A stretch of 64,000 bases of DNA, taken from positions 1 through 64,000 of the forward strand of contig QZEE01000003.1 of NCBI GenBank assembly GCA_009917445.1. Direction: 5' to 3'. The notes under the pieces were generated by a model that was not told the DNA's origin, did not search any database, and saw only the letters and a list, made by a program, of their open reading frames with translations. Positions 1 to 64,000 of this stretch are shown here, in pieces. The DNA is from a bacterium D16-76 (GTDB lineage Bacteria > Bacillota > Clostridia > Oscillospirales > Acutalibacteraceae). A program made the translations under genes and the position numbers. Position 1 is the first letter of the stretch. The number at the start of each line of letters is the position of its first letter.

Positions 1-695
1 TACGCCCGGATTTTCCCAGCGTGAAGTGTGCCGTTAAACCCTCTGAGCTCCACCGTCCGATGCCCGTGGAAGAAACTGTGGAGATTGAGAAAATGGTAAC
101 GGCTGTTGTGGTAGTGCTGGTTGCGGTTTTCCCGATAGCCCTCATACCAGATGTTCTCAATACCGGCAAAGGTTTTGGGCTTCGCCTGATTCAGCCGCTG
201 AACCAGCCATGTGTCCATTTTCTTACAGTAGCGCATCCGCTCCGGTTCAATCTGTAGAGCCTTGTAGAACAGATCGTTATGGCTGGCGATAATGTTCACA
301 AAGTTGCGAATGCTCCGAGGTGTGTGGTTGGAACCATCCAGATGGATGTGGATGCCGCAGGATGGGTTAGCGAACCCACCGGCTTTGCGGAGTCTCCGCA
401 CCAAACCCTGTAGCGTGCCAATGTCCTCCCGGTAAAGCAGCACTGGGCTGACCATCTCCACGCTATACTTTCTGGATGCGTCGACAATGCGGCCTTCGCT
501 CCGATGCTGACAGGTGAGACTGCCGTCATACATGAACTTCCAGACCCGTCCGTCTCGCGCTGTGATTTGATGGGTGTCGTAGTAGTCGCCAAGTTTGGAA
601 ATGGTGCCGCCCAGATACCGTGCGGCGACTTTTGCCGCCTGGCACCGGGTAACGCCTGTGAACTCAATTTCGATGCCAAAATGATTGGTAAACAA
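1..695 (-). CDS. Amidoligase family protein, partial
   Basis: The reverse strand is open from a TTG start, preceded by AAAGGAGGG seven bases upstream, to the window edge, giving about 231 residues with the C-terminus missing. The N-terminus reads FGIEIEFTG, followed by YSVEMVSPVL, GIHIHLD and TVELRGFNGTLHAGKIR. These are the conserved blocks of the amidoligase (COOH-NH2 ligase, glutamine-synthetase-like fold) family, PF12224. Members join a carboxylate to an amine using ATP, but substrates are largely unknown, with peptide tagging or cell-wall modification proposed. Homologues are frequent cargo of Firmicutes conjugative elements, which fits the coupling-protein genes that follow on the same strand. 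The non-ATG start is chosen because of the strong ribosome binding site and the GIEIEF block only a few residues in. Confidence 0.72.
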   Translation of the reverse strand, partial: MFTNHFGIEIEFTGVTRCQAAKVAARYLGGTISKLGDYYDTHQITARDGRVWKFMYDGSLTCQHRSEGRIVDASRKYSVEMVSPVLLYREDIGTLQGLVRRLRKAGGFANPSCGIHIHLDGSNHTPRSIRNFVNIIASHNDLFYKALQIEPERMRYCKKMDTWLVQRLNQAKPKTFAGIENIWYEGYRENRNQHYHNSRYHFLNLHSFFHGHRTVELRGFNGTLHAGKIRA

Positions 696-821
696 CTTTT
701 TGCCCTCCTTTCGTTCTTGTGCGTGTAACTGTTCAGAGGGCATCCACGGATGCGCCTCTGAGCGGATGCGCACCGTGGTTGCCAGATTTGTTTACCGAGT
801 TAGCCTCCTTTCTTGTGTTAT

Positions 822-883
822 GTGTTTCCGCTGGCAGTGGTCATCTGTTGGCGATACGGATAACCACTGCGTTGCGGAAACAC
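822..883. repeat. Two-tier hairpin with 10-bp outer arms in an intergenic region
   Basis: The outer arms GTGTTTCCGC (822-831) and GCGGAAACAC (874-883) are perfectly complementary. An inner pair, GCAGTGGT (834-841) and ACCACTGC (863-870), extends the stem around a loop of about 21 bases. There is no following T-run on either strand, so it is not a typical terminator. It lies between the AT-hook ORF and the amidoligase in the leftward cluster and could be a processing site, a protein-binding site or part of a transfer or replication origin. Confidence 0.5.
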
Positions 884-922
884 TTGGGAACTGTATGACC
901 GGCCCACAGATGGGCGGCGCTA

Positions 923-1087
923 TCAGGTCATATCGTCCCCCTTTTCTGACTTTTTCTGCTCCAACATCTGCTTGGCGGCAGCTATAAACACCAATCCCAT
1001 TTTCTTGATGTCAGGGTTCTCCCTAAACTCTGGTGTGACCTTCACTGGATGAGACCCCCGCGGTCGGCCCCGCTTTCTTTTCTCCAT
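923..1087 (-). CDS. Small AT-hook protein, 54 residues
   Basis: This short ORF starts with an ATG whose first base is the last base of the TGA stop of the upstream methyltransferase (TGATG), a classic arrangement for translational coupling. The product begins MEKRKRGRPRGS, containing the RGRPRGS core typical of AT-hook minor-groove binding peptides, and ends in a charged helix-like tail. It is therefore likely a small DNA-binding protein or a detached DNA-binding extension of the methyltransferase, whose own C-terminus is also Lys/Ala-rich. No family assignment is possible at this length. Confidence rests on the coupling, the clean start and stop and the coherent composition. Confidence 0.5.
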   Translation of the reverse strand: MEKRKRGRPRGSHPVKVTPEFRENPDIKKMGLVFIAAAKQMLEQKKSEKGDDMT

Positions 1088-2088
1088 CAGGCCTCCTCCT
1101 TTTTTGCCTTTTCTGGCGGTTTATGGGCGTTTTGGGCGGTTTTTTCCGGCGAGGCGGATACTTTAGAGGAATCTTCCTGCCGCGCCCCGTTCGGCTTTCT
1201 ACGCGCTTCAGCGGCAATACGCTCTGTGGCTAACTTACAAAATGCCGGATTGATTTCCACACCAATATAGTGTCTGCCGTTCCGTTTGGCGGCAAGGCCG
1301 GTGGTGCCGCTGCCGAAGAACGGGTCAAGCACCACCCCTCCGACTGGACAGCCCGCCAAAATACAGGTTTCTGCCAGCTGTGGCGGAAAAGCCGCAAAGT
1401 GTGCGCCGGAGTATGACGAGGTATTGATGTGCCAGACATCCCGCTTGTTGCGGCGGGTCGGCAGTTCTTCCTCAGAGACGCCAGCCTCGCGGGGGCGATT
1501 GATGGCCTGTAAGGTCTGCCCCGGCACCCGTTCGGCGTATTTGTTGCTGCCGCTGCGTCCGCTCCGCATCCTAACCAGTGTCGAGGGCGCGATTGGCTCG
1601 GCAATAGCGGCGCGGTCAAAATAGTAGTTTTTAGACTTACTCAGCTGGAAAATATGTTCATAACTGCGGCTACAGCGGTCGGTGACGCTCTCCGGCATGG
1701 CGTTGCCCTTCTCCCAAATGATGTTGCTGCGCAGATACCAGCCATCGCTCCGAAGCGCGAGTGCCAACCGCCACGGGATACCCAGCATATCCTTCCGTTT
1801 TACGCCCTGTTGGGGACGCTTACAGTAGGTGTCGGCAATGTTCAGCCAAAAGGTGCCGTCTGGGCGGAGCGCCCGTTTCACTTCGTGGAATACCGCCACC
1901 AGCCGCTCTATGTATTCCTCCGGTGTAGCTTCGCGCCCAATCTGCCCCTCCGCTTCATAGTCCCGCAGAGCGTAGTAAGGCGGCGAGGTTACGCAGCAGT
2001 GGACGCTATCATCCGGCAAGGTCTGGAGAACAGCGCGGCTATCCCCGGTCAAAATAGTGTCAATCGGAATCATGATTTTTTCTAACAT
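1087..2088 (-). CDS. DNA methyltransferase, beta-class (TSPPY type), 333 residues
   Basis: This is an S-adenosylmethionine-dependent DNA methyltransferase of the N4-cytosine/N6-adenine type. The catalytic motif TSPPYY lies near residue 40 and the SAM-binding motif DPFFGSGTT near residue 275, so catalytic precedes SAM-binding, as in the beta class. The last 40 residues are a Lys/Pro/Ala-rich tail outside the catalytic domain. The start is the ATG at 2088, with AAGGAGGG seven bases upstream; the open frame extends 13 codons further but without a better signal. The gene overlaps the end of the replication-relaxation gene by 7 bases and is coupled to the AT-hook ORF downstream. No restriction endonuclease is adjacent, so it is probably an orphan methylase that protects the element or regulates its genes. 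Confidence 0.88.
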   Translation of the reverse strand: MLEKIMIPIDTILTGDSRAVLQTLPDDSVHCCVTSPPYYALRDYEAEGQIGREATPEEYIERLVAVFHEVKRALRPDGTFWLNIADTYCKRPQQGVKRKDMLGIPWRLALALRSDGWYLRSNIIWEKGNAMPESVTDRCSRSYEHIFQLSKSKNYYFDRAAIAEPIAPSTLVRMRSGRSGSNKYAERVPGQTLQAINRPREAGVSEEELPTRRNKRDVWHINTSSYSGAHFAAFPPQLAETCILAGCPVGGVVLDPFFGSGTTGLAAKRNGRHYIGVEINPAFCKLATERIAAEARRKPNGARQEDSSKVSASPEKTAQNAHKPPEKAKKEEA

Positions 2089-3035
2089 AACGTCCCTCCT
2101 TCGCCGCCCTGACAGACCAGCGCCCACAGTTCGTCCTTGGTGATGACCGTAAACAGCCGGGGCTGCTTGTCAAAGGCCTCGCGGATGTGTTTTATGAGTT
2201 TTTCTTTCCGTTCCACAGTCGGCACGATCCAGATCGTGAGCGGGAACACGCCCGCCTCCTGCTGTTCCAACCCACTGCGGTAATACTTGTGATAGCGTTC
2301 ACACTTGTCCACTACCTTGGAGGGGGACTCAGTGGCGAGGTCTACCTCAATGAACCACCTGTCTTCATACTGCCCGGACATTGTAATCGCAAAGAGGTCG
2401 GGCTTCAGCGACAACATGGAACCATATTCGCTGTAGGTGCGCCAACACTCCGGCTCCGGCTGGAGGGAGGTCAGTTTCATGCCGTGCTGCTCTCGACAGA
2501 TTTCCGTCAGATGGACAGCCACTTCCGCCACTGCCAGCGAGTGGGCAAGGAAGTAGGGGCTCGCCTCAAAGAATCTCCTCATCGGTCTGGTGGTCTGTTC
2601 GTGGAGACGGAGCAGCCTCTCCCCAGCGTGGGTCAGATGCCAGACCAGCCCGCCAGAACCAGCCCGCACGCCACCGATACGGCGGGCGAGATGGTCGACC
2701 AGCCCCAACCCCCGGAGCCGTTTCAGGGAGCGGGCAGCGGCACGGTGCGCGGCAGTCGGTGTGGCGGCAGTATAGAAATACAACCGCTGGATCTGCCCAG
2801 TCAGGAGGTAGCGATAGCGTTGGACAGCGGTGAGAATGCCCCTGTCCCTCTCACTGAGCGCGGCGGCGGTTTCCTCCAGCTGCTGACGGGAGAGGCGGTG
2901 CGGCTCCTCCCCGGTGGCAGATGGAGAAGAAATGGAATTGATAAAAGAGTCGTGAACCATAAACTTGGAAAAATCCGGCGCGGGGCGGCTTTCCCGGCTT
3001 TTGTCACCCTCTTGAGGTGTCATGCGGTTTGACAT
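2082..3035 (-). CDS. Replication-relaxation family protein, 317 residues
   Basis: The protein resembles the replication-relaxation family (PF13814) found on Gram-positive plasmids and conjugative elements. Its N-terminal half is a winged-helix-like region with the block RDRGILTAVQRYRYLLTGQI, followed by a segment ending in FIEVDLATESPSKV that resembles a nuclease-fold strand and helix. The family is thought to act in plasmid replication or in DNA processing for transfer, but its biochemistry is poorly defined. The start ATG follows GGAAGGAGG at good spacing and overlaps the stop of the upstream coupling protein gene (TAATG), so the two are translationally coupled. Being next to a VirD4-like ATPase supports a role in element maintenance. 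Confidence 0.82.
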   Translation of the reverse strand: MSNRMTPQEGDKSRESRPAPDFSKFMVHDSFINSISSPSATGEEPHRLSRQQLEETAAALSERDRGILTAVQRYRYLLTGQIQRLYFYTAATPTAAHRAAARSLKRLRGLGLVDHLARRIGGVRAGSGGLVWHLTHAGERLLRLHEQTTRPMRRFFEASPYFLAHSLAVAEVAVHLTEICREQHGMKLTSLQPEPECWRTYSEYGSMLSLKPDLFAITMSGQYEDRWFIEVDLATESPSKVVDKCERYHKYYRSGLEQQEAGVFPLTIWIVPTVERKEKLIKHIREAFDKQPRLFTVITKDELWALVCQGGEGGTLC

Positions 3036-5194
3036 TAGCGTTTCCTCCTTCCGATAGGCGTTTCCCCGGCGTTACCGCCTGGGGTGCTGTGGTTGATAAC
3101 AGTTTTGAGGTAGCTCTCCTCAGTTTCCTCTGCTGGCGTGCCGTAAGCTCTCATGCTCCGGGCGTAGAGCTCCGCTGGGTCGCGGAGGGCTGGTGGCGGC
3201 GGCAAAGTCCGCCCCATCACCCAGCCAGTGTTACGCCCTCCAGCTTGAAACGATGTATAAATCTGGTAGCGGGGCAGCGTCATAAAATCTTCGGCAGTAA
3301 GTTCCGGTGCCATCGCCGCCATATCTTTCGCGTCTTTGCTGTTCAGCCCGAACGCGATTTTGTTCCGGCAGTTAGCGTCTATCCCGGCCCGGATCTCTGG
3401 CGGCAGTTGGTCGCGGTATTGGTGCGCCAGTGTCATGCCCACACCCAGCCCCCGCGCCTGTGCCAATGCGTCGCTCAGGTCAGCAGAAAGTGAGGATAGG
3501 TAGTCCTGTAGTTCATCCACATAGATACTGACGATGTGCCTCCGCTCCGCTGGGATGCTCGCTCTGGACAACGCCAGCACCCAAGTTAGACCTACAATCA
3601 GGCTTCCCAGCAACCGCCCTGTTTCATGGCCTACAATCCCCCGGTTAAGCGGCACCAGCACGATCTTTCTTTTGTAGAACAAATCCGTCAGAGAGAACTT
3701 CGGCTGGGCTTGTCCGAGGACATTCCTCAGTCCCGGACGGAGCGTAAACTGGCGCAGTTTATTTAGCACTGGCTCAATCTGTTGCCGCCGCTGTAAATCT
3801 GACAGCGCCTCGAACTGCGCCCAGAACGGCAAAAGCGCCACCTTGTCTTTCACGCTGCGAGTGATTTTCCGGCGGAAGTTCTCATCGGTGAGCAATGGCT
3901 GGAGCCAGAGCAGCGAGGCTCCATCAATTTCCACCAGCGTCAGCAGTGCGGCTGAGAGAATGTCTTGGATGCGCACTCCCCAGCTATCTGCCCACAACTC
4001 TTTAAGCACAGAGATCACCGCATCGGCAATCAGGGCTTTGTTCTGGTAGTTTGGAAACGCCAGCGGGTTAAACCCCACCGGAGCATCGCTGGACGGATCG
4101 ATCACCACCACATCCTCGGCGCGTTCTTCCGGAATGCGGGCAAGGATGTCCGTTACAAGGTCATTTTTGGGATCGAGGGCAAGGACGCTGCGCCCAGCCT
4201 TGATGTCCGCGAGAATCAGGTGTAACATAGCGGTCGACTTACCACTGCCAGTAGGACCCGTGATAATCGTGTGCTCCCGGCTATCCCCTGGCGAGATACT
4301 GAGTTTCTTCGGCACCATGTCCATACTGACAGCAAAACTGCGGTCGTTTTGAGGGCTGTTCGGCTCTCTATGCCACAGGGGCGCGAGCAAAAGTCGCGGA
4401 TGTAGCCCCGGCGTTCCGGGCAATTCCTCTTCCCCAGCCGGGAGCAGCAGGAAGCTGGCGAGCTCCTTCACCGACAGCCGCAGCGGAAAATGCCACGGCA
4501 CATGAGCACTGTTGATTTTCTCTGGGTCATCCGTCTCATCATGGATGCGCACCCCAGCGGATTCCAGAACTTTAAGGGCAGAAATCAGGGTGCGGAGGCG
4601 GGCGGCGGCTCTCTCGTCCGATACGCCGATGCGGATTGCCGCCTCGAACCCGTGTTGCTCGGCTTTCTCCCGCACAGTTTTGCGGGTTTCTGCGGTCGCC
4701 TTGCTGACCGAGCCGAAGATAACCTCCAGCCAAGTAGCGTGCGGGTCGGGGAGTTCGGCAGACACCGGAGAGGGGGCAAAGCCCCTCCCCAGCACCACCT
4801 GTAGGACAGTTTCCGCGCTGCGCTTGTCCTCCGCCATCGCCGCCAGCCCTGCCCGAATTACGGACTGCGCGAGATTGGTGTTAAGCGACAGCACCGGACG
4901 GGTGATTTTGAGTTGACGCGCCAACCGGACAGGCGTGCGACTATTTCCGTAGACCTCGCAGAACTGAATGTCCCCGTGGGCAGAGAGCACCTGTGCGATT
5001 TTCCCGATAAACATCCGGTCGGCTCCCAGCAGATGCGTCACCCGTCCGTTCTTGCCCCGACACTCCCAAATCACTGCCCCGCGAGGGCTGAGCGCCGAGA
5101 GGTGGGTGAGAGCCTCCCACACATCTTCAAGGTTAAAAGGTCTTTGCCAGCTGACCTCCAGCCAGCAGATGTTTTCTATACAATGCTTACGCAT
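3035..5194 (-). CDS. VirD4/TraD-like conjugative coupling ATPase, 719 residues
   Basis: This is a large P-loop ATPase with Walker A GPTGSGKSTAM near residue 315, a following LALDPKNDLV block, and Walker B IYVDELQDYL near residue 558. LGVGMTLAHQYRDQL near residue 590 is typical of TraD/TraG/VirD4 coupling proteins and HerA-type translocases. Coupling proteins bring the relaxase-DNA complex to the type IV secretion channel. There is no obvious N-terminal membrane anchor, but the small two-helix membrane protein encoded immediately upstream could supply it. The ATG at 5194 is chosen because AAGGAG lies seven bases before it; the longer open frame runs into the overlapping small membrane gene and its extra residues look like shadow translation. 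Confidence 0.82.
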   Translation of the reverse strand: MRKHCIENICWLEVSWQRPFNLEDVWEALTHLSALSPRGAVIWECRGKNGRVTHLLGADRMFIGKIAQVLSAHGDIQFCEVYGNSRTPVRLARQLKITRPVLSLNTNLAQSVIRAGLAAMAEDKRSAETVLQVVLGRGFAPSPVSAELPDPHATWLEVIFGSVSKATAETRKTVREKAEQHGFEAAIRIGVSDERAAARLRTLISALKVLESAGVRIHDETDDPEKINSAHVPWHFPLRLSVKELASFLLLPAGEEELPGTPGLHPRLLLAPLWHREPNSPQNDRSFAVSMDMVPKKLSISPGDSREHTIITGPTGSGKSTAMLHLILADIKAGRSVLALDPKNDLVTDILARIPEERAEDVVVIDPSSDAPVGFNPLAFPNYQNKALIADAVISVLKELWADSWGVRIQDILSAALLTLVEIDGASLLWLQPLLTDENFRRKITRSVKDKVALLPFWAQFEALSDLQRRQQIEPVLNKLRQFTLRPGLRNVLGQAQPKFSLTDLFYKRKIVLVPLNRGIVGHETGRLLGSLIVGLTWVLALSRASIPAERRHIVSIYVDELQDYLSSLSADLSDALAQARGLGVGMTLAHQYRDQLPPEIRAGIDANCRNKIAFGLNSKDAKDMAAMAPELTAEDFMTLPRYQIYTSFQAGGRNTGWVMGRTLPPPPALRDPAELYARSMRAYGTPAEETEESYLKTVINHSTPGGNAGETPIGRRKR

Positions 5195-5217
5195 AAGCCC
5201 ACTCCTTTTTATCCACT

Positions 5218-5415
5218 CTACCACTTTCCCTGGGAACGATAGAACTTGTAAACACGCCAGCCGATAACTGCGGCGATGGCGATGACTGCGATGACGAGCA
5301 GATACACCCAAATCTCCAACAGATAGGCCACTGCCAGTCGGAGCAGGAAGGCACTCAGTGCCAGCAGAGCGCACGCTTCCACGATCCGGGTGATGAGCTT
5401 CTTGGGCGGCTCCAA
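5218..5415 (-). CDS. Small membrane protein, 65 residues
   Basis: The product is almost entirely hydrophobic between residues 12 and 55, with two likely membrane helices (around ACALLALSAFLL and YLLVIAVIAIAAVIGW) and charged ends. Translation starts at a TTG eight bases after AAGGAGG. An overlapping ATG four bases upstream is in another frame that gives non-sensible sequence. It sits between the MT-A70 methylase and the coupling ATPase on the same strand, and I infer that it anchors or partners that ATPase. No family is recognised. Confidence 0.6.
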   Translation of the reverse strand: MEPPKKLITRIVEACALLALSAFLLRLAVAYLLEIWVYLLVIAVIAIAAVIGWRVYKFYRSQGKW

Positions 5416-5418
5416 GCA

Positions 5419-6003
5419 TTACACCTCCTTCCGTTTGTCAGGTTGGATTACTTTGTCAGAATAGGTTGGGACGGAGTAGCCGGGGATGATGAGGTCGCTG
5501 CCTCCGGGAGCCTCGAATCCCCAGGCATCCCATCCTGGCTGTCGGCGGCGGGCGAAAAGCTCAAGGTAGGGAGCGTCTGACAGCCGCTCAATAATCGCGT
5601 ATTGTTCAGCAGGTTTCTCAGAATGGCGCAACTGTGGACAGAACATCCAGTTCGGCTGTGCGTGGAACTTCACCGGGGCCTTGCCACGAGTTGCGAACAG
5701 GCAGGTTTCGCTGGCGTTACGGATGTAGACCCCCAGTCCCAGCCGAGGCTTGATCCAATAAATCGCTGAACGATAAGTAAATCCCCACGCCTTGATAACC
5801 TCCAGCGCCTGCGGTATCAGCCCGTTTGGACACCAAAGATACAGATGCGCGTTATCCCCGCATAAATCCGCCACCGGCATCGCCTTGATACGCTCCAGCG
5901 ACATCAGGTCGTAATGTTTGATGGCTCCATAATTTCCGCGCTGGTTGATGTCCCACGGTGGATCTGCGAGGATAGTCTTGTATTTCTTGGAATCGGTGTC
6001 CAT
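5419..6003 (-). CDS. MT-A70 family N6-adenine methyltransferase, 194 residues
   Basis: The N-terminus contains ILADPPWDI, the DPPW catalytic motif of the MT-A70 family, followed by LYLWCPNG and the block KPRLGLGVYIRNASE. Later residues HSEKPAEQYAIIERL match the conserved HSEKP region. These enzymes methylate adenine N6, on DNA in bacterial mobile elements. The ATG follows CAGGAG at good spacing. It is the second methyltransferase in this cluster and belongs to a different family from the one at 1087-2088, so the two probably mark different sequences. The stop overlaps the alternative start region of the next gene, consistent with one transcription unit. Confidence 0.88.
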   Translation of the reverse strand: MDTDSKKYKTILADPPWDINQRGNYGAIKHYDLMSLERIKAMPVADLCGDNAHLYLWCPNGLIPQALEVIKAWGFTYRSAIYWIKPRLGLGVYIRNASETCLFATRGKAPVKFHAQPNWMFCPQLRHSEKPAEQYAIIERLSDAPYLELFARRRQPGWDAWGFEAPGGSDLIIPGYSVPTYSDKVIQPDKRKEV

Positions 6004-6199
6004 AAATCTCCTGTTTCTTGCTTTTGGTGGACACTTTACAGAAAATAGCCCTCAGTTGCAAAGTTAAGCGTTATCAGTTTTATTAGCGAATAGACACACC
6101 ATAACAGGGGTAAAAAGTCAAATAAGGGTAGCCATTAACCACTGTTGTAATTTTTACAACACTATCTTGACAACAGCCCATTTCCCATCTTTTTGACGG

Positions 6200-6421
6200 T
6201 CAAAACGGCTGTCCGCCCATGTGCCGTTGCGTCTCCCGGAGCATAGCGATATAAGCATCCAGGCTCATCTCGTGGAGCCTCGCCTGGTCTGATAAAAGCC
6301 GCCAGAGCATCCGGTTTTCCCGCCTCAGATGCTGGACTTCCCGGTCATAGACGGCCTTTACAATCACCCAAGTGATAGCAGCGACAAGGACCGTGATAAA
6401 CAGCACATCATCTAAAGTCAT
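6200..6421 (-). CDS. Small membrane-anchored protein, 73 residues
   Basis: An N-terminal membrane helix (VLFITVLVAAITWVIVKAVY) is followed by a charged, probably helical tail rich in Arg, Glu and Leu. The start is taken as the ATG eight bases after GGAGG, two bases beyond the stop of the upstream gene, which implies coupled translation. A GTG nine bases further upstream is in frame but would overlap the ribosome binding site. The function is unknown. Its position directly after the 105-residue protein and before the methylase cluster suggests a structural or regulatory role in the element. Confidence 0.6.
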   Translation of the reverse strand: MTLDDVLFITVLVAAITWVIVKAVYDREVQHLRRENRMLWRLLSDQARLHEMSLDAYIAMLRETQRHMGGQPF

Positions 6422-6423
6422 CC

Positions 6424-6741
6424 TCACCACCTCCGAACCATGCCCGCCGCTTGCTGTGCGTAAGCGTCCACAATCTGCCGATACCGCGCCGCCGCCTCTG
6501 GAGTCATGCTGGAGAACTGCTGCTCCATCATGGAGAGGGCGGCAGTGTGCTCCATTCCGGATTTCGCTAACAGTGCCAGACAGCGGTCGTGGGTTGCCAG
6601 CACCATCGCCTCCTCCATCACTTCGCCCATCACCACGCTGGTGCGCCGGGGCAGAAGGTGCGCCCCGATACCGCGCTGGGCAGGGATAACCTCCACATAC
6701 TCCGCATCAATGACCTCTCCGGGATACCTTTGATAGCTCAT
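6424..6741 (-). CDS. Hypothetical protein, 105 residues
   Basis: The ATG at 6741 follows AAAGGAG at eight bases, so the start is well supported and the longer open frame is rejected. The protein has a polar N-terminus (YPGEVIDAEYVEVIP) and a Met- and Ala-rich, probably all-helical C-terminal two thirds (MMEQQFSSMTPEAAARYRQI). No family is recognised. It is the first gene of the leftward cluster after the divergent control region and is coupled to the small membrane protein behind it. Confidence 0.6.
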   Translation of the reverse strand: MSYQRYPGEVIDAEYVEVIPAQRGIGAHLLPRRTSVVMGEVMEEAMVLATHDRCLALLAKSGMEHTAALSMMEQQFSSMTPEAAARYRQIVDAYAQQAAGMVRRW

Positions 6742-6845
6742 ACTGTATTTCTCCTTTCTGATTTTCTGGGTGTGCCACAAGGGCAATGGGACTACCGAGG
6801 GGGCACCTCCTTTCCCGCCTGGGGTGTTCGCCCTTGCGTGATTGG

Positions 6846-6875
6846 AGCATAGCAGAAACGCCGCAAAGTGGTCGA
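6846..6875 (-). promoter_or_regulatory. Candidate promoter of the leftward element cluster
   Basis: On the minus strand TCGACC (6875-6870) and TATGCT (6851-6846) are separated by 18 bases, pointing at the gene starting at 6741. The -35 is imperfect, so this is a moderate call. It lies 22 bases from the 10-bp repeat array, which could control it. Confidence 0.4.
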
Positions 6876-6897
6876 TTTGGGGAAAAGTTTTATTTTA

Positions 6898-6937
6898 CGG
6901 GGAAACACGGGGAAATGCGGGGTTTTACGGGAAGCAA
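6898..6937. repeat. Four direct repeats with an exact 10-bp period
   Basis: CGGGG or CGGGA cores recur at 6898, 6908, 6918 and 6928, exactly one helical turn apart, with A- or T-tracts between them. The array sits between the two divergent promoters of the element, so a cooperative regulator or replication initiator could bind one face of the helix here. I see no gene in 6742-7142; this array and the two promoters are its visible content. Confidence 0.5.
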
Positions 6938-6985
6938 TTTTTGAGGCAGAATATTTGCCGTTTCTGTCATAAAAACCGCTAATAC

Positions 6986-7014
6986 TTGACATTTTTAACA
7001 ATGTGTGCTACAAT
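6986..7014 (+). promoter_or_regulatory. Strong sigma-A promoter of the rightward cargo
   Basis: TTGACA (6986-6991) and TACAAT (7009-7014) are spaced by 17 bases, close to consensus. Transcription would begin near 7021, leaving a leader of about 120 bases before the gene at 7143. Confidence 0.75.
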
Positions 7015-7142
7015 GGTCAGTGTAGACTAACTCTAGGCACCTTGACAGCTTATAACAGCGTATCTCCCTGATTATTACAGATTTTGCTTGTTCTCTCTGA
7101 GGGCGGGCAATCATGTAATAATCAAAAATAAGGGGGATAATT

Positions 7143-7715
7143 ATGAGAGTGTTAGAATACCGCCTTGACTTGGTCGGACAAGGTTACACCGTGGTTAGCG
7201 GCGATAAACGCTATGAGGACATACTCACAAGGAAGTGTCTGCCCATCCGCATGTATCGGCTTATCGAGTATAATAAGCCGGTCGACCAGTTTGAGGATTT
7301 GTTCGAGAATCTTCGGTTTAGCTACGACCTCGACAAAGGCACCGAGGAAGAGTTCCGCGAGAAATATGCCAACATCCTGCTCGGCAAAAGTCCTGAGTGG
7401 ATAATCATCGCATTCCAAGTAACTGTCGGAGAGGTCTATGTAGACCTCTATAACACCAAGACTGAGGAAACTAGTTATTTCTCACTAAAGACCGACAAAC
7501 ATGGTTTCGGCCTCCGGTTTGAGGTTCCTCGCGCCGATGACGGGCCCGTTGCTGTCTACGATGTCAGAATCTATGGTGTTAAATCCGAGGCAGAGGATGC
7601 CCGCACAACCGTCACAGAATACATCAACCATGTGCGACGGGAGATTGAGTTCTTTCACAAAACCCCAGGCGGCGAAGAAACCTACATCGCAGTAACCGAA
7701 TACGCTGATCTGTAA
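7143..7715 (+). CDS. Hypothetical protein, 190 residues
   Basis: The ATG follows AAGGGGG at about eight bases and lies downstream of a near-consensus promoter. The protein is soluble, acidic and probably mixed alpha/beta, with no signal peptide or membrane segment. It includes WIIIAFQVTVGEVYVDLY and a closing EETYIAVTEYADL. I do not recognise a family. A strong terminator hairpin directly after the stop indicates a monocistronic cargo gene. Confidence 0.65.
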   Translation: MRVLEYRLDLVGQGYTVVSGDKRYEDILTRKCLPIRMYRLIEYNKPVDQFEDLFENLRFSYDLDKGTEEEFREKYANILLGKSPEWIIIAFQVTVGEVYVDLYNTKTEETSYFSLKTDKHGFGLRFEVPRADDGPVAVYDVRIYGVKSEAEDARTTVTEYINHVRREIEFFHKTPGGEETYIAVTEYADL

Positions 7716-7725
7716 GCAAAAAATG

Positions 7726-7760
7726 ACAGCTGCGGCATCGCCGCAGCTGTTTCTGCTTCT
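7726..7760 (+). terminator. Rho-independent terminator
   Basis: Perfect arms ACAGCTGCGG (7726-7735) and CCGCAGCTGT (7741-7750) enclose a five-base loop and are followed by a T-rich tract. It ends the transcript of the 190-residue gene. Confidence 0.8.
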
Positions 7761-7873
7761 TTTGGTCCGGTGTTCGATTTGCGCTTTTCTTTTGCTACAA
7801 AATATGGTATAGTAAAGAACATCACAACGGGGGCTGGAGGTGATGGCTTTGATCGAAGACGTTGAGAGTGGCA

Positions 7874-7909
7874 AAAAGAATATCCGTGACTAAAAGAATA
7901 TCCGTGACT
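7874..7909 (+). repeat. 18-bp tandem duplication creating an in-frame stop
   Basis: The unit AAAAGAATATCCGTGACT occurs twice head to tail (7874-7891 and 7892-7909). Read from the ATG at 7843, the second copy keeps frame but the junction spells TAA at 7891-7893, truncating the reading frame after 16 codons. Removing one copy would restore an open frame into the membrane protein gene that follows. Confidence 0.85.
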
Positions 7910-7983
7910 ATCTGGAAAATGCTCGCTCGAACCCGGAAGGGCGTGCATATGAGCTCATCGAATTCCTAGAAGACGGAGATGTT

Positions 7984-9153
7984 TTGTCTGAAAGGTTTCC
8001 TAACAGAATAATCTCCAGAAATTATAGAACCGACAGAACCGAATATAATGCTTTTTGCAAAGCATACATGATCCATCTCTTCAACACCTTTATCGTAAAT
8101 CCTGAAGATGCCGAAATTATGCTTGTTTCGTTCAACTACTTGCCTGAGTATGAACACGAAAAACGAGCCATCCAGCGTCGAGCCTTATACGCCCGTGAAA
8201 AATATGAACCACGCCATCCAGAAAAGAAGTTGGGTAAATCCATAGGTGCCAAAAGCAGAAGCCTTTACGACCAAGAATCCCGCATTATGAACGAACTGTC
8301 AAAAGTATTGGCAGAGCAGGCCGTTGCGCTGGGCGGGACGCTGGATATAGTTGATGAGGTTCTGGCAGAACGGGAGCTCGCTGAAGTCGTAGAAACCGTT
8401 GATCCCGTCCTATATGATGTCGAGCCGGACGAGCTTCCCGAACCACACACACCCTCGCAGCTGATACCGCTTATGGAGGTCGAGCAAGTCAAAAACTTCC
8501 GCCAGAACTGCGATCCCAGCGGAGGTGCGTTATCCCCGATGCCAGATGTTTATGTAAATAACACAGCAGACGCTACCAACGTAACAAACGTGCAGGTAAT
8601 CGTTGTGATGCCCGAAACCGCCAAACCGACAACGAGCACACGCAAGCAGCCACCAATAGAGCCAAAAACCAAAACACTAGCTCCATATCCTAGAGCAAAA
8701 ATCCCTGCCCTTCCATCCCCAAAGCCTACTCCAATTCCACACCGCCCTCCAACAAAGAGCTGCTGGCTCATAGTCCTGGCTTTGATTGTTGTTGGACTAG
8801 GCGTAATCTATATGGCATTTTCCCATTTGCCCGATTCTGAGGAGCCGAGCAATCCTGCTATTGTGGGACCGGAAGATACCGAGTTCGGAAGTGATACCAC
8901 AGATACTCCAGACAACAGCGGACCAGGTAATCGTGTTCAAATTGATAGAGCCGATGATGCCACTAACGGCAATGAGATTCAAGTTGATGGAGATAATGAC
9001 TCTGGCCAGGATACTCAAATTGTCGAAAATACCAGTCCTGGCATCAACATCCAGCCCGATGACCCATCTAAGGTAAACAGTAGCCCTGGCCTTCACATTC
9101 AGTTCAACGAGAATACTAGCCCTGGTCTTAATATCCAGAAAGACCAAGAATAA
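7984..9153 (+). CDS. Single-pass membrane protein with C-terminal SPGxxIQ repeats (5' end interrupted)
   Basis: As it stands the frame opens at TTG 7984, giving 389 residues. The ancestral start is very likely the ATG at 7843, which has GGAGGTG ahead of it and an upstream TATAGT. That frame is cut by the TAA made by the 18-bp duplication. The protein has a charged cytoplasmic half, a Pro/Lys-rich linker and one membrane helix near residues 262-282 (CWLIVLALIVVGLGVIYMAF). It ends in an acidic outer tail with the repeated motif SPGxNIQ or SPGxHIQ (NTSPGINIQ, NSSPGLHIQ, NTSPGLNIQ). No family is recognised. It may still be produced by reinitiation at the TTG, or it may be phase-off or a pseudogene. 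Confidence 0.6.
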   Translation: MSERFPNRIISRNYRTDRTEYNAFCKAYMIHLFNTFIVNPEDAEIMLVSFNYLPEYEHEKRAIQRRALYAREKYEPRHPEKKLGKSIGAKSRSLYDQESRIMNELSKVLAEQAVALGGTLDIVDEVLAERELAEVVETVDPVLYDVEPDELPEPHTPSQLIPLMEVEQVKNFRQNCDPSGGALSPMPDVYVNNTADATNVTNVQVIVVMPETAKPTTSTRKQPPIEPKTKTLAPYPRAKIPALPSPKPTPIPHRPPTKSCWLIVLALIVVGLGVIYMAFSHLPDSEEPSNPAIVGPEDTEFGSDTTDTPDNSGPGNRVQIDRADDATNGNEIQVDGDNDSGQDTQIVENTSPGINIQPDDPSKVNSSPGLHIQFNENTSPGLNIQKDQE

Positions 9154-9163
9154 CCCTCCTCCG

Positions 9164-9191
9164 CCCCAGCCCTTCGCGGGCTGGGGATTTT
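9164..9191 (+). terminator. Rho-independent terminator
   Basis: Arms CCCCAGCCC (9164-9172) and GGGCTGGGG (9178-9186) flank a TTCGC loop and are followed by ATTTTCT, closing the membrane protein transcript. Confidence 0.75.
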
Positions 9192-9229
9192 CTACATCTG
9201 AACATCTGATAAAATTATAGCTGTGGAGA

Positions 9230-9450
9230 TCGGGCACAACGAAGGCAGCGAACGGAGGCCGTCCCGGACCGATTGATGCTGTTGGACGGATTGATGTTGC
9301 TGGTGCCGTTGAAGTTGAGGCTGTAGGCGTTGGTGCCGTTAGAATTTGGTGTAGACGACCAGTAATAGCCGTTGTTCCCGGCGTTGGCGAACAGGTTGCT
9401 GGTATCCTAGCCGACGTAGCCGCCCCTAACGAACCACACTGAAATACGAT
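9230..9450 (-). other. Orphan DGR-like template/variable repeat (C-type-lectin-like fragment)
   Basis: On the minus strand one frame reads VWFVRGGYVG, a TAG stop, then DTSNLFANAGNNGYYWSST, PNSNGTNAYSLNFNG, SNINPSNSINRSG and ASVRCLR. This GYYWSST...NAY..NFN..NPSN..R...VRC pattern matches the C-terminal lectin-fold variable region of diversity-generating retroelement target proteins and the related paralogous-domain family. AAC and AAT codons are strikingly frequent at the positions that vary, as in template repeats. No start, no upstream protein body and no reverse transcriptase gene are nearby. I therefore read it as an orphan template repeat or a decayed variable region. The rest of 9192-9629 shows no gene. 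Confidence 0.5.
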
Positions 9451-9629
9451 GTCGGATAGAAACCATTTGAGTTCGATATAAGCCGTAACTTACATAAATT
9501 ATCTGACCTGTCGCTTTTTATCGCTTGAGGAGGTTTCACGATCTCCAAGAAAAGAACGCTGTCGAGCCGGAGCATAGATAACCCAAGGCGTGACCGCTGT
9601 TCCTGTAGGGTTTTATACCTACACGATTA

Positions 9630-10547
9630 TTATAACATCCCCTGCGTATTATCCCGACCATCGACACCATTTTCACTATTTTGCGGGACAATATCCTCTG
9701 AAATCGCGGCTTTTTTGCGTTTGATAAACCATCGAACCATAAGCCCAACAAACGCTATCAAACTCACGCCAACATAAACCGCCGCCGTTATATCCCAAAC
9801 TGTCCAGCCGCTATCGGGTGTCTGTTCAGTAAGGGCTGAATCAGGACATTTCTTCTCATCTTCATCGCTACTCAACGAGGTCTCCCTATCCTCTGTTGGA
9901 GTGCCGTTTTCGTCCTGGTTGATCTGGCCTGGAAGCGGTGTTTCTACTTCCTTTGCGATGGTGGTTGGGCGAACTACCAATGTGCTTGTGCCGAGCGTCC
10001 ATTCTAGCTTATCTTGCGTATTGCTATAAGGATTCCATACGGTGGCGTTACATTCACTACCTTGGTGCCCTCTACACGTTCCACAAAGATTCCCGCCGCC
10101 AATTGGAATCATAGCAACTATTTCCAGACTTCCTTCTCCCGTGAACTCCACTGGCGAGTGTAAGTTTATGCCTACCCCACTTTCCGCAGTAATCATATTG
10201 TCCCCGATAAGTTCAATAATCGTTTTACTCATCCCGCCAGATGGCGCACATGTTCCGCAACATTCTGCGTATATTGTTCCACCATGATAATTTGTGAGTG
10301 TAATCTTTAAGATTTCTTCCCCACTATCACTTGTTATTGGCTCCGTTTTGAACGATCCATCCTCACTTTGGCCTCGTCCACAGGGCGCGGAAGTATCTCC
10401 AACATCAGCATACACTGTCCATGCGCATGCGGCTTCAGCCTCATCAGTGTTTAACCCTACGACACCAGCGAAAACTAACACCAATCCCGTTAATAGACGC
10501 AGTGAGCTTTTTGCTTGTGCTTTTAATCGTTGCTTTTGCCTAATCAC
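9630..10547 (-). CDS. Secreted, Cys-rich, membrane-anchored protein, 305 residues
   Basis: The start is GTG, six bases after GGAG. An N-terminal signal sequence (SSLRLLTGLVLVFAGVVGL ending in an AEAA cleavage-like site) precedes an outer domain with many cysteines (for example AECCGTCAPSGG and LCGTCRGHQGSECNA) that probably form disulfides or bind metal. An acidic low-complexity stalk (TEDRETSLSSDEDEKK) leads to a C-terminal membrane helix (YVGVSLIAFVGLMVRWFI), an RKK stop-transfer and a short cytoplasmic tail. No LPXTG motif is present. I do not recognise the family. It is cargo of the mobile region and lies between the DGR-like fragment and the small recombinase. Confidence 0.6.
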   Translation of the reverse strand: MIRQKQRLKAQAKSSLRLLTGLVLVFAGVVGLNTDEAEAACAWTVYADVGDTSAPCGRGQSEDGSFKTEPITSDSGEEILKITLTNYHGGTIYAECCGTCAPSGGMSKTIIELIGDNMITAESGVGINLHSPVEFTGEGSLEIVAMIPIGGGNLCGTCRGHQGSECNATVWNPYSNTQDKLEWTLGTSTLVVRPTTIAKEVETPLPGQINQDENGTPTEDRETSLSSDEDEKKCPDSALTEQTPDSGWTVWDITAAVYVGVSLIAFVGLMVRWFIKRKKAAISEDIVPQNSENGVDGRDNTQGML

Positions 10548-10599
10548 TTATTTCTCCATTTATTTCCTAACTTGTAATGGGATCAGTTTAATCAAAAAA

Positions 10600-10727
10600 G
10601 CGACCACATGTTAGTCGCTAAACATCCACAAATCAAGTCTTTAGAGCTCAATTTGCTACACATGGTCGCATTTATGTTCTAAAAACTTATACGTTGCGGT
10701 GAACTTTGAATGTGGATATTTAGCTAC
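10600..10727. repeat. Nested inverted repeats beside the small tyrosine recombinase
   Basis: A 17-base element at 10614-10630 (GTCGCTAAACATCCACA) is matched at 15 of 17 positions by the reverse complement of 10711-10727, with 80 bases between. The left element overlaps a smaller hairpin, GCGAC (10600-10604) and GTCGC (10614-10618), which on the minus strand is followed by TTTTTT. A further ACATGGTCGC block occurs at 10659-10668. The set begins 31 bases beyond the recombinase stop codon and could be its recombination site, or a folded leader or attenuator for the leftward secreted-protein gene. Confidence 0.5.
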
Positions 10728-10758
10728 TTTTATTATAGCATATACCGCATTAAAACGG

Positions 10759-11331
10759 CTAAAACAACTCCACCCCCAAATACGCCCTGTCCAAATCGTC
10801 CTGCGCCACGCCGAGGTATCGTTTCGTTACCTCGTAGTTGCTGTGATTATAGATGTCCATAATCACCACCGGCGACACCGCCTTGCTCGTCCAAGCGTGA
10901 TAGCCCCAGGTCTTGCGGAGGCTATGGCAAGCGATTTTCCCTATAATTCCGACAGCGACCGCCGCCGCATGAATAATTCTCCATGCCTGAACCCGGCTGA
11001 TTGCTTTCGGCTCCTTCCGGTTGCTGGCGAAGATAAACTCGCCCCGTCTGTGCGGAAAATATAGCCGCAAGGCGTTCAAAACACACTTGTTCAATGCGAT
11101 GGTCTTGGTTTTCCCGGTTTTCTTCTCGGTGACCGTCACATGGGCGCGGAACTCTCCGCGTTCCTCGTCATACACATCCGACCACTTTAGCCGGAGCAGG
11201 TCGCTGATGCGAAGCGCCGTGTGCGCACCCACGACAATCAGGGCGTAATTGCGCAGTTGTCCCCGCTTCAAGAAGTATTCTCCCAGTTCTCTCAGCTGGT
11301 TTTTGTCCCGGATCGGTTCTGTTGCTGCCAT
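10759..11331 (-). CDS. Compact tyrosine recombinase/integrase, 190 residues
   Basis: This is a tyrosine recombinase reduced to the catalytic domain. TALRISDLLRLKW carries the first catalytic Arg near residue 41 and KKTGKTKTIAL the Lys region. CHSLRKTWGYH gives the HxxR box near residues 143-147, IYNHS a further His, and the nucleophile is the Tyr in VTKRYLGVA near residue 177. The N-terminal core-binding domain of ordinary integrases is absent, as in some small DNA invertases and in plasmid or element resolvases. The ATG follows GAGGAGG. Inverted repeats lie just downstream, and an SLH surface protein gene is divergently oriented upstream, so it could resolve multimers, invert DNA or move a cassette. 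Confidence 0.82.
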   Translation of the reverse strand: MAATEPIRDKNQLRELGEYFLKRGQLRNYALIVVGAHTALRISDLLRLKWSDVYDEERGEFRAHVTVTEKKTGKTKTIALNKCVLNALRLYFPHRRGEFIFASNRKEPKAISRVQAWRIIHAAAVAVGIIGKIACHSLRKTWGYHAWTSKAVSPVVIMDIYNHSNYEVTKRYLGVAQDDLDRAYLGVELF

Positions 11332-11499
11332 GATAAAAGCCTCCTCGTCTCTGATGCGTTACAGTATAGCGCATCTCTGGGCGAGGGGGCTTTGTAACAT
11401 TTTTATAGGTCGGTTACATTCTGCCGCCCCTCAGCACCCTACGCCCTACCCGTACGATGCCCGTTTCCAGATTTTTTAGTTGGAGCCTGCGGAAAAGGC

Positions 11500-11528
11500 T
11501 TGAATATCGCCGTCCAGAGTGCTAAAAT
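11500..11528 (+). promoter_or_regulatory. Promoter of the large surface protein gene
   Basis: TTGAAT (11500-11505) and TAAAAT (11523-11528) are separated by 17 bases, 50 bases ahead of the ATG at 11579. Confidence 0.6.
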
Positions 11529-11578
11529 AGGTATCACTTCTATAATTCTGTTACATCTTGAAATGGGGGCGCGTTTTT

Positions 11579-14500
11579 ATGCTGAAAAAACGGATTCTGT
11601 CGGTGATTTTGTGTCTGTGTATGGTGGTGGGGATGCTGCCAACCGTCACGTTGACGGCACAGGCAGCAGGGACAGGAATTATTGACAAACTCAATAATCT
11701 AAAAAACAGTTATCCTGATGGAAGCTATTGGACGGTGAATGGCGGTCCTTGCCCTCCGCCTACAAGCGATTATCAGCACACCGACCACAGTAACTGTAAT
11801 TGGTATGACGGAGCGTCAGAATGTATGGGATTTGCTCGTCTGCTTTTTTATGAAGTTTTTGGTATAAAATGTTCAACGCTTGAGAGTCAAAAGAGATATG
11901 ACCGTGAAAATGTATCAGTTGGGGATTATATTCGACTCGATGGAGATACGCACTCGGCAATCGTCATAGGGAAAAATGGGGATCAGCTTACTTTGGCCGA
12001 GTGTAACTTCGGCGGCAGATGTCAAGTTAAATGGGGGAACAGGCCCTCTGGTTATGCTGCCTACATAAGTAATATTACCTTTTTTATTCATGCCCCGCAG
12101 GACGTCTATGACCGGGTAAACGGTTCCACCGCATCCGCACAAAACATCGGTGACGACTTCTATGCCTATATCAGAAATACTCACAGCGGGCTTGCTCTGG
12201 AAAATCACAGCAATAATGTCCAGCTTGCCACAGTAGACGATTATGATCCGCGGCAAATCTGGTATTTCACTCATCTTGGATATAATCAGTATAAAGTTAT
12301 CAATATGTATGATGGCCGTTGCCTAGATACTGATGGAGCGAGCGTGCGGGTGATGTCGTATACAGGAGCCTCAAAGCAGCTCTGGCAAGTATGTGCGACA
12401 GACGATTATTCCACTTATACCCTCTACTATATTGCTCCACCTGAGTATGGTGAAAATAATGCTAATCATACATTAGTTCTTGATGTGACATATGGAAATG
12501 ACGACTATGTTCCCGCTGGGAGAGATGTTCAACTCTCGCAAAACTGGTTCGGCGGCAGTGGCGACAGTTTTGTGAATGGAGGCCCCTTCCATAAAGCGCA
12601 GACATTCCAAATTATAAAAATCAGCCAAGAGGATGTATCGCGTCTCATGGCCAGTGATCTTGGCAGTGATTTCTACTCCCGCATCGAGTTTAACGGCACC
12701 TATCTGCAAACCACAGGCAGTGGAACCCTTATTGAAAACCACAGAGGAATAAATGTCGCAACGACCAAAACACAGGCGAACGATCCGCGCCAAATCTGGC
12801 ATTTTATGCGACAGTCCGACGGTTCTTATAAAATTGTGAACGAGCATAACAGTTGGTGCTTGGATATTCAAACAAAAATTGCGGGAAACAACAAAAATAT
12901 TTGGACTTGGAGTGACGACCACGGCGGCAATTCCGCACGCTGGTATCTGGTTCATTCTCCCGGCGATTCTACCTATCGCATTGTTTCTGCGCTCAACTAT
13001 CCCAGCGAATTATATTCTATCAACATTCCAAACAGCAGCATAGATGAAGGGGCAAATGTCGAACTCTTCTCGCAGCAGTCCGATGTGAACCAGCAGTTCG
13101 CGATTTCCAGCATTTCTTACACGCGCCCCGATAAGCCTTCTGAGCCGGTCAATGTTAAAGTGAATACCGCATCGGATATGGTCACAGTCACTTGGGATGA
13201 GGTGTCATCTTCCAGCATATACGACAATCGCCAGTATGAAGTGTGGCTGGAATATGAAAATAATGAAACCAACCCAGTAGAAAACTCTTATCAGGTCGCA
13301 AATGGAACCAACTGCATATTTAATGCCACTGATTCCACACTTCCCACTGGCAACTATACTGTGGGCGTCCGTTCCGTCAACACGATGTATCGTGGCTATC
13401 GCTCCGATGATTCAACCGTAAACTTCACCATCGCACCCGAACTTGCCACCTACACAGTCAGCGTCAACGCCACAACAGGCGGCACCGCCAGCGGCGGCGG
13501 GACTTGTCGGGACGGAGATTCTATCACTATCACCGCAACCCCCAGCAATGGTTATCATTTTGTCAAATGGACGGAGAACGGCAGCGAAGTCAGCACCTCC
13601 GCCAGCTACACCTTCACCGTGAACGCAGACCGCAATCTCACCGCTGTTTTTGAGGAAGACGAAAAACCTACTCCGACCTATAACATCAATGTTAGTGCTA
13701 CGGCGGGCGGAAGCGTTTCTGGCGGCGGAACCTATGACGAGAATACTTCCGTCACAGTTATCGCTACCCCTGGCACCGGCTATGAGTTCAAGGAATGGAC
13801 GGAGAGCGGCTCTCAGGTCAGCACCGATGCCAGCTATACCTTTGCCGTGAACGCAAATCGGACGCTTACCGCAATCTTTGAACAGGCAGAAACCCCTCCG
13901 CAGCCTGTGACAACTTATAGCGTCAGCGTCACCGCCAGCCCCGTAGAGGGCGGCACCGTGACGGGCAGCGATACTTATCAGGCTGGCGCATCCGTTATAG
14001 TTACCGCAACCGCTGCCAGCGGCTATGAGTTCAAAGGCTGGACAGAAAATGGCAGTCAGGTGAGCACCAGCGCCAGTTATACATTCACTATCAACACCAA
14101 CCGCATCCTCACTGCCATCTTCGAGGAAAAGGAAGAGAACCCACCCACACCGCCAACTCCGACAACCTATACTATCAGCGTCAATGCCAGCCCCGTAGAG
14201 GGTGGCTCGGTCAGTGGCGGCGACAGTTATAATGAGGGCGAACCTGTTACTATCACAGCTACCCCAAACAATGGCTATAAGTTCGTGGAGTGGCAGCTGA
14301 ACGGCTCTCAGGTTAGTATTAATCCCAGCTATACCTTCACCGCCAGCGCCTCCCAGACCTTCACCGCCATTTTCGAGAAGGTCGACACCCCGACTCCGCC
14401 AGAACCAACCCCAACCACCTACACAATCAGCGTCAACGCCAGCCCCACAGTAGGAGGCACTGTCAGCGGTGGAGGTAGCTTCACCAAAGGCACCTCCGTT

Positions 14501-16111
14501 ACCGTCACCGCAGCCCCGAACGCTGGATATGAATTTAAGGGCTGGGTGGAAAATGGAACTCAGGTCAGCACCTCCGCCAGCTACACCTTCATCGTCAACA
14601 CAGATTGGGCGCTTACCGCAACTTTTGAGAAAAAGATAGAAGAACCGCCCACACCTCCGACACCGCCAACCCCGGTCAAATATATCATCAGCGTCAGCGC
14701 CAATCCCGCAGCTGGCGGCACGGTTAGCGGCGGTGACGCCTACGAAAGCGGCACATCCGTAACTGTTACGGCAGTCCCGTCCAACAATTATCGGTTTACG
14801 GGCTGGTCAGAAAACGGACAGCAAATCAGCACCAACCTCAACTATACATTTATCGCTGACTCGGACAGAACCCTTGTTGCCGTGTTCACCTATACCGGCG
14901 GCAGTTCCAGCCCTAGCACCCCCAGCGTTCCAAGCACTCCCACCACCAATCCGGGCGGCACTCACGGTGGCGGTTCCGCAACTACGTCCAGCCCCACACC
15001 GTCTCTTCCAGTTAGCACTGCCGAAACCACCAGCAACACCACAGCAACCACGGCCTCACCCTCTGCCGCAATCAAAGGAGATACGGCAACAATCACCATT
15101 TCATCTGCGGTTGCTGATGAGATTATCAAGCAAGCCGTGTCCAACGACAGCGATCAAGTTATAATCTCGCCAGTAGTCAAAGGCGATGTGACAAACGTCG
15201 AAGTGACGATTCCCGCCAATGTTCTGGATGAGGTTGGTCAAAAAACCGATGCCGCTCTTCTCCTTTCCACCCCTGTAGCCGATATAGCGTTCACCAACAA
15301 CGGACTGTCCAACCTGTCCGAGCACGGCGCGGTTACAGTCACGGCAGACACCAGCGAAAACTCCATCGCTCTCACAATCTCAGCGGGAGGGCGGGGCGTA
15401 GAATCCGTTAGAGGTGGCATCACACTGACCGTCCCCATCGAACAAAGCGCCCCCGGAACGGTTGCCGTTTTGGTTCACGATGACGGCACTCGCCAAATCA
15501 TCCGCAAATCTGTCGCCAGCGATGGTTCAATCGCGATTCCCCTGGACGGCCCCGCCAAGCTGGAGATTATCGACAACACCAAGCCCTTTTCTGATATCCC
15601 TGCCGAGAATTGGGCGGCAGATGCGGTAGCCTTTACCAGCGCACACGAATTGTTCAACGGCACCAGCAACAACATCTTCAGCCCCAACCTCCCCATGACC
15701 AGGGGGATGCTGGCGGTCGTGCTTCACAATCTGGAGAATAATCCAAGACAGGCTTTTAGCGCAGCATTTTCCGATGTGGCTGGCGGCGCATGGTATTCCG
15801 ATGCTGTCGCTTGGGCGGCAGAGCGGGGCATCGTTGCCGGCTACGGCAACGGACTGTTCGGCCCCAGCGATAACATCACCCGTGAGCAGTTAGCTGTGAT
15901 ACTCTGGCGCTATAGCGGAGAGCCAGCCGCCACCAACAAAGAACTGCGGTTCAGCGATGCGGACAGCGCCAGCGATTATGCTCTGGACGCTCTGCGCTGG
16001 GCTGTAGAAAACGGCGTTATCAACGGCTACGGCAACGGTGTCCTCGCGCCCAAGGGACTTGCCACCCGCGCCCAAGTCGCACAGATGCTCATGAACTATC
16101 TGAAAAAATAA
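11579..16111 (+). CDS. Giant SLH-anchored surface protein: peptidase-like, ricin, FN3 and InlB B-repeat domains, 1510 residues
   Basis: The ATG at 11579 starts a classic signal peptide (MLKKRILSVILCLCMVVGM, cleavage near AQAAG); the upstream TTG is rejected. Residues 35-175 resemble a CHAP/NlpC-type cysteine peptidase or amidase (Cys in SECMGFA, His in DTHSAIVIG). Two ricin-type beta-trefoil lectin units follow (about 180-340 and 350-510, with DPRQIWYF and DPRQIWHF motifs), then a fibronectin type III domain (about 520-625). Six divergent InlB B-repeats come next (about 625-1105), then a Ser/Thr/Pro-rich linker and a beta-rich region. Three SLH domains (1337-1510) attach it to the wall. It probably binds glycans and may cut peptide or wall material at the cell surface. 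The gene is flanked by a promoter and a strong terminator and sits among mobile genes, so it looks like adhesin cargo. Confidence 0.85.
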   Translation: MLKKRILSVILCLCMVVGMLPTVTLTAQAAGTGIIDKLNNLKNSYPDGSYWTVNGGPCPPPTSDYQHTDHSNCNWYDGASECMGFARLLFYEVFGIKCSTLESQKRYDRENVSVGDYIRLDGDTHSAIVIGKNGDQLTLAECNFGGRCQVKWGNRPSGYAAYISNITFFIHAPQDVYDRVNGSTASAQNIGDDFYAYIRNTHSGLALENHSNNVQLATVDDYDPRQIWYFTHLGYNQYKVINMYDGRCLDTDGASVRVMSYTGASKQLWQVCATDDYSTYTLYYIAPPEYGENNANHTLVLDVTYGNDDYVPAGRDVQLSQNWFGGSGDSFVNGGPFHKAQTFQIIKISQEDVSRLMASDLGSDFYSRIEFNGTYLQTTGSGTLIENHRGINVATTKTQANDPRQIWHFMRQSDGSYKIVNEHNSWCLDIQTKIAGNNKNIWTWSDDHGGNSARWYLVHSPGDSTYRIVSALNYPSELYSINIPNSSIDEGANVELFSQQSDVNQQFAISSISYTRPDKPSEPVNVKVNTASDMVTVTWDEVSSSSIYDNRQYEVWLEYENNETNPVENSYQVANGTNCIFNATDSTLPTGNYTVGVRSVNTMYRGYRSDDSTVNFTIAPELATYTVSVNATTGGTASGGGTCRDGDSITITATPSNGYHFVKWTENGSEVSTSASYTFTVNADRNLTAVFEEDEKPTPTYNINVSATAGGSVSGGGTYDENTSVTVIATPGTGYEFKEWTESGSQVSTDASYTFAVNANRTLTAIFEQAETPPQPVTTYSVSVTASPVEGGTVTGSDTYQAGASVIVTATAASGYEFKGWTENGSQVSTSASYTFTINTNRILTAIFEEKEENPPTPPTPTTYTISVNASPVEGGSVSGGDSYNEGEPVTITATPNNGYKFVEWQLNGSQVSINPSYTFTASASQTFTAIFEKVDTPTPPEPTPTTYTISVNASPTVGGTVSGGGSFTKGTSVTVTAAPNAGYEFKGWVENGTQVSTSASYTFIVNTDWALTATFEKKIEEPPTPPTPPTPVKYIISVSANPAAGGTVSGGDAYESGTSVTVTAVPSNNYRFTGWSENGQQISTNLNYTFIADSDRTLVAVFTYTGGSSSPSTPSVPSTPTTNPGGTHGGGSATTSSPTPSLPVSTAETTSNTTATTASPSAAIKGDTATITISSAVADEIIKQAVSNDSDQVIISPVVKGDVTNVEVTIPANVLDEVGQKTDAALLLSTPVADIAFTNNGLSNLSEHGAVTVTADTSENSIALTISAGGRGVESVRGGITLTVPIEQSAPGTVAVLVHDDGTRQIIRKSVASDGSIAIPLDGPAKLEIIDNTKPFSDIPAENWAADAVAFTSAHELFNGTSNNIFSPNLPMTRGMLAVVLHNLENNPRQAFSAAFSDVAGGAWYSDAVAWAAERGIVAGYGNGLFGPSDNITREQLAVILWRYSGEPAATNKELRFSDADSASDYALDALRWAVENGVINGYGNGVLAPKGLATRAQVAQMLMNYLKK
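13450..14893 (+). repeat. Six tandem InlB B-like repeat units within the surface protein gene
   Basis: Six units of roughly 75 codons each begin with Y(T/S)(I/V)SV and carry GGxVSGGxxY, GYEFKGWxENG and ASYTF motifs, ending in an AIFE-like strand. Pro/Thr-rich spacers of variable length separate units 3 to 6. The units are divergent enough at DNA level to be stable but could still recombine. Confidence 0.85.
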
Positions 16112-16126
16112 TCCCCTCATACCAGA

Positions 16127-16166
16127 CCAGCGGTCAGCCAATTTCCTCGGCTGACCGCTGGCTTTT
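16127..16166 (+). terminator. Rho-independent terminator
   Basis: Perfect 13-base arms CCAGCGGTCAGCC (16127-16139) and GGCTGACCGCTGG (16149-16161) are followed by CTTTTGTGTT, ending the surface protein transcript. Confidence 0.85.
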
Positions 16167-16169
16167 GTG

Positions 16170-16748
16170 TTATTTCTTGGCATAGTCCCATCGACTTCTA
16201 ATCTTGACTCCGTTCGCTCTCAGGCAGCGGATCACTACTTGCGGATGGACGTGGAAACATTCAGCAATTTCCTCAGTCGTGCGCATCTCGTCATACATAG
16301 CGACCACTGCGTCAGCATTCAGCCTTGCTTGGGCTTTAGCCCTAGTAACCTCAACTCCGTGTTGTCTCAACAGTTTATTGATGGTCGTTTTACTACAGCC
16401 AAACCGCTCTGCGAGTTTGATGGTGGTGGTTTCGCCGGATTGATAGGCAGAAACCATCTGTTTGATGTCAGCCTCGGAAAACTCTCTGCGATATGGTTGT
16501 TTCAAACGTTTTACTGCTATTTCCCCAAACACATCAATTTCTCGGTTGTGCCTCTCCGCATCATCTGCTATAATAAACGTAACGGCTTGACCGAAGTTTT
16601 TCGCGGCCTGGATGACCTTGACTTTCTGGCGAATAATAGCGTCGTATTGGTTTGGGTCAGGCTCTGTTAAGCCCACCAAAGAGTACACAGGAAAAACCGC
16701 ATGGCAGGGCCATTTATGGCTTATGTAGTGCGGTTTTTCTGTTGTCAT
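16170..16748 (-). CDS. Helix-turn-helix DNA-binding protein, up to 192 residues
   Basis: The C-terminal 110 residues contain two helix-turn-helix-like units: IKLAERFGCSKTTINKLLRQ, and TEEIAECFHVHPQVVIRCLR followed by NGV. Each resembles the HTH that follows resolvase or transposase domains. The N-terminal part (YDAIIRQKVKVIQAAKNFG, then TFIIADDAERHN) is not recognised. The first 20 codons of the open frame overlap a strong hairpin (16691-16739), so the real start may be the GTG at 16688; neither start has a convincing ribosome binding site. It lies directly behind the integrase on the same strand and could be an excision or control factor. Confidence 0.55.
   Translation of the reverse strand: MTTEKPHYISHKWPCHAVFPVYSLVGLTEPDPNQYDAIIRQKVKVIQAAKNFGQAVTFIIADDAERHNREIDVFGEIAVKRLKQPYRREFSEADIKQMVSAYQSGETTTIKLAERFGCSKTTINKLLRQHGVEVTRAKAQARLNADAVVAMYDEMRTTEEIAECFHVHPQVVIRCLRANGVKIRSRWDYAKK
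16691..16739. terminator. Bidirectional hairpin/terminator behind the integrase
   Basis: Arms GAAAAACCGCA (16691-16701) and TGCGGTTTTTC (16729-16739) are perfectly complementary, with a second inner palindrome (GCCATTTATGGC). T-runs occur on both strands, so it can end the leftward integrase transcript and any rightward read-through. Confidence 0.65.
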
Positions 16749-16766
16749 AAATCAGTAAAACCGCAA

Positions 16767-16787
16767 TTCCGAACATTTTTCCGAACA
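16767..16787. repeat. Paired TTCCGAACA direct repeats downstream of the integrase
   Basis: TTCCGAACA occurs at 16767-16775 and 16779-16787, twelve bases apart, 16 bases from the integrase stop. Such short paired repeats next to an integrase gene can be arm- or core-type binding sites, but no partner copy was found in the window. Confidence 0.3.
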
Positions 16788-16802
16788 AGGTAGAGAGCTT
16801 TG

Positions 16803-17831
16803 TCAAGCCGTCAAGAAATCTCCCAAAATCTCATCCATCGCGGCAGAGGTTTTCGCACCGCTCTGTAGTTCCTCGTGGATATAAACCTTGGAAGTTATAG
16901 GGGAATTGTAATCGTGCCCCAGAAAAGCCTGTATCTGCTTGAGGGGTACCCCGTGGTCAGCCAGCATCGACCCAGCAAAATGCCTTAAGTCATGAAAGCG
17001 TATGGCGGTATCAATTCCATTCTTTTTAATCAAGGTCTTGAACCTGTTATAAACACCGTCAGGCCGGAGGAATTTCCCGTCTGGTCTTGCCACTACTTTG
17101 TCCATGGGAAGACCGGCTGCTTTTTGCTGCGCATATAGTCCTCTGAAATAGGCCGCTGTGCTGGGGATAAGCACCAAAACACGGTTGCTTCTTTTTGTTT
17201 TCGTGCTGTCCATGTCCAGCAGGACATTGCCGTTTTGCGTGACCGTATGTTGGATGTGCATGGTGCCCTGTTCCAAATCTATGTCGCACCAGCGCAGGCC
17301 ACAGACCTCTGAACGCCGTAGGCCATAGCACAGGCCCAGGATAATAGCAGCCCTCATAGGTTCCTCTATAGCCCTTGCCATGACAAGGATTTTCTTGACT
17401 TCGTCTTTGTTATATGGGTACCCTTCAAATCTTTCTTCCCTGGGCCATTTGAGCAAGTCCACTGGATTGGAAGGTATCACGCCATCCCGCCTAGCATCCT
17501 CTAGAGCCCCATTTACGACCACATTGTACTTTTTTACACTGGCTACCTTATGAGTCTTGAAAAGGCCCTCGTAGTAACTTTGCAGGACACGCCAAGTTAG
17601 GTCTTGCACCGGAATATCCCCCAATGCTGGCAGGATGTGAATTTGTGCATAACTCCAATAGGTTGCAACCGTGTTTCTCCTGCCGGTAACTTCCATGTTG
17701 TGAAGCCATCCTTCCACATAGTAGCGGAGCGTAGTGTCATGGTTTGGCAAGACCCGGTTTGCTTCCTTCTCCCATTGAGCGAGAATTTCAGTCATAACCT
17801 GTAGGGCTTTGCGCTTGGTGTTATCCTTCAC
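16803..17831 (-). CDS. Tyrosine integrase (site-specific recombinase), 342 residues, 5' frameshift suspected
   Basis: This is a full-size integrase. The SAM-like core-binding domain covers residues 35-120 (LRYYVEGWLHNMEVTGRRNT). In the catalytic domain the Arg lies in LGLCYGLRRSEVCGL, the HxxR box is FHDLRHFAGSML, GHD follows, and the nucleophile is the Tyr in SKVYIHEEL. It would catalyse integration and excision of the mobile region. The in-frame start is GTG 17831 without a ribosome binding site. An ATG at 17881 with AAGGAAGTGAGG encodes MPIKPFKD in another frame. Deleting that frame's discontinuity at about 17859 would give MPIKPFK joined to FKSKSTGYKVKDNTKRK, so a one-base deletion near the N-terminus is likely. 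Confidence 0.85.
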   Translation of the reverse strand: MKDNTKRKALQVMTEILAQWEKEANRVLPNHDTTLRYYVEGWLHNMEVTGRRNTVATYWSYAQIHILPALGDIPVQDLTWRVLQSYYEGLFKTHKVASVKKYNVVVNGALEDARRDGVIPSNPVDLLKWPREERFEGYPYNKDEVKKILVMARAIEEPMRAAIILGLCYGLRRSEVCGLRWCDIDLEQGTMHIQHTVTQNGNVLLDMDSTKTKRSNRVLVLIPSTAAYFRGLYAQQKAAGLPMDKVVARPDGKFLRPDGVYNRFKTLIKKNGIDTAIRFHDLRHFAGSMLADHGVPLKQIQAFLGHDYNSPITSKVYIHEELQSGAKTSAAMDEILGDFLTA

Positions 17832-17937
17832 CTTATAGCCTGTGCTTTTAGACTTAAATCCTTAAACGGCTTAATGGGCATGGGCCTCACTTCCTTTACT
17901 TAGGCTGGGCATATTTGATATAGGCGGCTCTTTTATA

Positions 17938-17982
17938 CAAAGCAGCGCTTCTGTCTATTTTTGTGACAGGGGCGCTGCTTTG
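17938..17982. terminator. Long hairpin at the mobile/core junction
   Basis: Arms CAAAGCAGCGC plus TTCTGTC (17938-17955) and GACAG plus GCGCTGCTTTG (17965-17982) pair almost fully around an AT-rich loop. It separates the divergent integrase and radical SAM genes and may be a bidirectional terminator or mark the element end. Confidence 0.45.
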
Positions 17983-17986
17983 TCGG

Positions 17987-18015
17987 TTGTTGACGGTTAT
18001 CTGGGTTGTTATAAT
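17987..18015 (+). promoter_or_regulatory. Promoter of the radical SAM/MMPL operon
   Basis: TTGTTG (17987-17992) and TATAAT (18010-18015) are 17 bases apart. The gene start follows 42 bases later, with AAGGAGG before it. Confidence 0.65.
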
Positions 18016-18056
18016 AATGTACATAAAACGTTCTGCCATATCAAGGAGGTCATATT

Positions 18057-19433
18057 ATGGATGCGTCAAACAAAATGGTACGCTACGGATTAAAAAAGGC
18101 TTTTGGCTACATAGAGCGGGACCCAGAGGAAAACCTGCCCAAGCTGATGGACTGGGTAGACCGGTATGCCCCGGAGGGCGATAAGGGCTTCCCCATGCAG
18201 CGGGCCGCGTTCCGGCGGGTAATTGAGGACCCCGGGTGCGCCATGCACAAGCTTATGTACCGTGTTTTTACCGAAACCGACAAGGACGTGCTGAAGGCCA
18301 TGTTCGAAAATTTCATCCTCAACGGCAACCTGGTGGGGTGGCCCCGGCAGGAAGAGCTGCGGGAAAGATACAACTGTAACATCCCCTGGGCAATCCTGCT
18401 GGACCCTACTTCTGCCTGCAACCTGCACTGCACCGGCTGCTGGGCCGCAGAGTACGGCAACAAGCTGAACCTTACCTTTGATGAGATCGACAGCATAATC
18501 ACCCAGGGCAAAGAGCTGGGTGTGTACATCTACATCTACACCGGCGGCGAGCCCTTGGTGCGTAAAGACGATCTTATCGCTCTGTGCCGCAAGCATAACG
18601 ACTGCCAGTTCCTTTGCTTTACCAATGGCACCCTTCTGGACGAAAGCTTCGCCGACTCCATGCTGAGCGTGAGGAATTTTATCCCCGCCATCAGTGTAGA
18701 GGGCTTTGAAAGCGCTACCGACGGCCGGCGGGGCCCGGGCACCTATGGCAAGGTGGTAGAGGCCATGTCCCTGCTGAAACGGAAGAAGCTGCCCTTTGGC
18801 ATCAGCTGCTGTTACACCAGCCAGAATTTTGAGTCTATCAGCAGCGGCGAATACTTTGACCAGATGGTGGAATGGGGGGCTTCCTTTGTGTGGTACTTCC
18901 ACTACATGCCTATTGGCAACGACGCTGCCCCCGAGCTGCTGCCCACCCCAAAGCAGCGGGAGCTTATGTACCACAGGATACGGCAAGCCCGGCGGGAGAA
19001 ACCTATTTTTGCCATGGACTTCCAGAACGACGGGGAGTTTGTGGGGGGCTGCATTGCCGGCGGCCGCCGGTATTTCCACATCAACGCAAACGGCGACTGC
19101 GACCCCTGCGTGTTTATCCATTATTCTAACGCCAACATCCGGGACATGGGCCTTTTGGATGTCCTGCGGTCGCCCCTCTTTATGGCCTACCACGACGGCC
19201 AGCCCTTTAACGGCAACCACTTGATGCCGTGCCCTATGCTGGAAAACCCGGATAAGCTGCGGGGGATGGTGGAAAAGACGGGGGCCCGCTCTACAGACCT
19301 GCAGTCGCCGGAGAGCGTAGAGCACCTTTGCGATAAGTGCCAGGAATACGCCCAAAGCTGGGCCTCGGCCGCCCAGCGCTTGTGGCAGGGCCCATGCCGG
19401 GAGAAAGCCGCAGGGCACAGGCCGGCGGTGTAA
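18057..19433 (+). CDS. Radical SAM protein with Cys-rich C-terminal region, 458 residues
   Basis: The central domain carries the CxxxCxxC iron-sulfur motif CNLHCTGC near residue 121 and the YTGGEPLV SAM-binding block near residue 160, so it is a radical SAM enzyme. C-terminal cysteines (GGCIAGGRR, GDCDPCVFIHYS, LMPCPML, CDKCQEYA) suggest a SPASM-like domain with auxiliary clusters. An N-terminal helical extension of about 100 residues precedes the barrel. The substrate is unknown; such enzymes often modify peptides or other cofactors. It is the first gene of an operon with an MMPL transporter and a heptad-repeat exported protein, suggesting a product that is exported or acts at the envelope. 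The start follows AAGGAGG. Confidence 0.85.
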   Translation: MDASNKMVRYGLKKAFGYIERDPEENLPKLMDWVDRYAPEGDKGFPMQRAAFRRVIEDPGCAMHKLMYRVFTETDKDVLKAMFENFILNGNLVGWPRQEELRERYNCNIPWAILLDPTSACNLHCTGCWAAEYGNKLNLTFDEIDSIITQGKELGVYIYIYTGGEPLVRKDDLIALCRKHNDCQFLCFTNGTLLDESFADSMLSVRNFIPAISVEGFESATDGRRGPGTYGKVVEAMSLLKRKKLPFGISCCYTSQNFESISSGEYFDQMVEWGASFVWYFHYMPIGNDAAPELLPTPKQRELMYHRIRQARREKPIFAMDFQNDGEFVGGCIAGGRRYFHINANGDCDPCVFIHYSNANIRDMGLLDVLRSPLFMAYHDGQPFNGNHLMPCPMLENPDKLRGMVEKTGARSTDLQSPESVEHLCDKCQEYAQSWASAAQRLWQGPCREKAAGHRPAV

Positions 19434-19479
19434 AAACAGACGGGAGGGCCGTGTATAAAGAGAAAGGGATGATACAATT

Positions 19480-21576
19480 TTGGAAAGGATAGCCTACGGA
19501 ATCGTCCGCCGCCGTAAGCTGGTGCTGGCGATAGCTGTGCTGCTGCTGATACCGGCGCTGCTGGGCGCGGCGGCCACCCGTATCAACTACGACATACTTA
19601 CATACCTTCCCCCAGAGCTGGACTCTATGCTGGGGGAGGCGGCGTTGGAAAACGACTTTAACCTGGCTTCTACCGGCATGGTCACGGTAGAGGGGATGCC
19701 CCTGGGGGAAATGCTGGCCATGAAAGCCGAAATGGAGCAGGTAGAGGGGGTAGAGCAGGTCTTTTGGCTTAGCGACATAACCGACCCCGCCATCCCCCCG
19801 GAGATGCTCCCGGAAAGCATCCGGCAGATCCTGTACGGCGGGGACGCCACCCTGATGCTGGTGCGGTTTTCCCAGCCCTCAGCCAGCAAAAGCACCATGG
19901 ACGCCGTGGCCCAGCTAAAGGGCATCTTAAAAGGGTGCTGCTTCTTTGGCGGCATGAGCGTTATCCTGCAGGACACCAAAGCCCTGGTGGATAACGAAAT
20001 GCCCCTTTACATCCTCTGCGCTGTGGGGGCCAGCCTTTTCGTGCTGTTTTTAGCCATGGAGAGCACCCTGGTGCCGGTGCTCTTTATGTTGGGGCTCTTG
20101 TTCCCTATTCTGTATAACTTTGGCACCAACTACTTCCTGGGGCAGATCAGCTACATTACCCAGGCGCTGTCCACCGTCCTGCAGCTGGGGGTGACAATGG
20201 ATTTCTCCATCTTCCTCCTGCACCGGTACGAGGAAGAAAAGCGGCGGAGCGCGGACAAAGAGCAGGCCATGGCCCAGGCTATTGCCAACACCTTCTCTTC
20301 GGTGACGGCTTCCAGCCTGACCACCATTGCGGGCTTTTTGGCGCTGTGTACCATGCGCCTGGCTTTAGGGCGGGATATCGGCATTGTCATGGCCAAGGGC
20401 GTGGCGCTGGGGGTGCTGTGCACCATCACCATCCTGCCTTCGCTGATTCTGACCTTCGACCGCGCCGTTGAAAAGCGCCGCCACCGGGTGCTCATCCCGC
20501 AGCTTAAGCGGGTAGGCCAATTTGCCGCCCAGCACCCCGGGCCGATCTTAGCGGTTTTCGCGGCGGTAATGGTGCCCTTTACCCTGGCACAAAGCAAAAC
20601 CAGCGTGTACTACACGTTATTTGACAGCCTGCCCCAAGACCTGACGGGCATTGTGGGCACAAACAAGCTGAAAGACGACTTCGGCATGACCACCTCCCAC
20701 TTCATCCTGGTAGACAAAGACATGGGCGGCGAGGACTTTGAGGGCCTGTGCGAAAGCCTGAAAGGGGTAGAGGGAATCAGCCAGGTAGCCTCTGTCAGCG
20801 GGCTGCTGCCCCCTGGCTTTGACCCGGGTATGCTGCCGGAGGGCATCGCCCAGCTGGCGCAGTCTGGCGGGAAAAAGCTGATTTTGGCAAACTCCGCTTA
20901 CAAAAGCGGCACAGACCAATTAGCCGCCCAGCTAAACCAGATGGACAGCTTGGTAAAAGCCGCCGACCCAGGCGGGGTCATTACCGGCGAGGGGGCTATG
21001 ACCAAGGACCTGATCGAAATTGCCGACGTGGATTTTGCCCACGTAAACATAGCCTCCATTGCGGCGGTGTTCTTAATCATCCTGCTTACGTTCCGCAGCG
21101 TGTCTATCCCGGTCCTGCTGGTGGCCTCTATTGAAAGCGCTATTTTTATCAACATGGGCATCCCCTACTTTACAGGGGCCCAGCTGCCTTTTATCGCCAG
21201 CATCGTTATTGGCACAGTGCAGCTGGGGGCTACGGTAGACTACGCTATCCTGATGGCCACCCGTTTCCGGGAGGAACGCCGGCGGGGGCTGGCCCCTAAG
21301 GCGGCCGCCCAGGTTGCCTGCCAATATTGCAGCCAGAGCATCCTGTCCAGCGGCCTGACCTTCTTTGCGGCTACCATAGGTGTAGCGGCTATCAGCCGTA
21401 TGGAGCTACTGAAAAGCATATGCCTGCTGATCTCCCGGGGGGCGCTTATCAGCATGTTTGTCATTATCGTCATACTGCCCTGCCTGCTTCAGCTGTTAGA
21501 CCCGCTTATCCGCCGCACCACCCTGCACTGGCCGCGTGGGGAAAGCAAAGCGGCAGGGGCTGTACAGGGGGATTAA
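19480..21576 (+). CDS. MMPL/RND-family membrane transporter, 698 residues
   Basis: This protein has the RND/MMPL layout. A first helix (LVLAIAVLLLIPALLGAAA) precedes a large outer domain, then a block of about five helices containing TMDFSIFLLHRYEEEK. A second outer domain and second helix block carry GATVDYAILMATRFREERR, the repeated loop typical of MmpL/YdfJ proteins. These move lipids or hydrophobic metabolites using the proton gradient. It starts at TTG; no ATG lies in frame nearby and the spacing to AAAGG is long, so expression may depend on coupling to the upstream gene 46 bases away. The heptad-repeat protein follows at 31 bases. Confidence 0.85.
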   Translation: MERIAYGIVRRRKLVLAIAVLLLIPALLGAAATRINYDILTYLPPELDSMLGEAALENDFNLASTGMVTVEGMPLGEMLAMKAEMEQVEGVEQVFWLSDITDPAIPPEMLPESIRQILYGGDATLMLVRFSQPSASKSTMDAVAQLKGILKGCCFFGGMSVILQDTKALVDNEMPLYILCAVGASLFVLFLAMESTLVPVLFMLGLLFPILYNFGTNYFLGQISYITQALSTVLQLGVTMDFSIFLLHRYEEEKRRSADKEQAMAQAIANTFSSVTASSLTTIAGFLALCTMRLALGRDIGIVMAKGVALGVLCTITILPSLILTFDRAVEKRRHRVLIPQLKRVGQFAAQHPGPILAVFAAVMVPFTLAQSKTSVYYTLFDSLPQDLTGIVGTNKLKDDFGMTTSHFILVDKDMGGEDFEGLCESLKGVEGISQVASVSGLLPPGFDPGMLPEGIAQLAQSGGKKLILANSAYKSGTDQLAAQLNQMDSLVKAADPGGVITGEGAMTKDLIEIADVDFAHVNIASIAAVFLIILLTFRSVSIPVLLVASIESAIFINMGIPYFTGAQLPFIASIVIGTVQLGATVDYAILMATRFREERRRGLAPKAAAQVACQYCSQSILSSGLTFFAATIGVAAISRMELLKSICLLISRGALISMFVIIVILPCLLQLLDPLIRRTTLHWPRGESKAAGAVQGD

Positions 21577-21607
21577 AAGATTAACCCAGGAAAGGAAGAA
21601 ATATTTT

Positions 21608-23764
21608 ATGAAAGCTTGGAAACGTGTTATGGGGGCCGGCCTGGCTGCCCTGCTGGCGGCCGGGTGTGCCTTGCCCGCGCTGGCTGCGGGGGCTGCCGCA
21701 GAAAAAGAGGAGACCGTATACGTGGTGCTGGAGCCAGACGGTTCGGTTCGCAGCCAGACCGTAAGCGCCCATCTGCACAAGGAGGACGGTTTGTCAGGCG
21801 TCATAGACCGCTCGGCTTTGACCGGCATTGAGAACACCCACGACACCACAACGTTCACCCAAGAGGGGGAGGAAATCCGCTGGGACACAGAAGGGACAGA
21901 CGTTTACTATAAGGGCTCAGCCAGCCGGGAGGCCCCTATAAGCGCGAAGATTACCTATGAGCTGGACGGGGCAGCCATCAGCCCTGAAGGGCTGGCGGGG
22001 AAGAGCGGGCGCGTAAAAATCACGGTAAAGCTGGTGAACAACGAAACCGGCACGGTACAGGTAAACGGTAAGGCCCAGCCTGTGTGCACGCCCTTTGTCA
22101 CCATGGTGGCGGCGGTGCTGGGCCCGGGGTGGACAGAGGTTTCCGCTGGGCACGGTAAAATTACCGGGGCAGGCCATAGCCAGGCCGCGGCCTTTGTGTG
22201 CCTTCCCGGGGTGCGGGCGTGCTTGGAGGAAGCCGGCCTTGAGAAGCTGGGAGACCTGGAAGACCACTTGCTGGACGAGGTGAGCATAGAAGGCACGGTA
22301 GAGGATTTTGCCCTGCCAGACATCCTGATTGCCTGCGCAGCAGATGCAGAAACCCTCCGGGAAAACGGCTTTTCTGGCCTGGAAGAGCTGGAAGGCCTGG
22401 ACACCGGCATGGCCAGCCTGCGGGAAGGACTGGATGAGCTTCTGGACGGCGCCGGCCGTCTGGCAGACGGCGCGGCAGCGCTGGAAAGCGGTGCCGCCAC
22501 CCTGCTGGCAGGGGCCAACACCTTGTACGCAGGGGGCATGCGGCTGCAAAGCGGCATTGCCCAGCTGCAGCAGGGCGCCTATGATTTAAGCAGCGGCGCT
22601 GCCCAGGCCCGCGACGGCGCAGCTGTCCTGCAAACAGGGGCAAATGGCCTGGCGGCAGGCTTAGCAAATCTGCAAGACGGGGCAGGGGCCCTCTATAGCG
22701 GGTATAACCAGCTAAAGGGCGGGGCCGACAGCTTGGCAGCGGGGCTCAACACCCTGCAGGGCAAGGGGCCGGCTTTGGCAGAGGGTGCAGGGCAAATCAC
22801 CGGGGCGGTGGGTCAGCTTTATGAAGCGGCTGGGCCGGGCAGCCCGGTAATGGCCGGGGCCCAGGCCTTTGGAGGCTCTTTGTCTGGGGCGGCGGCCAAC
22901 GGGGCGGGGGCCCTTGCCAGCCTGCCCGACCCCAGCGCCTTTGCCCCAGACGAGGCCCACGCCGCTGACCCGGCTTACCAGCAGCTTTTGGCGGCGTATA
23001 CAGGCGCGTACAGCACGGCCAGCGGTATGGCTGGGGGACTGGCGGAATTGGACAGCGCGTATACCCAGGTGCTGGGCGGCCTGCAGCAAGTGAGTGCTGG
23101 CGTAGAGTCCCTGCAGGCCGCTGCCAACGGAATAGATGGGCTGGCTGCCGGAATAACCGCCTATACCCAGGGCGTGGCCGAGGCGGCATCTGGCGCGGCC
23201 CAGCTGCAAGAGGGCATTGGCCGGCTGGGTGCCAGCCTGCCCGCGCTGACGGGCGGTGTTGACCAGCTCTTGGCTGGGTCGAACCAGCTTTCGGCCGGGG
23301 CGGGCTCCCTCTCCCAAGGCAACGCGGCGCTGGCAGAAGGCGCGGCGCGTCTGGCCCAGGGCACAGACAGCCTGGCAGCAGGCGTAGCAGAGCTGCTTGG
23401 GGGCATACAGGCGCTGGCCCAGGGCGCGGCGTCCCTGCACGGCGGCACGGTGGAGTTAAGCGAAGGCGCGTCTGCCCTGCAAAACGGGCTGGTACGGTTT
23501 GACACCGAAGGCATAAGCCGGCTGACGGCGGGCACAGAGGATCTTCCCATACTGCGGGCCGTGGCAGCGGCCATGCGCGAACGCATGGAAGGCTACGGAA
23601 GCTTTGCCGGTGCACCGGAAGGGGCGGAGACAGCCACAAAGTTCGTGATGAAAGCCGTGGGGCAGCCTCAGGAAGCCAAGCCAGCCGAAGAAGCTTCCGC
23701 TCAGGAGGACGGGCAGGAGCACGAGGACTTCTGGCAGAGGGTAACCGCCCTGTTAGGCGAATAG
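21608..23764 (+). CDS. Exported Gly/Ala-rich heptad-repeat protein (YhgE/Pip-like outer domain), 718 residues
   Basis: The ATG at 21608 begins a signal peptide (VMGAGLAALLAAGCALPALA). Residues 220-660 are dominated by LxxGxxxLxxG-type heptads (LDELLDGAGRLADGAAALES and many more), the X-X-X-Leu-X-X-Gly repeat found in the outer part of YhgE/Pip proteins, probably forming long helical hairpins. The multi-helix C-terminal membrane domain of canonical YhgE/Pip is missing; here the C-terminus is charged and soluble. The partner MMPL protein immediately upstream could supply the membrane part. I infer an envelope-spanning periplasm-like adaptor for the transporter. A terminator follows. Confidence 0.75.
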   Translation: MKAWKRVMGAGLAALLAAGCALPALAAGAAAEKEETVYVVLEPDGSVRSQTVSAHLHKEDGLSGVIDRSALTGIENTHDTTTFTQEGEEIRWDTEGTDVYYKGSASREAPISAKITYELDGAAISPEGLAGKSGRVKITVKLVNNETGTVQVNGKAQPVCTPFVTMVAAVLGPGWTEVSAGHGKITGAGHSQAAAFVCLPGVRACLEEAGLEKLGDLEDHLLDEVSIEGTVEDFALPDILIACAADAETLRENGFSGLEELEGLDTGMASLREGLDELLDGAGRLADGAAALESGAATLLAGANTLYAGGMRLQSGIAQLQQGAYDLSSGAAQARDGAAVLQTGANGLAAGLANLQDGAGALYSGYNQLKGGADSLAAGLNTLQGKGPALAEGAGQITGAVGQLYEAAGPGSPVMAGAQAFGGSLSGAAANGAGALASLPDPSAFAPDEAHAADPAYQQLLAAYTGAYSTASGMAGGLAELDSAYTQVLGGLQQVSAGVESLQAAANGIDGLAAGITAYTQGVAEAASGAAQLQEGIGRLGASLPALTGGVDQLLAGSNQLSAGAGSLSQGNAALAEGAARLAQGTDSLAAGVAELLGGIQALAQGAASLHGGTVELSEGASALQNGLVRFDTEGISRLTAGTEDLPILRAVAAAMRERMEGYGSFAGAPEGAETATKFVMKAVGQPQEAKPAEEASAQEDGQEHEDFWQRVTALLGE

Positions 23765-23862
23765 CCGTAAAGAGCCATAAACATGAATGAACGGCACCCC
23801 ACTTGTTATTCCAGTATACCATACTATTTAAAATGAAAATCAATAAAAACAGGAAAGCCTTT

Positions 23863-23893
23863 AACGGATGGGTCAAAATACCCATCCGTTTTT
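23863..23893 (+). terminator. Rho-independent terminator
   Basis: AACGGATGGGT (23863-23873) and ACCCATCCGTT (23880-23890) pair around a six-base loop and run into TTTTT, ending the radical SAM operon. Confidence 0.85.
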
Positions 23894-23894
23894 G

Positions 23895-24052
23895 TGTGCT
23901 CTGGTAGCACGTCACGGACGCGCTGGCTCACGTAAGCGCGGCATAAAGTGACGCGGCGTAGGCCCCCGCCAGCCAGTGAGCGCAGCGAACGTCCCCGCGT
24001 CGCGGGTGCAGCGTCACGCTGCTAAATTTTTAACAAATTGTGTACGGGGCCC
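23895..24052. other. GC-rich intergenic sequence with small palindromes
   Basis: No gene is seen. The stretch holds several short palindromes such as CCCGCGTCGCGGG and GCAGCGTCACGCTGC, resembling an intergenic hairpin cluster. It does not match the dispersed repeat family found elsewhere in the window. Confidence 0.3.
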
Positions 24053-24081
24053 TTGCAAAAAGCTTTTGGTTGTGCTATTAT
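24053..24081 (+). promoter_or_regulatory. Promoter of the sodium-pump decarboxylase operon
   Basis: TTGCAA (24053-24058) and TATTAT (24076-24081) are spaced 17 bases, about 105 bases upstream of the oadG-like gene. Confidence 0.65.
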
Positions 24082-24187
24082 GATATTGATTTTTGATAAA
24101 ATGCGGAAGAAGGGCATTTTGTCAAATCAATACGCTTCATTACACAGTTTTACCTTATAATTCTTGGGGAAAGGAGGTCTTTTTACT

Positions 24188-24481
24188 ATGAACGAACCCA
24201 GTTTTGTACAGGTTATCGCCATGGGCCTTTGCACGGTTTTCGTTGTGCTGATCTGCCTTATTATCATTATTAAGATCATGGGCGCAATCATGTCCAAGTT
24301 CAGCGCCAACACGGCCCCGGCGGCTGCCCCTGCACCGGCTGCGGCCCCCGCCCCGGCGGTCCCGGCCCCAGCGGCCCAGGGCAGCAAGCAGCAGATGGTC
24401 GCCGCCATTGCCGCCGCTATTGCGGAAGACATGGGCGCGGACGTCGGCCATATCAAGATCCACTCCATCCGCAAGCTGTAA
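24188..24481 (+). CDS. OadG-family subunit of a Na+-translocating decarboxylase, 97 residues
   Basis: A single N-terminal membrane helix (VIAMGLCTVFVVLICLIIII) is followed by an Ala/Pro-rich linker and a soluble tail. This is the layout of the gamma/delta subunit that holds the membrane pump and carboxyltransferase together. The ATG at 24188 follows AAGGAGG; the longer frame is rejected. It opens a four-gene operon that encodes biotin carrier, membrane pump and carboxyltransferase on separate polypeptides. Confidence 0.85.
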   Translation: MNEPSFVQVIAMGLCTVFVVLICLIIIIKIMGAIMSKFSANTAPAAAPAPAAAPAPAVPAPAAQGSKQQMVAAIAAAIAEDMGADVGHIKIHSIRKL

Positions 24482-24527
24482 GCTTTACCCGCCAGAAGTT
24501 TAATTTGATTGAGAGGTAATTTGTATT

Positions 24528-24887
24528 ATGAGAAATTATCATGTAAACGTAAACGGCACCGCTTATGAAGTAACTGTTGAAGAAGTAAAGGGCGGCGCAG
24601 CCCCTGCAGCAGCCCCCGCTGCCGCGCCTGCCCCGGCCCCTGCCCCCGCTGCGGCCCCGGCCCCTGTCGGCGCCGGCGAGCAGGTGACTTCCCCCATGCC
24701 CGGGACCATCCTGGACGTGAAGGTCTCTGCCGGGCAGGCTGTAAAGTCTGGCCAGGTGCTGATGGTGCTGGAAGCCATGAAGATGGAGAACGAGATCATG
24801 GCCCCCAAGGATGGCACTGTCACCGCCGTTTCCGTCTCCAAGGGCGCGTCTGTGGAGAGCGGCACACTCCTGTGCACCATCGCCTGA
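24528..24887 (+). CDS. Biotin carboxyl carrier protein of the decarboxylase, 119 residues
   Basis: The C-terminal domain contains EAMKMENEI, the biotinyl-lysine motif, flanked by the usual [10 protein letters not shown] and GTLLCTIA strands. A long Ala/Pro hinge (residues 22-45) tethers it so that the biotin can swing between the carboxyltransferase and the membrane subunit. The start follows GAGAGG. As a free-standing carrier it complements an alpha subunit in the same operon that lacks its own biotin domain. Confidence 0.9.
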
Positions 24888-24926
24888 GCGCGACCGGCTG
24901 AAATCAAAAAATAAGGAGTGTAATCC

Positions 24927-26093
24927 ATGGAAGCTATTCAGAACTTTTTGCAGAGCACCGGCTTCGCCCTCATTGGGGAAAACCCTTTGAACCTGGTGAT
25001 GATCGTCGTCGCCTGCGCGCTGCTGTACTTGGCTATTGTCAAGAAATTCGAGCCGCTGCTGCTTTTGCCCATTGCCTTTGGCATGCTGCTGACAAACCTG
25101 CCCGGCGCGGGCATGTACCATGCCGAGTATTTTGCCGACGGCGTCATCAACTGGGCTGAGCTGGGCACCGGCCACGGCGGCCTGATCGACTACCTGTACC
25201 TGGGCGTGAAGCTGGGCATCTACCCCTGCCTGATCTTCATTGGCGTAGGCGCCATGACCGACTTTGGCCCGCTGATTGCCAACCCCAAGAGCCTGCTGCT
25301 GGGCGCTGCGGCCCAGCTGGGCATCTTCATCACGTACATTGGCGCCCACCTGATGGGCTTCACGGGCCCGGAGTCCGCTTCTATCGGCATCATTGGCGGC
25401 GCGGACGGCCCCACCGCTATTTACACCACGGCTACGCTGGCCCCCCATCTCCTTGGGCCCATCGCGGTGGCAGCTTACTCCTACATGGCGCTGGTGCCGG
25501 TTATCCAGCCCCCCATTATGAAGGCGCTGACCACCAAAGAAGAGCGCAGGATCAAGATGAAGCAGCTGCGCCCGGTTTCTAAGACAGAAAAGATCCTGTT
25601 CCCCATCATCGTCACCATTTTCGTGTCCTTCATGCTGCCCAGTGCCGCCCCGCTGGTGGGCTGCCTGATGCTGGGCAACCTGATGCGCGAGTCCGGCGTG
25701 GTAGACCGCCTGAGCAAGACTGTGCAGAACGAGCTGATGAACATTGTCACCATTTTCCTGGGGATTTCGGTAGGCGCCACCGCCACCGCTGCCAACTTCC
25801 TGAACTGGTCTACCCTGAGCATCCTGCTGATGGGCGTGGTGGCCTTTGGCATGGGCACCGCCGGCGGCGTGCTGCTGGCCAAGCTGATGAACGTGTTCGC
25901 CAAGGAGAAGGTCAATCCCCTAATCGGCTCTGCCGGCGTGTCGGCTGTACCTATGGCAGCCCGTGTGTCCCAGGTGGTGGGCCAGAAAGAGGACCCCTCC
26001 AACTTCCTGCTGATGCACGCCATGGGCCCCAACGTATCCGGTGTTATTGGCTCTGCCGTAGCCGCCGGCGTACTCCTGGCCCTCTTCGGCTAA
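24927..26093 (+). CDS. oadB: Na+-pumping decarboxylase beta subunit (OadB type), 388 residues
   Basis: This polytopic membrane protein decarboxylates carboxybiotin and uses the energy to pump sodium ions out. It shows about ten helices and the family signatures [16 protein letters not shown] and [15 protein letters not shown], plus [14 protein letters not shown]. The length is normal for OadB/GcdB/MmdB. The start ATG follows AAGGAG. Gene order and the carboxyltransferase encoded next point to oxaloacetate (or a closely related beta-keto acid) as the substrate. Confidence 0.92.
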
Positions 26094-26253
26094 GTGGGGA
26101 GCCCCCGCTGGCTCGACGCGTGGCCGTGCGCTGCGCGCACTACCCTTGTAAAAATAGAGACCTTGCGGCCGCGGAGGGGGGCCCTGCCGGGAGTTGCCGG
26201 GCTATTGCTCCCCTTTGGGCTGCGGGGTATTGAAATCACGAGAAAGGAAGGCG

Positions 26254-27714
26254 ATGAATCGCATTATGGCTAAGAATCCCCTAAAGATTATGGACACCAT
26301 CCTGCGTGACGCCCATCAGTCCCAGGCGGCTACCCGTATGCCCATCGAGGCCATGGAGCCCATCCTGCCGGTGCTGGACAGCATAGGCTTTTGGTCCTTG
26401 GAATGCTGGGGCGGCGCTACGTTTGACGTATGCATGCGCTTTTTGAACGAAGACCCCTGGGAGCGGCTGCGCACCTTGAAAAAGGGCCTGCCCAACACCA
26501 AGCTGCAGATGCTGCTGCGGGGCCAGAACCTTTTAGGCTACCGCCACTATGCCGATGACGTGGTAGAGGCTTTTGTCAAGAAGTCCATTGAAAACGGCAT
26601 TGACGTGGTGCGTATTTTTGACGCGCTGAACGACCCCCGCAACGTGCAGGCTGCTGTAAAATATGTAAAAGAATACGGCGGCATGGCCGAAGTAGCCATC
26701 AGCTACACCAAGAGCCCGGTGCACAGCGAGGACTACTTTGTGAAGCTCTCTATGGAGCTGGAAAAGATGGGCGCGGACACCATCTGCATTAAGGATATGG
26801 CAAACCTGCTGCTGCCCTATGACGCCTACTCTTTGGTAAAGAAGCTAAAGGAAAACGTAGGGGTGCCCATCCACCTGCACACCCACAACACCACGGGTAC
26901 GGGCGACATGACCAACCTGATGGCCGCCCAGGCCGGCGTAGACATTGTAGACTGCGCCCTGTCCCCCCTGGCAAACGGCACCAGCCAGCCCGCCACCGAG
27001 GCCATGGTGGCCACCCTGCAGGGCACCAGCCGCGACACCGGCCTGGACATGGCCAAGCTGTCTGAGGCAGCCGCCCATTTCCGCGGCGTAGCCGAGAAGC
27101 TGGACATCAACCCCAAGGTGCTGAAGGTAGACGTAAACACCCTGCTGTACCAGGTGCCCGGCGGCATGCTGTCAAACCTGATTTCCCAGCTGAAGCAGGC
27201 CAACGCCGAGGACAAATACTACGACGTGCTGGCCGAGGTGCCCCGTGTCCGTGAAGACTTCGGCTATCCCCCGCTGGTAACGCCCACCAGCCAGATCGTG
27301 GGTTCCCAGGCCGTGCTGAACGTGCTTTCCGGCCAGCGCTACAAGATGGTTACCAAGGAGAGCAAGGGCCTGCTGCGCGGCGAATACGGCCAGCTGCCCG
27401 CCCCTGTAAACGAAGAGGTCCGCAAGAAGGCTATCGGTGACGCAGAAGTCATTACCTGCCGCCCGGCCGACCTGCTTGAGCCTGAAATGGAAAAGCTGCG
27501 GGCTGAGTGCAAGGAAAAGAACATCGGCCACTGCGAAGAGGACGTGTTGAGCTACGCCCTGTTCCAGCAGGTTGCCACCAAGTTCTTTGACTGGCGCGAC
27601 CACCCGGAGAAGCGTGAGGCCCCCAAGGCCCCCGAAGCCCCCAAAGCAGCGGCACCGGCAGATAACTCCCCCCGGACGCTGGTTGTTGAGGACATGACAA
27701 ACGGCAATTTCTAA
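26254..27714 (+). CDS. oadA: Oxaloacetate decarboxylase alpha / pyruvate carboxylase B-type carboxyltransferase, 486 residues
   Basis: This is a DRE-TIM carboxyltransferase domain with TILRDAHQSQAATRM near the N-terminus, CWGGATFDVCMRFL, the metal-binding HLHTHNTTGTG block and VDIVDCALSPLANGTSQPA. It transfers CO2 between oxaloacetate and biotin. A conserved PYC_OADA-like region follows, but the protein ends after an Ala/Pro linker without a biotinyl domain, which is supplied by the separate carrier in the operon. The ATG at 26254 follows AGAAAGGA; the upstream open frame is intergenic. Together with the three preceding genes it forms a sodium-motive-force generator in fermentation. Confidence 0.9.
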   Translation: MNRIMAKNPLKIMDTILRDAHQSQAATRMPIEAMEPILPVLDSIGFWSLECWGGATFDVCMRFLNEDPWERLRTLKKGLPNTKLQMLLRGQNLLGYRHYADDVVEAFVKKSIENGIDVVRIFDALNDPRNVQAAVKYVKEYGGMAEVAISYTKSPVHSEDYFVKLSMELEKMGADTICIKDMANLLLPYDAYSLVKKLKENVGVPIHLHTHNTTGTGDMTNLMAAQAGVDIVDCALSPLANGTSQPATEAMVATLQGTSRDTGLDMAKLSEAAAHFRGVAEKLDINPKVLKVDVNTLLYQVPGGMLSNLISQLKQANAEDKYYDVLAEVPRVREDFGYPPLVTPTSQIVGSQAVLNVLSGQRYKMVTKESKGLLRGEYGQLPAPVNEEVRKKAIGDAEVITCRPADLLEPEMEKLRAECKEKNIGHCEEDVLSYALFQQVATKFFDWRDHPEKREAPKAPEAPKAAAPADNSPRTLVVEDMTNGNF

Positions 27715-27728
27715 AAAAGCATAACCTG

Positions 27729-27764
27729 CAACGGCATGGCTGTAAAAGCTGTGCCGTTGTTTTT
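27729..27764 (+). terminator. Rho-independent terminator
   Basis: CAACGGCATGGC (27729-27740) pairs with GCTGTGCCGTTG (27748-27759), followed by TTTTTT, ending the decarboxylase operon. Confidence 0.85.
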
Positions 27765-27779
27765 TCATACCACATAAGC

Positions 27780-27978
27780 CATAAGCGAAGCGCGGGAGTC
27801 CAGAGGGCCCGCGGCCCTTTGGTGGGGGTCTCGGGGGCGAAGCCCTGAGCGGGGGGGGTGGGGCAGAGCCCTGCGGCCTTGCCGCAGGCCCTGCAGGCGT
27901 GAGCCGGGGCTTGGGGGTCGCTGCGTCCCGGGGGACGTGTCCAGCGACCGACCGAGCCGGCAGGCGAGACAAACCCCA
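27780..27978 (+). repeat. Dispersed intergenic repeat, copy A
   Basis: The copy starts near AAGCGAAGCGCGGGAGTCC, continues with complementary GGGCC modules and a GGGGGCGAAGCCC hairpin. It ends in a module containing GACCGAGCCGGCAGGCG (27950 on), which recurs at 36273 and, inverted, at 63189-63209. No coding potential is evident. Confidence 0.75.
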
Positions 27979-27998
27979 ATCCCCAAAAGAAATAAAGA

Positions 27999-28027
27999 TT
28001 GACATTTGGGCCAAAACGGTGTATGAT
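27999..28027 (+). promoter_or_regulatory. Promoter of the cytidylate-kinase-like gene
   Basis: TTGACA (27999-28004) and TATGAT (28022-28027) are separated by 17 bases, immediately after repeat copy A. Confidence 0.78.
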
Positions 28028-28104
28028 ATTCTTAGAAGAAATCGATAGAAATTTTATGAGAAAAATCTATCTTTTGGTATATTTTGATAAGGAGGAGTCA
28101 AATT

Positions 28105-28722
28105 ATGTTACCCGTCATTACCATTGCCCGGCAGTATGGAAGCGACGGCCACGACGTAGGGGAGATGCTCGCCAAGCGTTTGGGCATCCCGTTCTACGAT
28201 AAGGCGCTTATTGCCATGGCCGCCAAACAAAGCGGCTTGTCGGAGGAAGTGTTTGCCGACGCCGACGAAAGGGCTACCAGCAGCCTGCTCTACTCTATGG
28301 TAATGGGCAGCTATGCTTTTGGGGCCCGCATACCGGGTATCAATGAAATGCCCATTAACGACAAGCTGTTCATCATCCAGTCCGATATCATCAAAAAGGC
28401 GGCTGCCGAAGGGCCTTGCGTGGTGGTGGGGCGCTGCGCGGACTACATCCTGCGGGAGCATGAAAACTGCCTGAATGTGTTTATCCACGCGGACAAGAAC
28501 TACCGGGTGAAGCGGGCGGTAGAGCTGGGCGACTGCGACCAGAAGAAAGCGCCGGATTTTGTAACCAAGAAGGACAAACAGCGGGCCAACTATTACAACT
28601 TCTACTCCAACAAGCGCTGGGACGATTTGCAGAACTACGACATGGTTCTGGACACGTCGCGGTTTACGGTGGAGCAATGCGTAGATCTGCTAGAGGTGGC
28701 TGTGAAGCAGCTGGCGAAATAA
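28105..28722 (+). CDS. Cytidylate kinase-like family protein, 205 residues
   Basis: The N-terminus PVITIARQYGSDGHDVGEML resembles the P-loop region of the cytidylate kinase-like family (PF13189), followed by FYDKALI. A later CVVVGRCADYIL block and a C-terminal DLQNYDMVLDTSRFTVEQC match the family. These nucleotide-kinase-fold proteins are common in Clostridia, but their substrates are not firmly established; they are distinct from the essential Cmk. The ATG at 28105 follows AAGGAGG and lies in a single-gene unit bounded by a strong promoter and a terminator. Confidence 0.85.
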   Translation: MLPVITIARQYGSDGHDVGEMLAKRLGIPFYDKALIAMAAKQSGLSEEVFADADERATSSLLYSMVMGSYAFGARIPGINEMPINDKLFIIQSDIIKKAAAEGPCVVVGRCADYILREHENCLNVFIHADKNYRVKRAVELGDCDQKKAPDFVTKKDKQRANYYNFYSNKRWDDLQNYDMVLDTSRFTVEQCVDLLEVAVKQLAK

Positions 28723-28731
28723 GCCTTTCCT

Positions 28732-28762
28732 AAGGGCTGGGGGCGACCCCAGCCCTTTTTTG
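28732..28762 (+). terminator. Rho-independent terminator
   Basis: AAGGGCTGGGG (28732-28742) and CCCCAGCCCTT (28747-28757) form a GC-rich stem with a GCGA loop and a T-run. Confidence 0.88.
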
Positions 28763-28876
28763 TGTGGGCAGCATAAATCGGTGAAAAAAGTAGTGAAACC
28801 AGGGCTGTAATGTGGTACAATATTCGCAGCATCTTTACAAGAAAGGCGGCCTTGCGTACCGGCCGGCGTGGCTACC

Positions 28877-29263
28877 ATGGAAAAGAAAAAACTTATTACC
28901 CCCTGGGACCTCCTGCCCCTGCTGGCCCTTCTCCTGGCCGCTGCCGCGCTGTTCTTCTGGCTGAATTCCCGCCCCACCGCCGTTACCGCCGTGGTAGAAC
29001 GGGAGGGCGAGGCCCTCTGGACCCAAGACCTGGCGTCCATAAACGGGCCCATGGAAAAAGTGGTAGACGGCGCGGGGGGCCACCAGGTCACGGTCGTGCT
29101 TACGCCTGCCGGGGGATGCATTTCCGCCTCTACCTGCCCAGACCAGACCTGTGTGCGCACCGGTACCCTCACCCACGCCGGGGAGGCCGCCTTGTGCCTG
29201 CCCGCCCGTGTTTCTCTGCGGTTGGTGGGCCCGTCCGCTGGCTTTGACGCTGTGACCTACTAA
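28877..29263 (+). CDS. NusG domain II-containing membrane-anchored protein, 128 residues
   Basis: After a membrane helix (LLPLLALLLAAAALFFWL) comes a small outer domain with CISASTCPDQTCVRTG, the cysteine-containing signature of the NusG_II family (PF07009). In Clostridia this gene is typically followed by a Gx transporter and often lies near redox complexes, as here with the next gene 23 bases away. The exact role is unknown. The ATG at 28877 is chosen; a GTG three codons upstream is equally possible because neither has a strong ribosome binding site. Confidence 0.82.
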   Translation: MEKKKLITPWDLLPLLALLLAAAALFFWLNSRPTAVTAVVEREGEALWTQDLASINGPMEKVVDGAGGHQVTVVLTPAGGCISASTCPDQTCVRTGTLTHAGEAALCLPARVSLRLVGPSAGFDAVTY

Positions 29264-29286
29264 CCCCCACCAAGAAGGAGGCTTCC

Positions 29287-29814
29287 ATGAAACAAGCATC
29301 TTCCCGGGTGGCCTTTACCGGCCTGCTAGGGGCCCTGGCCCTGGCCCTTTCTTTTTTAGAAGGCCTATTGCCCCCCCTGCCCATGCTGCCCCCTGGGGCC
29401 AAGCTGGGCCTCTCAAACATCGTCGCCATGTACGCGGCGGGCAGCGTGGGCCTGCCCTGCGCCCTGTTCCTGGCGGTGCTTAAAGGGGGATTCGCCCTTT
29501 TAGGCCGCGGCCTGGCCGCAGGGCTCATGAGCCTTTGCGGGGGCCTGATAAGCACCCTGGCAATGTGGCTGCTGCTGTGCAAAACAAAAGCCTCCCTCAT
29601 GCTTACCGGCGTGTGTGGGGCCCTGGCACACAACGGGGCCCAGCTGCTAGTGGCCTGGCTGCTTACCAGCCAAGCCGTCCTGTTCTACGTACCCGCGCTG
29701 GTGGTCTTTGGCGTACTCACGGGGCTGTTGACGGGCCTGGTGCTGGGGCTCTCCCTACCCCCGCTGCAAAAGCTTGCCCGCCGCAGGGGCCCCGCCCCCA
29801 AGCCCCGCCAATAA
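29287..29814 (+). CDS. Gx transporter family protein, 175 residues
   Basis: This is a five- or six-helix membrane protein with PPGAKLGLSNIVAMYA and an FLAVLKGGFALLGRG loop, typical of the Gx transporter family (PF07456, sometimes named heptaprenyl diphosphate synthase component I). It looks like the S component of an ECF-type transporter. It follows the NusG_II gene closely and starts after AAGAAGGAGG. The substrate is unknown, though an isoprenoid or flavin-related compound has been suggested for relatives. Confidence 0.82.
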   Translation: MKQASSRVAFTGLLGALALALSFLEGLLPPLPMLPPGAKLGLSNIVAMYAAGSVGLPCALFLAVLKGGFALLGRGLAAGLMSLCGGLISTLAMWLLLCKTKASLMLTGVCGALAHNGAQLLVAWLLTSQAVLFYVPALVVFGVLTGLLTGLVLGLSLPPLQKLARRRGPAPKPRQ

Positions 29815-29853
29815 AAAAGGAAGGCCGCCCACCCAGGGCTGCCCTCCTTTTTT
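29813..29853. terminator. Bidirectional terminator
   Basis: AAAAAAGGA and GGC modules pair with GCC and CCTCCTTTTTT around a short loop. It serves both the rightward Gx transporter gene and the leftward small membrane gene. Confidence 0.75.
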
Positions 29854-30082
29854 ATTTTTGCTGCCCGGTCCCCTGTGCGCGCCAGTATTTCAAACGCAAC
29901 ATCGCCCCTGAAAGAACCCGTATACCGGCCAAAGCCCCGGCCCCCAGGGCCAAAAGCCCAGCGGCCAAGCCGCCTAAACTCAACCCAGCCCGGCAGGCCA
30001 GCCAGCAGCCCGCGCCCGCCCCAGCGGCCAGGCAGCAGGCAAACAGCACCCAGGCGCTTATGGCGTAAAGTTTTTCCCACAT
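29852..30082 (-). CDS. Small two-helix membrane protein, 76 residues
   Basis: The protein has two hydrophobic, Ala/Gly-rich segments (ISAWVLFACCLAAGAGAGCW and LGGLAAGLLALGAGALAGI) and a basic C-terminus. The ATG at 30082 follows AGGGAGG. Its promoter is near consensus and has a palindrome between -35 and -10, so expression is probably controlled, most simply by the divergently encoded Xre protein. The function is unknown; the pairing of a small membrane protein with a divergent Xre regulator is reminiscent of stress or toxin-like modules, but nothing in the sequence proves that. Confidence 0.6.
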   Translation of the reverse strand: MWEKLYAISAWVLFACCLAAGAGAGCWLACRAGLSLGGLAAGLLALGAGALAGIRVLSGAMLRLKYWRAQGTGQQK

Positions 30083-30132
30083 ACAGGCCTCCCTGTCCAC
30101 GGCCATACCCCCTTGAAAAAATTTCCTTTACC

Positions 30133-30161
30133 ATAATAGGACAAATCGTCCTTTTTGTCAA
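30133..30161 (-). promoter_or_regulatory. Promoter with operator palindrome in its spacer
   Basis: On the minus strand TTGACA (30161-30156) and TATTAT (30138-30133) are spaced exactly 17 bases. The palindrome AGGAC-N5-GTCCT (30138-30152) lies within the spacer and overlaps the -10. A repressor bound there would block the promoter of the small membrane gene. Confidence 0.75.
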
Positions 30162-30201
30162 GACTCCTTTATGACAAAATGTTCTAAAGGAGTGAGCAAG
30201 C

Positions 30202-30462
30202 ATGGAAAACCGTTTACGGGAGCTGCGCAAGCAAAAAAAACTTACCCAGGTGGCGCTGCAAATGCACACGGGCATCGAGCAGACCCTGATTTCCAAGTAC
30301 GAGCGGGGCGAGCGCGTGCCGCCCACCGAGACGCTAATGCTGCTGGCAAAATTTTTTGGCACCACCATGGACTACATCATGTGCCTAACCGACAACCCCC
30401 AGCCCCCGCCGCCCCTGGACCGGGCCGGTGGGTCGGGCAAAAAATTTTACCAGGGCACTTGA
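30202..30462 (+). CDS. Xre-family HTH regulator, 86 residues
   Basis: A compact Cro/C1-type helix-turn-helix domain occupies residues 3-60 (LRELRKQKKLTQVALQMH, then EQTLISKYERGERVPP), followed by a Pro-rich tail. The start follows AAAGGAG. It is divergent from the small membrane gene whose promoter contains a palindrome, so that palindrome is the likely operator. Its stop codon overlaps the -35 of the next gene's promoter. Confidence 0.85.
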   Translation: MENRLRELRKQKKLTQVALQMHTGIEQTLISKYERGERVPPTETLMLLAKFFGTTMDYIMCLTDNPQPPPPLDRAGGSGKKFYQGT

Positions 30463-30487
30463 CAGCCGGCGGGCTGGGGATTATAAT
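30459..30487 (+). promoter_or_regulatory. Promoter of the MarR-type regulator gene
   Basis: TTGACA (30459-30464) and TATAAT (30482-30487), spaced 17 bases, form a perfect consensus promoter. An imperfect palindrome around AGTTCGTAAACT follows downstream of the -10 and may be an autoregulatory site. Confidence 0.82.
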
Positions 30488-30544
30488 AAGGTAAACCTAA
30501 CAGTTCGTAAACTAACAAAACAGCCCCAGGGGAGGGGGATGCCT

Positions 30545-31033
30545 ATGGAAAAAAACACACAGGGTAAAGCCCCTTGCAGGCCTTCCCGGGAAGCCCGGGA
30601 GGAAATCGGCTTCCAGGCCCACCGGCTGCATATCCTATGCAAGCGCCTGGTAGACCAGCAGGCCTTTGGGGACCTGGCGGAAAAGCCCACCAAGACCCAG
30701 ACATGGGTGATCAACTACCTTTACGAAAACCGCGGGCAGGACGTGTTCCAGCGGGATATCCAGGAGCAGTTCGCGGTGCGGCGCTCTACGGTGACAGGCA
30801 TATTGCAGCTGATGGAAAAAAACGGGTGGATCACCCGGGAGGCCGTGGGGGAGGACGCGCGGCTGAAAAAAATCCTGCTAACGCCCCAGGCCATCGAGCT
30901 GCACGAGCGGGTAGAGGAGAGCATCCGCAAAACAGAAGAGCAGCTTTCCCAGGGCCTGAGCCCAGAGGAGAAAGCCGAGTTTTCCCGGCTGTGCGATAAA
31001 ATCTGCCGCAACGCCGAGGGCGCGGTGGATTAA
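30545..31033 (+). CDS. MarR-family transcriptional regulator, 162 residues
   Basis: The winged-helix core contains FQRDIQEQFAVRRSTVTGIL (recognition helix), MEKNGWITREAVGEDARLKK (wing) and ILLTPQAIELHERVEES, the usual MarR pattern. These dimeric proteins repress nearby or own genes until a small ligand binds. The ATG at 30545 gives nine bases to GGAGG; an ATG six bases earlier is too close to it. It is a single-gene unit between a consensus promoter and a terminator, so its targets may lie elsewhere. Confidence 0.88.
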   Translation: MEKNTQGKAPCRPSREAREEIGFQAHRLHILCKRLVDQQAFGDLAEKPTKTQTWVINYLYENRGQDVFQRDIQEQFAVRRSTVTGILQLMEKNGWITREAVGEDARLKKILLTPQAIELHERVEESIRKTEEQLSQGLSPEEKAEFSRLCDKICRNAEGAVD

Positions 31034-31058
31034 GCCCCAGCCCAGCCCCAAAACAAAC

Positions 31059-31097
31059 AGCCCGCCTTTCCTTTACCAGGAAGGCGGGCTTTCATTT
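31059..31097. terminator. Terminator between convergent genes
   Basis: AGCCCGCCTTTCC and GGAAGGCGGGCT (31079-31090) form a strong stem followed by TTTCATTTT. The opposite strand is less T-rich, but the stem can also stop the leftward RidA operon. Confidence 0.78.
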
Positions 31098-31103
31098 TGC
31101 CGT

Positions 31104-31568
31104 TTATTCCACTTCAAAAAGGGCTTCGGTCTCCACAGGCATGTTGTTAGGCAGTACGCTCATGCCAACAGCCGAGCGGCTGGGCGCGCCGGCCTCCTGG
31201 CCGAACAGGTCCACCAAGAGCTGGGTGCCGCCGTTGGCCACCTGGGGCTGCTGGTAGAAATCCGGGGCAGAGGCCACAAAGGTGGTCACCTTTACCGCGC
31301 TCTTCACCTTGTCCAAATCGCCAATCTCCCGCTTGAGTACGGCCAGCACGTTGAGCATGCAGCCCTGGGCGTAAGCATAGCCCTGTTCTGTGTTGACTTC
31401 CGCCCCCAGCTTGCCGGTAATAGGCGTGCCGTCGGTAGAAGGGCCGCAGCCGGAAATATATACCAAATTGCAGCCAAAGCGCTTAGCCGGGGCATACATG
31501 CCGCCCTTAGCAGGGGGCTCGGGCAGGGTGAGGCCCATTCCCTTCAGTTTTTCTTCAATTTTGCTCAT
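31104..31568 (-). CDS. RidA-family enamine/imine deaminase, 154 residues
   Basis: This is a YjgF/RidA fold protein of the longer type, with LVYISGCGPSTDG, VNTEQGYAYAQGCMLNVLAV and the conserved Arg in APSRSAVGMSVLP. RidA hydrolyses reactive 2-aminoacrylate-type intermediates released by PLP dehydratases. Its position as third gene of an operon with a D-serine dehydratase-like enzyme and a D-aminoacylase makes this role directly relevant: it would clear the enamine formed from D-amino acids. The start follows GAAAGGA. Confidence 0.88.
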   Translation of the reverse strand: MSKIEEKLKGMGLTLPEPPAKGGMYAPAKRFGCNLVYISGCGPSTDGTPITGKLGAEVNTEQGYAYAQGCMLNVLAVLKREIGDLDKVKSAVKVTTFVASAPDFYQQPQVANGGTQLLVDLFGQEAGAPSRSAVGMSVLPNNMPVETEALFEVE

Positions 31569-31600
31569 GTTGCATCCAATCCTTTCTGTTTATCTTTCCT

Positions 31601-33178
31601 TCAATCCGCCCGCCGCAGCAGCCTGCCGGCGCCGGGCCCCGCGGGCTTGCCGTTCACCAGCACCCGGGTAAGGCCCACGGCCAGCTGCTTGGGGTTTTCC
31701 CAAGTGGCGCGGTCGGTAAAGGCGGCGGGGTCAAACTGCAAAAGGTCTGCCGCCATGCCCGGGGCCAAAACGCCCCGGTCCCCCAGGCCCAAGCGCTGGG
31801 CGGGCAGGCTGGTCATTTTTTTGACGGCTTCGCCGAAGGGCAGCAGCCGCTTTTCCCGTACATACTCCCGCAAAAATTTGGGGAAAGAGCCGTACAGCCG
31901 TGGGTGGGGCATATCCCCGCCGCCGTAAAGGGAATCCGAAATCAACGAGACATAAGGCAAAGCCAGCACCCGGTCCACGTCCGCCTGGGCCATGCTCATA
32001 ACAATAACGCCCACCTTGCCCTGGTTCTCCGCGCACAGGCGGCAGAAAAGGGCGGCTTCCGTCAAGCCCAAGCCCTGGGCGGCCTCCGTAAAGTTTTTAC
32101 CGGCCAGCCCCCGCCACTCTTCCTTTGCAGCTGAGCTCACCACAATACGCCCCCACCCAATGGAGGGCACCATGTTGTCCCAGTCCGCAAACTCTTTCCC
32201 AATCTCCTTAGCCAGCAGGCCCTGCCCCTCCGGCGTGCCCAAAAAGCCCGGCACATCAGCCCCGGCCGCTGCCAAAACCGTAGGCGGCACCAGGGACAAA
32301 ATGGTGGTAGAGCCCCCGGTATAGGGGTAGCAGTCGGCGGTGCAGTCCTGGCCCTGGGCCCGGGCCCGCTCTAAAGCGGCAATGGCGGTTTCAATGCCCT
32401 TGCCGTGGTTTTTCAGTCCCGTCACCTTAAAGTGGCTGATGTTCACCCCCACCCCGGCCCGCCTGCCGATCTCCAACACTTCCTCTACCGACTGGGTAAG
32501 GGTGTTGCCCTCGCCCCGGATATGGGCCGTAAGGTACCCGCCGTACCCCCCGGCGACCCTGGCCATAAAAGCGAAGTCTTCGGTGGCGCTGTAACATTCC
32601 GGTGTGTACATAATGCCGCAGGAAAGCCCCAAAGCCCCAGCCTCCATAGCGTCCCGCACGTACATCCCGGCCTTGGCCCGGGCGCTTTCGTCAAAGGGTA
32701 CACAGCCATAGCCCTTGGCCGCGGTAGTAATGGCCCCCGTGGCCCCCAAGACGCCCAGGTTCAGCTTGTGTTCCTTGGCGTCCAGGGCCGCCATAAAGCC
32801 CGACACAAGAGGGAAAAAGCTTCCTTCCGGCGCTGAGCCCAAGCAAGGCTCTAAAAAGCTGTAGAGCTCCTCCCGGTGCTCCGGGGCGCAGGGGGCGGGG
32901 GCCAGGCCGCAGTTGCCCATCACAGCGGTAGTAATGCCCTGGCTCAATTCGATCTCCCCAAAGCCCTCGTCGTACAGGGCCGCCAGGTCGCAATGGCGGT
33001 GGGCGTCAATAAAGCCAGGGGTGACGGCTTCGCCTTTGGCGTCCCACACCTGGGCGTCCAAATCCCCCAGGGGGGCGGGGCCCACAGCGGCGATCTTATC
33101 CCCCTTCACCAGCAGCTCGCCAGGGTAGGGCTCGGCCCCGGTGCCGTCACAAATCCTGGCATTTTTAATATGGATCAT
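31601..33178 (-). CDS. D-aminoacylase / N-acyl-D-amino-acid deacylase family, 525 residues
   Basis: This amidohydrolase-superfamily enzyme has the metal-binding HRHCD motif, the bridging Cys of VMGNCGLAPAP, His residues in LTAHIRGEG and NISHFKVTG, and the catalytic Asp in LISDSLYGG. All are positions conserved in D-aminoacylases. It cleaves N-acyl-D-amino acids to a carboxylate and a free D-amino acid. The start ATG overlaps the stop of the upstream PLP enzyme gene by four bases (ATGA), so the two are coupled. The upstream open extension is not used. Together with its neighbours it forms an N-acyl-D-amino-acid catabolic unit. Confidence 0.88.
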   Translation of the reverse strand: MIHIKNARICDGTGAEPYPGELLVKGDKIAAVGPAPLGDLDAQVWDAKGEAVTPGFIDAHRHCDLAALYDEGFGEIELSQGITTAVMGNCGLAPAPCAPEHREELYSFLEPCLGSAPEGSFFPLVSGFMAALDAKEHKLNLGVLGATGAITTAAKGYGCVPFDESARAKAGMYVRDAMEAGALGLSCGIMYTPECYSATEDFAFMARVAGGYGGYLTAHIRGEGNTLTQSVEEVLEIGRRAGVGVNISHFKVTGLKNHGKGIETAIAALERARAQGQDCTADCYPYTGGSTTILSLVPPTVLAAAGADVPGFLGTPEGQGLLAKEIGKEFADWDNMVPSIGWGRIVVSSAAKEEWRGLAGKNFTEAAQGLGLTEAALFCRLCAENQGKVGVIVMSMAQADVDRVLALPYVSLISDSLYGGGDMPHPRLYGSFPKFLREYVREKRLLPFGEAVKKMTSLPAQRLGLGDRGVLAPGMAADLLQFDPAAFTDRATWENPKQLAVGLTRVLVNGKPAGPGAGRLLRRAD

Positions 33179-34326
33179 ACCAGCATCCCCCGGGCAGCCA
33201 CAGCCAAGCTGCTGAGCTCCCCTCTCTCGTAGAGGAAAATATGGTTCTGCAAATTCACAGCCGGGCATACGTGTACGGGCACCAGTTCCACAAGCTGCCC
33301 TACCTTCAACCCGGTCTCCCCGTTTTTGGCGGTGACGATGCCGTGTTCCTCACTCATGCGGCGCAGGGTAAGGTTTTCCTGGGGCTGGCCCTGCCCATCC
33401 AAAATAACGGCATAGCCGGGGTAATAATAGGGTGCCGCGTCTATAGGGGCGTCCATGGGGAAGGTCTTAACGCCACCGTCAATAATGGCCAAATCCGGCC
33501 GGGGTGTGCTTACCACGGTGCAGTATATCCGTTCGGCGATTTGGGAAAACTCTGCACAGCCCTCCTTCATCACCATCCAGTCGTTAAAAATGTACGTACC
33601 CGGCCGCACCTCGGTGCAAAGGCCGGTTTTCGCGGCCAGCAGCCCCGTGGGGGTAGAGCCTACGCTTACATCCTTTATGTCCAACCCCACAGCCCGCAGG
33701 GCTTTGGCGGTCTCGTCCATCATCTGGACTTCTTCCCGGGCAGCGGCTTCGGCATTCTGGGTAGGGGCGCCCTCCAGCACCAGGCTCTTAAAGGTGTAAA
33801 TGCCCGTAAGCCGCAGGTTTCCCAGCTTGCCCACCTCTGCCCCCAAGGCCGCGCAGCAATCCCGCAAAGCGCCGGTGCGGGCAGCGCCCGTGTCCACCTC
33901 CAGGCGGACTTCGCAGGTAAGGCCCTGCCCCTGGGCGGCGTCGTTAAGGGCCTGGGCCCCTTCCAGGCTGTCCACGGCCAAAATCAGCCGGCGTATGCGC
34001 TTCTGCAGCTCTAAAGCCCTTTTAATGCGGAAGGCCCCCACCATAGGGTAGGCAATGAAAATATCCTGGGCCCCGCCGTTTGCCATCACCTCTGCCTCGC
34101 TGACTTTGGCACAGGTGATGCCCTGGGCCCCGGCCTGCAGCTGCAGGTTCGTGAAGTAGGGGATCTTATGGGTCTTGATGTGGGGCCGCAGGGCGCACCC
34201 ACAGGCAGACACGCCCTCCTGCATCCGAGCGATGTTGCCCCGCATGATCCCGCCGTCCACCACCAGGGAAGGGGTCTCGGGCAGCTCCATCTTGCCCGCG
34301 CGGACTAGGTCAAATATGGTTTCCAT
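33175..34326 (-). CDS. PLP-dependent D-serine dehydratase / D-threonine aldolase-like protein, 383 residues
   Basis: This is an alanine-racemase-fold PLP enzyme. TPSLVVDGGIMRGNIARM and RPHIKTHKIPY carry the PLP lysine near residue 50. The C-terminal VHVCPAVNL provides the metal-binding H-x-C pair; in this family H-x-C is associated with D-serine dehydratases and H-x-D with D-threonine aldolases. I therefore favour D-serine (or another beta-hydroxy D-amino acid) dehydration to a keto acid via an enamine that RidA would hydrolyse. The ATG at 34326 follows AAGGAG. It is the first gene of the operon. Confidence 0.85.
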   Translation of the reverse strand: METIFDLVRAGKMELPETPSLVVDGGIMRGNIARMQEGVSACGCALRPHIKTHKIPYFTNLQLQAGAQGITCAKVSEAEVMANGGAQDIFIAYPMVGAFRIKRALELQKRIRRLILAVDSLEGAQALNDAAQGQGLTCEVRLEVDTGAARTGALRDCCAALGAEVGKLGNLRLTGIYTFKSLVLEGAPTQNAEAAAREEVQMMDETAKALRAVGLDIKDVSVGSTPTGLLAAKTGLCTEVRPGTYIFNDWMVMKEGCAEFSQIAERIYCTVVSTPRPDLAIIDGGVKTFPMDAPIDAAPYYYPGYAVILDGQGQPQENLTLRRMSEEHGIVTAKNGETGLKVGQLVELVPVHVCPAVNLQNHIFLYERGELSSLAVAARGMLV

Positions 34327-34666
34327 GGCTGTCATCTCCTTAAAAAGCAAATTAAGCTGTAAGGGTGTTGTGGCTTGGTTTTAAATAATATCACAGAAAA
34401 AGGGAAAAAACTATCGGCATACCCTTTTATACTGTAACAATCGTGCACAAAGTGGGCTTGCGTGATGCCCACAACCGCTTTCCATATACCAGGAAGATAG
34501 AGGCCGGCCGCCGGCCTTCCCGGCGCGCAGCAGCATCCCAAGCCATTTGCGCGCGGCCCTTAAAGAGAGCGGCTATGGTAAAGCCTCCATAACCGGCCCT
34601 TTTGCCGCGTAAATTTCTATTCATTATTATAGCACAGAATACTTCCCCGCACAAGCAAAGAGTGGC
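34327..34666. other. Intergenic region with possible long leader for the D-amino-acid operon
   Basis: On the minus strand an extended -10 (TGTGCTATAAT, near 34630) could start a leader of about 300 bases containing GC-rich stems such as GGCCGGCGGCCGGCC. A nearer TATTAT at about 34388 offers a shorter leader. No known riboswitch class was recognised. A short open frame in the region (34427-34720) looks non-coding. Confidence 0.3.
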
Positions 34667-34695
34667 TTGCAATTTTGGGCTGGGTATTGTATAAT
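34667..34695 (+). promoter_or_regulatory. Promoter of the NfeD-SPFH operon
   Basis: TTGCAA (34667-34672) and TATAAT (34690-34695) are spaced 17 bases, 40 bases ahead of the NfeD start. Confidence 0.75.
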
Positions 34696-34734
34696 TTAAC
34701 TGAAAATTTTTTATCTTCAAAGGAGGGGTTCGGT

Positions 34735-35166
34735 ATGATGACAGGCATTTGGCTGGCCGTTACCATTGTGGCCGCCATTGTCGAGGCGGCTGTGCCGGCT
34801 CTGGTGTCCATCTGGTTTGTGCCGGGGGGACTGGGGGCGCTGATCTGCGCCCTGGCCGGCGGGCCGGAGTGGCTGCAGGCAGCGCTGTTCCTGGTGCTTT
34901 CTGCCCTGGCGCTGGCGGTCACGCGCCCTTTGGCAAAGCGCCTGCAAAAGCCGGGGCTCGTGGGCACCAACGCCGACCGGGTGCTGGGGGCCACGGCTGT
35001 GGTCACCGAGACCATCGACAACCTGCTTTCCCAGGGCCGCGTGACGGTTTTGGGGAACAGCTGGGCCGCCCGCAGCGTACAGCCCCAGGGGACTATCCCC
35101 GTGGGGGAAAAAGTAGTCGTGGAGCGCATTGAGGGTGTAAAGCTCATTGTAGCGCCAAAGGCGTAG
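34735..35166 (+). CDS. NfeD-family membrane protein, 143 residues
   Basis: Two or three membrane helices (GIWLAVTIVAAIVEAAVPAL and AALFLVLSALALAVT) precede an OB-fold C-terminal domain (LGATAVVTETIDNL to VGEKVVVERIEGVKLIV). This is the short NfeD form, which works with SPFH/flotillin proteins in membrane microdomain organisation. The SPFH gene follows 35 bases downstream, the usual pairing. Start ATG 34735 follows AAGGAGG; ATG 34738 is an alternative. Confidence 0.88.
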   Translation: MMTGIWLAVTIVAAIVEAAVPALVSIWFVPGGLGALICALAGGPEWLQAALFLVLSALALAVTRPLAKRLQKPGLVGTNADRVLGATAVVTETIDNLLSQGRVTVLGNSWAARSVQPQGTIPVGEKVVVERIEGVKLIVAPKA

Positions 35167-35201
35167 GGCCGCGCAAAGCGGCAGAGAGAGGAGTTTTTTT
35201 T

Positions 35202-36122
35202 ATGGAAGACATGGTTTACTTGGTAGAACAGTTTGCCGGCGCCCTGGGCTGGGTGGCCCTGGCTGTGGTGGTGCTGGCGGTCATCATTTCCAACATCAAG
35301 GTGGTGCCCCAGGCCCACGCCTACGTGGTAGAGCGCCTGGGGGCGTTCCATGCCTCTTGGGGCACGGGGCTGCACTTTAAAATCCCCTTTTTAGACCGCA
35401 TCGCCAAAAAAGTCAGCCTGAAAGAACAGGTCATCGATTTCCCGCCCCAGCCCGTCATCACCAAAGACAACGTGACCATGCAGATCGACACGGTGGTGTA
35501 TTTCCAAATTACCGACCCCAAGCTTTATGCCTACGGCGTAGAAAGCCCCCTGTCCGCCATTGAGAACCTTAGCGCCACCACCCTGCGCAACATCATCGGC
35601 GACATGGAGCTGGACCACACCCTGACCTCCCGCGACGTGATCAACTCCAAAATCCGGGTAATTTTAGACGAGGCCACCGACGCCTGGGGTATCAAGGTAA
35701 ACCGGGTAGAGCTCAAAAACATCATCCCCCCCGCCGAAATCCAGGACAGCATGGAGAAGCAGATGAAAGCCGAGCGCGAACGCCGCGCAAAGATTTTGGA
35801 CGCCGAGGGCGAAAAGCGCAGCGCCATCCTCATTGCCGAGGGCCAAAAGGAGTCTGCCGTGCTGCGTGCCGAGGCCGTAAAGGAGACGAAAATCCGCGAA
35901 GCCCAGGGCGAGGCCGAGGCTATCCTTTCTGTGCAGCGGGCTTTGGCGGACGCCATTAAGCTCATGAACGAAGCCGCCCCCACCGACCAGGTCATCGCCC
36001 TAAAGAGCCTGGAAGCTTTCCAAAAAGCCGCGGACGGCAAGGCCACCAAGATCATCATCCCCTCCAACGTGCAGGGCATGGCAGGCCTGGCCACCACGCT
36101 GAAAGAATTGATAAAAGACTAA
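35202..36122 (+). CDS. SPFH/stomatin-like membrane protein (QmcA type), 306 residues
   Basis: An N-terminal helix (LGWVALAVVVLAVIISN) anchors an SPFH domain (VVPQAHAYVVERLGAFH, LKEQVIDFPPQPVITKDNV, VNRVELKNIIPP). A long coiled-coil rich in Glu, Ala and Arg follows (MKAERERRAKILDAEGEKR), with a hydrophobic C-terminus. Such proteins oligomerise into membrane cages that influence membrane fluidity and protease activity. It is operonic with NfeD and followed by a strong terminator. Confidence 0.92.
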   Translation: MEDMVYLVEQFAGALGWVALAVVVLAVIISNIKVVPQAHAYVVERLGAFHASWGTGLHFKIPFLDRIAKKVSLKEQVIDFPPQPVITKDNVTMQIDTVVYFQITDPKLYAYGVESPLSAIENLSATTLRNIIGDMELDHTLTSRDVINSKIRVILDEATDAWGIKVNRVELKNIIPPAEIQDSMEKQMKAERERRAKILDAEGEKRSAILIAEGQKESAVLRAEAVKETKIREAQGEAEAILSVQRALADAIKLMNEAAPTDQVIALKSLEAFQKAADGKATKIIIPSNVQGMAGLATTLKELIKD

Positions 36123-36132
36123 AGCCATGCCC

Positions 36133-36162
36133 AAAAGGGCCCGGGGATGTCCGGGCCCTTTT
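36133..36162 (+). terminator. Rho-independent terminator
   Basis: AAAAGGGCCCGG (36133-36144) and CCGGGCCCTTTT (36151-36162) are perfectly complementary. Confidence 0.88.
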
Positions 36163-36413
36163 CTCTTGCGGCGGCCGCTGCCCGCTATACAAAACGCAAA
36201 CGCCGCGCGAACCGTTTGCGTCCAGCAACCGGTCGGGCCGGAGAAGGTCCCCAGTGGGGACCGTTCTGACCCGACCGAGTCGGCAGACGAGACCAGGCGA
36301 GGCCGAAGCCCCTACGCCGCCGGAGGCACAAGCCACGTTTTGGGAAGCCGCGTGCCTGCGGCCCTTGCACTTTTGGCAGATTCGGTGTATACTTCCTGTA
36401 AACCGAAAAAATT
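36163..36413. repeat. Intergenic GC-rich hairpin region related to copy A
   Basis: No gene is seen. The stretch contains GTCCCCAGTGGGGAC-type stems and the module GACCGAGTCGGCAGACG (from 36273), which matches the end of repeat copy A at 19 of 21 positions and the inverted copy near 63200. Confidence 0.55.
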
Positions 36414-36429
36414 GGAGAGGATGAAGCAC

Positions 36430-36756
36430 ATGCCATTTATCGATGTACGCACCAGCTGCCCGGTCAGCGCCGCCCAAGAAGAGGGCCTAAAAGCCCAGCT
36501 GGGCAAAGCCATTGCCCTTATCCCTGGCAAAAGCGAAGGGAGCCTGATGGTGCAGTTTACCGACAATTGCCGCCTGTGGTTCGGCGGCCAGCAGGAGGGC
36601 CCAATCGCCTTTGTAAACGTCATGGTTTACGGCGCTTCTGCAAAGGAAGCGTATAAGGAGTTCAGCGACGCCGTAGTCCCCCAGCTGGAACAGGTACTGG
36701 GCTGCAGGCACGTGTACCTGAAATTTGAAGAAGTGCCCAACTGGTTCTGGAATTGA
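36430..36756 (+). CDS. Tautomerase (MIF-like) family protein, 108 residues
   Basis: The protein begins MPFIDVRTSCPV, so Met removal would expose the N-terminal proline that is the catalytic base of the tautomerase/MIF superfamily. The remainder (GKSEGSLMVQFTDNCRLWFG, then FVNVMVYGA) follows the MIF-type beta-alpha-beta repeat, and the length is right for one trimer subunit. The substrate is unknown; phenylpyruvate or similar keto-enol compounds are typical. The ATG at 36430 is preferred over the one nine bases upstream because of the proline and the spacing to GGAGAGG. Confidence 0.78.
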   Translation: MPFIDVRTSCPVSAAQEEGLKAQLGKAIALIPGKSEGSLMVQFTDNCRLWFGGQQEGPIAFVNVMVYGASAKEAYKEFSDAVVPQLEQVLGCRHVYLKFEEVPNWFWN

Positions 36757-36778
36757 CCCCACAGAAAGGAAATGTCAA

Positions 36779-37279
36779 ATGCTTAAAAAAGTAGCCGTCA
36801 TCATGGGCAGCGACAGCGACCTGCCTGTATTAGAGCCCTGCATCAAACGCCTAAAGGCCCTGGGCATTGGGACCGAGGCCCACGTCATGTCCGCCCACCG
36901 CACCCCCGCCGCCGCCAGCGCCTTTGCCGGCGCCGCCCGGGAGAAGGGCTTTGGCGCCATTATCGCCGCCGCCGGCAAAGCCGCCCACTTGGCCGGCGTG
37001 CTGGCCGCACACACCACCCTGCCCGTTATCGGCGTCCCGGTCAAGTCCTCCACCCTGGACGGGCTGGACGCCCTTTTAGCCACTGTCCAGATGCCTACCG
37101 GCATCCCCGTGGCCACTGTGGCCATCGACGGCGCGGAAAACGCCGCCCTCCTGGCCGCCCAGATTTTAGCCCTCTCCGATGACGCCCTGGCCCAGAAGCT
37201 TTCCCAGATGAAGCAGGACATGGAAGCGGGTGTGGCGAAAAAGGACGCGGCCTTGCAGGAAAAGCTGGCGGCGCTTTAA
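36779..37279 (+). CDS. purE: 5-(carboxyamino)imidazole ribonucleotide mutase PurE, 166 residues
   Basis: Class I PurE signatures are present: VIMGSDSDLPVL, MSAHRTP, AAAGKAAHLAGVLAAHTTLP and PVIGVPV followed by KSSTLDGLD and VQMPTGIPVATVAI. The enzyme converts N5-CAIR to CAIR in purine synthesis. The ATG at 36779 follows AGAAAGGA. It is separated from other pur genes, following the tautomerase gene by 22 bases, and is followed by repeat copy F. Confidence 0.93.
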   Translation: MLKKVAVIMGSDSDLPVLEPCIKRLKALGIGTEAHVMSAHRTPAAASAFAGAAREKGFGAIIAAAGKAAHLAGVLAAHTTLPVIGVPVKSSTLDGLDALLATVQMPTGIPVATVAIDGAENAALLAAQILALSDDALAQKLSQMKQDMEAGVAKKDAALQEKLAAL

Positions 37280-37340
37280 GACCTTGGGGCGCTGCCCCAA
37301 ACCCTGCAAGCCCTTTTGAAAAAGGGCTTGACCCGAAAAC
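37278..37340 (-). repeat. Dispersed intergenic repeat, copy F (partial, inverted)
   Basis: The minus strand ends with the family terminus GGGGC-N-GCCCCAAGGTCTT, preceded by AAGCCC/GGGCTT modules. It abuts the purE stop codon. Confidence 0.6.
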
Positions 37341-37406
37341 CAATTAGGGGATGAGGGGCCGCACTCCGTTGCACAAAGAAAATAAACCTAAAGGGGAATA
37401 GAAAAT

Positions 37407-38636
37407 ATGAAAAAGACCATCATGCGCAAATACGCGCAGCTGGTAGTCAAGACCGGCGTAAACATTAAGAAGGGCCAGGGCTGCTGCATTTTCGCCCAGG
37501 TAGAGCAGCACGAGTTTGCCGAAATGGTGGCAGAGGAGGCCTACCGCGCCGGTGCCAAGTGGGTGCATATGATGTGGCAGGACCAGGATTTCCAGAAACT
37601 GCAGTTCCGCCACGAAAGCGTCACCCAGCGCAGCCGGGTAGAGGAATGGGAAAAGGCCCAGCAGCAGTTTATTGTAGACAACCTGCCGGTGCGCATCTCC
37701 ATCGTGTCCGCCGACCCGGACGGGCTTAAAGGCGTGAATGTGGACAAAATGCAGAAGATCAACGCTGCCCGGGGCCGGGTGCTGAAGCCTTACCGGGACG
37801 CCATCGAGAACAAGCACCAGTGGACCATCGTAGCGGTTCCCTCTAAAAAATGGGCCAAAAAGGTCTTCCCCGGCGAGCGCACCTCTGCCGCGGTGGAGAA
37901 GCTGTGGGAGGCTATTTTGAAGACCGTCCGCATTACCGAGGCCAACGACCCCCAGGCGGAATGGGACCAGCACAACAAGACCATCATGGAGAAGTGCGAA
38001 AAGCTTACCGCCTACGACTTCGACTACCTCCACTACGAAAGTCCCAACGGCACCGATTTCAAGTGCTGGCTCATCCCCGGCGGCAAGTGGAACGGCGGCG
38101 GCGAGACCCTCATCGACGGCACCTTCTTTAACCCCAACATGCCCACCGAGGAAGCCTTCACCTCCCCCTTAAAGGGCAAGTGCGAGGGCACCCTGGTTGC
38201 CACCCTGCCCCTTTCCTACCAGGGCAATTTGATCGACAAGTTCTCCATCACCTTTAAAGACGGCCGGGCCGTCTCCTGCCAGGCCGAGCAGGGCCAGGCG
38301 CTGCTGGAAAAGATGATTGCCATGGACGAGGGCGCCGCCATGCTGGGCGAGCTGGCCCTGGTGCCGGACGATTCCCCAATTTCCAACTCTGGCATCCTGT
38401 TCTACAATACCCTCTTTGACGAAAACGCCGCCTGCCACGTGGCCCTGGGCATGGGCTTTAACGACACCATCCCCGGCTATGCGGACATGACCAAGGAAGA
38501 GATTGCCGCAAAGGGCATCAACGATTCCATCATCCATGTAGATTTTATGGTGGGCAGCAAAGACCTGAATGTCACCGGCTACACCCGCGACGGCCAAGCC
38601 GTGCCGGTCTTTAAAAACGGCAACTGGGCCATTTAA
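37407..38636 (+). CDS. M29-family aminopeptidase, 409 residues
   Basis: This protein matches thermophilic aminopeptidase T/PepS-type metallopeptidases (M29). It has KYAQLVVKTGVNIKKGQG at the N-terminus and metal-ligand blocks in the C-terminal half: Glu and His residues in ALLEKMIAMDEGAAMLGELAL, CHVALGMGFNDTIPGY and INDSIIHVDFMVGSKDLNV. It removes N-terminal residues from peptides in the cytoplasm. The ATG follows AAAGGGGAA. It is monocistronic. Confidence 0.92.
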   Translation: MKKTIMRKYAQLVVKTGVNIKKGQGCCIFAQVEQHEFAEMVAEEAYRAGAKWVHMMWQDQDFQKLQFRHESVTQRSRVEEWEKAQQQFIVDNLPVRISIVSADPDGLKGVNVDKMQKINAARGRVLKPYRDAIENKHQWTIVAVPSKKWAKKVFPGERTSAAVEKLWEAILKTVRITEANDPQAEWDQHNKTIMEKCEKLTAYDFDYLHYESPNGTDFKCWLIPGGKWNGGGETLIDGTFFNPNMPTEEAFTSPLKGKCEGTLVATLPLSYQGNLIDKFSITFKDGRAVSCQAEQGQALLEKMIAMDEGAAMLGELALVPDDSPISNSGILFYNTLFDENAACHVALGMGFNDTIPGYADMTKEEIAAKGINDSIIHVDFMVGSKDLNVTGYTRDGQAVPVFKNGNWAI

Positions 38637-38668
38637 GCCGCCAATCACAGCTTTGCCGCAATTTCTCT

Positions 38669-38696
38669 TTACAAGTTAGCTTTTTTAATATATAAT
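38669..38696 (+). promoter_or_regulatory. Promoter of the LRR-SLH protein gene
   Basis: TTACAA (38669-38674) and TATAAT (38691-38696) are separated by 16 bases, 40 bases before the start. Confidence 0.65.
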
Positions 38697-38735
38697 GTAG
38701 AAAACCCTGTTGCTAACGAAAAAAGAAGGAAATCT

Positions 38736-40148
38736 ATGAAAAAGCTTGTGCCCTTGTTATGTGCATTGCTGTTGCTTTTATGTACAGGCATGCCCGCGCT
38801 GGCTGTAGAAGTGGAGCCGACTATCGAGTTTGAAATCAACAATACGTACCATGCCCGGATTTGTACATACACGTTCCCCAATGGCGGGGTATTGTATTTC
38901 GCGGAGCCCCTGGAGGAACGCGAGGATATAATCCCCGGCTGGTCGTTGTACAAATCGGAAAACCTGCAGGGCGAGATCGTGATACCAGAATATATAGAGG
39001 GGAAACCAGTATCACGGCTGCACTTTGAAAACTGGCCGAATCCCATGGGCCCCCATGTGTCCTGCCTGCTTAGTAACCCGGAAATGACCTCCATTACCTT
39101 CCCGTCCACTTTACGTGAAATAGCCGGTGTCAGCGTAAATGCGGACTGGTTCGAGGGCTGCTCTAAGCTAGAGGAAATTATTTTTACGGGAGATGGGCCG
39201 GAAAAGCTGGACCGGTACTTTTTTGGCAGCATACCCAGCTTAAAGCGTATAACGCTGCCCAAAAAAGTGGCAGACATAGCGGGTGCTTTTGAATCCCATT
39301 ATTACCGGTCCACAGGCCTTGAAAGCATCGAGCTGGACCCGGAAAACCCCCATTTTGTAATGGATGGGCAAGGCATCCTCTATACATCCGATATGACGAC
39401 CGTGATCACAGCCATACAAGGTGCTGCGGAACGCAAGACCGTCACGCTGCCAGACAGTGTCCATACCATTCGTTGGGGTGCCTTTGCGGGCTGTACACAG
39501 CTGGAGCGGATTTTTGGCGGGAACAGCTGGATAAAAGGATTTGACAAAGGGGAGTACACCTACGGCCATAGCGTTGTAGAACAATGCCCTGCCTTGAACC
39601 CTTTCCAAGACACCTATGGCCACTGGAGCGAAAGCGTGGTAAAATGGGCTTATGATGAGGGCATTATGAACGGCCAGTCCAGCCGGACATTCAGCCCCGA
39701 CACCATGGTAAATAGGGGCATGGCCTGTACAATTCTGTACCGTTTTGCCGGCCTTGAAACAGACGGGGATAACGGGGCAGCATCCCCCTTCCCCGACGTG
39801 CCGCGTGATGCATACTACGGCCCGGCCGTTGCCTGGGCTGCCGGGGAAAATATCGTGCAGGGCTATGACGACGGCCTTTTCCATCCGGCTGATTCCATCA
39901 CCCGGGAGCAACTGGCGGCGATTTTGTACCGCTACGCTTCGCCCTTAGGCGAGAAAAACGGCCCAGGCCCGGAGCTGGGCAGCTTTGAAGACGCAGGCGA
40001 TGTAAGCGAATACGCCCAAGAGGCCATAGCCTGGGCCGTAAGTGCAGGGCTGATACAGGGCAAAGGCGATAATCGCTTAGACCCCCAGGGCCTTGCCACC
40101 CGGGCCGAAATGGCGGCCATGATGCAGCGGCTTCAAGCGTTAAGCTAA
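38736..40148 (+). CDS. Leucine-rich-repeat surface protein with SLH domains, 470 residues
   Basis: A signal peptide (MKKLVPLLCALLLLLCTGM, cleavage near ALA) is followed by BspA-like leucine-rich units (MTSITFPSTLREIAG, LEEIIFTGDG, LKRITLPKKVADI, KTVTLPDSVHTI). Three SLH domains follow from about residue 287 (FQDTYGHWSESVVKWAYDEG, FPDVPRDAYYGPAVAWAAGE, AQEAIAWAVSAGLI). It should sit on the cell wall and bind proteins or host ligands. It uses more balanced codons than its neighbours but resembles the SLH region of the surface protein at 11.6 kb only at domain level. Confidence 0.88.
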   Translation: MKKLVPLLCALLLLLCTGMPALAVEVEPTIEFEINNTYHARICTYTFPNGGVLYFAEPLEEREDIIPGWSLYKSENLQGEIVIPEYIEGKPVSRLHFENWPNPMGPHVSCLLSNPEMTSITFPSTLREIAGVSVNADWFEGCSKLEEIIFTGDGPEKLDRYFFGSIPSLKRITLPKKVADIAGAFESHYYRSTGLESIELDPENPHFVMDGQGILYTSDMTTVITAIQGAAERKTVTLPDSVHTIRWGAFAGCTQLERIFGGNSWIKGFDKGEYTYGHSVVEQCPALNPFQDTYGHWSESVVKWAYDEGIMNGQSSRTFSPDTMVNRGMACTILYRFAGLETDGDNGAASPFPDVPRDAYYGPAVAWAAGENIVQGYDDGLFHPADSITREQLAAILYRYASPLGEKNGPGPELGSFEDAGDVSEYAQEAIAWAVSAGLIQGKGDNRLDPQGLATRAEMAAMMQRLQALS

Positions 40149-40509
40149 ATTTACGGTGAGCTAGGTATACAAAGGGCCAACCCCCCGCCACAAAAGGGCT
40201 TGTTGTCTGCGCAAGGCGGGCGGCAGGCCCTTTTGCCTGCCCGATGCAGGGCATATGCGGCCTTACAGCCTCGCAGAAAGCGGGCCGGGCGGTTAGCTAA
40301 AAGGTCGGTTAGCCGGCTGCCCATACCCGGCTTTTTGGTGATTTATGTAGGGCCGCCCAGCGAACCGGGCGACAAAATACAGAATTTTGCTACTCAAAAA
40401 CAGGTGGTAACAAAACGGTTACTTTCTACGCTTTTTGCGCAAAAACCCGCGTTTTGTAAACAACTTGTAACCTTTGTCATTCTTTTGTTGCTTTTGGGAT
40501 TTGCCGGGT
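40149..40509. other. Intergenic region without a recognised gene
   Basis: It contains a stem of GGCAGGC/GCCTGCC that may terminate the SLH gene, and an AT-rich stretch with GTAACAAAACGGTTAC and TTGTAAACAACTTGTAACC motifs before the convergent membrane gene. No coding frame looks real. Confidence 0.3.
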
Positions 40510-40893
40510 TCAGCGGTCGGCATTGGCTTCCAGCCGCCGGTAAAAATCGCACAGGGCCATGGCGGGCAGGGTAAGCCCGCACCACAGCAGGGAGTAGGGC
40601 AGGCACACCTGCCCCAAGATATTCAGGGGCATGCCGGAGTAGTCCCATACCTGCAGGCCCATAAGCCGGTTGACAATAAGCCCTGTGCACAGCTCTACCC
40701 CGGTAATAATGCCCGACCCCATAAGGCACCGCGCCAAAAGCCCCTGGCGGCGCAGGCGGCCGCAGCACACCCGCCCAATCAGCGTCAGGCAGACCCCGCC
40801 CGCCACGGCCATAGAGTAGTGCGTGCGCCCCCGCCAGAGCATTTCCAGGGTGGGGTAGGCGCAGCTGCCGGTTAAAAAGAGAAGACCGTCCAT
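40510..40893 (-). CDS. Putative ABC-transporter-permease-like membrane protein (CmpB family), 127 residues
   Basis: A four-helix membrane protein with VELCTGLIVNRLMGLQVWDY and SGMPLNILGQVCLPYSLLW, the signature of the PF06541 family (putative ABC transporter permease), common in Clostridia. No ATP-binding partner is adjacent and the function is unproven. The start lies near the divergent galE gene. Confidence 0.75.
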   Translation of the reverse strand: MDGLLFLTGSCAYPTLEMLWRGRTHYSMAVAGGVCLTLIGRVCCGRLRRQGLLARCLMGSGIITGVELCTGLIVNRLMGLQVWDYSGMPLNILGQVCLPYSLLWCGLTLPAMALCDFYRRLEANADR

Positions 40894-41045
40894 CGTTGTT
40901 TTCCCGTCCTTTCCCGTGATTCATGAAAGCTATTGTACCCGGGGCGCGCCTTATTATTACAGCCGCTTTATTGCCCGGCAAACAGGGGATGCAACGGCCG
41001 GACAGTTTTTTGTAACATATGCGGATGGTTTTCCCAGGGGGGGAT

Positions 41046-41055
41046 ATGCTATAAT
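41046..41055 (+). promoter_or_regulatory. Extended -10 promoter of galE
   Basis: TATGCTATAAT carries a TG extension and a perfect -10 (41050-41055), with no good -35; galE begins 50 bases later. Confidence 0.45.
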
Positions 41056-41105
41056 TTTGACAGCAAGGCAGAAGCAAACGGCCAAGCGGAAAGGCGGTAA
41101 AGCAT

Positions 41106-42128
41106 ATGAAAGTTTTAGTAACGGGCGGGGCCGGGTATATCGGCACCCACACCTGCGTGACCCTGCTGGGGCAGGGCTATGAAGTGGTGATCGTGGATAA
41201 CCTGAGCAACAGCAAGCCCGCGGCGGTAGAGCGCGTGCGGGAGCTAAGCGGCAAGGACGTGGCCTTTTACCAGGAGGACGTAGGGGACGAGCAGGCCCTG
41301 CGGGACATTTTCCAGAAGGAAAAGCCCCAGGCGGTCATCCACTTTGCCGGGTATAAGGCGGTGGGGGAATCGGTGGAACAGCCCCTGAAATATTATGAGA
41401 ACAACGTGGGGATCACGGTCGCGCTGCTGAAGGTCATGGGCCAGTGCGGCGTGAAAAACATCGTGTTCAGCTCTTCGGCCACGGTGTACGGCGACGTGGA
41501 AAACCCGCCCTTGCGGGAGGACGCCAAGCTGCCCCATCACGCCAACTGCCCCTACGGCACCACCAAGCTGATCAACGAACAGATGATTACCGACTGCGCC
41601 CACGCAGACCCGGCCTTTAACGCCGTGCTGCTGCGGTACTTCAACCCCGTGGGCGCCCATGAAAGCGGCCGCATTGGCGAGGACCCCGCGGGCACACCCA
41701 ACAACCTGGCCCCCTACATCGTGCAGACCGTGGTGGGCAAGCGGGACAAGCTCCACGTGTTCGGCAACGACTACCCCACCCCGGACGGCACCTGCATCCG
41801 GGACTATATCCACGTGGTGGACCTGGCCGAAGGCCACGCGGCGGCCCTGAAGCTGTTTGAGAAGGGCGGCTGCGGGCTGCGGGTCTACAACCTGGGCACA
41901 GGCCGGGGGCACTCGGTGATGGAAGTCTTGAAAGCCTTCTGCGAGGCTGCCGGGCAGGAAATCCCCTATGTAATTGACGGCCGCCGGGACGGCGACCTGC
42001 CGGAAAGCTACGCCGATGTCTCCAAAGCCAAGCGGGAGCTGGGCTGGGAAGCCAAGAAGACGCTGCAGGATATGTGCGTGGATTCCCTGCGCTGGCAGCG
42101 CCAGAACCCGGACGGGTATGGGGACTAA
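41106..42128 (+). CDS. galE: UDP-glucose 4-epimerase GalE, 340 residues
   Basis: This extended short-chain dehydrogenase has the NAD-binding VTGGAGYIGTHT motif at the N-terminus, SSSATVYGD (catalytic Ser) and YGTTK (catalytic Tyr and Lys). The ALLRYFNPVGAHESGRIGED-type block specific to GalE is present. It interconverts UDP-glucose and UDP-galactose for sugar use and cell-surface polymers. Length is typical. It precedes maf by three bases and is probably co-transcribed with it. Confidence 0.94.
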   Translation: MKVLVTGGAGYIGTHTCVTLLGQGYEVVIVDNLSNSKPAAVERVRELSGKDVAFYQEDVGDEQALRDIFQKEKPQAVIHFAGYKAVGESVEQPLKYYENNVGITVALLKVMGQCGVKNIVFSSSATVYGDVENPPLREDAKLPHHANCPYGTTKLINEQMITDCAHADPAFNAVLLRYFNPVGAHESGRIGEDPAGTPNNLAPYIVQTVVGKRDKLHVFGNDYPTPDGTCIRDYIHVVDLAEGHAAALKLFEKGGCGLRVYNLGTGRGHSVMEVLKAFCEAAGQEIPYVIDGRRDGDLPESYADVSKAKRELGWEAKKTLQDMCVDSLRWQRQNPDGYGD

Positions 42129-42131
42129 AGG

Positions 42132-42707
42132 ATGGGCAGCTTTGTCATAAGGGAAAAGGTGGTGCTGGCCTCTTCGTCCCCCAGCCGCAAAATGCTGCTG
42201 GAAAGGGCGGGGATGGACTTTGAGGTGGTGGTCTCCGGCGTGGATGAGGACGTGCCGGAAAGCTTTACCCCCGCCCAGGCTGTAGAGGCTTTATGCGCCC
42301 GCAAGGCGGAAGCCGTGGCCCCCCTGCGCCCGGGGCGGGCCATTATCGCGGCGGACTCTGTGGTGGCCATCGATGGCAGAATACTGGGCAAGCCCGAGGA
42401 CGACGAAGGGGCAAAAGCTATGCTCCGGTTGCTTTCGGGGCGCACCCATAAGATCTACACCGGGGTGTGCCTGCTGGCGGGCGGCAGGAAGGAAGTCTTC
42501 CACCAGGTGACGGATGTAAAGTTTTACGACCTTACAGACCAGGAGATCGCCGCCTATGTGGGCATGGGGGAATCCCGGGGCCGGGCGGGGTCTTACGGCA
42601 TAGAGGGTATCGGCGTGGTGCTGGTTGAGTCCATTGTGGGGGACTATTCCAACATTGTAGGCCTGCCTGTGGCGGAGACCATACGGCGGCTGCGGGCCAT
42701 GCTGTAG
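42132..42707 (+). CDS. maf: Maf-family nucleoside triphosphate pyrophosphatase, 191 residues
   Basis: The N-terminal LASSSPSRKMLLERAGMDF and central AADSVVAIDGRILGKP, with the C-terminal GSYGIEGIGVVLVESIVGDY, are the Maf signatures. These enzymes hydrolyse non-canonical or pyrimidine nucleoside triphosphates and are linked to septum control. It begins three bases after galE. Confidence 0.93.
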   Translation: MGSFVIREKVVLASSSPSRKMLLERAGMDFEVVVSGVDEDVPESFTPAQAVEALCARKAEAVAPLRPGRAIIAADSVVAIDGRILGKPEDDEGAKAMLRLLSGRTHKIYTGVCLLAGGRKEVFHQVTDVKFYDLTDQEIAAYVGMGESRGRAGSYGIEGIGVVLVESIVGDYSNIVGLPVAETIRRLRAML

Positions 42708-42793
42708 TGGGCGCTAAAAAATCGCTTATAGGGGACGCCGGGGCCTGCGGGCGCCCGGCGCCGCTCTTTTTGCGGCAGGGAGGATGTGCGCGG

Positions 42794-43384
42794 ATGGAAT
42801 ATGTAGGGGAAGAATTTACCGGCCTGCGGCTGGAAGGCGGGGAAGTAAACGGTATTTTGTTTGAAGACTGCCTGTTTACAGACTGCCGCTTGGAAGGGGT
42901 CGCCCTGCGGGGGTGCCGGTTTACGGGGTGCCACTTTAGGGGATGCCGGCTGGGCGGGCTGAAGGCGGACAACGTGCAGGCCATGGGCAACTCCTTTGAG
43001 GGCTGCGTGGTGCTGGGGTTGGACTGGTCGGCCCTGCTGGACCCCCGCAAGCAGGATTTGGGCTTTTTGCCCTTTGACAGCTTTGCCCGGTGCACGCTGC
43101 ACCACTGTGTCTTTTTCCACCTGGACATGCGGAAGTTTTCCTTTGCCGGGTGCGACCTGGCAGGCAGCTTTTTTGAGGGCTGCCGCCTTTCCGGGGCGGA
43201 TTTTTCCGGGTGCCCCCTGCGGGGCGCGTCCTTTTCCCATTGCGACCTTACAGGGGCGGATTTCCGCCGTGCGCAAGAGTACAGCTTCTCTACAGAGGGG
43301 AACCAGGTGAAGGGGGCGAAGTTCTCTATGCCGGAGGCGGTGGGGCTGCTGTATGGGCTGGGGCTGCAAATTGAAGAGGGGTGA
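42794..43384 (+). CDS. Pentapeptide-repeat protein, 196 residues
   Basis: The ATG at 42794 follows GGGAGG. Many A(D/N/S)(L/F)xx-type units appear (FEDCLFTDCRLEGVALRGCR and LAGSFFEGCRLSGADFSGCP), which fold into a right-handed quadrilateral beta-helix. Cysteine is unusually common at the repeat corner. It resembles the Qnr/McbG subgroup in general organisation, which can mimic DNA and protect gyrase, but the assignment is tentative. The GTG start overlapping the maf stop is less likely. Confidence 0.78.
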   Translation: MEYVGEEFTGLRLEGGEVNGILFEDCLFTDCRLEGVALRGCRFTGCHFRGCRLGGLKADNVQAMGNSFEGCVVLGLDWSALLDPRKQDLGFLPFDSFARCTLHHCVFFHLDMRKFSFAGCDLAGSFFEGCRLSGADFSGCPLRGASFSHCDLTGADFRRAQEYSFSTEGNQVKGAKFSMPEAVGLLYGLGLQIEEG

Positions 43385-43415
43385 AAGGGCCCTGCCAGGC
43401 GGCGGGGCCTTTTTG
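43383..43415 (+). terminator. Rho-independent terminator
   Basis: AAAGGGCCCTGCC pairs with GGCGGGGCC and is followed by TTTTT, just after the pentapeptide gene. Confidence 0.65.
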
Positions 43416-43447
43416 CGGCCATTCATAAAGTATTTACAAAAACAAAC

Positions 43448-43476
43448 TTGACTTTTTCTGACCAAAGTGGTACATT
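43448..43476 (+). promoter_or_regulatory. Heat-shock operon promoter
   Basis: TTGACT (43448-43453) and TACATT (43471-43476) are spaced 17 bases, directly before the CIRCE operator. Confidence 0.7.
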
Positions 43477-43489
43477 ATAGGTAAAGTAG

Positions 43490-43516
43490 TTAGCACTCGT
43501 GAAGTGTGAGTGCTAA
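43490..43516. promoter_or_regulatory. CIRCE operator (HrcA binding site)
   Basis: TTAGCACTC (43490-43498) and GAGTGCTAA (43508-43516) are perfect CIRCE arms with a nine-base spacer. HrcA binds here and represses the operon until heat stress. Confidence 0.97.
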
Positions 43517-43539
43517 CAGCCGGGAAAGAGGTGGGCGCG

Positions 43540-44571
43540 ATGGATCTGACCCAGCGGCAGGAACGTGTACTTTCCTGCGTAGTGGCCGGGTACAGCCGTA
43601 CCGGCGAGCCGGTAGGCTCTAAGGCGGTGGCGCAGGAGCTGGGGGTTTCCTCGGCTACGGTGCGCAACGAGATGGCCGGGCTTATTGAGCTGGGGCTTTT
43701 GGAGCAGCCTCACACCTCGGCCGGGCGGGTGCCCTCCCAGCGGGGGTACCGGGAATATGTGGACCGGCTGATGCCCCCTTGGCCTTTGGAAGAAGGGGAA
43801 AAGCGGGAGATGGACTCGGCCCTGCTGGGCAGCGCCTATGACCAGGAGGCTTTGCTGCTGGGGGCGGCGCAGCTGTTGGCAGAGTCTACCCGGTGCGCGG
43901 CGGTGGCCACTACCCCCAGCGGGGCCCAGGCAGTGGTAAAGGCGGTGCAGTTTGTGCAGACGGCCCGGCGCACGGCTATGCTGATCCTGCTGAGCTCGGC
44001 GGGGACTATGAAGACCCGGGTCTTCCGGTGCGATTTTGACCTGACGCCAGAGCTTATCCAGCTTTACTTCCGGGTGTTTAACCAACGGGTGGCCGGCAGG
44101 GAGGTGGCGGGCATCACCCCGGCCTTTGCCCAGTCTATGGCGGCCTCTTTGGGGGAGATGTATGTGCTTTTGGGCCCGCCCCTGCAGGCCCTGCTGGAAG
44201 CCGCCCGGGACACCGCCTGCACCCAGGTGCTGGTGAATGGCCAGCTGAACCTGCTGCTTTACCCAGAGCTGGGGCACCGGGGCATACGCCGGGTGCTGGA
44301 TTTTTTGGAGCGGGGGGAAGGGCTTGCGGGCCTTTTGGCGGCAAAGCCCGGCAGGGTCAAGGTGCTGATTGGCAAAGAGGCTGGGTACGACGAGCTGGAG
44401 GATTTGACCCTTGCGGTGGCCCGCTATAAGGTGGCCGGGCAGGACGCGGGCAGCATCGGGACGGTGGGGCCTGTGCGGACGGATTACCCCAAGTTGACAG
44501 CGGTTTTGGAATACCTCTCTGGGCAGGTGGGGCGCATGCTCACCGGGCTTATGGCAGAGGGGCAGGAGTAA
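43540..44571 (+). CDS. hrcA: Heat-inducible transcription repressor HrcA, 343 residues
   Basis: The winged-helix N-terminus (LSCVVAGYSRTGEPVGSKAV and SSATVRNEMAGLIELGLLEQ, then HTSAGRVPSQRGYR) is typical of HrcA, followed by the GAF-like dimer domain. It represses grpE-dnaK through the CIRCE site directly upstream, so the operon is autoregulated. The ATG at 43540 after GAGGTG is chosen; the longer frame would start inside CIRCE. Confidence 0.94.
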   Translation: MDLTQRQERVLSCVVAGYSRTGEPVGSKAVAQELGVSSATVRNEMAGLIELGLLEQPHTSAGRVPSQRGYREYVDRLMPPWPLEEGEKREMDSALLGSAYDQEALLLGAAQLLAESTRCAAVATTPSGAQAVVKAVQFVQTARRTAMLILLSSAGTMKTRVFRCDFDLTPELIQLYFRVFNQRVAGREVAGITPAFAQSMAASLGEMYVLLGPPLQALLEAARDTACTQVLVNGQLNLLLYPELGHRGIRRVLDFLERGEGLAGLLAAKPGRVKVLIGKEAGYDELEDLTLAVARYKVAGQDAGSIGTVGPVRTDYPKLTAVLEYLSGQVGRMLTGLMAEGQE

Positions 44572-44647
44572 GGCAGAAGGTTTTGCCCGATAATAATAGA
44601 GAACCCGCCGCCGGCCGGACCGGGGGCAGAAAGGAAGCAGGAGGATT

Positions 44648-45184
44648 ATGGATCAGGAACAAAAGCAGCCCCAGCAGGAAGCAGAGGTAGAAGAGGGGCA
44701 GGGTCAGGAACAACCGGTGGAGGCCCAGGAAGCGCCGGGGGAAAGCGAATTGGAAAAGCTGCGGGCCGAGTTTGAGGCCCACAAGCAGCAGCACCTGCGG
44801 GTGCTGGCCGAGTACGATAATTTCCGCAAGCGCACCCAGAATGAGAAGACGGCCCTTTACAACAACGCGGTGTGCGACACGGTGCAGGCCCTTTTGCCCA
44901 TTGCCGACAACATTGAGCGGGCTTTGGGCCAGGAAAACGCTTCGGCAGAGGATATGCGCAAGGGCGTAGAGATGATCGAGGCCCAGATTATGCAGGCTTT
45001 TGAGAAGCTGGGCATTACAGCATCTGGCGAGGTAGGGGAGGCCTTTGACCCCAACCTCCACAACGCCGTGGCCCATATTGAGGACGGGGGCTTAGGCGAA
45101 AACGTGGTTTCCGCCGTGTTCCAGAAAGGCTACCTTTTGGGCGACCGGGTCGTGCGCTTCGCCATGGTACAGGTGGCTAACTGA
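44648..45184 (+). CDS. grpE: Nucleotide exchange factor GrpE, 178 residues
   Basis: An acidic, Gln/Glu-rich N-terminal tail leads to a coiled coil (LRVLAEYDNFRKRTQNEK) and the C-terminal beta-wing domain (GEAFDPNLHNAVAHIED and GYLLGDRVVRFAMVQVAN). GrpE releases ADP from DnaK. It lies between hrcA and dnaK and is separated from dnaK by repeat copy D. Confidence 0.94.
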   Translation: MDQEQKQPQQEAEVEEGQGQEQPVEAQEAPGESELEKLRAEFEAHKQQHLRVLAEYDNFRKRTQNEKTALYNNAVCDTVQALLPIADNIERALGQENASAEDMRKGVEMIEAQIMQAFEKLGITASGEVGEAFDPNLHNAVAHIEDGGLGENVVSAVFQKGYLLGDRVVRFAMVQVAN

Positions 45185-45285
45185 GGGCCTCCGGCAAGGC
45201 CGTCCCCGACGGCTTAGGGCGTTGCCCTAAGAACCCACAAGGGGGCTGTGAGCCCCCTTGACCCCCACGCTTCGCTTCTTGGGGG
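45183..45285 (-). repeat. Dispersed intergenic repeat, copy D (inverted)
   Basis: On the minus strand the copy starts AAGAAGCGAAGCGTGGG and continues through AAGGGGGCTCACAGCCCCCTT and CTTAGGGCAACGCCCTAAG modules. It lies within the heat-shock operon between grpE and dnaK and must be transcribed as part of the mRNA, forming strong hairpins. Confidence 0.72.
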
Positions 45286-45351
45286 GTATAAGTAAGGTTA
45301 TTGGCAGGTTTTTAAAAATATAGAATATCTTATATAAGCGAGGTAATTACA

Positions 45352-47196
<1,845 letters not shown>

Positions 47197-47212
47197 AACA
47201 GGCCAAAATAAG

Positions 47213-47248
47213 AAACGGACGGCAGTTAGCGGGCTGCCGTCCGTTTTT
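47213..47248 (+). terminator. Terminator after dnaK
   Basis: AAACGGACGGCAG (47213-47225) and CTGCCGTCCGTTT (47234-47246), followed by TTT, end the heat-shock transcript. Confidence 0.88.
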
Positions 47249-47261
47249 ATAGGCTGAGGGC

Positions 47262-47438
47262 AAAGAAGCGAAGCGTGGGAGTCCAGAGGGCCTATGGCCC
47301 TTTGGTGGGGGTCTTGGGGGCGAAGCCCACAAGTGGGGGCAGGGGCAAAGCCCCTGGGTCTTGCCGCAGGCGCGACCTTTGCGCCGGAGGCTCTACAAGC
47401 GTGAGCGGGGTTTGGGGCATTAGCCCCAAGGTCTTGTG
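47262..47438 (+). repeat. Dispersed intergenic repeat, copy B
   Basis: AAGAAGCGAAGCGTGGGAG, GTCCAGAGGGCC, GGCCCTTTGGTGGGGGTC and GGGGGCGAAGCCC modules appear in the same order as in copy A, ending in GGGGC-N-GCCCCAAGGTCTT. It is the most complete copy together with A and C. Confidence 0.78.
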
Positions 47439-47455
47439 AAATCATAGAAAGTTTT

Positions 47456-48067
47456 TTATGACAGCATGGCCCGGAGGCGTTCGTACCACTCGACCAGTTT
47501 AAATTCTACTTGGTACTTTTGGGGATGCTCTACGATGTCCCGCTGGCTTTCAGGCAGGGCCGAAAGGACGTCCTCCGCCTCGCTGGCGGCGGGCAGGCAC
47601 AGGGCGGGGAAGACCACGCACCACCAGTTGCGGCCTTTGCCTTCGCCGATGGTGACACGTAAGGTCCTGTATGTACCGGCGGGCAGGGAGAAGGTTTCGT
47701 AGTCCCGGGTGGGGAAATACATGTCGGTCACCTGGGCTTTGGCGGTGGGGGGGAAGCCGTTGGCCTGCAGGGTGCGGTTGGCGGCCTGGGTGATGGACTG
47801 GAGATGGGTGCAGATGGCGAAGTTGGCGTCCTCCATGGCCTGGGCGCCGGTGTACCAGGCGGCGGATTGGGCCAGGATGGCGTCGCGGACTTGAAGTTTT
47901 ACGGCCTGGTCGGCGGGGGAATTGGAGTTAGCCACCACGTGGAGGCGTATAATATTCTGGGGCAGCTGCTGGGAGGCGGCGGCAAAGGGGAAAAAGCTGC
48001 CCAGGGCCGCCAGGAGGAAGCCGCAGAGAAGGGCTTTTGCTAAGGTGCGTTTGGCTGTGTTTGACAT
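47456..48067 (-). CDS. spoIIR: Stage II sporulation protein R, 203 residues
   Basis: A signal sequence (LLCGFLLAALGSFFPFAAA) precedes the conserved SpoIIR domain (NIIRLHVVANSNSPADQAVK, NRTLQANGF, FPTRDYETFSLPAGTYRTLR, NWWCVVFPALC). SpoIIR is made in the forespore and triggers SpoIIGA to process pro-sigma-E in the mother cell. Its presence indicates an endospore-forming lineage. It converges on dnaK. Confidence 0.93.
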   Translation of the reverse strand: MSNTAKRTLAKALLCGFLLAALGSFFPFAAASQQLPQNIIRLHVVANSNSPADQAVKLQVRDAILAQSAAWYTGAQAMEDANFAICTHLQSITQAANRTLQANGFPPTAKAQVTDMYFPTRDYETFSLPAGTYRTLRVTIGEGKGRNWWCVVFPALCLPAASEAEDVLSALPESQRDIVEHPQKYQVEFKLVEWYERLRAMLS

Positions 48068-48150
48068 GGGGGTACCGTCCTTTCCTGTTTTCGAGGAAAG
48101 TATGGGCGGTTTTTGCGGGGCTATACAACGGAAGAAAAGGAGGAAGGAAA

Positions 48151-48987
48151 ATGCTGGAAGTGATCGCGGACGGGGTGCTGGACGCCTTAAAGTCCCTGCC
48201 GTTTTTGTTTGGGGCGTACTGGCTGATGGAGTTTTTGGAGCACCGGCGGGGCGGGGGGCAGCCGCTGCTGCAAAGGCTGGGGCCCTTGGGGGGCGCGCTG
48301 CTGGGGTGCGTGCCCCAGTGCGGGTTTTCGGTGGCGGCGGCCAATTTGTACGCGGCCCGGTACATTACCCCGGGCACGCTGCTGGCGGTGTTTTTGGCCA
48401 CCAGCGACGAGGCGGTGCTGATTTTGCTTTCCCAGCCCCAGGCCTGGGGGGAGATCGCGAAGCTTTTGGGGGTGAAGCTGCTGGCGGCGGGGGCCTTTGG
48501 GTTTTTGGCAGACCTGGTTTTGGGCCGGTGCTTCCACGGGCCGGACTCGCCGGACGCCCACCCTTTATGCCAGGAGGCCCACTGCGGCTGCGGGGGCCAC
48601 GGCACGGTAAAGCCTGCCCTGAAGCACACCTTGCAGATCTTCCTTTTCCTGGTGGGGGTAAATGTGCTGCTGGGGCTGGCGATCTATGGGGTGGGGGAAG
48701 AGGCGCTGTCGCGGGTGCTGCTGACGGGCAGCGTATGGCAGCCGCTGCTGGCGGGGCTGGTGGGGTTTATTCCCAACTGCGCGGCTTCGGTTTTGCTGAC
48801 GGAGCTGTATTTGAGCGGGGCGCTGTCTTTTGGGTCGGCGGTGGCGGGGCTGTGCACCGGGGCCGGGCTGGGGCTGGCGGTGCTGTTCCGGATGAACCGG
48901 CCCCAGGGGCAGAATTTTGCCCTGGCCGGGGCCCTGTACGGGGCGGCGGTGGTGACAGGGGGGCTGTGCAACTGGCTGCTGGGGTGA
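48151..48987 (+). CDS. ArsP_2-family putative metal/arsenic transporter, 278 residues
   Basis: This polytopic protein has two homologous halves, each with a GCVPQCGFSVAAANLYAARY or GFIPNCAASVLLTELYLSGA block, matching the putative manganese/arsenic efflux family (PF11449). The central loop carries a His/Cys-rich stretch (CQEAHCGCGGHG) that may bind metal. The ATG at 48151 follows AAGGAGGAA; the longer upstream open frame overlaps the divergent spoIIR promoter region. Confidence 0.8.
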   Translation: MLEVIADGVLDALKSLPFLFGAYWLMEFLEHRRGGGQPLLQRLGPLGGALLGCVPQCGFSVAAANLYAARYITPGTLLAVFLATSDEAVLILLSQPQAWGEIAKLLGVKLLAAGAFGFLADLVLGRCFHGPDSPDAHPLCQEAHCGCGGHGTVKPALKHTLQIFLFLVGVNVLLGLAIYGVGEEALSRVLLTGSVWQPLLAGLVGFIPNCAASVLLTELYLSGALSFGSAVAGLCTGAGLGLAVLFRMNRPQGQNFALAGALYGAAVVTGGLCNWLLG

Positions 48988-49251
48988 GGGGGATCCCTGT
49001 GCAGAAAGCCCCTTTTCTTTTGCCTGTGGGGCGGATTTTTACACAGGATGGAAAAACGGGCCGACGCGCTTCCCCTTTGGGTGGTTTTGTGCTATACTAA
49101 ACCCATGCTGTGGGCTTTGTATGCTGGGAGCCGGTTCGGCCTGTACCTGCGGGGCGGGACTGATACCGGGGGCTATACCCGGCCATACTAGGCCTGTGGC
49201 AAATAATCGCGCTGTATCCTGAAAACAGGAACGGCAGTGGAGGTAATGATG
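48988..49251 (+). other. Promoter and structured leader of the ECF/coaX operon
   Basis: An extended -10 (TGTGCTATACT near 49090) could start a leader of about 140 bases with stems such as AGCCGGTTCGGCC and CCGGGGGCTATACCCGG. The shape suggests cis regulation, but I could not assign a known riboswitch class. Confidence 0.35.
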
Positions 49252-49926
49252 ATGTACACAAAAACGTCCCACCGGTCCGGGTCCATGCGGGAGCTGACGC
49301 TTACCGCGCTGTTCGCGGCCATCTTGCTGCTGATGGCCTTTACGCCTTTGGGGCTGATCGACCTGCCGCTGATCAAGGCCACGATTTTGCATGTGCCGGT
49401 GGTAATTGGCTCGGTAGTGCTGGGCCCCAAGCGGGGGGCTGGGCTGGGGGCGCTGTTCGGGCTTGTGAGCCTGTGGAAGAACACCATGGCCCCCAGCCTG
49501 CTGAGCTTTGCCTTTTCGCCCTTTGTGCCTTTGCCGGGGTCGGCAAGGGGCAGCTTGTGGGCGCTGGTCATCTGCTTTGTGCCCCGCATTTTGACGGGGG
49601 TGGCGCCCTGGTTCGTGTTTATGGGGGCTTCGAAGCTTACCCGGGGGAAGGCCTGGGGGCGCGGCGCGGGCTATGTGCTGGCCGGGGCTGCGGGGGCGGT
49701 GGTGAACACCGCGCTGGTCATGGGCACTATGGGGCTGGTTTTAGGCGAGGCTTTTGCGGTGGCCCAGGGCATCCCCCAGGGGCTGGTAGGCGGGGCTGTT
49801 TGGGGCATTGTGCTGGCAAACGGCGTGCCGGAGGCTTTGGCGGCCGCGGTGCTGTGCGGCGCGGTGTGCATGGGGCTTGACCGGGCGGGAATCTTAAAAA
49901 ACAGGGAAGGGGAGGCAAGGGCATGA
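49252..49926 (+). CDS. ECF transporter S component, probably for pantothenate, 224 residues
   Basis: Six membrane helices and the N-terminal RELTLTALFAAILLLMAFTP are typical of ECF S components; KATILHVPVVIGSVVLGPKR and GLVSLWKNTMAPS follow. The gene overlaps the pantothenate kinase gene by four bases (ATGA), making pantothenate the likely vitamin. Three adjacent ATG codons follow GGAGG; the third, with eight bases spacing, is chosen. Energising ECF ATPases must be encoded elsewhere. Confidence 0.85.
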   Translation: MYTKTSHRSGSMRELTLTALFAAILLLMAFTPLGLIDLPLIKATILHVPVVIGSVVLGPKRGAGLGALFGLVSLWKNTMAPSLLSFAFSPFVPLPGSARGSLWALVICFVPRILTGVAPWFVFMGASKLTRGKAWGRGAGYVLAGAAGAVVNTALVMGTMGLVLGEAFAVAQGIPQGLVGGAVWGIVLANGVPEALAAAVLCGAVCMGLDRAGILKNREGEARA

Positions 49927-50690
49927 TACTGGCGATTGACATTGGGAACACCAACACGGTGCTGGGGTGCTGGCAGGGGGACAGCCTGCTGTTTACCCTG
50001 CGCATACGCAGCGACCGCCACAAGACGGCGGATGAGTACGGCTTGCTGCTGGACGGGCTTTTGAACCGGCAGGGGGTAGACCCCCGGGCTTTGGAGGGGG
50101 GCATCCTTTCCAGCGTGGTGCCGGAGCTGCGCACGGTGATGGCCCAGGCGGCGGAAGCCTTGACGGGGAAGAAGTTCCTGGTGGTGGGCTCGGGCATTAA
50201 GACCGGGCTGGACATACGCATTGACGACCCGGCCAAGCTGGGGGCCGACCTGGTGGTGGACGCGGTGGCGGCTTTGGCGGAATACGCGCCGCCGCTGGCG
50301 ATCTTTGACATGGGCACGGCCACGACCCTTTCGGTGGTGGGCCGGTCTGGGACGTACCTGGGGGGCATGATCATCCCGGGGCTGCGGGTGTCGGTGGACG
50401 CCTTGAGCGCCCGGGCGGCGCAGCTGCCCTACATCCACCTGGGGCCGCCGGAAAAGGTCATTGGCGGCAACACCGTGGAGTGCATGCAGGCCGGGGCCAT
50501 CTACGGCAGCGCCGCTATGGTGGACGGGCTGATCGACCGGGTGGAAGAGGCATTGGGGGAGAAGGTCACGGCCATAGCCACCGGGGGGCTGATGACCATT
50601 GTGCACCCTTACTGCAAGCGGGAGGTCCACTATGAGCCGGACTTGCTTTTGAAGGGGCTGGGGATCCTTTATAAGAAAAATTGCCGGTAG
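49923..50690 (+). CDS. coaX: Type III pantothenate kinase, 255 residues
   Basis: Type III signatures are present: LAIDIGNTNTVLGCW (phosphate-binding), GADLVVDAVAAL, IFDMGTATTLSVV and MIIPGLRVSVDALSARAAQL. It phosphorylates pantothenate, the first step of coenzyme A synthesis. It is translationally coupled to the ECF S-component gene and followed by a perfect terminator. Confidence 0.94.
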   Translation: MILAIDIGNTNTVLGCWQGDSLLFTLRIRSDRHKTADEYGLLLDGLLNRQGVDPRALEGGILSSVVPELRTVMAQAAEALTGKKFLVVGSGIKTGLDIRIDDPAKLGADLVVDAVAALAEYAPPLAIFDMGTATTLSVVGRSGTYLGGMIIPGLRVSVDALSARAAQLPYIHLGPPEKVIGGNTVECMQAGAIYGSAAMVDGLIDRVEEALGEKVTAIATGGLMTIVHPYCKREVHYEPDLLLKGLGILYKKNCR

Positions 50691-50709
50691 CGCTTTGCGC
50701 GGGCAGGAA

Positions 50710-50749
50710 GAGAGGGGCGGGATTTCGGAAATCCCGCCCCTCTCTTTTT
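50710..50749 (+). terminator. Long perfect terminator hairpin
   Basis: Arms of 16 bases, GAGAGGGGCGGGATTT (50710-50725) and AAATCCCGCCCCTCTC (50729-50744), run into TTTTT. Confidence 0.92.
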
Positions 50750-50816
50750 GCCGCGCCCTGCCCGGCAGAGGTACGCTCGGTAAGCCTTCTATTTTTCTTC
50801 TTTCCTGGTACGGCCC

Positions 50817-52514
50817 CTATTGGGCCGGGTCCCCTTTGGCTTTTTGCCGGTTGATGGCGCAGATAATGCCCTTGATGGAGGCAATGCTGATATTGCTGTC
50901 CATGCCCACCCCAAAGGCCACCTGGCTGCCGTGGCGCAGCTGGATGTAGGACACGGCTTTGGAATCTGCGCCGCTGGACACGGCGTGCTCGCTGTAGGAG
51001 ACAAACTCATATTCGGTAAGGCCCACGGTGCGCAGGGCGTTGAAAAAAGCATCGATGGGGCCGTTGCCTTTGCCGCTGATGGGCTGGGTATGGTGGTCGA
51101 AGCGCAGGGTGCCTTCAAAGTCCACCACCACCTGGCCCTGGCCGATATCCTCGGCGAAGATTTTGTAGGTCAACAGGTTATAGGGGCGGTGTATTTCCAG
51201 GTACTCCTTTTTGAAGATGTCAAAGACCTCCCCGGCGCTGATCTCCCGGCCCAGCTGGTCGCACTGGGCTTTTACCAGGGCGCCGAACTCCGGGTGCATG
51301 GCCTTGGGCAGCACATAGCCAAAGTTCTGCCGCATGACAAAGGCCGCGCCGCCCTTGCCGGACTGGCTGTTGATGCGGATGATGGGCTCGTACTGCCGGC
51401 CCAGGTCGGCGGGGTCGATGGCCAGGTAGGGCACCTCCCAGTAGGGGGAGCTGTGCCGGGCCATGTAGTCCACCCCTTTGTTGATGGCATCCTGATGGGA
51501 GCCGGAGAAGGCGGTGAACACCAGCTCGCCGGCGTAGGGGTGGCGGGGGTGCACAGGCATCTGGGTGCACTCCTCGTAGATTTTGCGGATGTGCTTCATG
51601 TTGGAAAAATCCAGCCTGGGGTCTACGCCCTGGGAGTAAAGGTTCATGGCCACGTTCATGATGTCGGCGTTGCCGGTGCGCTCGCCGTTGCCGAAAAGGG
51701 TGCCCTCTACCCGCTGGGCCCCGGCCATAAGGCCCAACTCGGTGGCGGCGGTGCCGGTGCCCCGGTCGTTGTGGGCGTGCAGGCTGATGATGGCGGAATC
51801 CCGGCGCTTCATCTTTTTCAGGCAGTATTCCACCTGGTCGGCGTAGGTGTTGGGGGTGCACAGCTCTACCGTGTTGGGCAGGTTGATAATGGCCTTGTTT
51901 TCCGGGGTGGCCCCCAGCTCTTCCAGCACCCGGTCGCAGATAAGGGCGGCGTTGTCCATTTCGGTGCCGGAAAAGCTTTCGGGGGAATACTCGTAGCGGA
52001 TATGCACATCCTCCCGGGCGGTGAGCCCTTCGGTCAGCCGCCGGATGAGCCGGGCCCCTTCTACGGCAATTTCCGTTACCCCGGCCATATCGGTGCCAAA
52101 GACGACCCGGCGCTGGAGCTCGGAGGTGGAGTTATAAAAATGGATGATGACGTTTTTGGCGCCTTTGATGGCTTCGAAGGTCTTTAGGATCAGGTGTTCG
52201 CGGGCCTGCACCAGCACCTGGACGGTGACGTCGTCGGGGATCAGGCTTTGGTCGATGAGGGCCCGGAGGATCTCGTATTCGGTTTCAGAAGCGGCGGGGA
52301 AGCCGACCTCGATTTCTTTGAAACCGATTTTGCAAAGCATTTGGAAAAAGGCCAGCTTTTGCTCGAGATTCATGGGGTTGACCAGGGCCTGGTTGCCGTC
52401 CCGCAGGTCTACACTGCACCAGATGGGGGCCTGGGTAATGGTCTTATCGGGCCAGGTGCGGGTGGGCAGGGGCTGGGCAGGGAAGGGCTTGTATTTTTTA
52501 TAGCTTTGGTTCAT
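50817..52514 (-). CDS. leuA: 2-isopropylmalate synthase LeuA, 565 residues
   Basis: This is the longer LeuA type. The catalytic barrel begins at APIWCSVDLRDGNQALVNPM, with metal-ligand HAHNDRGTGTAATELG and LFGNGERTGNADI. A C-terminal regulatory domain (FEGTLRFDHHTQPISGKGNG) ends the protein. It condenses acetyl-CoA with 2-oxoisovalerate, the first committed step to leucine. The start is the ATG at 52514, after AAAGGACG; the open frame runs further up through the T-box leader but is not translated. The T-box predicts induction when leucyl-tRNA is uncharged. Confidence 0.94.
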   Translation of the reverse strand: MNQSYKKYKPFPAQPLPTRTWPDKTITQAPIWCSVDLRDGNQALVNPMNLEQKLAFFQMLCKIGFKEIEVGFPAASETEYEILRALIDQSLIPDDVTVQVLVQAREHLILKTFEAIKGAKNVIIHFYNSTSELQRRVVFGTDMAGVTEIAVEGARLIRRLTEGLTAREDVHIRYEYSPESFSGTEMDNAALICDRVLEELGATPENKAIINLPNTVELCTPNTYADQVEYCLKKMKRRDSAIISLHAHNDRGTGTAATELGLMAGAQRVEGTLFGNGERTGNADIMNVAMNLYSQGVDPRLDFSNMKHIRKIYEECTQMPVHPRHPYAGELVFTAFSGSHQDAINKGVDYMARHSSPYWEVPYLAIDPADLGRQYEPIIRINSQSGKGGAAFVMRQNFGYVLPKAMHPEFGALVKAQCDQLGREISAGEVFDIFKKEYLEIHRPYNLLTYKIFAEDIGQGQVVVDFEGTLRFDHHTQPISGKGNGPIDAFFNALRTVGLTEYEFVSYSEHAVSSGADSKAVSYIQLRHGSQVAFGVGMDSNISIASIKGIICAINRQKAKGDPAQ

Positions 52515-52547
52515 AGGGGCATCGTCCTTTCTGGTGGGCTGGGGCAA

Positions 52548-52828
52548 ACAAAAAAGCCCCGGATGCAGAATAGCTCTGCATCCGGGGCGGAAATTACAAG
52601 GTAACTTACGCGGTACCACCCGGTTTTGGCGCATAACGCCCTTTATGGCCTCTAACAAGGCTTGGCGGGTAACGCTGCCAAACGGCCTGCCCTACTAGGG
52701 GCTTTCAAGCAGGCGACTCGGGGATCAGCATACACGCCGGGCGCGCGCCTGCTTCCACCGACCGCAGGCTCTCTGGTGCGCGATTACCGGGCGTCTTCTT
52801 CCCGTCAAAGTCTTTTGTTTCGTATTTT
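52548..52828 (-). promoter_or_regulatory. T-box riboswitch leader of leuA (leucine type)
   Basis: The minus strand shows an AGAGA bulge sequence in stem I and the T-box GGGTGGTACCGCG (around 52609-52621). An intrinsic terminator GCCCCGGATGCAG/CTGCATCCGGGGC with a T-run (52550-52588) precedes leuA. The specifier region reads ATGCTGATCC, giving CTG (Leu) followed by A. Uncharged tRNA-Leu should stabilise the antiterminator. Confidence 0.93.
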
Positions 52829-52834
52829 TTACTT

Positions 52835-52863
52835 ATTATACGGGGGCGCGCCCTGTTTGTCAA
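52835..52863 (-). promoter_or_regulatory. Promoter of the leuA T-box leader
   Basis: On the minus strand TTGACA (52863-52858) and TATAAT (52840-52835), 17 bases apart, form a consensus promoter. Its -35 overlaps the 3' end of the upstream phosphatase-like gene. Confidence 0.9.
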
Positions 52864-53591
52864 GGTTTTTTTTCTGGGTCTTCCCGGTCCCCGTAGGCCC
52901 GCTGGGCGGCTTCCCGGGCCAGGTCGATCACCAGGTGGCCGGGCCCCTCCGGCCCGGCGCCCCCGGGCAGCGTGGCAAAGACCTCCATGACCCCTGAGCG
53001 CATCCACAGGCTGGGGGTGATGCGCACGGAATAGCCGTGGCCGGGCTCACACATCCAGTCGTAAAAAGGGGCCCGGGGCAGGCCGTAGGCAGCCAGCAGG
53101 GCGGTCATGACCCCGGCGTGGGTGCACAGCAGGGCGGTTACGGTGGCCTGGCGGGGCTCGTTTTGGCTGTGGGCCATCAGGTTTTTTACCAGCATCTCAA
53201 AGCCGCTGCACACCCGCTGCACGAACACCGGGCTGCTTTCGCCGCCGGGGGGCGCGGTTTGGCCGCCCCCTTCCATCCACTGGCAAAAGCGGGGATCGCC
53301 CTGCAGCTCTTTGGCGGTTTTGTTTTCCCACTGCCCAAAGTCGCACTCGGCCAGCTCCAGGACGACCTCGGGGTCGGCTTCGGGGTACAGGATTTTCAGG
53401 GTGTCTACGCAGCGGGTGGAGGGGCTTGCGAAAAAGCGGCTGGCCGGGGGGTAGGGGTGCTGCCGCTTCAGCTGGGCCAGCTGGGCGATGGAGCCCATGG
53501 CCAGGGGGGATTCGGTGCGGCCGATATACCGGCCTTCCAGGTTGCCTTCGCAGGGCATATTGCGGATGAGATGGATTACGTAGGATTTCAT
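52860..53591 (-). CDS. Histidine-phosphatase-superfamily protein with altered catalytic motif, 243 residues
   Basis: The fold matches phosphoglycerate-mutase-like phosphatases: YVIHLIRNMPCEGNLEGRYI aligns with the RHG start, FFASPSTRCVDTLKIL with the second Arg block, and LLCTHAGVMTALL with the downstream His. The RHG motif, whose His becomes phosphorylated, reads RNM here, so the usual nucleophile is missing. Either the enzyme is inactive or regulatory, or another residue substitutes. The ATG follows AAGGAGG. It lies upstream of the leuA leader, whose promoter overlaps its 3' end. Confidence 0.78.
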   Translation of the reverse strand: MKSYVIHLIRNMPCEGNLEGRYIGRTESPLAMGSIAQLAQLKRQHPYPPASRFFASPSTRCVDTLKILYPEADPEVVLELAECDFGQWENKTAKELQGDPRFCQWMEGGGQTAPPGGESSPVFVQRVCSGFEMLVKNLMAHSQNEPRQATVTALLCTHAGVMTALLAAYGLPRAPFYDWMCEPGHGYSVRITPSLWMRSGVMEVFATLPGGAGPEGPGHLVIDLAREAAQRAYGDREDPEKKP

Positions 53592-53896
53592 GACTTCCTC
53601 CTTTATATAGGCTTCTTGTAAAAAAATCACGCAATTTTTAGAAAATAGGAAAAATATATTATGGTTTTATGGGAGGCACCTGTATTCGGAAAACCAAGGT
53701 AAATACTGGCTTTTTTTAGGGTGGGGGCCCTGCTTAATTCTTTTAAGAAAGGATGGAAAAGCGAATTGTACAAAAAATTACTGTAGAATTATGCAGAATT
53801 TACACTTTACTTTAGTTTTCACCTGTCCTATAATTATGGTGGGAAGCGTCTTTGTTTTCTATCCTCATAGGATAGGGGCACAGGCACGATAACCCT
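53592..53896. other. AT-rich intergenic region with promoters
   Basis: Rightward TTTACT and TATAAT with 17-base spacing precede the small membrane ORF, and a CTATCC-TCAT-AGGATAG hairpin lies in the leader. No other gene is evident. Confidence 0.4.
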
Positions 53897-54070
53897 ATGG
53901 CTTACTTTTATCTTTCCTATCAACATCACAAAATTTTCACCAGGTCCTGGGCGCCGGGAAGCGACGCGGGGCCTGCGGGCGCGTGGATGCTCGGGACAGT
54001 TTTGTGCCTTCTGGCCGTGCTGCTCTATACGGTCCTGCGCGCGTTAACCCAGAGAGGTAGAGGTAGATGA
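53897..54070 (+). CDS. Small single-helix membrane peptide coupled to an Xre gene, 57 residues
   Basis: The frame starts with ATG at 53897 and ends TGA at 54068-54070, overlapping the ATG of the next gene (ATGA). The product has a basic, aromatic N-terminus and one membrane helix (WMLGTVLCLLAVLLYTVLRA) with a basic end. The ribosome binding site is weak. Coupled translation with the Xre regulator supports it being real; the function is unknown. Confidence 0.45.
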   Translation: MAYFYLSYQHHKIFTRSWAPGSDAGPAGAWMLGTVLCLLAVLLYTVLRALTQRGRGR

Positions 54071-54843
54071 AGATGAATTTGAACCGCGACTTCCCCAGGA
54101 TACTGGCATTATTACGAAAAGAAAAGGGCCTTAGCCAACGGCAGGCCGCGCAGGATTTGGAGATACCCCAGGCGCTTTTGTCCCACTATGAAAAGGGCAT
54201 ACGGGAGCCGGGGCTGGAGTTTGTGGTGCGGGCCGCCGCGTATTACGGGGTGTCCTGCGACTATCTGCTGGGCTGCACCCCCCACCGCAGCGGCGCGGTG
54301 ATCTCGGTGCAGGAGCTGCCCGGGAAGCCCGTGGGCAGGCCCCGCAAGCACAACAATTTGGCAGAGTACCACCAGCGGGTGCTGATGGGGTCTTTACATA
54401 TTGTATTCGCTCTGCTGAAAAAAATCAATAACGAAAGCCTGATCAAAGAGCTTTCGAATTTCCTGTTTGACGGGGTGTACCGGGTCTTCCGGCTGATTTA
54501 TTCGGCAAACCCCCAGAACCCCCAGGGCCTGTTCTCGTTGGACAAGGGGCTTTATACGGCTTCGGTAGAGGCGGGCAGCGTGCTTTCTATGGCGAAAAGC
54601 CGGTGCTTATTGGGCGGCGAATCGGTAAACGGGCACGCGGGCGTGCCCAAGGAGGACATACCGGCCCTTTCGCCCAGCCATTTGGAGGCGGAGTTCCCCC
54701 AGCACGCGCCGGCGCTGTTTGATTTGATCCATCAAACGGAAAAGGCTATGCAGCCGGAGCATGGGGGGCTTTATACCATACACAGCCAGCAGCCGGGCAT
54801 GGGGTATGGCCAGGAAAGCGCTATACAGAAAGCTTTGGATTGA
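54067..54843 (+). CDS. Xre-family regulator with long C-terminal domain, 258 residues
   Basis: An N-terminal Cro/C1 HTH (ILALLRKEKGLSQRQAAQDL, LSHYEKGIREPGLEFV) is followed by a short RGR-like basic hinge (GKPVGRPRKHN) and an unrecognised helical C-terminal domain of about 150 residues. It may sense a signal or bind partners. Similar proteins occur in Clostridia as single-copy regulators. Its start overlaps the small membrane ORF. Confidence 0.8.
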   Translation: MKMNLNRDFPRILALLRKEKGLSQRQAAQDLEIPQALLSHYEKGIREPGLEFVVRAAAYYGVSCDYLLGCTPHRSGAVISVQELPGKPVGRPRKHNNLAEYHQRVLMGSLHIVFALLKKINNESLIKELSNFLFDGVYRVFRLIYSANPQNPQGLFSLDKGLYTASVEAGSVLSMAKSRCLLGGESVNGHAGVPKEDIPALSPSHLEAEFPQHAPALFDLIHQTEKAMQPEHGGLYTIHSQQPGMGYGQESAIQKALD

Positions 54844-54919
54844 CGGCGGCCCCTTTGGGGCGGCCAAGGGCCGGGGTCGCTTTGTGCGCACCGTAAGAAA
54901 ACCAAATATGAAAAAAAGC

Positions 54920-54949
54920 CTGTCATTTCCAGCGGGATTGTGTTATACT
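54920..54949 (+). promoter_or_regulatory. Candidate promoter of the asnB1 operon
   Basis: CTGTCA (54920-54925) and TATACT (54944-54949) are 18 bases apart, about 80 bases before the first asparagine-synthase gene. Confidence 0.5.
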
Positions 54950-55031
54950 AGGGGAAGGGCAGGATTTTTTATGCCTGCGCCCCAATAAAACCCACGGCGG
55001 TTTGGCCGGCGGGGAAAGGACGGAACGGAAT

Positions 55032-56882
55032 ATGTGCGGATTTATAGGTTTTACCGGCGGCGACCCCCAGCGGGACATGGGCGTGCTGCAAAGCATGGCA
55101 GATGCTATTGCCCACCGCGGGCCGGACGACGCCGATTATTATATGGACGGCAGGGTCTCTTTGGGTTTCCGGCGGCTTTCGATTATTGACCTGGAGGGGG
55201 CCAGGCAGCCGCTGTTTAACGAGGACGGCAGCCTGGTGCTGGTGTTTAACGGGGAGATATACAACTTTCAGGCCCTGCGGGAAGACCTGCTGGGGCGGGG
55301 GCACACGTTCTCTACCAAAGGGGACGGGGAAGTGCTTTTGCACGGGTATGAGGAATTTGGGGCGGGCATTTTGAACAGGCTGCGGGGGATGTTCGCCTTT
55401 GTGATATGGGACAAGGGGAAAGGGGAGCTTTTTGGGGCCCGGGACTTTTTTGGCATTAAGCCCCTGTACTATGCCCAGATGGAGGGGGCCTTTTTGTTTG
55501 GGTCGGAGATAAAGGGCTTTTTGCCCCACCCGGCTTTTAAAAAGGAGCTGAACGAGCGGGCGTTGGAAAATTACCTTTCCTTCCAGTATTCGCCGGGGCC
55601 GGAGACGTTTTTTAAGAACGTGTATAAGATGCCCCCGGCCCATTATTTCCGGTATAAGGACGGCCGGATGGAGACCGAGCGGTACTGGCTGCCGGAATTT
55701 TGCGCGGAGGAAGACAAGCCTTTAGAATACTGGGTGGATGAGATCGAAAAGGTGTTTGACGGCAGCGTGGAGGCCCACAAGGTAAGCGACGTGGAGGTGG
55801 GGTCCTTTTTATCGTCGGGGGTGGATTCCAGCTATGTGGCCTGCTCGGCCCATGTGGACAAGACCTTTACGGTAGGCTTTGACAATGGGGAGCGCTACAA
55901 CGAGACCCATTACGCCCAGGAGCTTTCGGAGATGATACCGGTAAAGAACGTGAGCAAGGTCATTACGCCGGAAGAGTTTTGGGGGAATTTTGGGAAGATA
56001 CAATATCATATGGACGAGCCTTTGGCCGACCCTTCGGCGGTGGCTTTGTATTTTGTGTGCAACACCGCGGCCCAGCACTTGAAGGTCGTGCTTTCCGGGG
56101 AAGGGGCGGATGAGATCTTTGGGGGGTACAACATCTACAAAGAGCCCTTGGAGGTGCCCTGGTATGATAAGATTCCCTTCCCCATCCGCAGGGCTATTGG
56201 GGCGGTGGCGGGGCTTTTCCCGGCACACAGGGGGCTTAACTTCCTGGTGCGCAGGGGCAAGCGGCTGGAAGACCGGTTTATTGGCAATGCGTATATGTTT
56301 ACGGAGAAGGAGCGCCGGGCGCTGCTGAAAAGGCCTACGGACGCCCAGTCCCCGGCCCAGCTGGTGAAGCCCTATTATGACATGGTGCGGGGCAAGGATG
56401 CGGTGACCCGCATGCAGTTTTTGGATTTGAACATGTGGATGGTGGGGGATATCCTGCTGAAAGCGGACAAGATGAGCATGGCAAACTCTTTGGAGCTGCG
56501 GGTGCCTTTCTTGGATAAGGAGATTATGGCGCTGGCTTCGCGGATACCCACCAAATACAGGGTGAACAGCGAAAACACCAAGTTTGCCATGCGCAAGGCG
56601 GCCCTGCGGCGCATGCCGGAGAAGTGGGCGGGCAAAAAGAAGCTGGGCTTCCCGGTGCCCACCCGGGTGTGGCTGAAAGAGGACAAATATTACAACACGG
56701 TGCGGCGGGAGTTTGAAAGCGCAAACGCCCAGGCTTTTTTCCACACGGAAAAGCTGATAAGGCTTTTGGACCGGCACAGGGCGGGCAAGGCCGACAACAG
56801 CCGGCGCATCTGGACGGTGTATACGTTCCTGGTGTGGTACAGGCAATTTTTCCCGGAGGCAGACTATGCAAATGCGAAATGA
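55032..56882 (+). CDS. asnB: Asparagine synthase (glutamine-hydrolysing) paralogue 1, 616 residues
   Basis: The protein begins MCGFIGFTGG, so Cys2 becomes the N-terminal nucleophile of a class II glutaminase domain (HRGPDDADYY, FNGEIYNFQALREDLL). The synthetase domain carries the PP-loop FLSSGVDSSYVAC near residue 260 and SGEGADEIFGGYNIY. It forms amides from aspartate-type carboxylates using glutamine ammonia. It overlaps the ATP-grasp gene by 17 bases and has a close relative at 59270, so one of the two may amidate a D-aspartyl product rather than free aspartate. Confidence 0.9.
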   Translation: MCGFIGFTGGDPQRDMGVLQSMADAIAHRGPDDADYYMDGRVSLGFRRLSIIDLEGARQPLFNEDGSLVLVFNGEIYNFQALREDLLGRGHTFSTKGDGEVLLHGYEEFGAGILNRLRGMFAFVIWDKGKGELFGARDFFGIKPLYYAQMEGAFLFGSEIKGFLPHPAFKKELNERALENYLSFQYSPGPETFFKNVYKMPPAHYFRYKDGRMETERYWLPEFCAEEDKPLEYWVDEIEKVFDGSVEAHKVSDVEVGSFLSSGVDSSYVACSAHVDKTFTVGFDNGERYNETHYAQELSEMIPVKNVSKVITPEEFWGNFGKIQYHMDEPLADPSAVALYFVCNTAAQHLKVVLSGEGADEIFGGYNIYKEPLEVPWYDKIPFPIRRAIGAVAGLFPAHRGLNFLVRRGKRLEDRFIGNAYMFTEKERRALLKRPTDAQSPAQLVKPYYDMVRGKDAVTRMQFLDLNMWMVGDILLKADKMSMANSLELRVPFLDKEIMALASRIPTKYRVNSENTKFAMRKAALRRMPEKWAGKKKLGFPVPTRVWLKEDKYYNTVRREFESANAQAFFHTEKLIRLLDRHRAGKADNSRRIWTVYTFLVWYRQFFPEADYANAK

Positions 56883-58101
56883 TTTTCAGCCCGTTTTACT
56901 GGGCAGCGACATCAATGTGTACGGCATGGCCCGGTCTTTCCACGAGGCCTACGGCATAAACAGCGTGGCTATTGGCAAGGGGGTTTTGGGGCCCTGCACG
57001 GCCAGCCGCATTGTAAAGGTGGAAGTGGTAGAGCCGGAGCTGGAAGACGATGAGGTGTTTGTGAAGACCCTGCGGGACTATGCCAAAAAGTGGCAGAACA
57101 CCGGGAAAAAGCTTTTGCTGGTGCCCTGCGGCGACAACTACATTAAGCTGCTGGTGCGCAACCAGGAGGCGCTGCGGGATGTGTACCGTTTTGAGTGCAT
57201 TGATGAAGAGCTGCTGATGCGGCTCTCTATAAAGGAAAGCTTTTATGAGGTGTGCACGGAGCATGGGTTCTCTTTCCCTAAGACCACCACGTGCTCTTAT
57301 GAGGACCACGAAAACATCCAGCTGCCTTTTGATTTCCCGATGATCATTAAGCCGTCCAACTCGGTGGCGTATTGGAACTGCTCGTTCCCCCACAAGAAGA
57401 AGGTGTTTGTGGCCCGGACAAGGGCGGAGTTTGATGCGATTTTGAAGGCAATCTATTCTTCCAGCTACAAGGATCACTTGATTTTGCAGGAGTATATACC
57501 GGGGGACGACAGCAACATGCGGGTGATGAACTGCTACTGCGGGCGGGACAAGAAGGTGAAGCTGATTGCGCTGGGGAACGCTTTGCTGGAAGAGCACTCG
57601 CCGGAGGGCATTGGCAGCTACGCGGCTATTATCAACGGGTACGACCCCAAGCTAAACGAGAGGATGAAGGGGTTTTTGGAGGGCATTGGCTATGTGGGCT
57701 TTGCCAACTTTGACATGAAGTTTGACTCCCGGGACGGCACCTACAAGCTGTTTGAAATGAACCTGCGGCAAGGGCGCAGCAGCTTTTACGTTACGGCCGC
57801 GGGAGGAAATTTGGCCAAGTGGCTGGTGGAAGACGTGCTGGACCACAAGGAGATGGCGTGCACGGTGGTCAAGGACCGGGTGCTGTGGACGATCATCCCT
57901 ACAAAGATTATTTTCCAGTATGTGCGCAGCGAAAGCGCCAAGGCAGAGGCCCAGGCGCTTTTGAAGGCGGGAAAGGTGTGCCACTCCTACTACTACGAGG
58001 GCGACCGGTCTTTTAAGCGGTGGGTGAATTACCGCAAGAACCAGTTCCATTATTTTGAGAAGTACAAGCGCTACTTTGATAACAAGGGGCTGCGGGACTA
58101 G
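56866..58101 (+). CDS. ATP-grasp ligase, D-aspartate ligase-like, 411 residues
   Basis: The N-terminus FQPVLLGSDINVYGMARSFH and the ATP-grasp core (DFPMIIKPSNSVAYWNC, HLILQEYIPGDDSNMRV, LFEMNLRQGRSSFYVTAAGG) resemble the D-aspartate:peptidoglycan-precursor ligase group and related carboxylate-amine ligases. Such enzymes attach D-Asp to a side-chain amine of the stem peptide. The neighbours (racemase and two amidotransferases) supply D-Asp and amidate it. The start overlaps asnB1, so the two are translated together. A role in making another D-aspartyl peptide is also possible. Confidence 0.8.
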   Translation: MQMRNDFQPVLLGSDINVYGMARSFHEAYGINSVAIGKGVLGPCTASRIVKVEVVEPELEDDEVFVKTLRDYAKKWQNTGKKLLLVPCGDNYIKLLVRNQEALRDVYRFECIDEELLMRLSIKESFYEVCTEHGFSFPKTTTCSYEDHENIQLPFDFPMIIKPSNSVAYWNCSFPHKKKVFVARTRAEFDAILKAIYSSSYKDHLILQEYIPGDDSNMRVMNCYCGRDKKVKLIALGNALLEEHSPEGIGSYAAIINGYDPKLNERMKGFLEGIGYVGFANFDMKFDSRDGTYKLFEMNLRQGRSSFYVTAAGGNLAKWLVEDVLDHKEMACTVVKDRVLWTIIPTKIIFQYVRSESAKAEAQALLKAGKVCHSYYYEGDRSFKRWVNYRKNQFHYFEKYKRYFDNKGLRD

Positions 58102-58170
58102 GGCTGCCTGGGGGCGGGCCGCGCTTTTCAAAGGCTTTGTGTGGGGAACCTGTTTTTAAGGAGGGATGTC

Positions 58171-58896
58171 ATGCCCGGGAGGAAGACGCTGGGGATTATT
58201 GGCGGCATGGGGCCGATGGCTACGGCTTGCCTTTTACAGCTTATTATTGAGATGACAGAGGCGAGGACGGATCAGGAGCATTTGGACGTGATCGTGTTTA
58301 ACCGGCCCGCGGTGCCGGACCGCACGGCGTATATCCTGGACAGGTCGAAGCCCTCGCCGCTGCCAGTGCTTACGGAGACGGCCCGCACCCTGGAAGGGCT
58401 GGGGGCGGGGGTGCTGTGCGCGCCTTGCGTGACGTCCCATTACTTTTATGGAGAGCTTAGCGCTTGTGTAGGCGTGCCTTTTGTGAATATGCTGGCGGAA
58501 ACGGCGGCAGAATTACATAGGGCGGGAAAACGCAAGGTAGGCATTATGGCCACGACCGGGACGGTGCGGACGGGGCTTTTACAGGGGGCGCTGGAAGCGG
58601 TGGGGCTGGAAGCCCGGGCGCCTTCGGAGGTGTGCCAGGAGCTGGTGATGTCGATTATTTATGAGGAGATAAAAGCGGGGAAGGCGGCCAGCCGGGGGAA
58701 GTTTGAGCGGGTGGCCGGAGAGCTTTTTGAAGCGGGGTGCGACAGTGTGGTGCTGGGGTGCACGGAGCTTTCGCTGGTGGAGAAGGATGTTTTGCCGGCG
58801 GGGTGTATGGATGCACTGAAGGTGCTGGCAAAACGGTGTGTGCAGCTGTGCGGCGGTAAATTAAAGGCGGAATATGAAAGCCTGCTGAGCCCCTAA
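58171..58896 (+). CDS. Aspartate/glutamate racemase family protein, 241 residues
   Basis: The protein has the N-terminal IIGGMGPMATACLLQ, the first catalytic Cys region APCVTSHYFY and the second in VVLGCTELSLV, as in cofactor-independent Asp/Glu racemases. Aspartate is the likelier substrate because of the ligase and asparagine-synthase neighbours. The ATG at 58171 follows AAGGAGG. Confidence 0.87.
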   Translation: MPGRKTLGIIGGMGPMATACLLQLIIEMTEARTDQEHLDVIVFNRPAVPDRTAYILDRSKPSPLPVLTETARTLEGLGAGVLCAPCVTSHYFYGELSACVGVPFVNMLAETAAELHRAGKRKVGIMATTGTVRTGLLQGALEAVGLEARAPSEVCQELVMSIIYEEIKAGKAASRGKFERVAGELFEAGCDSVVLGCTELSLVEKDVLPAGCMDALKVLAKRCVQLCGGKLKAEYESLLSP

Positions 58897-58943
58897 ACCA
58901 GAGGTAACCGGCGCGCGTAAGGCTTTGCCAACCGCAGACGGCG

Positions 58944-59098
58944 AAAACGCGGAAAGCGCAGCGCGGGAGTCCAGAGGGACGAAGTCCCTTTGGTGGAGTC
59001 CAGGGGTGAAACCCTTGGCGGGTCCTTAGGGCGGAGCCCTAAGCTGCCAGCGGCCATAAAAGCGACAGCGGGGTTTGGGGCATGGCCCCAAGGTCTTA
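58944..59098 (+). repeat. Dispersed intergenic repeat, copy C
   Basis: AAAGCGCAGCGCGGGAGTCC, GAGGGACGAAGTCCCTTTGG and CCTTAGGGCGGAGCCCTAAG modules follow in family order, ending GGGGC-N-GCCCCAAGGTCTT. It occupies most of the 373-base gap between the racemase gene and asnB2; the remainder shows no gene. Confidence 0.78.
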
Positions 59099-59269
59099 AA
59101 ATCCCAAAAGGAAACGGGGGGAGGCAGTTCTCTTTTGGGAGGCTGAGCGCGGTGGTTTTTTGGCTGAAAAGGATGATGTGTGGTTTACTGGTTGGGGTGT
59201 AAGGGCGGGGCCTTAAAGCCCCCCAAAAAGAAAATGCCCACCCTCTTTTTAAGAAAGGATTGACTTGCT

Positions 59270-61123
59270 ATGTGCGGCTTTGTTGGATTTATGAATACGC
59301 CCCAGGTGCAGAAGCCTGGCCCGGTGATTGAGGCTATGGCCGACCGGATCGTGCACAGGGGGCCGGACGACGCCCATTATTACGAGGACAAGGATATTTC
59401 CCTGGGATTCAGGCGGCTTTCCATTATTGACCTGGAGGGCGGGCGGCAGCCGATTTTGAATGAAGACCAGAGCAAGGTGCTGGTGTTTAATGGGGAAATT
59501 TATAATTACCAAGAGCTGCGGGAAGACCTTTTGAAGCGGGGGCACCGGTTTACCACCCGGGCGGACTCGGAGACGATTTTGCATGGGTATGAAGAGTACG
59601 GGGCGGAAATCTTGCAGAAGCTGCGGGGGATGTTTGCCTTTGTGATATGGGACAAGAAGCAGAAAAAGCTTTTTGGGGCCCGGGACATTTTTGGCATTAA
59701 GCCCTTCTATTATTATAAGAAGGGGGGGCAGTTCCTGTTTGGGTCGGAGATCAAGAGCTTTTTATCGCACCCCTGCTTTGAAAAGGAGCTGGATGAGGCG
59801 TTGATTCCGGAGTACCTTTCTTATGAGTATATCCCGGACGAGCGGACCATCTTTAAAAACGTGTGGAAGCTGCCGGGGGCCCATTGCTTTACCTATCAGG
59901 ATGGGGAACTGAAGACCGAGCGCTATTACCGCATTGAGTATAAAATTGAAGAGGACAAGCCCCTGGAATACTGGGAGGAGGCTATTACCGAGGCCTTTGC
60001 GGAATCGGTAGCCATGCACCAGATAAGCGACGTGGAGGTGGGGTGCTTTTTGTCCTCGGGGGTGGATTCCAGCTATGTGGTGAAGGAAGTCTCGAAAGGC
60101 TCAGAAAAAGTGAAGACGTTTTCGGTGGGCTTTGAAGAGGAAAAGTACAGCGAGCTGCCCTATGCCCAGGATTTCTCTAAGGTGGTGGGGGTGCCCAATA
60201 TCTCCAACAAGGTGTCGGCCGATGATTTTTTTGACGCTATGCCGGAAATCCAGTATTTTATGGATGAGCCCTTGCCCAACCCCTCGGAAATACCCCTGTA
60301 CTTTCTGGCGAAAAACGCCCGGAAGTATGTGAAGGTGGTGCTTTCTGGCGAAGGGGCCGACGAGCTGTTTGGGGGCTACCCCATGTATTTGCAGGGGGGG
60401 CATTTCCGGGATTACACCCGGAAGGTACCCCGCCCCCTTCGGAAAATGGCAGGGGCTGTGGCAAAGCGCATGCCGGAGTTTAAGGGCAAGCACTTTTTGG
60501 TGCGGGGCGGCATGGAGCCCTGGCAGCGGTTTATGCGGGCCAACTATGTTTTTCAGAGCGGGGAGAGGCAGAAGTTTTTAAAGCGGCCGATTACCTCGGA
60601 TTTGCCAGAGACTTACAGCAAGCGCTACTTTGACGAGGTGCCCGGCCTGGACGAGCCCACCCAGCTGCAATATGTGGACATGCACACCTGGATGGTCTAT
60701 GACATTTTGCTGAAGGCCGACCGCATGAGCATGGCCAATTCTTTGGAGCTGCGGGTGCCGTTTTTGGACAAGGAGATGCTGGCGCTTTCGGCCCGCATAC
60801 CCACCCGGTACCGGGCTGACTGCGCTACGGAGACCACGAAGAAGGCCTTGCGCGGCGCGGCCATCAAGCAGCTGCCGGAGCGCACGGCCAACAAAAAGAA
60901 GCTGGGCTTCCCGGTGCCCCTTTCGGACTGGCTGCGGGAGGACAAATATTACAACAAGGTGAAGGAGGCTTTCCAGGGGGACATTGCGGAGAAGTTCTTT
61001 GTTACAAAGGAGCTTATGAAGCTTTTGGACGACCACAAGGCCGGGAAAGCTTTGAACATGCAGAAGATTTGGTCTTTTTATACGTTTATTGTGTGGTATG
61101 ACCAGTTCTTTGTGAAGAACTGA
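59270..61123 (+). CDS. asnB: Asparagine synthase (glutamine-hydrolysing) paralogue 2, 617 residues
   Basis: It starts MCGFVGFMNT with the same N-terminal Cys nucleophile and glutaminase blocks (VHRGPDDAHYYEDKD, FNGEIYNYQELREDLLKRG) and synthetase PP-loop FLSSGVDSSYVVK, SGEGADELFGGYPMY. It is clearly a paralogue of the protein at 55032, similar along its whole length. The start follows AAGAAAGGA. Having two in one cassette suggests division of labour, for example free asparagine versus amidation of D-aspartate in the wall. Confidence 0.92.
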   Translation: MCGFVGFMNTPQVQKPGPVIEAMADRIVHRGPDDAHYYEDKDISLGFRRLSIIDLEGGRQPILNEDQSKVLVFNGEIYNYQELREDLLKRGHRFTTRADSETILHGYEEYGAEILQKLRGMFAFVIWDKKQKKLFGARDIFGIKPFYYYKKGGQFLFGSEIKSFLSHPCFEKELDEALIPEYLSYEYIPDERTIFKNVWKLPGAHCFTYQDGELKTERYYRIEYKIEEDKPLEYWEEAITEAFAESVAMHQISDVEVGCFLSSGVDSSYVVKEVSKGSEKVKTFSVGFEEEKYSELPYAQDFSKVVGVPNISNKVSADDFFDAMPEIQYFMDEPLPNPSEIPLYFLAKNARKYVKVVLSGEGADELFGGYPMYLQGGHFRDYTRKVPRPLRKMAGAVAKRMPEFKGKHFLVRGGMEPWQRFMRANYVFQSGERQKFLKRPITSDLPETYSKRYFDEVPGLDEPTQLQYVDMHTWMVYDILLKADRMSMANSLELRVPFLDKEMLALSARIPTRYRADCATETTKKALRGAAIKQLPERTANKKKLGFPVPLSDWLREDKYYNKVKEAFQGDIAEKFFVTKELMKLLDDHKAGKALNMQKIWSFYTFIVWYDQFFVKN

Positions 61124-61149
61124 TTGGCGCGCGCTTTGGGCTGGGATAG

Positions 61150-61184
61150 GAAACGGTAGGGGGAGCCCCCCTGCCGTTTTGTTT
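61150..61184 (+). terminator. Terminator after asnB2
   Basis: AAACGGTAGGGGG and CCCCCTGCCGTTTT pair with one mismatch around a short loop, followed by GTTTT. Confidence 0.75.
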
Positions 61185-61186
61185 TA

Positions 61187-61285
61187 GGGCAAGACCTTGG
61201 GGCCTGCCCCAAGCCCCGCCAAAGGCGCTGCCTTTGGAATCCGCAAGGGGCCACGGACCCCTTGACCCCTTTTGGGCTGTGGGGA
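61187..61285 (-). repeat. Dispersed intergenic repeat, copy E (inverted)
   Basis: Read on the minus strand it contains AAGGGGTCCGTGGCCCCTT, CCAAAGGCAGCGCCTTTGG and the terminus GGGGC-N-GCCCCAAGGTCTT, immediately beyond the asnB2 terminator. Confidence 0.72.
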
Positions 61286-61296
61286 TGAAAATTTTC

Positions 61297-61326
61297 TTGA
61301 CAAGCAGGCGGGTTTTGTATTATAAT
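61297..61326 (+). promoter_or_regulatory. Promoter of the MATE transporter gene
   Basis: TTGACA (61297-61302) and TATAAT (61321-61326) are separated by 18 bases. Confidence 0.75.
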
Positions 61327-61378
61327 GGCGTAATCGTGAAATTTTGACAGAACAAATAAAAGGAAGGGAAGGTCCTTT

Positions 61379-62758
61379 ATGGAAGGAAACGTGAAAAAAG
61401 AAAACCGGATGGGCACGGCCCCTATGCTGCCGCTGATTTTTTCCATGTCCCTGCCCGCTATGTTCTCCATGCTGGTGCAGGCGCTTTATAACATTGTGGA
61501 CAGCTATTTTGTCTCCCAGGTCAGCGAAAAGGGGCTGGCGGCGGTGTCGCTGGCGTTCCCCATCCAGAACCTGCTGATTGCGTTTGCCGTGGGCACGGCG
61601 GTGGGCGTTACCTCGCTGATTTCCCGCCGGTTGGGCCAGGGCCGGCAGAAGGAGGCGGAATCCGCCGCCAGCCACGGCATTTTGCTGGGGGTGGCTACGT
61701 CGTTGGTGTTTGCGGTGTATGGGGCGTTTTTTACCACGCCTTTTTTCCAGATGTTTGAGTCGGACCCGGAGATTGTCCATATGGGCGACCAGTATATTTC
61801 GATCTGCTGCATTTTCTCCTTTGGGTGCTTTGTGGTGTGCATGCTGGAAAAGATTTTGCAGGGTACGGGCAACATGATCTGGCCTATGATTTTCCAGCTT
61901 ATTGGGGCTATTACCAATATTGTTCTGGACCCTATTTTGATTTTCGGCTTGTTCGGCCTGCCCGCTATGGGCGTGACCGGCGCGGCGGTGGCCACGGTAA
62001 GCGGGCAGATTCTCTCTATGCTGGTGGCGGTGGTGGTGATTGCCACCCGGGAACACCAGGTACATATTACCTTGAAGGGCTTTAAGCTGGATTTTAAGAC
62101 CATACGGGATATTTACGCCGTGGGGCTGCCGGGCATTGTCATGCAGTCCATTGGGTCGGTCATGACCATGGCTTTAAACGGCATCCTTTCCGGGTTTTCT
62201 ACGGCGGCTTACACGGTGTTTGGGCTGTATTTTAAGCTGCAATCCTTTGTGTTTATGCCGGTTTTTGGCTTGAACCAGGGCTTGCTGCCTATTATGGGCT
62301 ACAACTACGGGGCCAAAAACAAGAAGCGCCTGCTTTCCGCTTTTTATAACGGCTGCGCCATTGCCCTTGCCATTATGCTGCTGGGGACGCTGCTGTTCCT
62401 GCTGGCCCCGGCCTGGCTTTTGGGCATATTCAGCGCGTCGGACGAGCTGCTTTCCATTGGCATACCGGCTTTGCGGATTATCTGCACCTGCTTCCCCTTT
62501 GCGGCTTTGGGCATTGTGGTGTCCACCCTGTTCCAGTCGGTGGGGCGGGGGATTTACAGCCTTTTGCAGTCGCTTTTGCGGCAGCTGGCTATTTTAGTGC
62601 CGGCGGCCTGGCTTTTGGCCCGCTTTGTGGGGCAGGTCAACGCGGTGTGGTGGGCTTTCCCCATTGCCGAGTGCGTTTCGCTGGCAGTTTCGGCGGTCTT
62701 TTTTGCCCGGCTGTACCGGTCGGAGATCCGGTCCTTGGAGTCGGCTGCGGTGCGGTAG
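61379..62758 (+). CDS. MATE-family efflux transporter, 459 residues
   Basis: Twelve membrane helices in two similar halves, with MLVQALYNIVDSYFVSQVSE and EKILQGTGNMIWPMIFQLIG in the first half and FVFMPVFGLNQGLLPIMGYN in the second, are typical of the MATE (DinF/NorM) family. Cation-coupled export of drugs or metabolites is the usual role; related MOP proteins flip lipid-linked wall precursors, but sequence similarity here favours MATE. Its own promoter separates it from the asnB cassette. Confidence 0.92.
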   Translation: MEGNVKKENRMGTAPMLPLIFSMSLPAMFSMLVQALYNIVDSYFVSQVSEKGLAAVSLAFPIQNLLIAFAVGTAVGVTSLISRRLGQGRQKEAESAASHGILLGVATSLVFAVYGAFFTTPFFQMFESDPEIVHMGDQYISICCIFSFGCFVVCMLEKILQGTGNMIWPMIFQLIGAITNIVLDPILIFGLFGLPAMGVTGAAVATVSGQILSMLVAVVVIATREHQVHITLKGFKLDFKTIRDIYAVGLPGIVMQSIGSVMTMALNGILSGFSTAAYTVFGLYFKLQSFVFMPVFGLNQGLLPIMGYNYGAKNKKRLLSAFYNGCAIALAIMLLGTLLFLLAPAWLLGIFSASDELLSIGIPALRIICTCFPFAALGIVVSTLFQSVGRGIYSLLQSLLRQLAILVPAAWLLARFVGQVNAVWWAFPIAECVSLAVSAVFFARLYRSEIRSLESAAVR

Positions 62759-63108
62759 GCTTTAGGGGGCTCGGGCTTTGCGCCGGGAAGCGAATCGAAA
62801 ACAAAAAGACGCCTTGCGGGGGTTTGATTGCCTGCAAGGCGTCTTTTTTGCTGCGGTGGCATGGCGGCGGCCATAAGCCCCTGCTGCCGATACGCTTCCG
62901 CTAATTTTTGTATGGCTTCCTCTTTTTCCGGCACAAAGAAGGAATCCTTGCTTGCCAGGTTTTTGTCCGGCACGATCCGGGCGCGCCCTACTGCGTATTT
63001 TACTTCCATGGCCAGGTCCAGGGCAGACTGGGCGTCTGCCAGCACCAAGCCGTCGTGGGAGACCACGGCGATGTCTTTTTCGTTGGCTTTTATGTATTGG
63101 ATGTCCAT
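62554..63108 (-). CDS. DUF4180-like protein, probably decayed, 184-residue frame
   Basis: The ATG at 63108 follows AGGAGGG. The first 60 residues (ANEKDIAVVSHDGLVLADAQ, SALDLAMEVKYAVGRARIV, KNLASKDSFF) resemble the start of the DUF4180 family, and VPEKEEAIQKL resembles its end. The middle of the family is missing, as if deleted. The frame then continues without a stop through the MATE terminator hairpin and about 200 bases antisense to the MATE gene, where the sequence has no protein-like character. It is best regarded as a remnant. Confidence 0.4.
   Translation of the reverse strand: MDIQYIKANEKDIAVVSHDGLVLADAQSALDLAMEVKYAVGRARIVPDKNLASKDSFFVPEKEEAIQKLAEAYRQQGLMAAAMPPQQKRRLAGNQTPARRLFVFDSLPGAKPEPPKAYRTAADSKDRISDRYSRAKKTAETASETHSAMGKAHHTALTCPTKRAKSQAAGTKIASCRKSDCKRL
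62803..62849. terminator. Bidirectional terminator after the MATE gene
   Basis: AAAAAGACGCCTTGC (62803-62817) and GCAAGGCGTCTTTTTT (62834-62849) form a perfect stem with T-runs on both strands. Confidence 0.9.
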
Positions 63109-63179
63109 CTTGGTGATCCCTCCTAAATTAAAATGCAGGGGCGTTAGCCAGACGGACATTATACCATGGGGAAGGCCTT

Positions 63180-63455
63180 AGGGGTTACGTCTCGCCTGCC
63201 GGCTCGGTCGGTTCGCAGCTTGTTTGCCGCCGGCAAACGCTTACGCCTAAAACCCCGGCTCACACCTGTAGGGCCGCTGGCGCAAAGGGCCCCACCTGCC
63301 GGTTCGGCCGGGTCAGAACGGCAACGCTTTGCGAAGCCATGCGTTTGCCCACATGGCAATCTTCCCCGCGCCTGCGGCAAGACCTTGGGAATCTGCCCTA
63401 AGAACCTGCCAGGGGCCTAACGTTCGTAAGAGGAACGTTAGGCCCCTGGACCACG
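63180..63455 (-). repeat. Dispersed intergenic repeat, copy G with attached module
   Basis: The inverted module CTCGCCTGCCGGCTCGGTC (within 63189-63209) is the exact complement of the end of copy A. Further on, AAGACCTTGGG marks the family terminus and GGGGCCTAACGTTC pairs with GAACGTTAGGCCCC in a hairpin. No gene is seen in 63109-63487. Confidence 0.65.
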
Positions 63456-63487
63456 TAATGGGCTCTATTTTTGGTAGTGCGGTGCGG

Positions 63488-64000
63488 TTACACCAGCTCG
63501 TAGCTGACAAAGGCAAAACACCTGCTGTCACCAGCCCAGGCATTGACATTCATACTGCCCTGGCCCCCAAAGAGGGACAGCACCTTGCGCTGGTTTTGGC
63601 CGTCGGCATCCATCAGCCACAGCTCAACAGGCATATTGGGCAGATGCTCATGGGGTTCCAGCTGGTTTTCGCCGTAGGAGATGTAGGCCACCTTCTGGCC
63701 GTCTGGGGAGAGATGGGCAAACCAGTTGTTGCGGCGGTTAAAGGTGATTTGGGTCTGGTTTTGGCCGTCCTTGTCCATGCGCCAAATTTGCATAAGGCCG
63801 GATTTGGTGGAGTTATACCAGATATGCCGCCCGTCCGGGGAATACTCGGGGCCGTCGTTGAAGCCGCCTTGGGTCAGGCGCTTTTCCTCCCCGCCGGCTG
63901 TGGGGATGGTGTACACGTCTACCTCCCGCTGGCCGCCGATTTGCCGGAAGGCGCAGTAGGCCAGCTCTTGGCCGTCCGGCGACCAGCCGTGGAGGAAGCT
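63488..64000 (-). CDS. WD40-like/TolB-type beta-propeller protein, partial
   Basis: The frame enters from beyond the right edge and ends at 63488. It contains repeated PD40-type units: HGWSPDGQELAYCAF, DGPEYSPDGRHIWYNSTKSG, FAHLSPDGQKVAYISYG and MDADGQNQRKVLSLFGGQGS. These are blades of a TolB-like six-bladed propeller, as in DPP-IV-type N-terminal or stand-alone periplasmic-like proteins. No transmembrane segment lies in the visible 170 residues. The function is not determinable from this part. Confidence 0.82.
   Translation of the reverse strand, partial: SFLHGWSPDGQELAYCAFRQIGGQREVDVYTIPTAGGEEKRLTQGGFNDGPEYSPDGRHIWYNSTKSGLMQIWRMDKDGQNQTQITFNRRNNWFAHLSPDGQKVAYISYGENQLEPHEHLPNMPVELWLMDADGQNQRKVLSLFGGQGSMNVNAWAGDSRCFAFVSYELV

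Follow-up and report, generated by a model that had tools for sequence, protein, structure and literature searches.

A diversity-generating retroelement template RNA, probably parted from its reverse transcriptase, multiplied and carried by a mobile element in a Firmicute

Diversity-generating retroelements (DGRs) are usually described as compact cassettes in which the reverse transcriptase (RT) and the template repeat (TR) stand side by side. The stretch of 64,000 nucleotides analyzed here (the window) comes from an Acutalibacter genome and bears on its minus strand a lectin-coding repeat that resembles such a template. It raises the question of what a DGR template does on a contig without an RT, and to which enzyme and which target genes it would belong. 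The original prediction had taken positions 9230-9450 for a DGR-like template or variable repeat lacking an RT, and the assignment as a template was borne out: the repeat belongs to a family of units with leader, TR and closing stem, and a search of the host genome with the RVT_1 profile gave nine matches, none of them on the window's contig C83. As to its extent, the repeat itself had been correctly recognized, but the conserved unit is longer and runs from 9634 to 9225 on the minus strand. With 410 bases it is one of 23 complete homologous units found, and its parts are as follows.

9225..9634, minus strand: complete template-RNA unit (TATAAT box, structured leader, TR, closing stem), delimited by its boundaries, alignment A3, covariation and the model match
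9629..9637, minus strand: extended -10 promoter-like box TGTTATAAT, start of the unit
9606..9621, minus strand: leader helix 1 (TAGG...CCTA), 3 of 4 pairs changed on both sides, 100% of cells paired
9539..9546, minus strand: closing stem, 5' strand GGAGATCG, with a compensatory change in 1 of 22 units
9532..9537, minus strand: helix 4, 5' strand GAAACC, 98.5% of cells paired, 4 of 6 pairs changed on both sides
9459..9464, minus strand: helix 4, 3' strand GGTTTC, partner of GAAACC
9245..9427, minus strand: template repeat (RGG...SVRC)
9407..9409, minus strand: TAG within the template repeat, common to the Saccharibacteria copy
9225..9232, minus strand: closing stem, 3' strand CGATCTCC, pairing with GGAGATCG

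Helix 4 is counted as helix 5 in the table of pair counts (alignment columns 102-107). Conservation across the aligned units ceases just past the closing stem. The TATAAT box occurs in all 23 units, a figure that is not independent as TATAAT served as the anchor defining the unit start, and it is preceded by TGn in 18 of the 23; a -35 box showed no conservation among the units by eye. Between TATAAT and the lectin-coding sequence of the window unit lies a leader of about 200 bases. The minus-strand frame 9427-9224 translates as RGGYVG*DTSNLFANAGNNGYYWSSTPNSNGTNAYSLNFNGTSNINPSNSINRSGTASVRCLRCARSP, begins with RGGYVG*DTSNLF and has SVRC near its end. With regard to the initiation sites IMH and IMH*, CTCCGTTCGCTG is common to the ends of TRs and of some variable repeats (VRs). 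Upstream of this frame only 30 codons are open, and the unit has neither the start nor the body ahead of the lectin repeat that characterize a protein-coding FISUMP gene. The original prediction was thus right about the internal TAG (9409-9407) and the missing protein body. It was also right that a TAG is tolerable in a template, as this one lies outside any gene and the TAG would do no harm there. The units as a whole look untranslated.

A DNA search of the host genome recovered four further units in tandem on contig C85 at 73-97% identity. When the unit was searched in 148 relatives, two genomes were positive, namely the host genome and Acutalibacter sp. 1XD8-33 of the same genus, which holds two units. 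These tandem copies and the score of a leader covariance model (144.7 bits for the window unit, itself among the 21 training sequences) place the window repeat far beyond chance. When one genome per species was scanned by pattern, 22 loci were obtained, the 12 strongest being one from Acutalibacter and 11 from Candidatus Saccharibacteria; ten of the latter stem from two metagenome-assembled genomes (MAGs), SRR18439533_bin.3 (G149) and SRR16350202_bin.8 (G150). G149 contains eight units, one of which is a copy of the window unit, and G150 contains 11 unit copies according to the leader model: seven complete, two with a degraded or partial TR and two cut by contig ends. Matches to the lectin repeat number 21 in G149 and 31 in G150. 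Units and targets were sorted by the upstream open frame with a threshold of 75 codons (46 hits in the loci analyzed, including one duplicate and one hit at a contig edge that was assigned by hand). By this measure 24 hits are unit copies with 0-71 open codons upstream; the remaining hits are genes, with 141-505 open codons in those not truncated by a contig end. On the IMG/VR contig L034 (19.6 kb), on which no RT was found, a unit and a complete FISUMP gene (TIGR02145 3.6e-17; PF09603 4.5e-10) lie beside a recombinase of the kind found in the window. At another Saccharibacteria locus (L105, 318-741) the unit begins soon after an apparent tRNA gene ending in CCA, as judged by eye.

The leader of these units is a conserved RNA structure. 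Alignment A3 comprises 22 units, the G149 copy of the window unit being left out, and the structure used for pair counts was taken from the RNAalifold result with the TR helices removed (37 pairs). In this alignment 93.5% of the cells are paired, compared to 79.1% in shuffled alignments; 24 pairs are changed on both sides (17.2 in the shuffles), corresponding to 136 cells (40.7 in the shuffles), and none of 500 shuffles was as high on all five measures. Slid controls showed 33-49% pairing, a difference that is partly due to this alignment having also served to derive the structure. Trained on 21 units, a covariance model restricted to the leader found one unit each in three further genomes (G405, G428 and G418) among 295 genomes of the Saccharibacteria family, and it also matched genome G522 (locus L206) and the IMG/VR contig L214, both likewise outside the training set. 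All five of these units are followed by a lectin-type repeat, and in all five the closing stem is kept with other letters, namely AAAGATCG/CGATCTTT, AAAGATCG/CGATCTTG (7 of 8 pairs) or GAAGATTG/CAATCTTC. They constitute independent support for the RNA structure. The unit follows the RT gene directly in G405 and G428; no RT open reading frame (ORF) was seen in the G418 locus of 3.2 kb. A cmscan search of positions 1-20000 of C85, which hold the four tandem units, returned no Rfam family at or above its gathering score.

With this structure at hand, it is extremely improbable that the units are a functionless relic of a FISUMP gene family decaying by ordinary divergence. Such a decay would account for the internal TAG, for a host genome without targets or an RT on the window contig, and for the ordinary divergence of most MAG targets from the templates. 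A promoter-like box, a leader and a structure common to units from two phyla are, however, not expected of a decayed gene. Decay is also contradicted by the covariation and by the coding similarity among units, which begins only at RGG, where DNA conservation resumes. The term 'stranded relic' used in the original prediction needs to be divided: the unit may fairly be called stranded in its Acutalibacter host, but units of this kind are the normal form in Saccharibacteria. A unit inside the array of G150 contig C63 (L107, 5096-5420) has a well-kept leader and a degraded TR; leaders may outlive their templates.

Furthermore, the RTs of the two Saccharibacteria MAGs were analyzed. G149 and G150 have one RVT_1 match each. 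Both proteins are DGR-type RTs: they contain the motifs IGNLTSQ and YVDD, and [IVL]GxxxSQ together with YxDD is a hallmark of DGR RTs. PF00078 matches them with E-values of 3.5e-9 and 2e-9, and the nearest NCBIfam models score below their cut-offs. The two RTs are 80% identical to each other. Their closest relatives found are the RTs of G405 and G428 (64-68%), compared to 39-54% for the RTs of canonical cassettes of the Saccharibacteria family and 25-31%, over part of the length, for the RTs of the Acutalibacter host. Both DGR loci contain the RT, an accessory protein and an NYN-domain protein in the same order, beside a gene that we take to be murG-like. A TR beside the RT gene, a usual though not strictly required trait of DGRs, was not found in G149 or G150: the incomplete contigs around the RTs (L099, 7.3 kb; L100, 13.8 kb) contain no unit. 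The canonical Saccharibacteria cassettes are alike in having lectin-type TRs and VRs, pairs differing at adenines only, and RTs of 39-68% identity. They differ in that a TR-like match lies within 0.35 kb of the RT in 8 of 10 other family genomes examined, whereas G149 and G150 have their 8 and 11 units elsewhere. In addition, the leader model has no match at the canonical loci L160-L179, unlike in G405 and G428.

The structure of the accessory protein was predicted from seven sequences (mean pLDDT 88.3, pTM 0.57). In the model its last 115 residues form a four-helix bundle that fits Avd of the Bordetella phage BPP-1 (4dwl) with Z 15.2 and an rmsd of 1.9 Å over 109 residues. S23-family proteins fit this bundle equally well (2gsc, Z 16.4), Foldseek alone gave E 0.12, and a search of solved structures by sequence returned nothing useful, so that an Avd-type partner beside the RT is predicted at the fold level only. 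In its combination of RT, Avd-like partner and TR RNA the system resembles the BPP-1 DGR. In BPP-1, RT-Avd is recruited by a structured RNA, the spacer that follows the TR on its 3' side (PMC12875486), whereas the units described here have their conserved structure 5' of the TR and a stem that closes the RNA at the 3' end of the TR. NYN-domain proteins were observed beside both Saccharibacteria RTs (L099, 2204-2755; L100, 8062-8700) and beside the recombinase of L034 (621-1262); this protein is a possible RNA-processing partner of the template RNA.

DGR activity leaves differences between TR and VR at adenines of the TR. One of 21 targets tested in G149 and G150 has this signature: the TR/VR pair on G150 contig C63 differs at 7 of 31 adenines and at none of 99 other positions (p = 2.5e-5, uncorrected), or at 2 of 102 other positions if the last codons are counted. 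The remaining 20 targets show 9-46% differences outside adenines relative to their best TR, and no target differing from the window's own TR at adenines only was found in G149. Summed over the 21 targets, each compared with its best TR from the same genome, 444 of 971 adenines and 807 of 2569 other positions differ. As these differences are heavy outside adenines, most targets are old or their template is missing. As a control, the same method was applied to 20 loci of other family members and yielded nine TR/VR pairs with differences at 172 of 490 adenines and 16 of 1313 other positions; eight of the nine have at most two differences outside adenines. The TR and VR of L034 (21 of 52 adenines, 25 of 129 others) were rejected as a clean pair. 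G149 and G150 are fragmented MAGs in which copies of TR and VR are located at the ends of contigs C31, C63 and C68. Assembly gaps may thus hide a TR beside the RT or active pairs, and the short-read assembly itself may have lost such pairs at the contig ends.

The same comparison decides the status of the copies in the host genome. Second copies had been proposed as a check of the original prediction, and four do exist on C85; they are, however, further templates and not VRs that differ at adenines only. Among the 22 units, positions with a consensus adenine vary about 1.7 times as often as others (0.152 versus 0.091), whereas real TR/VR pairs differ almost only at adenines. Given this mild bias, the idea that the host copies are variable repeats was dropped. 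A distant variable region in the host genome, as also envisaged, was not found: a search of this genome for a target gene of the lectin repeat returned the five units and one weak match on C105, which is an unrelated ORF and not a target.

Could the units, instead of serving as RT templates, be silent donor cassettes from which expressed FISUMP genes acquire sequence through recombination, in the manner of pilin or VlsE switching? Many partial lectin-coding copies next to full-length genes in one small genome, and a tyrosine recombinase adjoining units of the element, would be in line with such a role. We nevertheless consider it highly unlikely, as RNA covariation and a closing stem are not expected of donors, units of this kind are linked to an RT in G405 and G428, the single clean pair differs at adenines only, and the frame past SVRC is lost in 2 of 22 units.

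A template role could in principle also be fulfilled within the Acutalibacter host, by one of its own RTs acting in trans. The host genome has three DGR-like RTs on C58, C44 and C72 (L022, L023 and L024), and the repeat pairs neighbouring them differ at adenines only or nearly so (12 of 31 adenines and 0 of 98 other positions; 15 of 22 and 0 of 73; 16 of 39 and 2 of 102). Their sequences are unrelated to the window template, the leader model has no match at any of the three loci, the partial similarity of these RTs to the Saccharibacteria RTs is low (see above), and the host genome yielded no lectin-repeat target, which together make this use very improbable. The window locus alone falls short of a complete DGR: an RT together with a target of its own was found neither in the locus nor in the host genome. 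The unit works like a DGR template and, in Saccharibacteria, is part of a DGR.

The connection between the two phyla is provided by a mobile element that occupies the first part of the window:

1..16678, unstranded: mobile element, ending exactly at 16678 on the right (..TTAAGCCCACCA) and traced leftward to the contig start at base 1
2082..3035, minus strand: Replication-relaxation family protein (PF13814, 2.5e-39)
3035..5419, minus strand: T4SS coupling-type ATPase, 794 aa (PF02534, 1.1e-7; PF10412, 1.6e-6)
9630..10547, minus strand: 305-aa ORF between recombinase and unit, apparent signal peptide by eye, no Pfam match
10759..11331, minus strand: small tyrosine recombinase, 190 aa (Pfam Phage_integrase, 2.5e-21)
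11558..16111, plus strand: large secreted cargo protein with ricin-type lectin, InlB-type repeats and three S-layer homology domains

Further genes of the element encode an N6/N4 methylase, an MT-A70 protein and an HTH protein. Window positions 1817-16678 are 99.6% identical over 14,862 alignment columns to positions 3-14843 of contig C6 of G149, and the C6 copy keeps the TAG in the template repeat. A related element (about 92%) lies on a 229-kb contig of Acutalibacter sp. 1XD8-33. All three sequences are common up to TTAAGCCCACCA and diverge at the same base into three different flanks. As C83 begins at window base 1, the assembly contains no sequence to the left of the window. The suggestion that an RT is located there was not confirmed: the 1XD8-33 element has no RT next to it by ORF reading (the four RVT_1 matches of this genome are all on other contigs), and the closest fitting RT found resides in the Saccharibacteria MAG that carries the nearly identical element copy.

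The Saccharibacteria-element junction is known from one MAG contig (C6). The sharing could accordingly reflect a misjoin or contamination in one assembly, with the element confined to one phylum, all the more since both genomes, G149 and that of the window, could stem from one sampled community. This explanation appears unlikely. The related element of 1XD8-33 on its long contig and the common right end in three contexts speak against it, as does the C6 flank, in which 11.3 kb beside the element match other Saccharibacteria, a part of it in 33 other family genomes among the 121 searched, mostly across a pth-like gene. Relatives of the recombinase were moreover found in 9 of 394 Saccharibacteria-family genomes (67-99%); within 1.5-kb flanks of the recombinase, a unit is present at L206 and lectin-type repeats at L204 and L205. 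The neighbouring recombinase had also suggested integron-like cassettes, but a template agrees better with the RNA structure and with the copies linked to an RT.

Taken together, it is very probable that a DGR template RNA has parted from its RT, multiplied and become mobile-element cargo, and that here it resides in a Firmicute whose genome yielded no close RT and no target. The window locus would be a transcription unit of its own, in which promoter-like box, structured 5' leader and closing stem serve to offer the lectin-coding TR to a DGR RT provided in trans. In Saccharibacteria, a single chromosomal RT, together with its Avd-like partner, would reverse-transcribe the many dispersed templates, making errors at adenines, and the products would be written into the C-termini of FISUMP-type surface genes. 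The units are presumably transcribed, used by an RT in trans and active. The template RNA would have left its ancestral place behind the RT and multiplied, with some copies riding on an element with a tyrosine recombinase; the templates in Acutalibacter, with no close RT or target, are probably passengers. It is possible, at somewhat less than an even chance, that mobile elements of Saccharibacteria bring along template RNAs, and sometimes a target gene as in L034, which exploit the resident RT of any Saccharibacterium entered, and that the element is exchanged between the epibiont and the bacteria hosting it.

DGRs with more than one TR and DGRs acting in trans have been published before. The accessible part of PMC6642488 gives 55 of 271 multi-VR DGRs with more than one TR and names as the largest case six TRs in Pseudomonas costantinii, with few A-to-N changes; it does not describe RT-free template arrays. 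In Thiohalocapsa PB-PSB1, targets apparently rely on an RT or TR located at another genomic site; the accessible part of this report (PMC10907252) describes remote targets and incomplete DGRs, but no multiplied stand-alone template units or template cargo of mobile elements. In the literature searched, which largely excluded subscription papers and preprints (and included the accessible parts of PMC8144416, PMC10462680 and PMC12102498), we found neither stand-alone template arrays, on mobile elements or otherwise, nor exchange between Acutalibacter and Saccharibacteria. New is the RT-free, multiplied and mobile template RNA. Template RNA, RT and targets come apart here, with one RT, about ten templates and a score of targets in a genome of less than 1 Mb. 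This opens the questions of how one RT selects among templates, which part of the RNA suffices for recruitment in trans (a structure that can be tested is defined by the covariation) and whether templates disseminate independently. That a Firmicute and a Saccharibacterium carry nearly the same element is direct evidence, at the sequence level, of DNA recently exchanged between phyla, and it gives a hint as to the partner of gut Saccharibacteria. If templates are indeed passed on in this way, Acutalibacter would be a candidate for this partner, and templates would spread apart from the RT that copies them.

In a tree of 15 recombinases, calculated with no outgroup and without a 77-aa fragment from G357, the protein of the window groups with those of G149 and 1XD8-33 (95/94), and the one encoded on C85 groups with that of L034 (98/95). 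As it is unrooted and most of its other forks are open, this tree gives no direction of transfer. GC content is not decisive either: 0.526 in the window element compares with 0.587 in its flank, yet a flank of the 1XD8-33 element has 0.523. In a plasmid collection the coupling ATPase has distant relatives only (93 records, all below 60% identity). The second element of the host genome adjoins a region of C85 (L014, 14660-20000) that presumably represents a Tn1549-type conjugative element of Firmicutes. The cargo protein with ricin, InlB and S-layer homology domains is also present in the Saccharibacteria copy, and an S-layer anchor is odd for a Saccharibacterium.
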